Source: a virus. Taken from it: a stretch of DNA of 37,588 nt. The notes below the pieces were generated by a model. That model saw only the letters and a list, made by a program, of their open reading frames with translations, ran no database searches and had not been told where the DNA came from. The stretch is from positions 1 through 37,588 of the IMG/VR virus record IMGVR_UViG_3300006846_000040, one strand, 5' to 3'. Shown one piece after another: positions 1 through 37,588 of the stretch. Each line of letters starts with the position of its first letter. The stretch's first letter is position 1. Position numbers and translations under genes: made by a program.

Positions 1-261
1 ATGCTCACCAGGGCGCAGGCTGTAGACTTCCTGCAGGGCCGGGGCTTCCCGGTCACTCTGTACGCCATGAACCACTATGCGAGATCCGATGACGGCCCCG
101 TTCCGTGCGCCAGGTGGGGCAAGCGATTTCTGTACGAGCCGAGGGAGTTGCTGACGTGGGCCGCCCGCAAGATGAAGGTGCTTCCCCAACGCTTCCCCGG
201 CGCTTCCCCGCCCGTTCATGTTGATGAAAAGTCGTTGAAACAACAGAACAATTCGAATTAG
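1..261 (+). CDS. Helix-turn-helix, excisionase/AlpA-like DNA-binding protein
   Basis: The 86-residue protein opens with a short helical segment (LTRAQAVDFL, residues 2-11). A later stretch, RWGKRFLYEPRELLTWAARK (about 38-57), matches the layout of MerR/AlpA/Xis-like winged helices that read a row of DNA and end in a 'Y.p.eLl.Wa' helix. Family knowledge: such proteins act as phage excisionases or small transcription regulators. The reading frame begins at the first base of the window with ATG, so a longer N-terminus upstream cannot be excluded, but the start looks natural for the family. The 3' part contains three copies of CTTCCCC, a motif repeated in the gap that follows. No integrase is present here, so the excisionase role is not proven. 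Confidence 0.6.
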   Translation: MLTRAQAVDFLQGRGFPVTLYAMNHYARSDDGPVPCARWGKRFLYEPRELLTWAARKMKVLPQRFPGASPPVHVDEKSLKQQNNSN

Positions 262-427
262 CGCCGTTAACGGACCGTAAAAGCCGAGGAAATAGCGGGG
301 CCTAGCCTATGGTGCCATTCTGTAGCGGCCTCAATGAGATCGGCGGATGAACGCTTCGGTTCTGGTGGCGAGAAATAGCGGCAGATAGCGGGTGATCGTG
401 ATGGCGGTGCTTCCCCAGTGCTTCCCC
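181..427. repeat. Five CTTCCCC motifs in 11-bp phase
   Basis: CTTCCCC begins at 181, 192 and 203, and again at 410 and 421. Within each cluster the spacing is exactly 11 bp, about one helical turn, so the copies lie on one face of the DNA. The first cluster is inside the 3' end of the helix-turn-helix gene and the second lies just ahead of the first coiled-coil gene. The arrangement resembles operator or iteron sites, possibly for the adjacent regulator. The binding role is inference. Confidence 0.45.
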
Positions 428-449
428 AGCGCCAAGGCAGGAGAGAAGG
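262..449 (+). promoter_or_regulatory. Intergenic control region of the early operon
   Basis: These 188 bases hold no gene I can support. They contain a 10-bp palindrome (CCGTTAACGG, 264-273), four TAGCGG hexamers (293, 323, 376, 386) and the second CTTCCCC pair (410, 421). They end in a purine-rich ribosome site before the ATG at 450. The clustering suggests operators for the + strand operon. I could not pick out a convincing -35/-10 pair. Confidence 0.4.
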
Positions 450-683
450 ATGAGTGACACATTTTTGCAGGTTCGCCTTGAAGGCATCATCGAGCGCCTG
501 GACGGCGAGCTGGCGGCGGCTCAGGCCGAGGTCGAGCGGTTGCGCGCCACCAACGCCGAACTGGTGGCGGTGCTGGACGCCGCCTGGCTTGTCCTCAAAG
601 GACGCGACCAGCGTGAGGATGAAATGAGGGTTTATAACGCCATCCGCATTGTCCTCGCCAAGGCAGGAGGGAAAGATGCCTGA
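450..683 (+). CDS. Small coiled-coil early protein 1
   Basis: A 77-residue protein of unknown function. Residues 9-40 form a charged coiled coil (IIERLDGELAAAQAEVERLR), followed by a hydrophobic helix. ATG at 450 follows the purine-rich GGCAGGAGAGAAGG. The C-terminus AKAGGKDA is encoded by GCCAAGGCAGGAGGGAAAG, which also provides the Shine-Dalgarno sequence of the next gene; the genes overlap by 8 bases (676-683). It is the first of eight overlapping tiny genes that share this design. Proteins with the 'VERLRA' pattern are common, uncharacterised early products in phages of this type. Confidence 0.7.
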   Translation: MSDTFLQVRLEGIIERLDGELAAAQAEVERLRATNAELVAVLDAAWLVLKGRDQREDEMRVYNAIRIVLAKAGGKDA

Positions 684-951
684 GACAAAACGAATGGCCA
701 TCCGTCTTGCCTTCCGCGAGGAGGGCGAATTCTGGAATTGCTATCTCGCGCTACCCGACAGCATGACGGACGCCAAATTGCTCGGGACTATCCTGATGGG
801 CGCGGTGCGCCAGCATCCAGAGGTCAAACGAACCTTCATGGAAGCGATGAAGCTTGCACTGGCAAATGCCGCTGAAGATGTCACCGGCAAGCGCCCGGAT
901 GAATTCATCGAGGAGCGTGCCCCGGAAGGCGAGAGGAGCGGCCATGCCTGA
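676..951 (+). CDS. Small early protein of unknown function
   Basis: A 91-residue protein. The chosen ATG at 676 follows GGAGGGAAAG at good distance and overlaps the preceding stop (ATGCCTGA). A longer TTG start at 649 is possible but lacks a comparable site. The sequence has an N-terminal beta-like stretch (MAIRLAFREEGEFWNCYLAL) and an amphipathic helix around residues 35-65. Unlike its neighbours it carries no AADEIERLRA motif, so it is the least module-like member of the array. It overlaps the next gene by 8 bases, again as ATGCCTGA. I do not recognise it. Confidence 0.7.
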   Translation: MPETKRMAIRLAFREEGEFWNCYLALPDSMTDAKLLGTILMGAVRQHPEVKRTFMEAMKLALANAAEDVTGKRPDEFIEERAPEGERSGHA

Positions 952-1252
952 CATTGCCCAGGGGCTACGACAGATAGCCAAAATCAAACCCTCATTCGAC
1001 CTCGATAGAGAGGTGATGATCGAGGCCGCCGACGAGATCGAGCGGCTGCGCGCCTCCCTCAAGGAGTTCACCGGCATCCCGACTACGCGCATTAGGATCG
1101 CGGAACTTGAGGCCACCAACGCCGAACTGCTGGCGGCGCTGCAAAGGATTGGACACGAGACTGGCGAAACTATGCGAGCGACGAACCACGGACGGCGTGG
1201 TGACATTGCTAACGAGATTGCCGCCGCCGCCCTCACAGGAGGGAAGGAATGA
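944..1252 (+). CDS. Coiled-coil early protein with AADEIERLRA module
   Basis: A 102-residue protein starting at the ATG inside the ATGCCTGA overlap. Order of parts: MPDIAQGLR head, EAADEIERLRASL coiled coil (about 27-39), a second coil IAELEATNAELLAAL, and the terminal ALTGGKE that carries the next gene's ribosome site. Family knowledge: the head plus 'AADEIERLRA' arrangement recurs in small uncharacterised phage proteins. The last four bases overlap the next gene as ATGA. Function unknown; the coiled coils suggest oligomers or a protein-binding role. Confidence 0.7.
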   Translation: MPDIAQGLRQIAKIKPSFDLDREVMIEAADEIERLRASLKEFTGIPTTRIRIAELEATNAELLAALQRIGHETGETMRATNHGRRGDIANEIAAAALTGGKE

Positions 1253-1473
1253 GCGGTCTATGGATCAAAGAGGCTGCCGACGAAATCATACGCCTGCGCG
1301 CCGAGGTTGCCCTGTTAAAGGACGGTCATGCAGCCGTAGTCGCCGCGATGCAGGCCGAGATCGAGCGGCTGCGGGCGGCGCTGGAAGTGGCCAAAGCCGG
1401 TCTGTCGGGAATACGGCTAAACCGCATCCAGATGGCGCAGATCGACGCCGCCCTCACAGGAGGGAAGGAATGA
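1249..1473 (+). CDS. Coiled-coil early protein, repeat-sharing copy A
   Basis: A 74-residue, nearly all-helical protein: EAADEIIRLRAEVALLKDGH followed by AEIERLRAALEVAKAG. Its last 35 or so residues, ending IDAALTGGKE, are encoded by a 113-bp segment repeated exactly in the gene at 1781-1966. The start overlaps the previous stop as ATGA, with CACAGGAGGGAAGGAATG providing a strong ribosome site. Function unknown. Confidence 0.7.
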   Translation: MSGLWIKEAADEIIRLRAEVALLKDGHAAVVAAMQAEIERLRAALEVAKAGLSGIRLNRIQMAQIDAALTGGKE

Positions 1474-1480
1474 GCGACAT
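1368..1480 (+). repeat. 113-bp direct repeat, copy 1
   Basis: The segment is identical base for base to 1861-1973, an offset of 493 bp. It covers the C-terminal coding part of one tiny gene, the ribosome site and the first codons of the next gene. Exact identity implies a recent duplication or recent gene conversion. Confidence 0.95.
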
Positions 1481-1784
1481 TGTGGAACGGTTGCGAGCGA
1501 TGTTCTGGGCGGAAGGTGCCCCAATGACAACAGCTCATGAAGCCGCCGGTGAGATCGAGCGGCTGGAGGCTGAACTACAAACAATCCACGCCCATTTACA
1601 GCATTATCGGGCCTTGGTTGATGGGTTGCACGGCCGCAGCGCCGAACAGGTGGCGGCACTACGGGATGCGCGGATATGGCTCTCGGGTATACGCTCGGCA
1701 ATAGACGATCCGACAGAGCGTGCAGAACTTGAATTAGTTATGGATCGTATTAGCGCCGCCATAGCCAAGGCAGAGAAGCCATGA
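1470..1784 (+). CDS. Coiled-coil early protein with MSDIVERLR head
   Basis: A 104-residue protein beginning MSDIVERLRAMF, then AAGEIERLEAELQTIHAHLQHY (coiled coil about 28-49) and a C-terminal helix ending AAIAKAEKP. The ATG at 1470 overlaps the preceding TGA as ATGA and is served by the AGGAGGG embedded in the upstream gene's last codons. The C-terminus is a variant of the array's usual end and again carries the next gene's ribosome site (AAGGCAGAGAAG). Function unknown. Confidence 0.7.
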   Translation: MSDIVERLRAMFWAEGAPMTTAHEAAGEIERLEAELQTIHAHLQHYRALVDGLHGRSAEQVAALRDARIWLSGIRSAIDDPTERAELELVMDRISAAIAKAEKP

Positions 1785-1966
1785 GCGACATAGCCGAAGA
1801 ACTCGAAAAGAACCTGCAACTGCGATGTTTGGTGTCGGACTACAAGGCCGAGGTCGAGCAGCTGCGGGCGGCGCTGGAAGTGGCCAAAGCCGGTCTGTCG
1901 GGAATACGGCTAAACCGCATCCAGATGGCGCAGATCGACGCCGCCCTCACAGGAGGGAAGGAATGA
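1781..1966 (+). CDS. Coiled-coil early protein, repeat-sharing copy B
   Basis: A 61-residue protein. The N-terminus (MSDIAEELEKNLQLRCLV) is its own, while the rest matches the gene at 1249-1473 exactly from the LRAALEVAKAG stretch to the terminal ALTGGKE. It looks like a chimera made by swapping a new head onto a duplicated tail. ATGA overlaps join it to both neighbours. Function unknown. Confidence 0.7.
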   Translation: MSDIAEELEKNLQLRCLVSDYKAEVEQLRAALEVAKAGLSGIRLNRIQMAQIDAALTGGKE

Positions 1967-1973
1967 GCGACAT
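1861..1973 (+). repeat. 113-bp direct repeat, copy 2
   Basis: Identical to 1368-1480. The two copies diverge immediately outside: GCCGAGATCGAGCG versus GCCGAGGTCGAGCA upstream, and different codons after the shared MSDI downstream. Confidence 0.95.
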
Positions 1974-2271
1974 CGTGGAGAGGCTGCGGTCCTATGCTCG
2001 TAACTGTGGTGGGCCACCCGAGGAATATCTTACATGGCAGGCCGCCGACGAGATCGAGCGGCTGCGGGAGACAAGAATGCACGCATTCCTGGCTGCAACG
2101 ACTTGGCGGCACCAAGCCTTTCTGCGAGCCGAGAACGGTGACATTTTCCGGGTCTGGTTTGCCGGCAATGACGACCCGCACATTGAGCGTCTAGTGCTCC
2201 CCCGAGATGGAGAGTACAGCGAACCAGTGGCCGCACTCGCAAAGGCAGAGGAGAAATCTGATGTTATATAA
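1963..2271 (+). CDS. Small early protein with MSDIVERLR head and AADEIERLR coil
   Basis: A 102-residue protein: MSDIVERLRSYARNCG, then WQAADEIERLRETRM (about 25-39), then a mixed C-terminal region (NGDIFRVWFAGNDDPHIERL) unlike the other array members. ATG at 1963 overlaps the upstream stop as ATGA. The stop falls inside the next gene: the start at 2261 precedes it by 11 bases, and the tail codons GCAAAGGCAGAGGAG act as that gene's ribosome site. Function unknown. Confidence 0.7.
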   Translation: MSDIVERLRSYARNCGGPPEEYLTWQAADEIERLRETRMHAFLAATTWRHQAFLRAENGDIFRVWFAGNDDPHIERLVLPRDGEYSEPVAALAKAEEKSDVI

Positions 2272-2566
2272 TCCAAAATGGGAAGACGTGGTTTATAAGG
2301 GCGTGTCGCAGCGCGAGTTCATCGCGTGGCTTGAAACACAACCGCCGAATGATCAGTATGAGTACCTGTTCGCAAGCATCTGCGCGGTGGCTGAATTTCT
2401 CAAATCCAAAGGCGCTTCGGAGGAGAACCAGATAGTTGATTTCGGGTCGGACCTCAAGCCGGGCGACCCTGGTTATTGGCTCGACCAGATCGTCATCCGA
2501 ACGCCGCACACCTACGGTGCTGCGCTTGAGCGTGCCCGCGCCGCCCTCACAGGAGGGAAGGAATGA
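2261..2566 (+). CDS. Last gene of the early + strand array, unknown function
   Basis: A 101-residue protein starting MLYNPKWEDVVYKG. ATG at 2261 follows GGCAGAGGAGAA; an upstream in-frame ATG at 2207 lies deep in the previous gene and is less likely. The central part (REFIAWLETQPPNDQYEYLF) resembles the layout of small phage proteins of unknown role. The C-terminus again ends AALTGGKE with the embedded ribosome site and ATGAGC, but no convincing gene follows: the strand switches here. Confidence 0.7.
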   Translation: MLYNPKWEDVVYKGVSQREFIAWLETQPPNDQYEYLFASICAVAEFLKSKGASEENQIVDFGSDLKPGDPGYWLDQIVIRTPHTYGAALERARAALTGGKE

Positions 2567-2569
2567 GCG
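2540..2569 (+). repeat. Array junction module (fourth copy)
   Basis: A 30-bp junction encoding AALTGGKE, the Shine-Dalgarno AGGAGGG and an overlapping ATGAGCG start is identical at 1226-1255, 1447-1476, 1940-1969 and here. This last copy leads only into a 36-codon frame antisense to the - strand gene at 2572-2748, so the array seems cut off at this point. Confidence 0.85.
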
Positions 2570-2571
2570 GG

Positions 2572-2748
2572 TTAATGCTTCTCAGCGTACAGACTGTCAA
2601 CCTCAACCGCGGCCTCGATCATGGCAGCCTGAAAACGCAGCGCGAGGATTGCCGCCTCCGTCGCCTTGTCTGACGCAACGCCGAGCTCAAGTAGCCGCGC
2701 ATAGGCCCGCAACTCGATCGGGTCAGGGTTCATCAGCATCCCCTGCAT
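2572..2748 (-). CDS. Small helical protein, last gene of the late operon
   Basis: A 58-residue frame starting MQGMLMNPDPIELRAYARLL and ending in DSLYAEKH. It is Ala/Leu/Glu-rich and predicted almost wholly helical, with amino-acid use like a real protein. An in-frame TGA upstream fixes ATG 2748 as the earliest start. It runs in the late direction after the membrane gene at 2797-3018 and converges on the early array. The ribosome site is weak. Homologues unknown to me. Confidence 0.5.
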   Translation of the reverse strand: MQGMLMNPDPIELRAYARLLELGVASDKATEAAILALRFQAAMIEAAVEVDSLYAEKH

Positions 2749-2796
2749 ATTGGCGGCGGGGCCGGCGGATATGGCGGCAGCGGGTCAACCGACGAT

Positions 2797-3018
2797 TCAC
2801 TTGAGCGAGGGGAGTTTAAGCCCGCCTCCACCCCCTACCAACACCGTTAACAGGGCGATAAGGGCGAGAAGCAACACAATCACCCAGACGCCTTGTTTGA
2901 CGCGCTCCGGGATTGGATGAACGAAGCTCTCGATCACCCAGATTGCCAGATAGATGATGCCGGCCAGAACGATGAGGCCGATGAGAAACCAAAGCACGGA
3001 TATAGCTATACTGACCAT
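2797..3018 (-). CDS. Small two-helix membrane protein
   Basis: A 73-residue protein with two clear membrane segments (residues about 3-28 and 42-62) separated by a charged turn with a PIPERVKQG motif, and a Gly-rich tail. The pattern recalls the small bacterial 'Thivi_2564-type' membrane proteins; that match is from memory. GGAGG lies five bases before the ATG. Its position at the end of the lysis block allows a role as an accessory holin or antiholin, but that is not shown. Confidence 0.65.
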   Translation of the reverse strand: MVSIAISVLWFLIGLIVLAGIIYLAIWVIESFVHPIPERVKQGVWVIVLLLALIALLTVLVGGGGGLKLPSLK

Positions 3019-3031
3019 CGCAGCCTCCTAT

Positions 3032-3481
3032 TCACCTAAGCCCCTTCGTGACTGTCCACATCGCGACCACCGCGATGATGATGCCGGAAACAAAGCTGAA
3101 CGCATTTCTTACGACTTCATAGCCCTGTGATTTTCCTGTGCTGAGCGTCAACGCCGCTTGCGTCGTTTCCTTGTAGTTTTGAAACTCTGTCCTCGGCACG
3201 GCCTCTTGGATCGCCAATTCAGTGCGTGTTTTCCATCGCCGATCCTCATCGAGGTATCGCTCCCAGATCTCCCGGCTTATGTAGGTTTCCTGCGTCTTAG
3301 CAATGCGCGCCTGCTCGCCGTTCAAGCCTTCCAGGCGCCGTTCGTATTCCTTCGCTTGCAGCTCGAGCGCGATGGCTCGTGCGTTCACGTAATCATGAAA
3401 CGCCTTGACATCCTTTTTTCTCAATTCCTCGGCGGCCCTCAGTTGGGCCTCGAAAAACTCTTTGAGCGTAATATCCGACAT
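3032..3481 (-). CDS. Coiled-coil protein with C-terminal membrane anchor
   Basis: A 149-residue protein: a long charged helix (about 8-105, rich in Glu, Arg and Lys) followed by one C-terminal membrane segment (VRNAFSFVSGIIIAVVAMWT, about 124-143). This tail-anchored layout is seen in some phage holins, spanin-like proteins and 'DUF7201-like' products. It sits in a run of small membrane genes downstream of the endolysin. A lysis accessory role is inferred from context only. Confidence 0.65.
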   Translation of the reverse strand: MSDITLKEFFEAQLRAAEELRKKDVKAFHDYVNARAIALELQAKEYERRLEGLNGEQARIAKTQETYISREIWERYLDEDRRWKTRTELAIQEAVPRTEFQNYKETTQAALTLSTGKSQGYEVVRNAFSFVSGIIIAVVAMWTVTKGLR

Positions 3482-3484
3482 GGT

Positions 3485-3778
3485 TTATCTATTTTTAATC
3501 AGAATATCGATATCGGTTTGCAACCGGACAACGCGATCAATCAGATTTGTCAACCGTTCCTCATTTCTAATGATTACCTGACTGCCGTGTTTCATCGCTT
3601 CGCCGTATACGTCCAGTTTCGCTTCGTGAACGGCGACCCGTTTCTCTAGAGAGGTGACACGGTTGTCGAGCCGTACAGCAAAAATCACGATGGCAACGGC
3701 TTGCGTCAGCAGAAAAACCCATACTGTTCCGGGTATCGTCTTAAGCACCCCCGCAACGCCATTGCCATTTTGGGTCAC
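3485..3778 (-). CDS. Small membrane protein with coiled-coil domain
   Basis: A 97-residue protein with an N-terminal membrane segment (VWVFLLTQAVAIVIFAVRL, about 18-36) and a C-terminal coiled coil (NRVTSLEKRVAVHEAKLD and later NEERLTNLIDRVVRLQTDI). I start it at the GTG at 3778, one base beyond the previous stop (TAAGGTG). A longer ATG start at 3835 would add residues encoded antisense to nothing but inside the previous gene. The topology mirrors the next gene's (anchor at the opposite end), so the two might pair. Possible lysis or superinfection role; unproven. Confidence 0.6.
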   Translation of the reverse strand: MTQNGNGVAGVLKTIPGTVWVFLLTQAVAIVIFAVRLDNRVTSLEKRVAVHEAKLDVYGEAMKHGSQVIIRNEERLTNLIDRVVRLQTDIDILIKNR

Positions 3779-3779
3779 C

Positions 3780-3965
3780 TTAGTCAGGCTTCTTCTTTTG
3801 CCGCACGGCTTCGTTGGTTGCGTTGATGATGTCAAGCACCAGATTATACCGCAAATCTTCCGTGAACCGCTCTTTCACAATGTCACTACCAAACCCGGTG
3901 ACGTTCTCCTCAATCCATGCATTCAAGACTCCAAGTCCGGCGTCCATTTCCCTCTGAGTTGCCAT
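3780..3965 (-). CDS. Small soluble protein of the lysis region
   Basis: A 61-residue protein, MATQREMDAGLGVLNAWIEE at its N-terminus and a lysine-rich end (RQKKKPD). ATG 3965 overlaps the upstream lipoprotein stop as ATGA. Predicted helical and soluble. I do not recognise a family. Confidence 0.6.
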   Translation of the reverse strand: MATQREMDAGLGVLNAWIEENVTGFGSDIVKERFTEDLRYNLVLDIINATNEAVRQKKKPD

Positions 3966-4318
3966 CAGTAGAACTCCACCGGGACGCCCTTCACTGTCAC
4001 AGACGACCTGCGGCTCGAGGTGCCAGCGCAGGCTTGCTCCACGATGGCGCTGACCACCTGGGCAATCTGTACGCCGGTGAGAATTGCCGGATGGACGCCT
4101 GCAAACATGGCGCCGATCACGGAGAGAATGCTGTTGGCTGTGGGGATGACGACGCCCGCCGTGGCACAACCTGCCTTGACGCCCGTCTGGATCGCCGTGA
4201 TGACGGCAGCAACCTTAGCCGCGGTGTCGTCAATCTGCTGCTGCGTACAACTAGCGACGACTGCGGCGGCTCCGGCGCCGACCATTGCCATGCTCAGGTT
4301 TCGCCTTGTCGGTGACAT
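3965..4318 (-). CDS. Putative phage lipoprotein
   Basis: A 117-residue protein. The N-terminus has arginines (SPTRRN), a hydrophobic core (MAMVGAGAAAVV) and a lipobox-like VASC with the Cys at about residue 24. The mature part is Ala/Val-rich with two further hydrophobic stretches (GVVIPTANSILSVIGAMFAG). ATG 4318 follows CAGGAGAACATCAA. A lipoprotein next to holin and endolysin genes suggests an o-spanin-type or superinfection-exclusion role, but the mature region is too hydrophobic for a typical Rz1 and lacks the usual Pro richness, so the role stays open. Confidence 0.6.
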   Translation of the reverse strand: MSPTRRNLSMAMVGAGAAAVVASCTQQQIDDTAAKVAAVITAIQTGVKAGCATAGVVIPTANSILSVIGAMFAGVHPAILTGVQIAQVVSAIVEQACAGTSSRRSSVTVKGVPVEFY

Positions 4319-4490
4319 TTGATGTTCTCCTGTTTGCGTTTCGTAGGATGGCTTCAATCTCAGCAACAGCCTGTTGGATTTCTGGTATGGCAGGCTGCAC
4401 TTCCCCAAGCAGCCGATTGAACAGTTGGATTAGCTCTGGATGCTTCGCAGCAACCCCGAGCAGTGGGAGATATTTCAGGTATTCGAACAT
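4251..4490 (-). CDS. Small helical protein with basic tail
   Basis: A 79-residue frame starting MFEYLKYLPLLGVAAKHPEL, with a helical middle (IQQAVAEIEAILRNA) and an Arg/Lys-rich tail that lies entirely within the start region of the following lipoprotein gene (68-base overlap). The body up to about residue 50 looks like a real protein; the basic tail is probably tolerated read-through of the neighbour's signal-peptide region. Function unknown. Confidence 0.55.
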   Translation of the reverse strand: MFEYLKYLPLLGVAAKHPELIQLFNRLLGEVQPAIPEIQQAVAEIEAILRNANRRTSNVTDKAKPEHGNGRRRSRRSRR

Positions 4491-4493
4491 TGT

Positions 4494-4694
4494 TTAATCC
4501 ACATCATTGATGCCCAAGTCTCTCGCCAACTTACTTGCCGGGTCGTTAGTCACGGGCACGGTTTCTTTCGGCCCATTCCACCAGTCCATCAAGATGCGCC
4601 AGTACGTCCGCGGCTTGTCGCCGCGCCGATCTTCGATGTTCTCAGAAATGGCGAGGTCATCGGTACGTAACCATCTCCAGAACCGCCAGTTCAT
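4494..4694 (-). CDS. Small Trp-rich protein after the holin
   Basis: A 66-residue protein starting MNWRFWRWLRTDD, with a second Trp cluster (YWRILMDWWNGPKE). ATG 4694 overlaps the holin stop as ATGA, which decides the start against a longer upstream frame. No membrane segment; it could associate with membranes through the Trp-rich helices. Unknown function. Confidence 0.6.
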   Translation of the reverse strand: MNWRFWRWLRTDDLAISENIEDRRGDKPRTYWRILMDWWNGPKETVPVTNDPASKLARDLGINDVD

Positions 4695-4951
4695 GGTGCA
4701 TGAGAAGGCGGCGCCACCTTCGCACCGGTCGCACTGCTTACAGTCGGGAGATTCTGCCGGACAACTACCTTGTCCAACACCGGCTTGGTGTTCCATTTGA
4801 CATAGAAGCCCCATAGAGCCGGAAGAAGGATGGCGACAAAGCCAATCAGTGCCTCCCATTGGGTTTCATTGGCCCAACCCTTGCCGGTGATATAGCCGCC
4901 AACGGCGATCAACACGTAGCGGATAAGCTGGAAGATCGTGTCAGCATTCAT
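4691..4951 (-). CDS. Holin, Pam3-gp28-like
   Basis: An 86-residue protein with two membrane segments (about 6-24, LIRYVLIAVGGYITG, and 33-52, ALIGFVAILLPALWGFY) followed by a polar tail. The sequence strongly resembles the 'Pam3-gp28 family putative phage holin' group, which pairs 'GYITGKGW' with 'ALWGFYVKW'. Holins form inner-membrane lesions that release endolysin or collapse the membrane potential. ATG 4951 overlaps the endolysin stop as ATGA and follows GAGGAAACCGAA. Confidence 0.85.
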   Translation of the reverse strand: MNADTIFQLIRYVLIAVGGYITGKGWANETQWEALIGFVAILLPALWGFYVKWNTKPVLDKVVVRQNLPTVSSATGAKVAPPSHAP

Positions 4952-5772
4952 TTCGGTTTCCTCAATGTGACGCTGCAGCGGTCGTCGGTGTTAAGCCGAA
5001 GCGCGCGAGCTCCTCCGGGAGATAGGTCGGCCACGCGGCCCGTCCACAGTGCCGGCCCAAAATCAACCGCCCGAAATTCCATCTGCTGGCCCTTCGCCTC
5101 GACCACGACGGGCTGGTTGCGCAATGTCTCATAGAGTTCACGCGGCCAGCGGCAGGCGATGTATGGCTTTGCAGGGTTGAGCCGACGACCGAGGCCACCG
5201 GAGCCAGGCAGCAGATAGTCTCCCAGGCCGTACTTGCGCATTTGGGCTTCATTCGCGAACAGCGCGAGCCCTTCGTCCGCACTCATGCCTGTATCAAGCG
5301 GCCCGCCGAACGTAGACATTCGGCCATCGACCGAGAACAGGACGCCAGCCGGTGGGGGCGTCACTGGTACCGCGCCGATGTTCCACGGGGTCGAGTCGTC
5401 GTACAGTGACGGATCGCCCATCACCGAAACGTGGATGTGATGAGCGTGGGCGTTGGAGCCGGAATACCGCCGCGTCTCCCACGGAGACACCTTCGAACTG
5501 AAAATCCGGCCATTGCTGATTGCATATTTGATGCGGTGGTCGCGCCCGAGGCGGAGCCGTTCAAAGAACGCCCAACTATCAAAACCATTTGCCGGGTCGT
5601 GAGTGAAATCTCTCGCCGTAACAACGCCGTTTTCATTCGGATTGTGATCCGACGCAGTATGGGAATGCGCCTCATCCCCGATCGAGCCGTCACTGCTCTT
5701 GTCCCGGTTGGGGGCAACGGCGTTGATCTGCCCCAGCAGTACGTTGAGACTCTTAGCTACCCGCCACACCAT
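4948..5772 (-). CDS. Endolysin: M15-like peptidase with C-terminal double-psi beta-barrel
   Basis: A 274-residue protein. Residues 25-120 carry the zinc ligand pattern of M15/VanY-like peptidases: SDHN (His43), ARDFTH (Asp55, His58) and HAHHIHVSV (His111-His114). These cleave peptide bonds in peptidoglycan stems. After a Pro-rich linker (PVTPPPAG, about 136-143), residues about 195-262 look like an RlpA/expansin-type double-psi barrel, with the DFGP and GRVADLS signatures. It is coupled by TGATG to a mini-frame upstream and by ATGA to the holin downstream. No signal peptide is seen, which fits holin-dependent release. The barrel assignment is my inference from short motifs. Confidence 0.8.
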   Translation of the reverse strand: MVWRVAKSLNVLLGQINAVAPNRDKSSDGSIGDEAHSHTASDHNPNENGVVTARDFTHDPANGFDSWAFFERLRLGRDHRIKYAISNGRIFSSKVSPWETRRYSGSNAHAHHIHVSVMGDPSLYDDSTPWNIGAVPVTPPPAGVLFSVDGRMSTFGGPLDTGMSADEGLALFANEAQMRKYGLGDYLLPGSGGLGRRLNPAKPYIACRWPRELYETLRNQPVVVEAKGQQMEFRAVDFGPALWTGRVADLSPGGARALRLNTDDRCSVTLRKPK

Positions 5773-5837
5773 CAGGCTTTCTCCACGTCAGCGATTGCCT
5801 GCAACGTCATTTGGTGCAGCCGCTCATTGGCCTGCAT
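5772..5837 (-). CDS. 21-codon linker frame between fibre and endolysin
   Basis: A 21-residue frame, MQANERLHQMTLQAIADVEK plus Ala. Both ends are TGATG overlaps: its ATG overlaps the fibre gene stop, and its TGA overlaps the endolysin ATG. It may be a real micropeptide or simply a translational bridge that carries ribosomes from the fibre to the endolysin. Confidence 0.4.
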   Translation of the reverse strand: MQANERLHQMTLQAIADVEKA

Positions 5838-6349
5838 CACGAAGACCCCGCAATATATGAAAAGAACCCGCGCAGGCGCACGGACCCTCCGGTCGGCATG
5901 TCAGCGGCAGCAACATTGTCCGAACTTTGCGCTGAACCACTCATAACCAATTCGAGCGAGGAACCGCCTGCCGACGATGCCTGCAGAATTATGTCGGTAT
6001 AATTGGCCTTTGTGATCCCGCGCCATTCGGTATTGCCGCCGCGCTGCACTTCGCCGCTTACCCCCGCGATGGCAAACGGCAGGCCGGTTATAAGAAAATT
6101 GCCGGCGGCGGTAGTATGCGTGAAAACGCTCGTAGCGATAACAAATGCGGCGTGAACCCACGGCCCAACCTTGACATAAGTGCCATCCTGGGAATCGTAA
6201 CTTACGGACAAATCTCCCGGCGTTGCGAACGTTATCGCCGGTGTCCACAGCCCCTCAACCTGCAGGGCATCAAACTCAGCATTAAGTCGGGCGCCGATTA
6301 TCTTTTGCTGACGCTGCGGGTCGTTGAGCCAGTCAAATAGACGGGCCAT
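5837..6349 (-). CDS. Short tail-fibre or receptor-binding protein
   Basis: A 170-residue protein. The N-terminus MARLFDWLNDPQRQQKI... is a helical attachment segment. Residues 45-100 show a pattern common in phage fibre tips, with 'DGTYVKVGPWVHAAFVI', an alternating beta stretch and 'GLPFAI'. The rest is beta-rich. ATG 6349 is directly adjacent to or overlaps the upstream fibre stop at 6349. It is likely a trimeric beta-sandwich tip acting with the preceding fibre in host recognition. The exact receptor cannot be read from sequence. Confidence 0.7.
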   Translation of the reverse strand: MARLFDWLNDPQRQQKIIGARLNAEFDALQVEGLWTPAITFATPGDLSVSYDSQDGTYVKVGPWVHAAFVIATSVFTHTTAAGNFLITGLPFAIAGVSGEVQRGGNTEWRGITKANYTDIILQASSAGGSSLELVMSGSAQSSDNVAAADMPTGGSVRLRGFFSYIAGSS

Positions 6350-7467
6350 TAGAGGTCGCCGTAACAGGCAAAATAAATCGCATCAGGGTCGGCGTCAGGG
6401 AACCCACCAGCATCAAATTCAACGCATTTAATGGTGAACGTGCCTGCCGCCTGAGTTCTAACCTTGATGATGAATTCCGTATTAGCGTCACCGTCAATGA
6501 CCGACAGCAATACAACATAATCTGCACTGGAAAAGTCATTGGCGATCGTTACAGTCCAGTCGCCAACGCTGTCCTTCACAACTCCGGTGATGTTGTAGGA
6601 GGCGGCCACCGTCCCATCCGCCGCAAACTTCGCCCACGCCTTAGCGGCACCAGGATGGAAATGCTGCCTCCCCGACGTAACAAGCTTGTCGGTCGCGGTG
6701 CCGGTCTCCTGCTCGGCCTGAGTGGCAATCATCGTCCCGCCTGCGGTGGCACCAACAACCTGACCCGTGGTTGTCAACGCAGTGGTCGTGACGCTGGTAC
6801 GCAGCACCCCCGCTGTAGAAAAGCCAATTTGATCGTCGGCAATGAAGTACATACCGGCATCAGACGCGCCCGCAGTCTGACGGATGGCAGGCGAAGCCGC
6901 CGTCCCATCAGGAATAGTCAGCCTGCCAGCCATCACCGTATTGCCGGTCACGTCGAGCGTCCCAGCTACCAGCGTGTTGCCGCTCGCCGCGGCTACCGTG
7001 AATTTGTTGGTTGCAACCGCGAAGTTGCCGGACACATCGAGCGTGCCGGTCACAGTTGAGTTTCCGGTGATGACAAGGCCGCCAGAGGAAACCGTCAGTG
7101 CGCCGGACAACGTCAACGTAACGCCCGTCCCGCCCGTGATCGCCGTTGCCGTGCTGGTGAGCGTACCGACACCGCCCGCTGTGAGGCCCCACTGATCCGC
7201 CGCCGGGAAATACAGTCCGGTGTTGAGGTCGCTGACATGGGCGTAGGATGCCGACGACACCGAGCCGTCCATGGAGCTCGTGCCAAGCGCAAACGGGATG
7301 CGCGCTGTGGCGGTGGTCTGCCCATCCTTGGTGACACAGGTAGACAGGCCCGTGGCCATGCCGTCCATCTCGGCATCCATGCGCGTATCGGTGACGGGCA
7401 CGACGTTGGTGTGGTCGGTGACCCAATTGTGGACGCGAACGAACGTCCCCGAGCCGTTGTAGGCCAT
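6349..7467 (-). CDS. Tail fibre protein
   Basis: A 372-residue protein. A short N-terminal region (SGTFVRVHNWVTD...MDAEMDG, about 5-36) is typical of podophage fibres that attach to the tail. It is followed by a long Thr/Ser/Gly-rich beta-repeat shaft (about 90-230), then the widely found segment 'QAEQETGTATDKLVTSGRQH' followed by FHPGAAKAW, and a C-terminal beta domain. Family knowledge: this QAEQE...GRQHFHPGAAKAW block occurs in many phage tail fibres. ATG 7467 is preceded by AGGAC at 12 bases. It acts with the short fibre gene that follows. Confidence 0.85.
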   Translation of the reverse strand: MAYNGSGTFVRVHNWVTDHTNVVPVTDTRMDAEMDGMATGLSTCVTKDGQTTATARIPFALGTSSMDGSVSSASYAHVSDLNTGLYFPAADQWGLTAGGVGTLTSTATAITGGTGVTLTLSGALTVSSGGLVITGNSTVTGTLDVSGNFAVATNKFTVAAASGNTLVAGTLDVTGNTVMAGRLTIPDGTAASPAIRQTAGASDAGMYFIADDQIGFSTAGVLRTSVTTTALTTTGQVVGATAGGTMIATQAEQETGTATDKLVTSGRQHFHPGAAKAWAKFAADGTVAASYNITGVVKDSVGDWTVTIANDFSSADYVVLLSVIDGDANTEFIIKVRTQAAGTFTIKCVEFDAGGFPDADPDAIYFACYGDL

Positions 7468-7486
7468 GGCGGTTTAGTCCTATAAT
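7457..7486 (+). promoter_or_regulatory. Candidate sigma-70 promoter for a leaderless + strand gene
   Basis: A perfect TATAAT at 7481-7486 lies 18 bases after TTGTAG (7457-7462), which matches three of six bases of the -35 consensus. Transcription would begin about seven bases downstream, at or next to the ATG at 7493. That gene has no Shine-Dalgarno sequence, so the mRNA may be leaderless. The site lies within the start of the oppositely oriented tail-fibre gene. Confidence 0.5.
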
Positions 7487-7492
7487 GTTGGA

Positions 7493-7654
7493 ATGTGGTG
7501 GTTGCTGCAGGCAACTATTGTAGGCGTTGTTCTTTGTACCAATGCTTATTGGCAGTGGACGCCCAACCCGTACGTTGCACTTGGCTTAGGTCTAGCCTGC
7601 GCGTTCCTGCCCACAGCGATGATGTTCCGCATCCGTCATGGTCGCTGGCCCTGA
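7493..7654 (+). CDS. Small two-helix membrane protein, opposite to the late operon
   Basis: A 53-residue protein starting MWWLLQATIVGVVLC. It has two membrane segments (about 2-17 and 28-45) around an aromatic/Pro loop (YWQWTPNPY) and a basic tail (RIRHGRWP), which predicts a cytoplasmic C-terminus. It is the only convincing + strand gene in the late region. It overlaps the last 19 bases of the ejection-type gene convergently and fills a gap otherwise without late genes. The promoter just upstream would allow expression from a prophage, so superinfection exclusion or host-membrane modification is a fair guess. I recall similar short proteins in phages but cannot name the family. Confidence 0.65.
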   Translation: MWWLLQATIVGVVLCTNAYWQWTPNPYVALGLGLACAFLPTAMMFRIRHGRWP

Positions 7655-9150
7655 TGGCCAGACGTTTCCAGGGCAAGCAACCGAGCAAGCCTCGCGCGCG
7701 GGTCATAGTTGGCGATATTGGCCCGTGTTTGGGAAGCCGCAGAAGGCGCACGCTCAAGGATAGCTTGCACAAGCGCTTCAGCCTTGCGTCTGGCGAGCAC
7801 ATCGCCTGCCTTCTTGATGCCATAACCAAACGGAGCCGCAACTAATCCAGGCAAGCCAAACAACCCGTATGCACCGCCAGTGGTAAGCGCCGCCCCAAGC
7901 CCGCCGCCACCGCCTAAAAGCTTCCCCGTAGCTCGTAGGACGTTAGCCGGTAGCGAACCTTTCACGCCCTCCTCGACCTGAGCAAATTCCGCTTCGTTCA
8001 ACCCCCGCCGCCCCTTTTTGCTCAAGAGTGTTTTGGTTTGCTGTCTCAACGCATTCTGAATGTTGCCGCCGGAATGAGCCGATCCGGCCCCAAGTTCAGC
8101 ATTGTAAATCTTGTCCGCGACTCGCTCTGCGGTCTTGGCTGATGCATAATCCCCACGGGCAGCGGTAATTCTGGCACTTGCCTGTGCCGCATTGCCGGCT
8201 GCAAGGTCAGCCTGTGGGATATTGTCGATATATTTGGTTAGCTTTTCCAGAGCAACGCTAGCCGCGCGCTGCTCCTGCGGATTAGCAAAGTTACCGGCTT
8301 GCTTTTGCAACAGCTCGCGCGTGGTCTGTAAATCTTCATAAGTATGTGCCGCGCCACTTACTGGCACCCTCAGATCGTCAATGAGTGCGTTGGTTTGCGG
8401 TGCCAATCGCACATTAGCCTTAGCACGCCGCAAGTCAGCTTCAATTGAACTGGCTAAGGCGTCAACCGCCGAAGGTTTAAAAACGACCGCCGCCACCTCG
8501 GGCGATTGATAACCAGCCGTCGCACGAGCCTCAATCTGGGCTGGTTTCAGTGCGGCCGAAACCTGCTTAGGTGCCGTTGCAAGGCTGGCGCCAACTCCAC
8601 CGACAACACGGCCAACCGGCCCTAATGAGGGGTTAACCGCTTCCGCAGCCTGTCCGAGGCCCTCTGAGGCAACGCCTGGGACAGCTGCTCGTCCAACCAG
8701 CCGCCCCGCGAGCGCAGGCACTTCACGGGCAACGGTAGCCGCAGCGCGCCCAGGTATTGCGGCAGGCGCAAATTCGGCCGCCGTTTGCGTGTATTTCTCG
8801 CTGCCCACCGGCTCATAGAACTTGCCGGTAACACCCTCAACACCTTGCTTTAGCTTCTCCGATGTCGGCCCTCCCATCCAGGGAACATATTTAAGAACAG
8901 ACGAAACCTTCTCTTGTGGAATATCAAAGCCTGCCAGACCCGCCAACTTGCTGGCCGCTGCTGCATTCATCTCACGAATATCGCCGCTCATGCCACCAGC
9001 ATAGATGCCGGCATTTGCCAACCCAACACCGGCAGCTTTGACGTGGCCGATACGACTGGCCTCTCTTGGCTGCTCAAGTTCGAAGCCGGGCGGCGGCGGT
9101 GGTATTTCGTCAATCAATTCAAATCCGGGCGGTGGGGGCGGTCTTGTCAT
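7636..9150 (-). CDS. Ejection/internal virion-type protein
   Basis: A 504-residue protein. The N-terminus has a tandem motif, PPPPPGFELIDE and PPPPPGFELEQ. Next comes a long Ala/Gly-rich region with helices (about 30-180), a charged coiled-coil-like middle (about 200-360) and a Gly-rich hydrophobic segment (LLGGGGGLGAALTTGGAYGL, near 420-440). Large Ala-rich proteins with membrane-active segments after the nozzle gene are typical podophage ejection proteins that form a channel across the envelope. ATG 9150 overlaps the preceding stop as ATGA. The role is inferred from order and composition. Confidence 0.65.
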   Translation of the reverse strand: MTRPPPPPGFELIDEIPPPPPGFELEQPREASRIGHVKAAGVGLANAGIYAGGMSGDIREMNAAAASKLAGLAGFDIPQEKVSSVLKYVPWMGGPTSEKLKQGVEGVTGKFYEPVGSEKYTQTAAEFAPAAIPGRAAATVAREVPALAGRLVGRAAVPGVASEGLGQAAEAVNPSLGPVGRVVGGVGASLATAPKQVSAALKPAQIEARATAGYQSPEVAAVVFKPSAVDALASSIEADLRRAKANVRLAPQTNALIDDLRVPVSGAAHTYEDLQTTRELLQKQAGNFANPQEQRAASVALEKLTKYIDNIPQADLAAGNAAQASARITAARGDYASAKTAERVADKIYNAELGAGSAHSGGNIQNALRQQTKTLLSKKGRRGLNEAEFAQVEEGVKGSLPANVLRATGKLLGGGGGLGAALTTGGAYGLFGLPGLVAAPFGYGIKKAGDVLARRKAEALVQAILERAPSAASQTRANIANYDPRARLARLLALETSGHQGQRP

Positions 9151-10589
9151 TTGACTGGCACCCAAGCCTTGCCGTCCCACTCAACGACATCGCCGGCTTT
9201 ATTCTTTGCCCGCGCACGGCCCTGAGAAGCGGTACCTTGCGATGCGGGCTGACTAGCAGAAGGCAGCCCCGGCATCCTCTCGCGAACAGCCGCCTCAACA
9301 TCAACGGGGATGCCTTTGGCCATGAGGTCTTCAGCAAGAGCGCGGGCCTGCCGTTTCTGTTCGACAACCTTCGGACCGTCACCGGGCTGCGGAAAGAATG
9401 TTCTATCGTATCTATCCCATTCAAATGGCACGATAGCCGCGCCCGATTCCTTACGAAGCGCACCGGACACCCACATGAACTTTGCCGAATCGTATTGCTG
9501 CCGTTTCTCATTCTGGGCGTATGAACCGTAGCCGCCAGGAACCTTGCTTGCAAGATGACCGCCCAGATTTAACCCCTCTGTCTCAATGTCGGGGGTCAAC
9601 ATTTTACTAGCGCCTGTCATCCTTCCGGTAAAAATAGTGTCCTTGGATTGCGACTCGGTGAGCTTGCCGGTAGCAACATCAGCAGTATTCCCCAGAACAG
9701 TCTTTACAAAGTCATCACGCTGTTTCTTGTTCAGCCCAGGCGGAATCTCAACCGGCCCCTTGGGGCCTTGGACGGTCTGAGGTTGTCCGCCTCCACTGGC
9801 GCCGGGAACCTGCGGCAATGAAAATTGGCGGTCTGGAGCCAGGCGGGGATCATAGAGGGCGCTGACTTCCTCCCCGTTTGGCATGGTCAATTTCACGAGT
9901 TGGGGCTCCTTGGGCTTCATATACTCGGCCCACATCTTGATGCCTTCTTCCTCAAGCTTCGGGTCACCGCTAGTGACAAGTCCCCTGATGACCGCACGTG
10001 CTTGCGGGTCGATGCCGCGCGAGGGCGGCGGCTGCCGATATGATTCCGTGCGAACCGGCGTGGCTCCTGCCGGCGTCATGCCCGGAGCGGCCTGCGGCTG
10101 GCCCGGTTGAGCAAATGGTCTATTCATCTGTGCGGGTGGATAATTTTGCCCCTGCGGGTCAACAAGGTCCTGTTTTATACCCGCGTTGATGTCACCAAAC
10201 GCCGACGCAACCCGTGTATGCGGCGAACCAGGACTAGGAGCTGGTATAGATGGGGGTGCAGGCGGCGGAGCATTCATTTGCACCTGTCCAGGCGCAACAG
10301 CAGCTCGCGGCAAATCGTCTTGTGTGTCGTTTAGGCCGGGAAGGTTTTGCAGGGCGGCGGTGCGCCGCTCTCGAGCAGCGCGTATTTCCTGTTCAGCCTT
10401 GGCCGTCCTGGTATCCTCCATCCCCAACTCAAGGCCAGCGAGCCCGCCTTGTAACGCCCGTGCAAGCCCCTGCCAATGTGACTGTATGGGAGCCGTGCTT
10501 GTCCCTTCTTCAAGCAGCCTTGCAAGATAGAGGTTTTTGGGCCGCACCGTTGAACGAGTGAGATAGTCCGTGATGTCAACGGCCATCAT
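9147..10589 (-). CDS. Ejection/internal virion-type protein with Pro-rich linker
   Basis: A 480-residue protein. It has a helical N-terminus (about 1-80), a disordered Pro/Gln-rich region (about 85-200), a middle with TMPNGEEVSALYDPR, and a C-terminal region carrying 'WVSGALRKESGAAI...FFPQPGD...QKRQAR' (about 375-420). That block recurs in podophage internal proteins. It also ends with a short beta motif (NKAGDVVEWDGKAWVPVK). ATG 10589 overlaps the upstream TGA. It probably works with the 504-residue protein in DNA delivery. Confidence 0.65.
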   Translation of the reverse strand: MMAVDITDYLTRSTVRPKNLYLARLLEEGTSTAPIQSHWQGLARALQGGLAGLELGMEDTRTAKAEQEIRAARERRTAALQNLPGLNDTQDDLPRAAVAPGQVQMNAPPPAPPSIPAPSPGSPHTRVASAFGDINAGIKQDLVDPQGQNYPPAQMNRPFAQPGQPQAAPGMTPAGATPVRTESYRQPPPSRGIDPQARAVIRGLVTSGDPKLEEEGIKMWAEYMKPKEPQLVKLTMPNGEEVSALYDPRLAPDRQFSLPQVPGASGGGQPQTVQGPKGPVEIPPGLNKKQRDDFVKTVLGNTADVATGKLTESQSKDTIFTGRMTGASKMLTPDIETEGLNLGGHLASKVPGGYGSYAQNEKRQQYDSAKFMWVSGALRKESGAAIVPFEWDRYDRTFFPQPGDGPKVVEQKRQARALAEDLMAKGIPVDVEAAVRERMPGLPSASQPASQGTASQGRARAKNKAGDVVEWDGKAWVPVK

Positions 10590-11698
10590 AATGCTCCATA
10601 GTCAACAGCCAGGTATCCACCGCGGACATGCACGGCCTGCGGCCTGACCCTCAATACCTCATCAGCCATGACACCGACCCGCTCACGCGCCTCCCAAATG
10701 TAACGGTACGCGTAGAGCTTGATGCCGTTCATGAGCCGGATGCCCAGGTCGCGGATGTCGCGTTTCAGGCGGCGGTCGGACATAAAGCCCATTGCCGCCG
10801 TTCCAAGGGCGCTCATCGCCGCATTGCCGCCGGGCGATGCGAGATACCTGCCACCGGCACCCAGCGCCGCACCGCCCAGCCCATACATGCCGCCCATGGC
10901 GGCGTTCTGCTGCGCCATTTGCTGCTCGTATTGCTTATTCTGCAGCGCGGCGGTGTTGTAGATGTAGTCGCCGATCGGCGTGTTACCGACCTGCCCGCCC
11001 TGATAACCCTGAACATTCGGCATGTTCGGAATGGCACCAGTTCGCAGCGCGTTGAGCTCCTGAATTGGCTGGTTGCGAGAGGTCAGCAGCTCGGACAATG
11101 CCCGACCACGGTTGGCCTGCGACATCCCAAACAAGCCTTGCTGCTCCTGCAGCCCGCGTTCGGTGACGCCAAGCCGCAGGTCGTTCTCCTGCCGGTTCAG
11201 GTTGTCCATCGCATTACGAAAAGCATCCGTGCCACGCTGAAAGCCTTGGTTGACGAGCCTATTTTCCTCGGCCTCTCGGGACTGCGTGAGCTGCGGGTTA
11301 AGCCGCTGAAACATCGCCTGCTCAACCCGCGCCCGATCGGCAGAGAAGTCGTTTGAGACATCCGGCAGGCCGGACAGGCTGAACGGCTGGCCAAGTGCTC
11401 CCGCCGCATTTGTGTTGGCCTGACCTTGTAGACCGACGCCCTGGTTATAAAGCTGCTGCTGTTCGGGCGAGAGTTGCGTGGTTTGGGTATACTGCGGGAC
11501 TTGATATCTCTCACCGTTCGGCCCGGTGATGGTCTGCATACCGGACTGGTTGAACGTCGTGCTGCCGAGCGGGCCTACCTGATTGGCATTGCCAAGGATA
11601 GAATTGGCAATCGCCGTCGAGATATTGGAGCCGGTCTGTGCTTGTGCAACCTTCGTCGGGTCAGGCGGCGGCGTGGGTGTTGGTTCGTCGTCGTCCAT
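10586..11698 (-). CDS. Virion protein ending in a short S74 intramolecular chaperone domain
   Basis: A 370-residue protein. A Gln/Asn-rich, largely helical body (about 1-270) and a Gly/Ala segment are followed by MSDRRLKRDI near residues 306-315 and 'NGIKLYAYRY...VGVMADEV...GYLAVDYGAL' to the end. This is the Peptidase_S74 (endosialidase chaperone) signature. Ser307 and Lys312 have the five-residue spacing of the known self-cleavage dyad. Family knowledge: the domain helps fibre trimers fold and then cuts itself off. Here it caps a non-fibre, ejection-like body in the nozzle/ejection cluster. Confidence 0.75.
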   Translation of the reverse strand: MDDDEPTPTPPPDPTKVAQAQTGSNISTAIANSILGNANQVGPLGSTTFNQSGMQTITGPNGERYQVPQYTQTTQLSPEQQQLYNQGVGLQGQANTNAAGALGQPFSLSGLPDVSNDFSADRARVEQAMFQRLNPQLTQSREAEENRLVNQGFQRGTDAFRNAMDNLNRQENDLRLGVTERGLQEQQGLFGMSQANRGRALSELLTSRNQPIQELNALRTGAIPNMPNVQGYQGGQVGNTPIGDYIYNTAALQNKQYEQQMAQQNAAMGGMYGLGGAALGAGGRYLASPGGNAAMSALGTAAMGFMSDRRLKRDIRDLGIRLMNGIKLYAYRYIWEARERVGVMADEVLRVRPQAVHVRGGYLAVDYGAL

Positions 11699-12143
11699 TT
11701 TTTCTACCTTTCAGCCACCGACAGTCTTCTTTCAAAAGACCGTACATCATGGCATCTTCAAAACCGTCATAGCCACGCCTACAGACACCCTCGAGCACAA
11801 ATCCCAAGTCCTCAAGCAACTTGCGCGCCTTCCTGTTCTTCTTCCCGGTCCGGGCTGAAACCCGCTTACAACCCAAGTCAATAAACGGATATGCCAATAT
11901 TGCCCGCACCGTCCCCGGCAGAGCCCAGCCAGGGGCGTCAAATGCTGCAGTCAAGCTAACATCGAACCCGCTATATCTATTAAACACCACGCCACCGACC
12001 AGTACGCCGCGCCGGATCACCCCCAGCGCCGTACACGGCCCGAACGACTTGTCCCGCATTTGTGGAATACGGGAGCGGACCAGTTCGGCAACAAGTTCAT
12101 CAGCACCGATCAGGATCGAGCCGACGATGACCGGACTACTCAC
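11661..12143 (-). CDS. GNAT-type N-acetyltransferase
   Basis: A 160-residue protein. It contains a beta-strand core (TALGVIRRGVLVGGVVFNRY), a central region (SLTAAFDAPGWALPGTVRAI) and the C-terminal RKARKLLEDLGFVLEGVCRRGYDGFEDAMMYGL, matching the common phage GNAT pattern in which 'k.n..a..l..lGF..EGv.r.g..g.dd...y.l' closes the acetyl-CoA fold. It starts at GTG 12143, within the previous small gene, and its tail overlaps the next gene by 38 bases. Such enzymes acetylate amino groups on proteins or sugars. The substrate is unknown; a sugar or virion protein is attractive given the glycan genes. Confidence 0.75.
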   Translation of the reverse strand: MSSPVIVGSILIGADELVAELVRSRIPQMRDKSFGPCTALGVIRRGVLVGGVVFNRYSGFDVSLTAAFDAPGWALPGTVRAILAYPFIDLGCKRVSARTGKKNRKARKLLEDLGFVLEGVCRRGYDGFEDAMMYGLLKEDCRWLKGRKNGRRRTNTHAAA

Positions 12144-12309
12144 GTTTCTCTAACGCCTTCACCAGCCGGTCCTTGGCCTTGGCGCGTTCGGGCAACTTCT
12201 TGCCTCGCGTTTCCGCATCCCAATGTGCCACCGCCTCAGCTCCACCTAATGCCCTCATGCCCTCCGGGGTGTGTGCCCACGCTGCCTGCGCCTGTGACTT
12301 GTACGGCAT
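12136..12309 (-). CDS. Small basic protein, MPYKSQAQ type
   Basis: A 57-residue protein starting MPYKSQAQAAWAHTPEGMRA and ending in a Lys/Arg-rich helix (ERAKAKDRLVKALEKRE). The head matches a widespread class of tiny phage proteins that begin 'MPfKSkAQ...' near structural genes. It is joined by TAATG to the nozzle gene and overlaps the acetyltransferase start by eight bases. Function unknown. Confidence 0.65.
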   Translation of the reverse strand: MPYKSQAQAAWAHTPEGMRALGGAEAVAHWDAETRGKKLPERAKAKDRLVKALEKRE

Positions 12310-13862
12310 TACATCCAGTGGCCCCGCTCTATCATCACATCCGAGCCGTTATATGTAAGCGTCTCGCTGGAACTCACTCCGAATGCGATTGAGCCCGCCC
12401 TACCTAGCCCTGCAACAGTCTGCCAACCCAAGCTAGGCACAGTACCGCCGGCCCATTGGAACGAGTTCCATTGCCCAGCATTCCACTGCGTCCCGCCGGG
12501 TGCCGACGTGACGATCACGACAACCGGCGCCGATGAATCATAATCAACCTTGATTGTGACAGGCGGCGTAAATCCAGGCGAAGCCAGAAACAGAGGCCTA
12601 GCCTGAACAAACCGCTTGGTCTGTGGCGAGCCTAACGTTTGGTAGGCGTGCTGCATGGTGGCGGTTATGCGCGCCGTTCCATCCAACGTCCCATTGTCAA
12701 ATTTATAGACCTTGCCGTCGTTGCCACCAAAATAAATGTCGTTGTTTCGGGTCGCCCAACAGCCGGCATTGATGTTGGTGAACTTGCACCAGCTCCCGGT
12801 GTTGATGTTGAGCACCGCTTGGTTCTGCGTCACTCGCTCGGCCACCGGAATGTTGACAATCAACAGGTTGCCCCGCGGATACTCCACCGGTTGCCAACCA
12901 AAGGAAGTGCCGGTGGTAAAGAACTGGCGACGGAAATACCCGGATATCTTGTCGGTAAAGGATGTCCTCCCCGCCGCTCCCTCGCTCATACCAAGGATTG
13001 AGGCCAGAGGCACGAGCCCCTGCATGGTGAGAATGCCCAGATCGGCGCCCGCCTTGATGATGCATCGTCTACCTATGACATCAGGGATCTCGTAGATACC
13101 GACCAGCGCGGAGGTCGTGGAGCTTGTCGGGTCGGTCCCAGCATAGATGACGCACTCACCCTTGCTGCTGACGAACACCGCAAAATCATCGGGGCCTGAC
13201 CCGCCGTCCCGCGTCCAACTCGCCATTGCCAGGAGCTTTCCGCCCTTGCGGAACGGCGGCAGAAACTTGGTCAGCACGCCGGCGATTGCTGCCGTGCCAG
13301 CATACCAGACGTGTAGTTGGTTTTCCTCGATGAACCAGAGCCGGTTCATATGGTTTTTGACGCCGATCAGACTAGTGTTGGTCAGTCCGCTGGCGCTGAT
13401 GCTCGCCGTTCCCCAGCTCGAGCCGTCATAGGTTTGGGGTGCATCTTGCCCATTCACCAAGATCAGAAATGTCCCCGCGGTGTTGACCATCGTGGCGTCT
13501 TGCCAACGCCCGTTAGTCAGAGAGGTTACCTGCGAAGTCCCAGCCCCTGCTGCAGTCACGTCATAGATGATGGTCGGGGTCGCCGCGAACAATTTGCTTG
13601 CGCTGGGTGAACGGTATTCGACAAGCGTCTCAACAAAGTTTCCGCTCAGGCCGGTAGCGTGTTCGGTGTAGCCGCCCCGCATCCGCACCGAATTAGTGTC
13701 GGGAATCCAGTTCTCCAACACGATGGCATCGGTCGGCTCCATCAGCGGCAGCGTATCTCGTGCGTTCCATCCACCAACTGGCGGCGGAAACGTCTCGACG
13801 CGCGCCGTCAGCCTGGCCCCAACCGGCTGTCGCAATCCTGGGGAGCGTAGGGCTTGGCGCAT
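12309..13862 (-). CDS. P22 gp10-like tail nozzle / packaged-DNA stabilisation protein
   Basis: A 517-residue beta-rich protein. The N-terminal 'PPVGGWNARDTLPLMEPTDA' with 'VLENWIPDTNSVRMRGGY' is a conserved feature of podophage stabilisation/nozzle proteins. The remainder has repeated beta-propeller-like strands. In P22, gp10 sits under the gp4 adaptor and closes the tail tube. ATG 13862 gives the ATGA overlap usual here; a TTG at 13886 would add eight residues. The gene directly follows the adaptor, the same order as in podophages. Confidence 0.75.
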   Translation of the reverse strand: MRQALRSPGLRQPVGARLTARVETFPPPVGGWNARDTLPLMEPTDAIVLENWIPDTNSVRMRGGYTEHATGLSGNFVETLVEYRSPSASKLFAATPTIIYDVTAAGAGTSQVTSLTNGRWQDATMVNTAGTFLILVNGQDAPQTYDGSSWGTASISASGLTNTSLIGVKNHMNRLWFIEENQLHVWYAGTAAIAGVLTKFLPPFRKGGKLLAMASWTRDGGSGPDDFAVFVSSKGECVIYAGTDPTSSTTSALVGIYEIPDVIGRRCIIKAGADLGILTMQGLVPLASILGMSEGAAGRTSFTDKISGYFRRQFFTTGTSFGWQPVEYPRGNLLIVNIPVAERVTQNQAVLNINTGSWCKFTNINAGCWATRNNDIYFGGNDGKVYKFDNGTLDGTARITATMQHAYQTLGSPQTKRFVQARPLFLASPGFTPPVTIKVDYDSSAPVVVIVTSAPGGTQWNAGQWNSFQWAGGTVPSLGWQTVAGLGRAGSIAFGVSSSETLTYNGSDVMIERGHWM

Positions 13863-14566
13863 CAGGGCGTTATCGTTCCAGGCCAACTATACCTGTCGCC
13901 ACTGCGCCGTTCGAGTGTCAGAACGCGCAGACCTCGATCGCGTGCGGCAGCCTTCTCGACCTCGCGTTCATACGTTGATAGTTCCTCGGCGTAATCCATG
14001 CCATGAGCCCGGAGCCATCGCCAAGTCAAATGAAGCTCAATCAACTCCTCGGATATGCGGGCCTCATCAGCATCCGTCACCCACTCCGCTTGATCGACGT
14101 TGGAAATTGCATTATTGCACCATACGTTCGTAACATATTCAAAGACAAACGTTTGTCCTGCGGTTGGTTCTGGAGTGATTTCAATGTTACCGCTGCCCGC
14201 CCGCCTCCACCAACCAGCCGTCCCGCCGGAAATGCCGCTATTGATTAATGTCTGCCATTCATTGGATGGAACGGGGCCAACTAATGGAACGCTCTCGGTC
14301 TGATTCCACAACACAACATCAGGAACAAAATGGTCAAAATCTTCAAGGTCATCCAAAGCATCAGATTGCTCAACGGTGGCCGTTGAAACAAATGATCCTT
14401 CAGTGCAAAGCACTGTCCAATCATGCCGCCGTGCCACTTCCTTCCCCGCCCGGTTGGCCAACGCGAGCCATTGCCTAGCGCCCGCATTGGAGCTGCCGAT
14501 GATGGAAACTGGAATAGTGGTGTTGATAGCAGCGGCAACGTTCTGGACGATGCTAAGAAGGGACAT
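13862..14566 (-). CDS. Head-to-tail adaptor, gp4/gp11-like
   Basis: A 234-residue protein starting MSLLSIVQNVAAAINTTIP, with 'QWLALANRAGKEVARRHDWT' (about 32-51), a conserved helix of podophage adaptors that dock on the portal ring. A beta-rich insert follows, then a C-terminal helical part (EELIELHLTWRWLRAHGMDY). Family knowledge: twelve copies form the ring between portal and nozzle. The overlap with the nozzle gene is ATGA, and with the upstream gene 14 bases. Confidence 0.75.
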   Translation of the reverse strand: MSLLSIVQNVAAAINTTIPVSIIGSSNAGARQWLALANRAGKEVARRHDWTVLCTEGSFVSTATVEQSDALDDLEDFDHFVPDVVLWNQTESVPLVGPVPSNEWQTLINSGISGGTAGWWRRAGSGNIEITPEPTAGQTFVFEYVTNVWCNNAISNVDQAEWVTDADEARISEELIELHLTWRWLRAHGMDYAEELSTYEREVEKAAARDRGLRVLTLERRSGDRYSWPGTITP

Positions 14567-15260
14567 TTTGCGCCTCCGCTACTTCCTTGGGCTTGTTCTT
14601 GCTACCCTTGGGCCGACCGCCCTTGTTCTTGGGAACATCACTCACCGCATGATATGAGGGCTCCTCAAACCCCGGCGGAAACGGTTGTTCCGCTGGTTTG
14701 CCCTGCACCAGTTTGGCCAGGTCGGCTATCTGCCGCCTCAGATCGGAAATTTCTGCTTCCTTGCGCGCAGCATCCGCCGCAATCGCCTGTGATGCTGCAG
14801 TATCCTTCGCCACCGCCAGAAATGCCTTGGCCTTGGCCCGAAGCTCACGCCCCTTATTGCCAATCTTGTTGATGTGCGTATCATTAACCTCCGCCAATTC
14901 TTCCACCGTATGAACATTGGCCGCCTTGAGGGTCATGGCCAACGACCGATCAACCTGGGGCCATTCCTCGATCGGCAGTCCATTAACAACCGGCTTGCTT
15001 TCCGAGGCTTGAAATGCCGCCCAAGCAACCGGCCATTTTCGTTTGTGTTCCTCAGTCGCAAAAACCTGATGACCTTTTGTCTGCGTGTCACCGGGTACTT
15101 CAGCCTTAAAAAACAATCTTGGCCCATAAACAGGATAGCCGGCCGCTGCGGACTTCCTCTTATCAGGCAGGGGCACTAGGCCAAACCCAACCCGCACCTT
15201 TGGATACATATCGGGGAGCCCATCCTCCCGCTCCATAACCATAACGAATTCGCCATTCAT
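14553..15260 (-). CDS. Capsid-proximal protein with helix-hairpin and AT-hook-like tail
   Basis: A 235-residue protein. The N-terminal half is beta-rich, with a VAWAAFQASESKPVVNGLPI motif. Residues about 120-165 hold a helical repeat (LKAANVHTVEELAEVNDTHI ... GRELRAKAKAFL), a helix-hairpin-like fold. Next come a coiled coil (EAEISDLRRQIADLAKLVQ) and a basic tail KNKGGRPKGSKNKPKE that resembles an AT hook. Proteins of this design are common next to podophage capsid genes; the exact role is unknown. ATG 15260 follows CAGGAGGCGGCGTG and overlaps the upstream stop. Confidence 0.65.
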   Translation of the reverse strand: MNGEFVMVMEREDGLPDMYPKVRVGFGLVPLPDKRKSAAAGYPVYGPRLFFKAEVPGDTQTKGHQVFATEEHKRKWPVAWAAFQASESKPVVNGLPIEEWPQVDRSLAMTLKAANVHTVEELAEVNDTHINKIGNKGRELRAKAKAFLAVAKDTAASQAIAADAARKEAEISDLRRQIADLAKLVQGKPAEQPFPPGFEEPSYHAVSDVPKNKGGRPKGSKNKPKEVAEAQNVPS

Positions 15261-16441
15261 CACGCCGCCTCCTGATTTGCGTTGTACATTCTGCCCATGG
15301 TCTGCAGCAGCCCCTCGCCGTAAAGCCTAAATTTGGCGTCCGGCTGCTTTTCGACTGTCTTCCAGAAGTCGCTTGCATACTGCATCAGGACGACCGTTGT
15401 ATCGAAGATCTCACCAGCACAACGCGCCTGCACAATCTGATGCTCTTTCGGATTGGCTTTGCTGGCGTGCGGTCCTGCCCATTGCTGCGCCCATGTCGCC
15501 GGCTTGTCCGAGTCGTACTTGCCTATGGAGCAGTCCATTCCATACATCGAAAAATTACGATAACCCATTTCATAGAACAGACCGATCGACCTCAGCCCGA
15601 CATTGCTCCCACCGGGGGCGAGCCAGCGATCAGGCTCAAGCTTCCTGAGTTGAATGTTCAGCGGGCTAGAACAATGAAATAACGAAACGTCATAGCCCTG
15701 CAACTTCTCGATCAGGACGGGATGCACCATCGAGCCCAGCAGATATTCTACCTCATGGGACGGTCGATTGATGTTGTCGGCCTTGTGCGGACGGGGGTCG
15801 CATTCGACGTGATAGTGTGGCGTGATGCCGTGGTCGATCAGGAAGTCATGCGCCCCTGACACCGATATGATGTTGCTCGGTCCCTCTAGAGCTTCCTCCA
15901 CAAGCCGCGGCAGGTTGTCAGTCAATGACGGCCCGTAACAAGCGATAATCGCCCGTACATCATGTGCCGGCGCCTGTGCTACCCGCTTCTTGATGGTTGC
16001 CGAATTTTTGACGATGCTGTCCCACCAGCCTTCGGCCGTGCCGGCGGCAACAATCTTGGCACCTGGAACAGCCTTCATGATCGGCGAACCTATTATCGAG
16101 GCAATAGACCCCTCCTGCTTGGAATCCATTATGGTAAAATGCTTCCCGATGATCCGGGTCCACGTCTCAAAATTCCTCATTGCGTCCAGTTGGATCCCAA
16201 ACATCACCGCAACGCGGGCGAGAGACTTGATTGCCGTCAAGGCATCATCGACATTGCGCTGGTGCTCCAAAATGCCGAAGGCCATGATGATATCGGCCGG
16301 CTTGTGATCCGGGCGTCCCTCCCAGATTTCATAGGTTCTGATGCGACCCCAGCTATCATCATATTTTTCAGAGAAGCGCCGCACCTCCTCAAACTTCGCT
16401 TCTATATCTTTCATAAATCGTCGGCGCCGATTTCTGTTCAT
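15260..16441 (-). CDS. DUF115/MptE-Maf-like protein with N-terminal methyltransferase remnant
   Basis: A 393-residue protein. Residues about 45-115 read 'ADIIMAFGILEHQRNVDDAL' and then LARVAVMFGIQLD, the motif IV side of a class I methyltransferase, but no motif I (ExGxGxG) is present. From about 165 the DUF115 features follow: CYGPSL, 'VSGAHDFLIDHGITPHYHVE' with CDPRPHK, GGSNVGLRS and GYRNFSMYGMDCS. Family knowledge: PF01973 includes MptE-like enzymes and the Maf flagellin glycosyltransferases. A paralogue lies at 29231-30067. ATG 16441 overlaps the preceding methyltransferase stop as ATGA. Transfer of sugar to virion protein is a hypothesis. Confidence 0.7.
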   Translation of the reverse strand: MNRNRRRRFMKDIEAKFEEVRRFSEKYDDSWGRIRTYEIWEGRPDHKPADIIMAFGILEHQRNVDDALTAIKSLARVAVMFGIQLDAMRNFETWTRIIGKHFTIMDSKQEGSIASIIGSPIMKAVPGAKIVAAGTAEGWWDSIVKNSATIKKRVAQAPAHDVRAIIACYGPSLTDNLPRLVEEALEGPSNIISVSGAHDFLIDHGITPHYHVECDPRPHKADNINRPSHEVEYLLGSMVHPVLIEKLQGYDVSLFHCSSPLNIQLRKLEPDRWLAPGGSNVGLRSIGLFYEMGYRNFSMYGMDCSIGKYDSDKPATWAQQWAGPHASKANPKEHQIVQARCAGEIFDTTVVLMQYASDFWKTVEKQPDAKFRLYGEGLLQTMGRMYNANQEAA

Positions 16442-16986
16442 GTCCGCATCGCCATTCTGATCCGGGTGTCCCCGAATGTATCCTCAACCGGCAGCACCTG
16501 ATGCGGCACATCGGCCAACACTGCATTACAGCCGAATTTCGAGGTATCCACGCCCCCCATGTAATAGTCGTCAAAGACGATGTAGCGCGAATGTTTCAAG
16601 GCCTCGTAGTCGCCGCGGATTGTTTCGATGGAATGCCCACCGTCGATGAAAACAAAATCGGCCATGATATTCTTGCCGTGCAATGTGTCGCGGGTGTTGC
16701 CTTGGATGAGCTCGAATGTAAAACCAGGGTTGTTGTCCTTGAGGATCTGTAACTTCTGCGCAGCGGTTTGCCGTTCAGCGGAGCCCTTGCCATTCATCTC
16801 GGCGGCATTGGTTTGCGGCGTTGCGCTCTCAAACAGATCGAAGCCGAGGTAACGGACATCATTACGGTGGGCGAGTGCGACCTGGCACATGACCATGGCA
16901 CGGGTCCCCCGGTGTGTCCCGACCTCAACGATGAATTGCGGCCGGGCCATGCCGATCAGGTCAACGAGTTGGTCGTATCGGTTCAT
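16438..16986 (-). CDS. Class I SAM-dependent methyltransferase
   Basis: A 182-residue protein. FIVEVGTHRGTRA (about 18-30) is motif I for SAM binding; RYLGFDLFE supplies the acidic residue of strand 2; 'DFVFIDGGHSIETIRGDYEA' and SRYIVFDDYY are the later motifs, as in Methyltransf_24/TylF-like sugar or small-molecule methylases. ATG 16986 has CAGAGGG six bases ahead and overlaps the end of the dehydratase gene by 26 bases, which decides the start. Next to GDP-mannose dehydratase and glycosyltransferases it may methylate a deoxysugar, though the acceptor is unknown. Confidence 0.75.
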   Translation of the reverse strand: MNRYDQLVDLIGMARPQFIVEVGTHRGTRAMVMCQVALAHRNDVRYLGFDLFESATPQTNAAEMNGKGSAERQTAAQKLQILKDNNPGFTFELIQGNTRDTLHGKNIMADFVFIDGGHSIETIRGDYEALKHSRYIVFDDYYMGGVDTSKFGCNAVLADVPHQVLPVEDTFGDTRIRMAMRT

Positions 16987-17956
16987 GCCAACCCTCTGAT
17001 ATGTCGGTGATGACCATTTCTTGCACCAAGTCGCGGAACGAGGTTTTGGGTTCCCATCCAATCGAGCGGGCCTTGCCTGCGTCCCCACAGAGAACGTCAA
17101 CCTCGGTCGGGCGGTAGAATTGCGGGTCTATCGTCACAACCACGCGGTTGTTATTGTCTATCCCATATTCCTGCTCGCCCTTGCCTACCCATGCGATGGT
17201 GCGGCCTATGCATTCAAAGGCCGCTTCCACAAACTCACGTACAGTTCTGGTTTCTCCCGTAGCGAGCACATAGTCGGCGGGTTCAGGCTGCTGCATAATC
17301 TTCCACATACCAAGCACGTAGTCGCGGGCATGGCCCCAATCGCGCTTAGCGTCAAGATTGCCCAACCGCAAAGGCTCCGTTCGTCCATTGGTAAACCCGG
17401 CGACCGCCTTGGTGATCTTTCGGGTGACAAATTGTTCGCCACGTCTTGGGCTTTCATGGTTGAACAGGATGCCGTTGCAGGCATACATGCCATGCGCTTC
17501 GCGGTAGTTCACCGTCATCCAGTAGGCCGCCAGTTTGGACACCCCGTAGGGTGAGCGGGGCCAGAAATCGGTCGCTTCACTCTGCGGTGGCGGGAACGAG
17601 CCGAACATCTCGGATGTGGACGCCTGGTAGAACTTGCCGCCATTCCAGCGGACGGCCTCAAGTAGATCGGTCACCGCAAGGGCATTAACCTGCATGGTCA
17701 GGCTGGGCTGCTCGAACGACACCCCAACATGACTTTGCGCAGCAAGGTTATAGATTTCATCCGGTTTGATGCGGGCAACAAGATGGCCAAGCCCGTCCGT
17801 CATGTCCCCGTCATGCCAGATAATGTCGTTCAACGGTGGAGATGGACGAGTGGTAGAAGTCCGCCGCAGCGCGTGAACGTCATAGTCCTTCTCACACAGC
17901 AGCTCACACAAATATTGCCCATCCTGCCCTGTCGCGCCGGTGACCAGGGCTCTCAT
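16961..17956 (-). CDS. gmd: GDP-mannose 4,6-dehydratase
   Basis: A 331-residue short-chain dehydrogenase. GATGQDG (7-13) binds NADP; 'FYQASTSEMFG' with Thr114 and Glu116, and Tyr137/Lys141 in 'SPYGVSKLAAYW', form the catalytic set; 'NHESPRRGEQFVTRKI' and KRDWGHARDYV are diagnostic of Gmd. It converts GDP-D-mannose to GDP-4-keto-6-deoxymannose, the precursor of L-fucose, D-rhamnose, colitose and perosamine. No reductase or aminotransferase for the next step is seen in the window, so the product must be finished by host enzymes. ATG 17956 overlaps the previous glycosyltransferase stop as ATGA. Confidence 0.93.
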   Translation of the reverse strand: MRALVTGATGQDGQYLCELLCEKDYDVHALRRTSTTRPSPPLNDIIWHDGDMTDGLGHLVARIKPDEIYNLAAQSHVGVSFEQPSLTMQVNALAVTDLLEAVRWNGGKFYQASTSEMFGSFPPPQSEATDFWPRSPYGVSKLAAYWMTVNYREAHGMYACNGILFNHESPRRGEQFVTRKITKAVAGFTNGRTEPLRLGNLDAKRDWGHARDYVLGMWKIMQQPEPADYVLATGETRTVREFVEAAFECIGRTIAWVGKGEQEYGIDNNNRVVVTIDPQFYRPTEVDVLCGDAGKARSIGWEPKTSFRDLVQEMVITDISEGWHEPIRPTR

Positions 17957-18678
17957 GCAACGGCCCCGTAGGCTTCGCGCTTCTGCTTGTTGCCCTTGTT
18001 GTGCTTCATGACTGTTCCCAAGGGCGTATGCGGCATGACCGCAAGACCTTCGCCGCGATAATCCTTCCCCAGGTCGTTGAACTTGTGTCCCCGTTGCTCG
18101 TAAATTTTCCGCAGGCCATCGAACACCATGCAGTCGTGCTGCTGCGGCAGGTCGATAACTGCGTCGTGCGTGTACCACAAGCGCATGTCGTCCAAGAACT
18201 CTCTGCCTGACTTGGTGGCACAGTTATAAGCAACAAACCCGGATTCGGTGTGTTGCCACCACTCACGCCCCATGTAGGTTGCCACGCAATCGTCAGGCAA
18301 AACGCTATCGAGGAACGCATGCGTCACGGGAGCCTTCGTCTCGATGTCGCCGTCCAGCCAGATCAGAAAATCCGTTTCACGCGGCGCCGCGGTGACGGCA
18401 AAAACCTTGTGGCAGAACTTTATTGGCTGTCTGCGGTAGTCTACCGGGTGATCGGTATGCCGCGCCATGAACGCCGCGCGGTCTTCATCATCATCAAGCG
18501 GCGTCCAGTACCATTTCAGCAATTCTTCTTCATCGTCTGTATATTCCTCATCGCCCTCATAATAGACGTATAACGGGATATCCTTCGGCCAGAACTTGTT
18601 AAACGAATCCAGCATCCGCTGCCCATAGACCTCATAGCCCTTGCGGGAAAACGTCGTAACAACCGTTATACTGCCCAT
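17953..18678 (-). CDS. GT-A-type glycosyltransferase
   Basis: A 241-residue protein. ITVVTTFSRKGYEVYGQRML is the usual first strand and helix. LIWLDGDIET (about 124-133) holds the DxD metal and nucleotide-sugar site, and 'ESGFVAYNC' follows like the acceptor side of GT-A enzymes. I start at ATG 18678, with GAGGAA 12 bases upstream, rather than at a longer frame inside the neighbour. It ends in a basic, Lys-rich tail (KHNKGNKQKREAYG). Donor and acceptor are unknown. It sits between another glycosyltransferase and gmd, overlapping both. Confidence 0.7.
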   Translation of the reverse strand: MGSITVVTTFSRKGYEVYGQRMLDSFNKFWPKDIPLYVYYEGDEEYTDDEEELLKWYWTPLDDDEDRAAFMARHTDHPVDYRRQPIKFCHKVFAVTAAPRETDFLIWLDGDIETKAPVTHAFLDSVLPDDCVATYMGREWWQHTESGFVAYNCATKSGREFLDDMRLWYTHDAVIDLPQQHDCMVFDGLRKIYEQRGHKFNDLGKDYRGEGLAVMPHTPLGTVMKHNKGNKQKREAYGAVA

Positions 18679-19406
18679 CGTTCCAATTCCTCGAACCATT
18701 CGTCCGCATATTCCACGTTGCGAAATGCTTCCAGCCACGGCCCGCCGTTCGTAAAATGGACGATCTTCAGGGCTTCGTCGTCGGTCTTGCTGGTCCCAAC
18801 CAGATAATTCCAGACCGGGGACAAGTCGCCGATTTCGTCGTCACGCAGCCAACAGAACCGATGCAGGTCGCGTCCCGGCAAGGTGTTAACCATCTCAACG
18901 TCCAGCGCCTTGTTCGACGGATGGTCGCAATTGAACGCCATGACCGATGACCAATTCTTGCGCGGATAGGTCGTCTGCACTTGCCCGTCCATCTTGGTCG
19001 TATTCTCGGGGATGTGGTTATGCTTGACGCAGTACAGCGCCTTCTTGTCGTCCAGGCCCTCAATCATCTCCGACAGATTGGCGCGGACCAGAACGTCACA
19101 ATCCATGAAGATTGCCCAGCCACACTCGCCCCAGGGGTTGCTATCGTCCCAAACCAGTGTGGGCACCAGAAACCGCGAGATCGCAAACTCCGTGGACATC
19201 GGAGCTTCCGAAATCACATCCCACAGCCGTCCTAGCCGCCGCTCGGTCGGGCGGTAGTACAACCCATCTCGATGAAGAGAAGAGAGCACCAGGCCATTGA
19301 CTGGGATATGCCTGTTCCAGCGGCGGATGCTCTGTCTTGCGACTGCGAACGCCGCCGCCTCACGCGGATCGAAGCCCAGCCAAACACAACTGAGCTTTCG
19401 GGACAT
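18666..19406 (-). CDS. GT8-like glycosyltransferase
   Basis: A 246-residue protein. LSCVWLGFDPREAAAFAVAR at the start is typical of glycosyltransferases that read 'vyigfDprE..a..v...Si'. AIFMDCDVLVRANLSEM (about 97-113) includes the DxD motif, and VHFTNGGPWLEAF near the end is the conserved C-terminal His segment of GT8-type enzymes. ATG 19406 follows GTGAGGTTTC. It is the first gene after the tRNA-like gap, so this gap may mark the start of an acquired glycan cassette (19406-15260). Confidence 0.75.
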   Translation of the reverse strand: MSRKLSCVWLGFDPREAAAFAVARQSIRRWNRHIPVNGLVLSSLHRDGLYYRPTERRLGRLWDVISEAPMSTEFAISRFLVPTLVWDDSNPWGECGWAIFMDCDVLVRANLSEMIEGLDDKKALYCVKHNHIPENTTKMDGQVQTTYPRKNWSSVMAFNCDHPSNKALDVEMVNTLPGRDLHRFCWLRDDEIGDLSPVWNYLVGTSKTDDEALKIVHFTNGGPWLEAFRNVEYADEWFEELERWAV

Positions 19407-19420
19407 GAAACCTCACAAAA

Positions 19421-19539
19421 AGATGCCGGCCGGATTCGAACCGGCGTATCCCGTTCCATAGCTTTGGCGTAGCCGTAGCCCCGGCAGCAGGGAGTCGAAC
19501 CCAAGGAGACGAGAACCGGCGAAGCCAGCCGGCGGCATT
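19421..19539 (-). other. tRNA-like intergenic element, degenerate
   Basis: On the - strand this gap contains two T-arm-like hairpins. GCCGG-TTCGAAT-CCGGC (19445-19429) has a perfect 5-bp stem and canonical loop; GGG-TTCGACT-CCC (19502-19490) has a 3-bp stem. A third hairpin, CCGGC-TGGCTTC-GCCGG, lies at 19532-19516. The seven bases after the first T-arm (CGGCATC, 19428-19422) pair at six of seven positions with AATGCCG at 19539-19533, like an acceptor stem. The enclosed 119 nt are too long for a tRNA, and I find no good anticodon arm. It could be a tRNA fossil, a tRNA-mimic or a processing site; the T5 run after it could also make it a weak terminator. Confidence 0.45.
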
Positions 19540-19548
19540 AGTTGGGCG

Positions 19549-20082
19549 TTACGCGATGCTCTGACGGCTCATCACGGGATAGTTCAACCACGCAGCGGTG
19601 GCTGTGTCCTGCAACCCGCTGGTAGCCGTCAGCCAAGCACCATCAATCACCGTTGACAGCGAGGTGATGCCGTCATCGACGGTGCCGGTGCCGGTGATGC
19701 TGGGACGCAACTGCACATAGGGCAGCGACGACAGAGAGGCGATCAGGGAGCAGGCACCATAGATTTGCACCCAGATCAGCATCGAGGCCGAAGCCGTCAC
19801 CGAGACGATGGCAGCACCCACCGCCCCGTGTTTGGTGACGACTTCATCACCCGCCGTGAACATGGAGAACCTGAACGGCGAGACCCCCGCCGCAGGCGCC
19901 AGGGTACCGATGCGGCCGATCGAGCCGCTGACGGTGACCTGCGTACCCGAGACCTCACAAAGGATGTACTCCTTGCCGTCGTGGGTTCGGGCACGGGTTC
20001 CCCTTGCGGGGCAGACGCCCTTGACAAGTTCGTCCGGTGTGTAGACCCGACCCGGACTGCAGCCAACGATTGAGTAAGACAT
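19549..20082 (-). CDS. Probable head decoration or minor head protein
   Basis: A 177-residue, mostly beta protein with few charged residues. It opens MSYSIVGCSPGRVYTPDELV and is Ser/Thr/Gly-rich, with strand-like stretches (EYILCEVSGTQVTVSGSIG). It sits directly after the major capsid gene, 12 bases away, with a strong GGAGG six bases before its ATG, so high expression is expected. This position often holds capsid decoration proteins. No motif confirms the assignment. Confidence 0.55.
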   Translation of the reverse strand: MSYSIVGCSPGRVYTPDELVKGVCPARGTRARTHDGKEYILCEVSGTQVTVSGSIGRIGTLAPAAGVSPFRFSMFTAGDEVVTKHGAVGAAIVSVTASASMLIWVQIYGACSLIASLSSLPYVQLRPSITGTGTVDDGITSLSTVIDGAWLTATSGLQDTATAAWLNYPVMSRQSIA

Positions 20083-20094
20083 TGCTGACCTCCG

Positions 20095-21090
20095 TTAGAT
20101 CGGGCTGAACACGATGCCCTGCAGCGACATATTGGAAACGCAGAGATTGCCTGCGAAGCCAAGGAAGCGGACAGTGGCATCCTGGTTGACGGGGATCCGA
20201 TCGCCGCCGAAGGGGACGAAGTTACGATCGGGGTGTGGTCTCAAGTAAATGTAGTCGGTGTTCAGCGCGTACACCGTCTTGGCCGGGCAGTACCCGTTGT
20301 CCAGGACAAAATCCGCGTTTGAACCGACTCCGAAATACTTGAGGTTGGTGAAGCCATAACCGCCCAACGTCTCGTCCGTGATGCGTTGGATCGGCTGCAG
20401 GCTCTCCAGATAGAACCTGTAACCGATGCCATCCGCCACGTAGAGGTCGGGACGGTCAGAGCCGCGCGTGCAGGCAATTGCCAAGGTGTTCAGCCCGCGC
20501 ATGAACTCGGACGGGTTGAACGTGGCAATATTGACGCTCGTGGCCGACATCGTCACGGTTGCAACTTGGTTGCGCCAGAACGTGTTGTCCACGCGCGAGA
20601 TACCGCCCACGGTGCCGGTGGTCGGAGCCGAGATGATAAGCAGCTGCAAACCGTGCATCTGCTTGCCACCCGAGCCGGTGCCGTCCGAATAGCTCGCTTG
20701 GGCAACCAAGTCGTTGAGTGACTTTTCGCCGTTGCGAACCCTGGACGCCACCAAGTCGATGACCTCGAATTCGCCCATGTTCTTGAGCTTTTCGAGGCCC
20801 GACCAGACAACCGGGACGTAGGCTTGCTTCCAATCATACTCTGCGGCGGAGAACGGCTCGAACGGTGTCGTGCTCAGAGGGTCATAGCCGGCATACCATC
20901 CACCATTAGTGTTCAGCGCCTGCTCGATTTCCTGCACGATAGTTCGGCCGCCCGCGGCCGGTTTGACCTTGCCGCGTCGGCGAAGCCGATCGAGCAAGAC
21001 CGTAGACCTCGTGGCATTGTCGGCGAGCTTACCGCTGCGGTTCCGCAGGGTCGTCGTGACAATGTCATCGAAGTTGGGATTGGCCGGAAT
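20095..21090 (-). CDS. Major capsid protein, apparent ATT start
   Basis: 331 residues if translation begins at ATT 21090-21088. The family features are 'NPNFDDIVTTTLRNRSGKLA', then LLDRLRRRGKVK, GGRTIVQEIEQA, FSAAEYDWKQAYVPVVWSGL and YSDGTGSGGKQMHGLQLL, all typical of a common tailed-phage capsid family. The first canonical start in frame (TTG 20997) would drop 31 conserved residues of the N-terminal arm. Upstream of the ATT lies GGGAG (21103-21099) with an eight-base spacer, and an in-frame TAA at 21108-21106 that ends the HNH gene. Homologues as I remember them begin M-P-A-N-P-N-F, exactly where ATT-CCG-GCC-AAT stands, so ATT replaces ATG. Read-through or a shorter TTG start are the alternatives. 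Confidence 0.85.
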   Translation of the reverse strand: MPANPNFDDIVTTTLRNRSGKLADNATRSTVLLDRLRRRGKVKPAAGGRTIVQEIEQALNTNGGWYAGYDPLSTTPFEPFSAAEYDWKQAYVPVVWSGLEKLKNMGEFEVIDLVASRVRNGEKSLNDLVAQASYSDGTGSGGKQMHGLQLLIISAPTTGTVGGISRVDNTFWRNQVATVTMSATSVNIATFNPSEFMRGLNTLAIACTRGSDRPDLYVADGIGYRFYLESLQPIQRITDETLGGYGFTNLKYFGVGSNADFVLDNGYCPAKTVYALNTDYIYLRPHPDRNFVPFGGDRIPVNQDATVRFLGFAGNLCVSNMSLQGIVFSPI

Positions 21091-21105
21091 AGCACGTACT
21101 CCCTT

Positions 21106-21582
21106 TTAAGGAATACGCGAGAATGCTCCGAAATATTTATCGGCTGCTTTCGCATAGGCAGCCATGGCGTCATCGGAGTTTGAAAAGCAACCCAGATGAA
21201 TACCTTGCCGACTGACTGTGATTCGTGCGCGCCATTTCCCGTTAGCCATCAACTGAATTCCCTTAACTCCATTTTTGGGAGTCCGGTTACGATGGTTTTC
21301 TTGCCGAGTTGCTTCGCGTAGGTTGGCCCATGCATTGTTGGCGCGGTTGCCATCCACATGATCGATGTCATGTTTCGGAAACCTTCCAACCATGTAGAGG
21401 AATGCCAACCGGTGCGCCAGGTACAACGTCCCGTCGATTCTGGCGATTGGGTAGCCGTGAGTATCACGACACTTAACTACCGAACCAACCTTCACTCGAT
21501 TAGACGTTGGCTTCTTCCAGGTTAGCAGCCCGGCGAGCGGGTCATAGTGCAACACTTCACGCAGTCTTTCGGTCGTCAGCAT
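21106..21582 (-). CDS. HNH homing endonuclease with AP2 DNA-binding domain
   Basis: A 158-residue protein. It contains AHRLAFLYMVG, then DIDHVDGNRANNAWANLRE and TRQENHRN (residues about 57-100), the HNH_3 core with its His, Asp-His and Asn residues. GVKGIQLMANGKWRARITVS...LGCFSNSDDAMAAYAKAADKYFG (about 105-152) is an AP2-type DNA-binding domain. This pairing is typical of free-standing phage homing endonucleases. ATG 21582 follows AAGGAAATTCAAGTG; a TTG at 21600 would overlap the scaffold stop. It sits alone between scaffold and capsid genes, which otherwise adjoin, and shares the capsid reading frame. Confidence 0.9.
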   Translation of the reverse strand: MLTTERLREVLHYDPLAGLLTWKKPTSNRVKVGSVVKCRDTHGYPIARIDGTLYLAHRLAFLYMVGRFPKHDIDHVDGNRANNAWANLREATRQENHRNRTPKNGVKGIQLMANGKWRARITVSRQGIHLGCFSNSDDAMAAYAKAADKYFGAFSRIP

Positions 21583-21596
21583 CACTTGAATTTCCT

Positions 21597-22805
21597 TCAA
21601 ACTCGGGATGAAGACATAACTGACCGATATGCGTCTCGCGCATCATCCTCGATTGAATCGCCTGAGCGGTTGCGGCCTTCGGTGACCGTGCTCGACGGCG
21701 ATCCGGTGATGGACTTGGACGCTTGACGCGCCTGGTCCGCTGCATCCTTATCTTTCTGCTTGCGGTCGGCTTCCCATTTGGCGCTCTTCTCTTGATCGAG
21801 GACCGCCTTGATTTCTGGGGTTCGCTCGCAGGCAAGCTCGTAGGCCTCTTTAAGATCGGCCATGTCGTCGCCAGTAGTTTCGACTGCGCCCGTCTTGATG
21901 TAATGAGCCATCTTGAGACGGACGTTTTCGAAATAGCGGTGAGCAGGATCAGACTGGAAGCGAGCCATAGCGCCGTTGAGAGCCGCTTGCTGCTGTGCTT
22001 CCTTATCCTGCACGAGCCTTTCGATAAGTTGCCGTTGTTCTGCTTGTGCCTGCTGCAGTGGGGTGAGGTACTGCTGCAGGACTTCGGGGGGAAGGCCGGT
22101 TGATTGGCCCTCTGGCACTTGGGCATGGCCGTTTGATTGGCCGACGCCCAGGTGAAGCGACAAACCCGTCACCAACTGTTGCGGCGGAATGCCGATGTTG
22201 TTGGCAATCTGGGTAATGGCTCGGAACGGGTCTTGCCGTAGCAGACGCTCGATCCCGACGTAGTTATCCAGTGCAGCCTTCAGCGTGGTGCCGCCTTGGC
22301 GGGCCATCTCGACATAGGGCTGCAGTTCCTTCATGCCCGAGTATTGAGCAAAGCCCTGGCTGACTTCCGTTTCGCGTTTAACGACATCGGCACGGATGTG
22401 TTCGGGCAACTTGTCCCATTCGGACTTTGACTTGACCGACCATCCAGGCGGTGGGCCACCAACAGGTGGCGCCGCAGATGCCTCTACCTTGGCCGCCACA
22501 GGAGGAGGAGCTTGCGGGGCCTTGGGTTGCTCCTGCGGCGCCGCCTTTTGGGGCTTCGCCTCTGCAGGTTTTTCCTCGGTCTTTTCCGTGAACCGGCCGA
22601 GTTCGTCACGCGGGCGGTCGTCGGTCTTAGAATCTTCGGGCTTCGCCTCGGTCTTTGTTTCCTCGGTCTTGGGTTCCTTGGGTTCCGACAACGGCAGTTC
22701 GGGTTCTGTCGCCGGCCCCTGCGTGACTTCATCGAATGCCGACTTGGCGTCGTCCCAAGTGGTATCGACATCGGGCTGGCTGTTGCCAGCTTGCTCTACA
22801 GGCAT
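21597..22805 (-). CDS. Capsid scaffolding protein
   Basis: A 402-residue protein. The N-terminal third is acidic, Pro/Lys/Glu-rich and disordered (repeats such as EPKEPKTEETKTEAKPED). A helical core follows (SEWDKLPEHIRADVVKRETE, about 125-290) and a highly charged coiled-coil tail (SAKWEADRKQKDKDAADQ) ends in Ser-rich sequence. Scaffolds of podophages have this composition and lie just upstream of the capsid gene, as here. They direct procapsid assembly and leave before packaging. AAGGAAAAGTC precedes the ATG. Confidence 0.75.
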   Translation of the reverse strand: MPVEQAGNSQPDVDTTWDDAKSAFDEVTQGPATEPELPLSEPKEPKTEETKTEAKPEDSKTDDRPRDELGRFTEKTEEKPAEAKPQKAAPQEQPKAPQAPPPVAAKVEASAAPPVGGPPPGWSVKSKSEWDKLPEHIRADVVKRETEVSQGFAQYSGMKELQPYVEMARQGGTTLKAALDNYVGIERLLRQDPFRAITQIANNIGIPPQQLVTGLSLHLGVGQSNGHAQVPEGQSTGLPPEVLQQYLTPLQQAQAEQRQLIERLVQDKEAQQQAALNGAMARFQSDPAHRYFENVRLKMAHYIKTGAVETTGDDMADLKEAYELACERTPEIKAVLDQEKSAKWEADRKQKDKDAADQARQASKSITGSPSSTVTEGRNRSGDSIEDDARDAYRSVMSSSRV

Positions 22806-22819
22806 GACTTTTCCTTATG

Positions 22820-23104
22820 TTAGCGGGAGCGCAGTTGCTCGATGGCGCGCTTCACGTCGAGCTCGACGGGGCTCGGTTCCGGCTTGCGTCCTTCGCGGGT
22901 AATGGCTGGGTCGGTGCCCACTTCGACAGCGCCACAGGCGCGGGTGTCGGCGCGGAATGCTGCTTTGCTGTCGTGCCAGCGGCCCGTTCCCATGTGGCGC
23001 GTATCAGGCATTATGTCGCTGATGACGTAAGTAGACGGGCGCGTAAGTCGATTAGCAAGGCGCTTCTCCACCAGTTTGCCGTCACGTATCACGAATGTTG
23101 TCAT
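22820..23104 (-). CDS. Small conserved phage protein upstream of scaffold
   Basis: A 94-residue protein starting MTTFVIRDGKLVEKRLANRL, with 'YVISDIMPDTRHMGTGRWHD' and SKAAFRADTRACGAVEVGTDP. This 'T.viR.GkLveK...visD.m...' pattern occurs in many phages between portal and scaffold. Its function is not known. ATG 23104 lies inside the end of the preceding gene (23-base overlap) and is preferred over a longer frame from 23155. Confidence 0.65.
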   Translation of the reverse strand: MTTFVIRDGKLVEKRLANRLTRPSTYVISDIMPDTRHMGTGRWHDSKAAFRADTRACGAVEVGTDPAITREGRKPEPSPVELDVKRAIEQLRSR

Positions 23105-23435
23105 AGAACGGTAGAAACTCCAAAAGGTCGGCCAAGTCTTCGGCGTCAGTATCAATGATCGCGGCCTTGGCCTCGATCACCTCGGCTTCAACAGCCGCTA
23201 TTTCCTCTTTTCGCTTCTGCCGCCATTGCCGTTCAAATTCCGACTGCGGCGGCCATATGCCGGGGTCTTGATAGCGCCCGCCGACTACGGCTTGAACCCC
23301 GGCAAGAATGCCGGAATACATGAACGCAACGGTCTGCCGATCGCCCTGGTCTATGACCCCATCAGGGAACGGAAGAATTCCGCGCCACGGGCTGCCGACG
23401 TTTACTGCAGAGGCCCGTTTCGCAGCGGTATCCAT
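23082..23435 (-). CDS. Small phage protein, NVGSPWRGILP type
   Basis: A 117-residue protein. Residues 12-42 (NVGSPWRGILPFPDGVIDQ and RQTVAFMYSGIL) match a frequent small phage protein that lies near scaffold genes. A charged coiled coil (about 66-100) and an acidic tail follow. ATG 23435 overlaps the glycosyltransferase end by 34 bases, and no later ATG would keep the conserved head. Function unknown; possibly assembly-related. Confidence 0.6.
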   Translation of the reverse strand: MDTAAKRASAVNVGSPWRGILPFPDGVIDQGDRQTVAFMYSGILAGVQAVVGGRYQDPGIWPPQSEFERQWRQKRKEEIAAVEAEVIEAKAAIIDTDAEDLADLLEFLPFYDNIRDT

Positions 23436-24397
23436 TCCAGGACTTTCTTGAACTGCGCGGCCGTCTGGATCGGGTTGAACCTAGCTTCGGCCTCGAGCCG
23501 GACACCCTTACGGTTGGCGGTGAGCCCGGCAAATATCTTGTCCTCCCAATTGTCCAGATTAGGCAACCGGACGACAGGACATCCGCACGCCATAGCCTCA
23601 CGGACTGAGCGGGTGTCAATCTCCTGTGGCGTCAGGAGGGCATCTGCCGCTCGGTAGACATTGGCCAGGCCGCCGACCCAACCGTGAACCTCTCCCAAGT
23701 TGCCGTCGTCCTGAATACGCTTGAGCAAGGGCAACCAGCCCTTCATGAGCTTTGGAGACTTTGCGTAGACGTGGATTTTGACGCCACCGACCTTGCGGGC
23801 GAACAGAGCAGCGGCGTGTAGCGGCACGAAAGGGTCGATGTCGTCCCGAAAACTGTCGGTACATACAAGATTAACCCGCCCACGCTTGCCGTTGAACTTG
23901 TAACCGGAAGGGCCTTCCGGCGACCAGGCGTCCAGGTCAACGCTCGCCTGCACCACATGCACGGACTTCCCCGGCATCATCATTTCAAGGTAGGGCTTAT
24001 GCTGCGGCCAGAATGTCACGATGGCGGACCAGCGCGGGTCTTTGCCCTTGTTGTACCAGTAGCTGTAGATAGGCGTTGACCCTTGGACTTCCGAGAGAAA
24101 GGACGACCGCGGTCGTCCATGAGCGATGTGAATGACCGGTTGGCTGGTCTTTTCAACCGGCGTATTGTCGTAACCTGAATGATTGACGATCACGTCAGAC
24201 TTGACCGCCCAATCCATGTCGGAGATCGGAGCGCAGCGGTCGTTGTCTCCCGATGGGTGAAGCTTGTTCTTGTCTTTCGTGGGGTCAACCATCCGGCTGT
24301 CAACCCCAAGCCTGAACAGTCCGGTGACCAGTTCCCTGGTTGTTTCGTACAGCCCGCACCGTCCCGGAGTGATGGCCACCATATGGGAAACTCTCAT
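23402..24397 (-). CDS. GT-B-type glycosyltransferase, GT4-like
   Basis: A 331-residue protein. N-terminal MRVSHMVAITPGRCGLYETT is the usual GT-B Gly-rich entry, then 'VIHIAHGRPRSSF'. The C-terminal half has 'LANVYRAADALLTPQEIDTR', then SVREAMACGCPVVR (about 256-269), the E-x7-E-like donor site of GT4 enzymes. Start and end overlap neighbours: its ATG overlaps the repeat-fibre stop as ATGA (24394-24397). That immediate coupling suggests that fibre and transferase are made together. Confidence 0.75.
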   Translation of the reverse strand: MRVSHMVAITPGRCGLYETTRELVTGLFRLGVDSRMVDPTKDKNKLHPSGDNDRCAPISDMDWAVKSDVIVNHSGYDNTPVEKTSQPVIHIAHGRPRSSFLSEVQGSTPIYSYWYNKGKDPRWSAIVTFWPQHKPYLEMMMPGKSVHVVQASVDLDAWSPEGPSGYKFNGKRGRVNLVCTDSFRDDIDPFVPLHAAALFARKVGGVKIHVYAKSPKLMKGWLPLLKRIQDDGNLGEVHGWVGGLANVYRAADALLTPQEIDTRSVREAMACGCPVVRLPNLDNWEDKIFAGLTANRKGVRLEAEARFNPIQTAAQFKKVLEWIPLRNGPLQ

Positions 24398-26373
24398 GGG
24401 CCAGTAACAACCTTAGTCCTGGTGAAGGTTACCGCATCAGCAGACGTCGTCGCCTTATGATCTATAGTCACGTCGTCGTCGGCATAGAGCGAATAGGTGG
24501 TTGAGGTCTGGTCGAACCTGTTCCTCCAAGCCTTGTAGAGATAGTCGATCTTGGTGAACCGATCGGCCGAATCCGGCGGCGCACCCTGCGCCGGCGAGCC
24601 GGCGGCGTCCGTCGCCAACGTGGTGTCGCTGTAGACCTTCGTCAGCAGCGAGTTGGTGTCACTGGTATCAGACTTGATAATCAAAAGCTGGCTGTTGGTG
24701 ATCGTGAGCCGCGAGAGAACATCGGAAACTGTCCCACCGCCGCCGCCCACTGTGGCCTCGATCGCAGTCGTATCACTGTAGATTTTCACCAGGGCCGATT
24801 CGGTGTCAGACGTATTCTGCTCGAGCACGACAAACTGTGACGCCTGGTCGGAATGAATCTGCGTGAGCTTGCTGTCCTGTGCCGCCGTTAAGGCGCCGCC
24901 GGCGGTCGCTATCTCGATTGCAGTCGTGTCTGAGTAAACCTTGACCAAGGCGCTCTCGGTGTCCGAGGTGTTCTCTTCGATGATGACGAACTGGGACGCC
25001 TGGTCGCTGTCGATCTTGGTCGAGAGCGTATGGATTGCCGTCGTGTCGCTCAGGATACGGACAGCGTCACTCTCGATGTGGGCACTATCCGAAGCAATGA
25101 TGACCAATGCGCTGCGGATGTCGCTGGTGTCGCTCTTGACCACAAGAAGTTGCGAATTGGTGACAGTGAGGCGGCTTAGAATGTCGCTGAAGTCACCCTC
25201 GGCCAAATCAGACGCTAGGGTAATGGTGTCGGAGTGGATGCGCGTGGTTTGCGACTCGATGTGAGCCGTATCGGACGCCACAACGGTCAGTCGGCTTAGA
25301 ATGTCACTAAAATCACCCTCAGCAAGATCGGACGCCAAGGTAACGGTATCGCTGTGAATGCGTACAGTCTGCGAGCGAATGTCAGAAATCACCGGCACCA
25401 TGACGTTGGTGTCAGACTGAATGTCACTGACAACCGCCTCAATCACGGCGGTATCCGACCGTACCAGCGTCAGCAGGCTCAGAATGTCACTTGTGTCAAC
25501 CTCGGTCGCGTCCGAAACCAGCTTGTTGGTGTCTGACTGGATGTCGGAGGTAACGGTTATCAATACGTTGGTATCCGACTGAATGTCACTCACCACCGCC
25601 TGCATGACCACAAGCTTGCTCTGAATGTCCGAAGTATCGGACTGAATGTCCGATATGATCGGCACCATCACATTGGTGTCGGACTGAATGTCGGATATGA
25701 CCGCCTGCATGACGGTCAGGCGGCTCAGAATGTCCGAGAAGTCTCCTTCCGCAAGGTCCGAGGCCAGGGTTATTGTGTCCGAATGAATCCGCGTCGTCTG
25801 CGACTCGATGTGGGCGGTATCGGATGCAACAATCGTCAGACGGCTCAGGATATCCGAGAAATCTCCTTCGGCTAGGTCGGACGCCAGCGTATTGGTGTCG
25901 CTCTCGATGCGGGTCGTGTCCGAGTAAACCTTGACCAGAGAGGAAATCACATCCGAGGTATCAGACTTGACGACCAGCAATTGGCTGTTGGTGACCGTCA
26001 ATCTGGACAGAATGTCGCTGAAATCACCCTCGGTGATGCTCAGCGTATTGCCGGTCGTGGTGTCGCGTCTGTAGAGTTCGATCGTCCTGGTGACCGGTGC
26101 CATGCCGGCGTGCGTGATGTGAACGCAATATTCCTCGCTGTCGGAGCCTGCCGCTATCGTGGTGTCCTCGTCCACAAGTAGGGCGTAGACCCCCGGCATG
26201 TTGGTGGTATCAATTTCGGTGACAGTCGGGGTCGTGTAGAGGACTTCAGCTGCACCATTGCGGGAACGATAGACCGTCCAAGTAGCCAAGCCGGTTTCGC
26301 GAGTTTTCAAGTCTGAACTGTCAACCGCAACGAAGTAGATATTTTGATCGACCTTACCGGATGGGATCCTCAT
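24394..26373 (-). CDS. Heptad-repeat fibre, Ser/Thr/Asp-rich
   Basis: A 659-residue protein in three parts. Residues 1-105 form a beta-rich head (KVDQNIYFVAVDSSDLKTRE ... TRTIELYRRDTT). Residues about 110-580 are heptad-phased repeats such as SDIQSDT, NVMVPII, SDIQSDT, SDIQSKL and VVMQAVV, with longer units SDTAHIESQTTRIHSDTITL and ASDLAEGDFSDILSRLT recurring. The C-terminus (about 590-659) is a distinct domain (RFTKIDYLYKAWRNRFDQTS). This looks like a trimeric coiled-coil shaft on the virion surface. Ser and Thr are frequent and exposed, and a GT4 gene is translationally coupled downstream. Repeat copies are identical in protein but heavily diverged at synonymous sites. Confidence 0.75.
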   Translation of the reverse strand: MRIPSGKVDQNIYFVAVDSSDLKTRETGLATWTVYRSRNGAAEVLYTTPTVTEIDTTNMPGVYALLVDEDTTIAAGSDSEEYCVHITHAGMAPVTRTIELYRRDTTTGNTLSITEGDFSDILSRLTVTNSQLLVVKSDTSDVISSLVKVYSDTTRIESDTNTLASDLAEGDFSDILSRLTIVASDTAHIESQTTRIHSDTITLASDLAEGDFSDILSRLTVMQAVISDIQSDTNVMVPIISDIQSDTSDIQSKLVVMQAVVSDIQSDTNVLITVTSDIQSDTNKLVSDATEVDTSDILSLLTLVRSDTAVIEAVVSDIQSDTNVMVPVISDIRSQTVRIHSDTVTLASDLAEGDFSDILSRLTVVASDTAHIESQTTRIHSDTITLASDLAEGDFSDILSRLTVTNSQLLVVKSDTSDIRSALVIIASDSAHIESDAVRILSDTTAIHTLSTKIDSDQASQFVIIEENTSDTESALVKVYSDTTAIEIATAGGALTAAQDSKLTQIHSDQASQFVVLEQNTSDTESALVKIYSDTTAIEATVGGGGGTVSDVLSRLTITNSQLLIIKSDTSDTNSLLTKVYSDTTLATDAAGSPAQGAPPDSADRFTKIDYLYKAWRNRFDQTSTTYSLYADDDVTIDHKATTSADAVTFTRTKVVTGP

Positions 26374-26558
26374 GCCGTCGTGACGCCTTGTTCAATCGTG
26401 TGCAGAGTCTGCGGCACTCTCGAGCCCTCGCCGGTATCGCCCATTCCCTCCATGATGTGATGGAGTCCTCCAGGTGACGTAACGTCCCCGGCCGCCACAA
26501 CAACGACGACAGGCAGCGCCGAGATTGGCGTTGAGGAGATGGGAGCGAATGAAGGCAT
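26370..26558 (-). CDS. Small protein before the repeat fibre
   Basis: A 62-residue protein with a short hydrophobic stretch (ALPVVVVVAAGD, about 14-25) and a polar tail ending LHTIEQGVTTA. Its stop overlaps the fibre ATG as ATGA, and its ATG follows the glycine-rich gene's stop after one base, which supports it being real. The single hydrophobic run is short for a membrane span. Function unknown; perhaps a fibre assembly factor. Confidence 0.5.
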   Translation of the reverse strand: MPSFAPISSTPISALPVVVVVAAGDVTSPGGLHHIMEGMGDTGEGSRVPQTLHTIEQGVTTA

Positions 26559-26559
26559 G

Positions 26560-27453
26560 TCACCAGCTCGTTATCAGGACAAAGCCGTGGCCGCCGGCCC
26601 CGCCGGTACCAGTCGTATTCGTCGTGGTTGAGCCGCCTCCACCACCTCCGCCGGAACCCAACGCACCATTGCCACCAGTGCCGCCGTTAGCGACACCCGA
26701 CGCTGCACCACCACCGCCGGCACCTCCGGTAAACATCAGCTTGTTGATGTTTGAATAACCGTGACCGCCGGCAACTCCGGTAGCCGCCCCGCCTGAGATC
26801 GTCGGGACCATCGCAAACGTAGCATCGCCCGTAACATTTCCGCCGACGCCGGTCTCACCACCACCACCGCCGCCACCTGAAACGAAAATCCCAGTTGCAC
26901 CCCAGACAACAGCAGCCCCGGCACCATTGTTGCCGCCTGCGCCACCGGCTTGGCCTGCTATATTCGTAAAAATTCCAGCACCCAAAAACACGGCAGTAGT
27001 TGCTCCGGAAGCAGCGCCAGCGGCCCCGGCGGTTCCGCCGCCAACTGCGGCTTGACCACCACCGCCCCCAGCAGCAGTGAGAATAAGCGCACCAGCAGCA
27101 GTATCGGTCGCAATCATTGACACCCGGCTGGGCTGGGCATTACCCGCTGCACCACCAATGGCACCCCCAGCAGTGCCGTTCCCAACTAGAATAAAGACGA
27201 CCTCGGGTAAAAGAATACGCGGGACTGTGAATATTGTAATGGCACCAGATCCGCCACCACCGCCACCATCGCGGCTTGCCGCAGTGTTGCTCGATTGGCC
27301 ACCCCCGCCGCCGCCACCACCGCCGACCGCAATAAAACGGACTACGGAGTGCCCGCGCGGGATGATGTAGGGCTGCCAGACAGAACTCGTAGAGCCCATG
27401 AAGAGCTTGCTGATGCCAAGATTGCCTTCCGGCGTGTGCCACATGTCGAGCAT
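26560..27453 (-). CDS. Glycine-rich surface protein 3
   Basis: A 297-residue protein, third in transcription order of three tandem relatives. Layout: MLDMWHTPEGN head, a strand pair (YIIPRGHSVVRFIAVGGGGG), a polyglycine run near residue 50-70, a middle sandwich with GAITIFTVPRILLPEVVFIL, repeated GGAGG/GGGG segments and a terminal GGHGFVLITSW. Such patterns fold as polyglycine-II helices or glycine-rich adhesins ('Gly_rich_2'-like domains), as in some phage tail-tip adhesins. TAATG overlap joins it to its neighbour. Confidence 0.7.
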   Translation of the reverse strand: MLDMWHTPEGNLGISKLFMGSTSSVWQPYIIPRGHSVVRFIAVGGGGGGGGGQSSNTAASRDGGGGGGSGAITIFTVPRILLPEVVFILVGNGTAGGAIGGAAGNAQPSRVSMIATDTAAGALILTAAGGGGGQAAVGGGTAGAAGAASGATTAVFLGAGIFTNIAGQAGGAGGNNGAGAAVVWGATGIFVSGGGGGGGETGVGGNVTGDATFAMVPTISGGAATGVAGGHGYSNINKLMFTGGAGGGGAASGVANGGTGGNGALGSGGGGGGGSTTTNTTGTGGAGGHGFVLITSW

Positions 27454-28337
27454 TAGAAGCACACGACCATGAGAAGCCCGTTGCCACCCCGGCCACCAAC
27501 GCCGCCGGTCGTTCCACCGCCGCCAGCACCCCCACCACTGCCATATGCTCCATTGCCGCCCGCAGTGCCGACCCCATTAGTGGTTGTCCCCCCACCGGAG
27601 CCGCCAGAGAACAGCCACGGCATAAACCTGGAATACCCATCACCCGCCGCGCCGCCGCCGGCCGTTCCGCCCGCTATGGTCGGGACCAATCCCGCGCCGG
27701 TAACAGCGCCGCCCGCAGCTTGACCGCCCGTTGTCGAAGCGCCGCCGCCACCCCCACTACAGATGATACCAGCGCCGCCCCAAGTGACTGCCGTACCGGC
27801 GTTGTTGCCGGTACCGTTACCGCCTGCACCGCCGTCCTGACCGGCTACACCCGTCCAATTTGCTGCCGAAATGAGCTGGCACGCTGCAGCGGTGACAATC
27901 GCACCTCCAGTGCCACCGGCCGCCGTTGTTGCGGTGCCCGCCGCCCCAAGACCGCCACCGTTGGCGAGCAGGTAGAGATAGAGCGCCGTCGTGGACGGAA
28001 ACGCCGCCACGTAGGTTGGGCCTCCGGCGGTCCCTGCACCACTAGCGGCGCCGCCAGCGCCACCGGCACCGACTTGAACATAAATCGTGTCAGGCAAGGC
28101 ATTACGCGGGAACAGTGTCCGCGTCATTGCGCCAGAGGCACCCCCACCACCGCCGCCATGATCGTTGGCCCCAACAGCATCGGTGAACCCGCCGCCGGCA
28201 CCACCGCCGGCACCCATGCCGATCATCAGGACTTGCGAGCAGCCGCGCGGCAAAACGTAGGGCTCGAATGTGCCCTGTGAAAAAAATGTCCTGACGTTTG
28301 CGGTAGCACCTTCCGGCACATTGAACATATCGAGCAT
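27453..28337 (-). CDS. Glycine-rich surface protein 2
   Basis: A 294-residue paralogue of the flanking genes: MLDMFNVPEGATANVRTFFS head, EPYVLPRGCSQVLMIGMGAG, then a Gly-rich core and the ending GRGGNGLLMVVCF. The three share the PEG head, the P-R-G/N turn and the position of the hydrophobic strand (here LFPRNALPDTIYVQVGAGGA), but have diverged in the loops. They lie just after a DUF115 gene and before the heptad-repeat fibre, so they are probably virion surface components. Confidence 0.7.
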   Translation of the reverse strand: MLDMFNVPEGATANVRTFFSQGTFEPYVLPRGCSQVLMIGMGAGGGAGGGFTDAVGANDHGGGGGGASGAMTRTLFPRNALPDTIYVQVGAGGAGGAASGAGTAGGPTYVAAFPSTTALYLYLLANGGGLGAAGTATTAAGGTGGAIVTAAACQLISAANWTGVAGQDGGAGGNGTGNNAGTAVTWGGAGIICSGGGGGASTTGGQAAGGAVTGAGLVPTIAGGTAGGGAAGDGYSRFMPWLFSGGSGGGTTTNGVGTAGGNGAYGSGGGAGGGGTTGGVGGRGGNGLLMVVCF

Positions 28338-28340
28338 GTG

Positions 28341-29234
28341 TCACCAGCTCGCTATGATGACGAGGCCGTTACCGCCGCGCCCGCCTGCTCCCCCGGTCGC
28401 ACCAGCTCCTCCACCCCCTCCACCGCTCCCAATCCCACCATTACCGCCCGCCCCAGCTACGCCGCCATCGTTGGTGTTGCCGCCTGCTCCTCCGGTATGA
28501 AAGAACGGCTTGAACACCGAGTAACCATCACCACCGGGATTGGTCGCCGCAGCCAGGGCTCCACCTGAAATCGTCGGGACAAGACCGGCCCCTGTGATGT
28601 TGCCGCCAGCGAAGTTGACGCCGGTTGAGCCTCCACCACCAGCGCCGCCGGAAAGAGGAATGCCGGCGCCGCCAAAGGTAACAGCCGTGCCGGTTGCACC
28701 AGTCACCGCACCGCCTGCGCCACCGCTTTGACCGGCAACATTGACAAAAACACCAGAGCCCAAATACGCGGCAGTCGTCGCGCCCGAGGCGCTTCCCCCC
28801 GATCCAGCCGCCCCAACAGCAGCAGCAGCACCATTGCCGCCCTGCCCGCCAAGCTGCGCACTCATAATCAGCGACCCGGCAGCAGTTGCCGAGCTAACAG
28901 TGGACACGCGGGACAGATTGGCAGCAGTACCAGCAGCCCCAGAAGCGCCGCCGCTTCCGACCAGCACGAAAACAACGTCAGGGATTAGCAAGCGCGGAAC
29001 AAGCAAGCGCGAAATGGCCCCAGATCCGCCACCTCCACCACCACCGCCATCGTTGCCGGCAGTCCTGGTGAAACCATTGCCACCCCCGCCGCCGCCACCA
29101 ATCAGGAGAAAGTAAACCAGGCTATGGTTGCGCGGGATTTCATACGCCTCCCAGCCTTGCGCCGCCGTGGCTTCTCCATACTGAAAGATTCGGACAACCG
29201 CTTTCCCTTCGGGAATGTGCCAAACGTCGCTCAT
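28341..29234 (-). CDS. Glycine-rich surface protein 1
   Basis: A 297-residue protein, first of the three in transcription order. MSDVWHIPEGKAVVRIFQYG, YEIPRNHSLVYFLLIGGGGG, ISRLLVPRLLIPDVVFVLVG and the end GRGGNGLVIIASW correspond segment by segment to the other two. ATG 29234 overlaps the DUF115 stop as ATGA. High glycine content raises local G+C and gives strong codon bias to GGN, but all three keep full-length frames, so they are under selection. Confidence 0.7.
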   Translation of the reverse strand: MSDVWHIPEGKAVVRIFQYGEATAAQGWEAYEIPRNHSLVYFLLIGGGGGGGNGFTRTAGNDGGGGGGGGSGAISRLLVPRLLIPDVVFVLVGSGGASGAAGTAANLSRVSTVSSATAAGSLIMSAQLGGQGGNGAAAAVGAAGSGGSASGATTAAYLGSGVFVNVAGQSGGAGGAVTGATGTAVTFGGAGIPLSGGAGGGGSTGVNFAGGNITGAGLVPTISGGALAAATNPGGDGYSVFKPFFHTGGAGGNTNDGGVAGAGGNGGIGSGGGGGGAGATGGAGGRGGNGLVIIASW

Positions 29235-30067
29235 AGCCCGACCCAGTGTTTGAGCAGGCCATCGCCGCGCAACTCGATCTGAATCTTGGCCGGACTATCG
29301 CCGATGTGCGGCTGCACATACTTCTGGAAACAGTCCATGTAGCGCATCAGCGGCAGCGAGGTCTTGAACAGCCTCCCTTTGCACTCAACCTCGATGACCT
29401 GGATCGGCACATCGCCGGTATGTTTGCCGGCATGAAACTCCCCGTCACGAAATGACAAGTCCATGCCATGAACGACAAACTTGCGATAGCCCAAGCAGTA
29501 GAGCAGTGGAATCGCGCGCAGGCCGACCGAGCCGCCGCCTGGCACATCAGCAATATTCCAGAGGATTGGATTGCCGACCTTGCGGATGACATCCGGATGC
29601 ACGCACGAGGCCATCAGGTATTTCGTCTCGTCATTCGGGGTGAGCATCATCCCCTTATGACGGCGTGGGTCGCATTCGATGTGATACTCGGGGACGATCC
29701 CCCGCTCTACCAGGAAATCATGCGCGCCGGATACCGTAACAACGTCGCCAAACCTTACTTCGCCTGGTCCGTGGATGTCACTCACGGTATCCTTGAGCGA
29801 TGGCCCGTAACAGTACAGTGAGGCCGTTCGCTCGTGCGGCGCAGGGATGCCCCAGACCACGTAATGCCCGACCATGGTGCGAACCTTGCCGATCATCGGC
29901 TTTTCGCGGAATGGCGCGATGTGCTCGACCGTCCGGTAAGTCAGCCGCCTATGGTTGGTCGCAAGATTAGCCTCAATCTGCGCAAGCCGCTCCTCGTCGG
30001 GTATGCACGGCTTGCCCTCGATCTTGGAGAAATCGAACTCCTCACGGTATGAGGTTTTTGAAAGCAC
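29231..30067 (-). CDS. DUF115/MptE-Maf-like protein
   Basis: A 278-residue protein with an N-terminal helical part (about 1-60) and the DUF115 core: SLYCYGPSLKDTVSD, 'VTVSGAHDFLVERGIVPEYH' with IECDPRRHK, SCVHPDVIRKVG, PGGGSVGLRAIPLLYCLGYR and FVVHGMDLSF. The same landmarks occur in the gene at 15260-16441, so the two are paralogues. PF01973 includes Maf glycosyltransferases that add nonulosonic acids to flagellin Ser/Thr. It starts at GTG 30067 within the end of the preceding gene. Position just upstream of the Gly-rich proteins suggests it acts on virion surface proteins (inference). Confidence 0.7.
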   Translation of the reverse strand: MLSKTSYREEFDFSKIEGKPCIPDEERLAQIEANLATNHRRLTYRTVEHIAPFREKPMIGKVRTMVGHYVVWGIPAPHERTASLYCYGPSLKDTVSDIHGPGEVRFGDVVTVSGAHDFLVERGIVPEYHIECDPRRHKGMMLTPNDETKYLMASCVHPDVIRKVGNPILWNIADVPGGGSVGLRAIPLLYCLGYRKFVVHGMDLSFRDGEFHAGKHTGDVPIQVIEVECKGRLFKTSLPLMRYMDCFQKYVQPHIGDSPAKIQIELRGDGLLKHWVGL

Positions 30068-30407
30068 TGCGGGCCTGCGTGAGCGTCAGATCGGGAGAAT
30101 TTGCGGTCGTCGGCAGTCCGGCCGTGGTGGCCGCCGTGTTGATGCCGGCATTGGTGCGAACGGCACGAACCAGTTGCCGGATCATGTTCTCGTGCCGGAA
30201 CAGCACACGGAAGGTTGCAACGTCCACCGCGTCAATCTGCGGGTCTTTCGGGTCAAACACGTCGCCGACACTGACCACCACCGCATCGTCAACGATCCAT
30301 TCGCTGAACACGCCATTGCTGCGGGCGAGTTGCTGCTCCAGCGTATAGGTATCGACTGGTGCAACGACGTTGACGACAACGCCGCCCTCGGCAATGACGA
30401 GCTTCAT
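30042..30407 (-). CDS. Small virion-associated protein
   Basis: A 121-residue protein starting MKLVIAEGGVVVNVVAPVDT and later 'DVFDPKDPQIDAVDVATFRV'. The layout (beta N-terminus, SRLFRHEN-like helix, variable C-terminal tail RTNAGINTAATTAGLPT) resembles short phage proteins encoded near the portal. ATG 30407 overlaps the preceding stop as ATGA. Function not known. Confidence 0.6.
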   Translation of the reverse strand: MKLVIAEGGVVVNVVAPVDTYTLEQQLARSNGVFSEWIVDDAVVVSVGDVFDPKDPQIDAVDVATFRVLFRHENMIRQLVRAVRTNAGINTAATTAGLPTTANSPDLTLTQARSAFKNLIP

Positions 30408-30835
30408 CAGTATTTTCCACCAATCGCGCAGGCAATCCAACCGTTGACCGAGGCCGTGCCTAGGTTCACGTAAAGACGGTAGCCGGCAGGCAGGGCAATG
30501 TTCATCGGCACTTCATAGTTCGCAGTTGCCGCCGCGTTGGTGGCGGTCGTCGCCGGCAGGGAAATCTCGTCATAGATCACGTTGTTAGCCGCCGTGCCGG
30601 TTGTGGCGCCGTTGTTGATGAAGATGCGCGCAACCGTCGCCGTGGTGTTGCCGACGTTAGTAGCGCGCAGCCTGATTTTTTGCACATACCCACCATTAGT
30701 GGCGTCTGCGGTGAACACCAGGTTGTTCGCGCCCAGACCTGTGCCGGTGATCGTCGTGTCCGCCGCAGACATGAACTGCGGTTGCCACTGAATGTCCGGG
30801 GTGCGTGAATAGATCGGATCGTTGTTGGCGGCCAT
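30407..30835 (-). CDS. Beta-sandwich virion protein
   Basis: A 142-residue protein. NNDPIYSRTPDIQWQPQFMS, 'FTADATNGGYVQKIRLRATN', VARIFINNGATTGTAANNVI and LPAGYRLYVNLGTASVNGW form a beta-sandwich pattern that I recognise from a widespread small phage structural family. It is likely exposed on the virion, as a head or fibre component. ATG 30835 overlaps the preceding stop. No enzymatic motif. Confidence 0.65.
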   Translation of the reverse strand: MAANNDPIYSRTPDIQWQPQFMSAADTTITGTGLGANNLVFTADATNGGYVQKIRLRATNVGNTTATVARIFINNGATTGTAANNVIYDEISLPATTATNAAATANYEVPMNIALPAGYRLYVNLGTASVNGWIACAIGGKY

Positions 30836-31203
30836 CAGGGCATCCCATATTGCAGGTCAAAACCGTGGGTGGATTTGCGAGCGCTAAGCCCAGTGAACGG
30901 GTTGAAAACAAACTTGGAACCGGAAGAGAAATCTATTTGGGTGGCCGTTTCATCCGAATTAGTCCGAACAATATCGCGAACAAGCGTAATGTTGTCACCT
31001 AACAGATAGCCCACCCCAACTTCCCACTGCCCAGTCGGGACACCAGAACCGTCAACCGCCTCAATGCAATACTTGAAGGAAACGCCCGGTCCAAAGGCGG
31101 TACCAAAATCGTAATAACCAGTCACGGCGCCGGCCAACGTAAAGTTGCCGGTCCCAGTCGTTGTAGATGTTTCCTTGACGCGATCAAAGAATGAGCCGGT
31201 CAT
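30835..31203 (-). CDS. Small conserved virion protein, RVKETSTTTGTG type
   Basis: A 122-residue protein starting MTGSFFDRVKETSTTTGTGN, followed by FTLAGAVTGYYDFGTAFGPG and 'WEVGVGYLLGDNITLVRDIV'. The pattern is frequent in phages, next to structural genes, and predicted all beta. It joins the portal gene by an ATGA overlap at 31203. Together with the gene at 30407-30835 it may form a surface decoration or fibre-tip unit; this is inference. Confidence 0.7.
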   Translation of the reverse strand: MTGSFFDRVKETSTTTGTGNFTLAGAVTGYYDFGTAFGPGVSFKYCIEAVDGSGVPTGQWEVGVGYLLGDNITLVRDIVRTNSDETATQIDFSSGSKFVFNPFTGLSARKSTHGFDLQYGMP

Positions 31204-33734
31204 TATTGCAACGTCTCGACATCAAACGGCTTGCCGTTGAAGGTGCCTCTAGCCCGCTTAACTCCACTCTTGGGCTTGTTTGCGCGGTCCTTGGACTCGT
31301 CGGCGATGCGGGCCTTACTCTCGACATCGTGGGACTTGTCCCGGCGCCCTTCCTCGGCTTTGAAGGCTTCTTGCTTTTGCTTCAACCCGACCTCGTGCTC
31401 CCGCATCTTGTGCTGGATGCCGAGGCCGAATTCCTGCTTTTTCTCTTCCTGCCCGCGGAGGAAGTCCTGTTCGCCCTGTTGCTGGTCCTGCATGGCCTTC
31501 TGCGCAGCGATGTTGGCCTTCTGGTCGGCCTCGTTCTGGGCAATCTGGGCCTTGAGCTCGGCCCCCTGGGCGGCTAGTTGCATGTCTTGCTGGCCAGCAA
31601 TCTCCTTGATCCGCAGTTCACCCTCCATCTTCTCCCGTTCGAGCTGCGCCTTGACTTGTTCGGCCTGAATCTTCAGGGCGATTTCCTGCTTTTTGAGTTC
31701 GTGTTCAGCCAACTTAAGCTGGAACTCCTGCCGCATCTGTTCCACTTCAACCTGCATCTTGCCTTGGTCGGCCTGCATCTTGACCTGCTCGAGGGCCATC
31801 TTCTGCTGCCCTTCGGCCTGCTTCATCTGCATTTCGGCCTGTATCTTCTGCTGTTCCGGGTCGGGCTTAGGCTGCATGGCCGTCTGCTGGACCTGCTGCA
31901 TGGTCCGCTCGATAATGTCCTCCATAGAGCGGCCGACACGATACCCACGAACGGTGAATAGAATGAACTCGGTCACCATCGGGGTGATGACCGGGGCGGC
32001 GGCGATCATAGGTGCGGCCTGCTCAAGCATCTTGCCCATGGCCACGACAAACTCAGTCCGCCTTTGCTTCTCGGCGTCCTCGTCCGGCTGGATCGTGCTG
32101 TCGGTTTCAATGTCGATGAGGTACGACCGCATATGGTCGTTGCGCAGCAGCCCTAGCACGTTGTCGTCGAACGACTGCCCGGACGGCGAGGGCATGTCGG
32201 GGTTCTGGACACCGTAGAGCCCTGAGCCATTCACCCCACCGTTCATTGTCGGTGGCATAGGTGCGGCGCCGCCGTTCATGCCAAGAGGAGCACTCGGCGG
32301 CGCCATGCCGTTCATGCCAGGAGCAGTTGGCATAGGCGGCATATACTTGAAGCCCGTCATGTCGGCGATGGTCTGCGGCTGGAACTGCTCGGCCACGACC
32401 TCGGCGACAAGCTGGGCAATGTCCCGACAGAACCGGGCCAGGTCATCCTTGGCATTCCTGATGCGCCGGCTACCGGACTGCGCCTTGAGCTGCTGCGCGC
32501 CCAGCGTCTCGTCGGGATCCGTGTCGCCCCGAAGAATGTCGCTGATGCCGGTGATCTGGTAAACATCCTGGATGAGTTGCTGGCGGGCCTCGATGGCGCC
32601 CTTGAGCGACACAAGCACGTTCTCGACCGGAAACCAGTCGATCAGCCCCTTGGCGCCGCCCTTCTCGGCAAAGCCGGCCCATGATTCAACCGGGATAAAC
32701 GTTGTCTTATTCGCAGTCATGTCGGACTGCATCTGCTGGATCAGCATCCGAACAGCATCCGCACCGTCCGCAGACGGACCTGCAGGAATGAAACCGCGGA
32801 CAATCAGGAAGTCCGTCAGATTGGCAATCTTCTCGGTCAGATCGTCAATTTCCTGACATTGGTCCTGGTAGTAGCGGTAGTCCGGCGTCGGGATCAGCGA
32901 CTTGCTTGCACGGGAACCGTAGCAAGGCTCGGGGCACGGAAAGAAGTCGCGGAAATCGAGAGGTGGATCACCCTCGTCCAACATGTCAGGGCAATCGCGA
33001 GACATCCATACCGTTGATTTCCGTCGCTTGTCCCAAATTTCGAAAACAGCAGCTTTATCTTCCCCCCCTTCGGCATCCGTATCGGTCGCGTATATGGGTT
33101 TGGACGCATAAGTCAGCTTTTCCGCAATCTCCTTGCCAAACCGCTCCTTGGCCTCGTCACGGCCCAGGTAGACCCGTCTCCACGCCAACCAAACGTCCTT
33201 CCACACCCCACAAACGTTGTGGCCGAAGTCGCACCAATGGACGTAGTCGATACAGACCTTCTCATATGAGATTTCGTCATCGTCCTCGATGTCGGCCTCA
33301 TACCGCACCCAGGCCTGCCCGCGGCCAACCAACAGCCGGTCGTCCCGCACCATGCGGAACGTCTCGTCGGCGCGGTAGAGGTCGAACGTGCAGTTGGTGG
33401 CGCGTTCGAGGAGCTCGGCCGCTATGCGCCCAGTCGGGTGCGGGTCCTTATAGCGTCGAGAGCACAGAACAGTCGGGAGCTTACCGTAGACAGCCGGCTT
33501 GAGCGTTTCAACATTAGACCACAGCAGAGCAAACCGGCGTGGACTAGCAACCGAACGATGCTGGTCCAGATAGAGCTTAACGATGGTTTCGCCCTGAATC
33601 TTCCATTCCTCGGTAGCCTTGTTGTACGCCTCGATCTCACGCCAGTAGCGGCGCATGCGGGCGGTGGGTTTCTTCGCTTGCTGGCCACGCTCGGGCTCGT
33701 CAGGTGTCTGTGGGGCAGAGTCAACGTAGGTCAT
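31203..33734 (-). CDS. Portal protein, P22-like with long C-terminal coiled coil
   Basis: An 843-residue portal. The N-terminal part has RMRRYWREIEAYNKATEEWK and WSNVETLKPAVYGKLPTVLC, common to large podophage portals. The middle includes 'YRYYQDQCQEIDDLTEKIAN' and YQITGISDILRGDTDPDETL, the stem and clip region. The last third (about 615-815) is an unbroken Gln/Glu/Lys coiled coil, far longer than average, which would build a barrel inside the capsid as in P22. ATG 33734 is chosen; a TTG one codon earlier exists. It overlaps both neighbours (TGATG and ATGA). Confidence 0.88.
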   Translation of the reverse strand: MTYVDSAPQTPDEPERGQQAKKPTARMRRYWREIEAYNKATEEWKIQGETIVKLYLDQHRSVASPRRFALLWSNVETLKPAVYGKLPTVLCSRRYKDPHPTGRIAAELLERATNCTFDLYRADETFRMVRDDRLLVGRGQAWVRYEADIEDDDEISYEKVCIDYVHWCDFGHNVCGVWKDVWLAWRRVYLGRDEAKERFGKEIAEKLTYASKPIYATDTDAEGGEDKAAVFEIWDKRRKSTVWMSRDCPDMLDEGDPPLDFRDFFPCPEPCYGSRASKSLIPTPDYRYYQDQCQEIDDLTEKIANLTDFLIVRGFIPAGPSADGADAVRMLIQQMQSDMTANKTTFIPVESWAGFAEKGGAKGLIDWFPVENVLVSLKGAIEARQQLIQDVYQITGISDILRGDTDPDETLGAQQLKAQSGSRRIRNAKDDLARFCRDIAQLVAEVVAEQFQPQTIADMTGFKYMPPMPTAPGMNGMAPPSAPLGMNGGAAPMPPTMNGGVNGSGLYGVQNPDMPSPSGQSFDDNVLGLLRNDHMRSYLIDIETDSTIQPDEDAEKQRRTEFVVAMGKMLEQAAPMIAAAPVITPMVTEFILFTVRGYRVGRSMEDIIERTMQQVQQTAMQPKPDPEQQKIQAEMQMKQAEGQQKMALEQVKMQADQGKMQVEVEQMRQEFQLKLAEHELKKQEIALKIQAEQVKAQLEREKMEGELRIKEIAGQQDMQLAAQGAELKAQIAQNEADQKANIAAQKAMQDQQQGEQDFLRGQEEKKQEFGLGIQHKMREHEVGLKQKQEAFKAEEGRRDKSHDVESKARIADESKDRANKPKSGVKRARGTFNGKPFDVETLQ

Positions 33735-33898
33735 CAATGCACCGGATCAATCCATTGTTCGGGCAATTTTCGCCGCGCTGTCTCTGCAAGTTCGTCCAAA
33801 ACCTTTGCCGCATGAGGGCCACAAATCACGCGGCCCTCATAATTGTACATCTGATAAGGCGGCAGATCGTTGGGGCAGTTGGGTTCTTCGCACTTCAT
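33734..33898 (-). CDS. Cys/His mini-protein, probable zinc knuckle
   Basis: A 54-residue protein. The metal-ligand pattern is Cys3-x4-Cys8 and Cys26-x2-His29 (MKCEEPNCPN ... RVICGPHAAK), followed by a charged helix and EQWIDPVH. It abuts the methyltransferase stop (TGAATG) and overlaps the portal start as TGATG, so it is coupled to both. The spacing resembles small zinc-binding phage proteins. A role in portal assembly or gene control is unproven. Confidence 0.6.
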   Translation of the reverse strand: MKCEEPNCPNDLPPYQMYNYEGRVICGPHAAKVLDELAETARRKLPEQWIDPVH

Positions 33899-34483
33899 TC
33901 AATTGGGTGCTTTCGTATAAATGCCGATGAACACGTCAGACGCCGCGCCGGGTTGGAACTTCCCATACGGGATGAACTCGCCCGGCCATTCCACCTGCAC
34001 CCAGTTGTTGGCCTTGTCCGCGCGTGCCATCCGCAGGCATCTGGTGAACTCGACGCGGCCGGCCACCAGCAGCTCATCCAGCCCCGGCTGCCAGGCGAGC
34101 GGCATCGTAACCAGCATCGTGCCACCGGGCTTGAGCAGCCGTTTGACGTTGTCGAACGCCCGCAGGAACTTGGCCCCGTTCTCTTTCCAGATGTGCTCCA
34201 TTGTCGAGATGCTCAGGATGGCGTCGAAGGGCTCAGCATCAAACTCAACAATGTCACACCGTATCGGCCGCTCGTTCTTCTTGCCGCCCCAGTCCACGAC
34301 AATGTGGCTGGTCGGGGCGTAGTAGGACAGGACGTCGCCGACCTCGAGGATGCGCCCCTCGTTCTCATGCACAAACCGCAGCCCGATCGGCACCTCTATG
34401 GTGCGCTCGTTCCGCCATGCAGCATTGTGCCTGCCCATGCAGTAGTCGTAGTTGTGGCCATCCAGGACAAAGCTGCGGCTCAT
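33899..34483 (-). CDS. Class I SAM-dependent methyltransferase
   Basis: A 194-residue protein. GRILEVGDVLSYY (about 43-55) corresponds to motif I, though the usual second Gly is Asp. PFDAILSISTMEHI (about 85-98) and LLKPGGTMLVTMPL (about 116-129) are motifs IV and V of Methyltransf_11-like enzymes. The substrate is unknown; sugars, virion proteins or small molecules are possible. It is far from the other methyltransferase (16438-16986), with ATGA overlap to the next upstream gene. Confidence 0.75.
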   Translation of the reverse strand: MSRSFVLDGHNYDYCMGRHNAAWRNERTIEVPIGLRFVHENEGRILEVGDVLSYYAPTSHIVVDWGGKKNERPIRCDIVEFDAEPFDAILSISTMEHIWKENGAKFLRAFDNVKRLLKPGGTMLVTMPLAWQPGLDELLVAGRVEFTRCLRMARADKANNWVQVEWPGEFIPYGKFQPGAASDVFIGIYTKAPN

Positions 34484-34737
34484 CTAAACTGCAGGGCGTT
34501 CTGCATGGTGGCCACATCAGGGGCCAACAGCTGTGGCGGCTGTAATGACTGAAGGCCGCGATAGCGGCGCTGCTCATCAATCAGGCCAGCCAGTCCGCCA
34601 TTATTGTCGGGAGTCAAGATATCCCCCATTCCCATCCCAGGGACGGCCCGCTGCCCCAACGCGCGATCAAGCGGACCTGCCGACCTGCTCATGCCACCCT
34701 GCAGCAACAATTGTGCCAGCAGATTTTGTCTGTCCAT
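34480..34737 (-). CDS. Small virion-region protein, unknown
   Basis: An 85-residue protein: MDRQNLLAQLLLQGGMSRSA, a Gly/Met-rich centre (GQRAVPGMGMGDIL) and a Leu/Gln-rich tail. It looks largely helical and flexible. It overlaps the methyltransferase start as ATGA. Between it and the next gene upstream are 62 bases without a supported gene. No known function. Confidence 0.55.
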   Translation of the reverse strand: MDRQNLLAQLLLQGGMSRSAGPLDRALGQRAVPGMGMGDILTPDNNGGLAGLIDEQRRYRGLQSLQPPQLLAPDVATMQNALQFR

Positions 34738-34799
34738 CTCATTTCACCGAGGCCAGGAACGGCACGATGGTTGCCAGTCTCCAGGCATGATCGTTCTCC

Positions 34800-35237
34800 C
34801 TATTTCGCGGTGCGCAGCCGCCAGCGCCGCGGGCCGACGACCTCCACGGGGGCCTGCGTGGCCACCGGCTTGGTCTTGTCACCCTCCACGTAGCTGCGCC
34901 ACACCCCGCCCGTCTTGACGGCCAACTCGGGCTTGTTGTCGTCATACCCGTCAATCTCGAGCACCTTGCCCTCGGGCGCCGGGTCGGTCACCGGACGCCA
35001 CGGGTTGGCGTCGGGCTTGGCCATGCCGGCCGGCTTGGCTGCAGGCTTGGCAACGGGCTTTACGTCAGGTTTCACATAGCTACGGCCGGTATCAGCCATT
35101 TTCTTCCTCCGTTTGGATTTAAGCCTATCGAGCAGCGCGTTGGCGGCAAGTTTGGGCCCGCGCTGTTTCAGCATCTCACGCACAATTTTACCGAGCTTCG
35201 GCTTAGGCTTGGCTTTGGGCTTGGACTTCTTGACCAT
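34800..35237 (-). CDS. Lysine/proline-rich basic protein with internal start
   Basis: A 145-residue protein. The N-terminus is very basic (MVKKSKPKAKPKPKLGKI ... LKSKRRKK, residues 1-46), then a KPVAKPAAKPAG linker, then a compact C-terminal region (APEGKVLEIDGYDDNKPELA ... WRSYVEGDKT). ATG 35237 has GGAGAGG eight bases ahead. A second in-frame ATG at 35099 lies behind GGAGGAAGAAA and could yield a separate 99-residue product without the basic head. Function unknown; nucleic-acid binding is plausible for the basic part. Confidence 0.6.
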   Translation of the reverse strand: MVKKSKPKAKPKPKLGKIVREMLKQRGPKLAANALLDRLKSKRRKKMADTGRSYVKPDVKPVAKPAAKPAGMAKPDANPWRPVTDPAPEGKVLEIDGYDDNKPELAVKTGGVWRSYVEGDKTKPVATQAPVEVVGPRRWRLRTAK

Positions 35238-35256
35238 TTTGGTCACCTCTCCACCC

Positions 35257-35349
35257 TCACCCCATCACTTGATCCCATATAACAGTTAATGCGAGCATCA
35301 GCGCGTAGCTCATCAAAAACTCGAATACCCCAGACCAGACGTTGGGCAT
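35257..35349 (-). CDS. 30-residue membrane micropeptide
   Basis: A tiny frame reading MPNVWSGVFEFLMSYALMLA and then LTVIWDQVMG. Most of it is one hydrophobic helix, so it may be a single-pass membrane peptide. It starts one base after the preceding stop (TAGGATG) and fills an otherwise empty 100-base gap. Its small size leaves doubt. Confidence 0.45.
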   Translation of the reverse strand: MPNVWSGVFEFLMSYALMLALTVIWDQVMG

Positions 35350-35350
35350 C

Positions 35351-35578
35351 CTATTTGAACCACTTGTTATAGGCCATGAAGAGTGGCGACTGTGACAGAA
35401 AATCCTTGGTCTGCATCTTGTCGAGACCCTTGCCACCGCTCAATAGCGACAGCAGCCCCATGCTCAACGGTCCGCCGTCACCCATCAGCCCGCCAAGCCC
35501 GCCCATGCCCTGTTGCGGCTGCTGCTGCTTGTTTTGGTCCTGCATCATGAGCGCGTCGTAAAGCGACATATTTGGCAT
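35351..35578 (-). CDS. Small Gly/Met/Gln-rich protein
   Basis: A 75-residue protein starting MPNMSLYDALMMQDQNKQQQ, with a GMGGLGGLMGDGG stretch and the end SQSPLFMAYNKWFK. Low-complexity composition suggests flexibility. ATG 35578 has CAAGGATG upstream; a GTG two codons earlier is also possible. It lies in the packaging-to-portal interval, where small virion-associated proteins are common. Confidence 0.55.
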   Translation of the reverse strand: MPNMSLYDALMMQDQNKQQQPQQGMGGLGGLMGDGGPLSMGLLSLLSGGKGLDKMQTKDFLSQSPLFMAYNKWFK

Positions 35579-35597
35579 GTTCACATCCTTGGTGCTT

Positions 35598-35837
35598 TCA
35601 TTGCACTCGCCTATTAAGCGAAGAATCCCAGCTTGTTATGAGAACAGTGCGGAGCAAACCAGATAGTTCCGACACTTGGAATAAGGCAGCATCCAACGAG
35701 TCTGCCTCATCCTCTATTTTCCCAGCCAGCCAGACAACCGCCACCGCCATAGCTACGTCTCGCGGCAGGTTCTCCCCAACAGCCTCATCGATCTTATCCG
35801 CCAAGTCAGAAACCATCTGCTCGGTTGACATCATCAT
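35598..35837 (-). CDS. Small helical protein after the large terminase
   Basis: A 79-residue protein starting MMMSTEQMVSDLADKIDEAV, with a helical hydrophobic centre (DVAMAVAVVWLAGKIEDEAD). It overlaps the terminase stop as TGATG/ATGA at 35834-35837. No recognisable family. Confidence 0.6.
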   Translation of the reverse strand: MMMSTEQMVSDLADKIDEAVGENLPRDVAMAVAVVWLAGKIEDEADSLDAALFQVSELSGLLRTVLITSWDSSLNRRVQ

Positions 35838-37183
35838 ACCCTCGGTGCCTTGGTGTTCGGCCGGACCAGCCTGATGAGCTCGTCCACCGTGATGTTCTCA
35901 ACGCCCCGCATTGGCTCGGGCGGCTTCGGCGGTGGCTTGGGCACCATCTCCCGCCATGCCGTCGCCAGGTAACGGAAGGCATCCGCCGTATGACACGCCC
36001 AGTCGTGTCGGGGATGGTCCTTGAACGCTCGAGTCTTTTCATCGAACTCGGTGCGGTACTGCCGAAGCGCCTCGAGCCCATAGGCGCACTTGGTCTTGTC
36101 GAACCAGCAGCGCTTGAGCGTGATGCGCGCCGCGTTAATGCTATCCTCTACGGTCTGGTTGGGGACCAGCCGCGGCTTGCGCCCCAAGCTGGCCAGCGTC
36201 TCAATGCGGGTGCGAAGCGTCTCATGGCTGCGAATTTTGGCGTCATGCGGAACCCAGTCGATGCCCTTCCTATACCCGCGCGACTCGATTTCGGCCACGT
36301 AATGGGCGGTTGGCTGGCTGTGGTTTTCGTAGTGGTCGATGATCCTTATTTCGCCGATGACGGCTTGGAAGAACCAGATGGCGGTGCTATCGCCGACGCC
36401 TAAGTCCCATGAAGTATGAACAGGGAGCGAGGGGTCGTAGGGGACATCCGTAATTCGCCCATCCCGCTCGGCCTGGGCTATATCTTTCCCAAAATATGCC
36501 CCCACAATAGCAGCATCAAAGCTGCATTCAAACTCCTGTGCTATCTCCTCCGGGGTCAGGTCCTTGGTCAGGTCATCGATTTCAACTTGGTCGAGAATGC
36601 CAGTCTCCGAGGCCCTGGCCATCAAGCTGTACCAACGCTCTGGGTCTTTCTGTGCACCCTCCCATAGCTTGTGGAACTCGTTCCTGCCCTTCGGCGTACC
36701 GATGAAGGCGGCCCAGCCTTGGCGGTCGGCCAGCATGGGCCGGATCACCTGACCCCAGACCGAAGGCCGCATGTCAGCGTACTCATCCAGGATGACCCCA
36801 TCCAGGTAGATGCCACGCAGCCGATCGGCGTTATCAGCACCGTAAAGACGAACGCGAGCGCCATTAGGAAAATCAGCCCGTAATTCCGTCTCGTTGAGCA
36901 CCACCCCCTTGATGTCGGCGACGGCCCGCTTGAGGTAGAGCCAGGCCGCGTCCTTAGCCTGAACATACAGAGGGGCAACATAGGCAAAGCGCGCGTCCTG
37001 CTTCTTGGCGAACAACGCCGCACAGACCAGATCGATGACGCAGGCCACCGTCTTGCCGGCCCGGCGGTGGCAGACCATGACGGCCCACCGCTGGGTGCGG
37101 GTGTGGAACTTGCGGAACGTGTCCCGCGGCCAGTACTGGCCTAGGCCCAACCACGATTCTTCGCTTCCGCCTCGGTCATCCAT
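35834..37183 (-). CDS. terL: Large terminase subunit
   Basis: A 449-residue DNA-packaging motor. The ATPase has a Walker A variant CHRRAGKT (38-45), Walker B GVILDE (129-134) and coupling motif IGTPKG (161-166). The RNase H-like nuclease shows SWDLGVGDSTAIWF (Asp260), VPHDAKIRSHETLRTRIETL (Asp314) and CHTADAFRYL (Asp401). It docks on the portal, pumps DNA into the procapsid and cuts it. Length and motif order are normal. Its start overlaps the small terminase end by 43 bases. Confidence 0.95.
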   Translation of the reverse strand: MDDRGGSEESWLGLGQYWPRDTFRKFHTRTQRWAVMVCHRRAGKTVACVIDLVCAALFAKKQDARFAYVAPLYVQAKDAAWLYLKRAVADIKGVVLNETELRADFPNGARVRLYGADNADRLRGIYLDGVILDEYADMRPSVWGQVIRPMLADRQGWAAFIGTPKGRNEFHKLWEGAQKDPERWYSLMARASETGILDQVEIDDLTKDLTPEEIAQEFECSFDAAIVGAYFGKDIAQAERDGRITDVPYDPSLPVHTSWDLGVGDSTAIWFFQAVIGEIRIIDHYENHSQPTAHYVAEIESRGYRKGIDWVPHDAKIRSHETLRTRIETLASLGRKPRLVPNQTVEDSINAARITLKRCWFDKTKCAYGLEALRQYRTEFDEKTRAFKDHPRHDWACHTADAFRYLATAWREMVPKPPPKPPEPMRGVENITVDELIRLVRPNTKAPRV

Positions 37184-37461
37184 GCCAGGCCAACTGAATG
37201 TTCGATCGCCCCGCCGTCTTTGCCGGTGTGTTCAACCGTGGCAAGGTCCGGCAATACCTTCTTGAGCAGCCCTAGCCCTGCAGTGACCACGGGTGACTTC
37301 GGGTCGTCCAGCTCGCCAGCGGCTATTTGATTAAGATGCTTGATGATTTGATTTGTTTGAATTCGAGCCCTGAATCTTTGAATTTGTTCCGGGCTTTCAA
37401 AAGTCCGGCCGGTGTGGCCCTTACGCCTCCCTGCGCCTGCACGAGCGCCGCCTCTAGGCAT
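37141..37461 (-). CDS. terS: Small terminase subunit
   Basis: A 106-residue protein starting MPRGGARAGAGRRKGHTGR, the usual basic head of many phage small terminases, followed by helices (IQRFRARIQTNQIIKHLNQI) and the oligomerisation-like part (VVTAGLGLLKKVLPDL). It marks packaging DNA and hands it to the large subunit. ATG 37461 overlaps the preceding stop as ATGCCTAG; an ATG at 37470 would add three residues. Confidence 0.8.
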   Translation of the reverse strand: MPRGGARAGAGRRKGHTGRTFESPEQIQRFRARIQTNQIIKHLNQIAAGELDDPKSPVVTAGLGLLKKVLPDLATVEHTGKDGGAIEHSVGLAWMTEAEAKNRGWA

Positions 37462-37588
37462 GACGGTCATCTACCGGCTTGAAATGCCGCCGGGCCTCGA
37501 AATGCTCGGTATTCGCCGCCTTGGCGCGGTCGATTTCCTCGAATGCGGCAACAAGGTCACACGTGTGTTTCACGGGCAACAGGTAGCC
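37454..37588 (-). CDS. Partial gene upstream of the small terminase
   Basis: The frame is open from the window edge (GYLLPVKHTCDLVAAFEEI...) to TAG at 37456-37454, 44 residues, ending ARRHFKPVDDRHA. The charged helical end and the overlap with the small terminase start argue for a real gene whose 5' part lies outside the window. Function unknown. Confidence 0.55.
   Translation of the reverse strand, partial: GYLLPVKHTCDLVAAFEEIDRAKAANTEHFEARRHFKPVDDRHA

Follow-up and report, generated by a model that had tools for sequence, protein, structure and literature searches.

In the window analysed here, a 37,588-base IMG/VR virus record from an uncultured bacterial virus, the major capsid protein (MCP) gene most likely starts at an AUU codon, a reading to which sequence comparison gives a probability of about two in three. 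Counted from that codon, the gene lies on the minus strand at 20095-21090, with 331 codons and a stop. Residues 8-332 of its open frame, which has no internal stop, match positions 5-326 of the 329 in the profile of PHROG 9953, "major head protein" (E = 5.4e-91). No second MCP gene was found, and a search by sequence for a solved structure of a relative gave none. The named relatives, 42-50% identical, belong to Bradyrhizobium phage ppBjS10J-1, Stenotrophomonas phage BUCT555 and Myxococcus phages Mx8 and Mx9, where they are annotated as capsid or major virion proteins; a nearer copy (71%) is found in a prophage of Rhodomicrobium, so the host of the virus is likely an alphaproteobacterium.

Immediately upstream on the same strand, at 21106-21582 and sharing the frame of MCP, lies a free-standing HNH endonuclease gene of 158 codons, running from ATG to TAA (PHROG 99, E = 5.4e-58; Pfam HNH_3, E = 8.5e-17). 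It is preceded in turn by the gene for a virion structural protein of PHROG 25516 (21597-22805, minus strand), by position a scaffold-like partner of MCP. The MCP frame opens directly 3' of the HNH stop codon and reads TAA (21108-21106) AAG GGA GTA CGT GCT ATT (21090-21088), followed by CCG GCC AAT CCC AAC TTC GAT GAC, which puts 15 nt between the stop and the ATT, a distance short enough that translational coupling may be possible. The coordinates given for this region in the original prediction are all right, and so is its placing of ATT 21090 behind GGGAG with an eight-base spacer; in-frame reading also bears out its claim that no canonical start occurs between the TAA and TTG 20997, the first in-frame ATG, GTG or TTG and codon 32 if the ATT is codon 1. 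The full Shine-Dalgarno sequence, AAGGGAG at 21099-21105 (minus strand), has a computed pairing with CCUCCUUUC of -8.5 kcal/mol; values across the family run from -1.1 to -10.0, and this is one of the stronger. The ATT is predicted to be unpaired (0.96) and the Shine-Dalgarno sequence itself to be partly paired (0.25 unpaired). The gene downstream of MCP, at 19549-20082 on the same strand, was taken as a control and has an ordinary ATG and Shine-Dalgarno sequence.

The relatives give good support for the ATT standing where the family has its start codon. In the closest distinct ones (L003-L017, 68-85% identical), an ATG is aligned with the ATT and is followed by the same conserved N-terminal arm, except that L014 has TTG at that codon (L014:850-855) and L013 has its ATG one codon earlier; L004 also shows the spacing of GGAG and 8 nt seen in the window. 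Of the 81 distinct rows in the wider set, the window is one and another (L135) is truncated at its 5' end; comparison with relatives that lack the HNH gene, which had been proposed as a check, finds that each of the remaining 79 has a canonical start no more than three codons from the aligned position (73 ATG, 5 GTG and 1 TTG, as counted from the table), leaving the window as the sole exception among the distinct relatives compared. The five relatives with GTG are more distant than L014. Readable copies in prophages of the same order likewise have canonical MCP starts (8/8, one of them being the L012/L019 prophage again). A search of all IMG/VR contigs for the arm motif found 13; the window's twin, 3300050500_000083, is alone in having ATT, and all the others have canonical starts and were already in the compared sets. 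The exact HNH-MCP junction was also found in that one contig only. These aligned starts mark the ATT as lying at the family's start site, where GTG and TTG are tolerated and ATT is unique to the virus of the window. Elsewhere in the window, conserved genes start in the ordinary way and close to where their relatives do, so start codon use in this genome has not shifted in general.

The first 31 codons (20998-21090, minus strand) encode the N-terminal arm, which has 16 invariant positions among the relatives. Codons 2-31 differ from those of L003, L004 and L010 by 14-17 synonymous and 3-7.5 non-synonymous changes, with dN/dS of 0.08, 0.01 and 0.09, respectively, about equal to or below the values for codons 32-150; as judged from these comparisons, purifying selection acts on the arm as it does on the remainder of the gene, though the dN/dS values cover the whole branch to L003/L004 and need not mean that the gene was still working after the start-codon change, which counts against the AUU reading. 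As had been pointed out in the original prediction, a start at TTG 20997 (20995-20997, minus strand) would remove these 31 conserved residues, and with so many invariant positions and such selection on the arm it is not credible. The reading of ATT as the start thus stands as far as the relatives, the strength and spacing of the Shine-Dalgarno sequence and selection on the arm bear on it, with the actual use of AUU being argued from comparison: an AUU lies at the homologous start position, with a normally spaced Shine-Dalgarno sequence and without any canonical start nearby in frame.

Since the ATT is one base from ATG and every relative has a canonical start, the true base might be ATG, with ATT arising from an error of consensus or assembly, or from a minor clonal variant that the assembler chose. 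This is improbable. The second contig, IMGVR_UViG_3300050500_000083 (43,041 bases; L002, genome G001), carries the identical ATT and HNH gene, and aligns to the window over 34,855 bases in four pieces, with 0 mismatches, though the ends of the two differ, 128-2860 of the window being absent from G001 and 128-8313 of G001 being absent from the window. Agreement on ATT between two such contigs makes a random base error unlikely, including the sequencing error, ATG to ATT, that the original prediction had named as an alternative. Both contigs do share a 127-bp end piece (window 1-127, L054:1-127), which by our own reading resembles the k-mer overlap of one assembler, so that they are likely to come from linked samples; with evidence that is all comparative, a clonal variant that the two may share through such samples weakens the case for AUU to that extent. 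The common end with differing flanks looks as if both contigs were pieces of one circular genome.

It is also unlikely that the MCP gene is crippled, whether in a defective phage or prophage or by a recent harmful mutation where the HNH gene joins it, so that little or no capsid protein is made. A canonical start has been lost here beside a mobile-gene insertion, and AUU is usually a weak start, a poor fit with a protein of which a capsid takes hundreds of copies, which also counts against the use of AUU itself; in addition, a regulator-like HTH frame seen by eye in the rest of G001 suggests a temperate phage, which could persist as a prophage. Against this, the same sequence is found in two virus contigs, the MCP frame is free of internal stops, and the other conserved structural genes that were compared are open with canonical starts. 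Very unlikely is some other way of starting MCP, at TTG 20997 with its loss of the invariant positions of the arm, by read-through of the single TAA separating HNH and MCP in one frame to give an HNH-capsid fusion, for which there is no counterpart in any relative, or by splicing of the upstream HNH ATG to CCG GCC, which would yield M-PANPNF though Rfam shows no group I or II intron up to E = 5 and the sequence outside the HNH frame amounts to just 14-15 nt on either side.

The HNH gene may have a part in the story. It has the HNH domain and small size of a free-standing homing endonuclease gene, and the site that it occupies is empty in the relatives: only the virus of the window has an HNH gene directly upstream of MCP, and this sole member with such a gene is also the sole member without a canonical start. 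The Mx8/ppBjS10J-1 family of MCP genes (PHROG 9953) is homologous and has a neighbouring gene order similar to that of the window, but with canonical starts and no HNH gene upstream. A link between the ATT and the insertion, as had been suggested originally, is plausible on the strength of this coincidence, which is a single case. HNH genes are seen shortly downstream of MCP in some distant relatives (L104:2861-3382, L133:1426-1965, L135:1255-1848 and, weakly, L089:1484-1978), which suggests that such genes settle beside the capsid gene repeatedly. The IMG/VR data contain no close relative of this HNH protein, the best being 44-47% identical.

The upstream structural gene ends (in RV, followed by TGA AG) much as in L004, so the left insertion point was probably just after that gene; the right one would lie inside the 15 nt before the ATT or be the ATT itself. 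The leaders before the HNH ATG and before the ATT are about equally like those of the relatives, hardly above shuffles, and with neither identifiable as ancestral the change from ATG to ATT may be either a scar of the junction or a point mutation that came later. No downstream sequence that might mark a common 3' end of the element is shared among other HNH genes of the same kind, several of which, by eye, overlap the ordinary ATGA or GTGA start of the next gene. No intron or other structured RNA was matched in Rfam, whether across the window or, with E allowed up to 5, within 20900-21900.

The most likely course of events would be that a free-standing HNH gene moved between the structural gene at 21597-22805 and the MCP gene of a tailed phage, the lineage then carrying ATT in place of ATG at the MCP start, a change that the insertion may have caused or allowed. 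Ribosomes would most likely initiate MCP at the AUU guided by the Shine-Dalgarno sequence upstream, possibly helped by those that have just terminated at the HNH stop, and MCP output would presumably be lowered. Neither the window nor G001 was found to encode any tRNA, such as might read AUU. It is a tentative idea that the most abundant protein of this phage is made from an AUU fixed after arrival of a homing endonuclease, be it as a tolerated scar, as self-protection of the element from its own cutting, or as a device tying capsid output to the level of IF3 or to translation of the endonuclease.

Some other features of the window may be mentioned. On the minus strand between 15260 and 18738, three separate genes, among which methyltransferase-like and MptE-like parts are recognised, correspond to one protein of 815 aa in relative G003; a GDP-mannose 4,6-dehydratase gene (frame 16961-18178) lies between the first two parts, and these appear to be phage-borne glycan genes occurring as fused or split cistrons. 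There are two MptE-like genes (PF01973), at 29231-30067 and 15260-16441, both similar to the same proteins of the relatives, and the three consecutive genes with Gly_rich_2 domains (PF21722) at 26560-29234 are likely a tandem family.

The AUU starts of infC and pcnB in E. coli are established, and both genes resemble MCP in having AUU at the start position behind a Shine-Dalgarno sequence with no canonical start instead; those are low-output cellular genes with weak, limited initiation and experimental proof, whereas MCP is a phage capsid gene with comparative evidence. The pcnB start is given by way of a reference in PMC13009471, where the AUU start of S. aureus cvfC1 was mapped by ribosome profiling and non-canonical starts in reporters reached about 10% of the output from AUG. 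The cvfC1 gene also combines AUU with a strong Shine-Dalgarno sequence, though its AUU is conserved among the staphylococci while the relatives of MCP all have ATG, GTG or TTG. Homing endonuclease genes lying beside or inside essential genes of T4-like phages and altering their expression are well described (PMC2988022), and the free-standing ones, such as the T4 mob and seg genes and mobE of Aeh1 (PMC2988022), are like that of the window in being inserted beside an essential phage gene; the GIY-YIG gene segD, placed between T4 head genes 23 and 24, offers a likeness to an HNH gene beside MCP. A search of the open-access literature turned up no capsid gene of a phage that starts with AUU, and no described case was found of a homing endonuclease insertion that left the downstream gene with an AUU start.

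For annotation, the consequence is that gene finders accepting only ATG, GTG and TTG would begin MCP at TTG 20997 and cut off the N-terminal arm. AUU starts as such, though rare, are already known, and MCP would add an unusual new example. If the AUU is used, a start codon familiar chiefly from regulated genes of low output can also serve to make a virion protein at high output, and the virus would provide a natural case of the effect of a mobile endonuclease gene on the start site of its neighbour.
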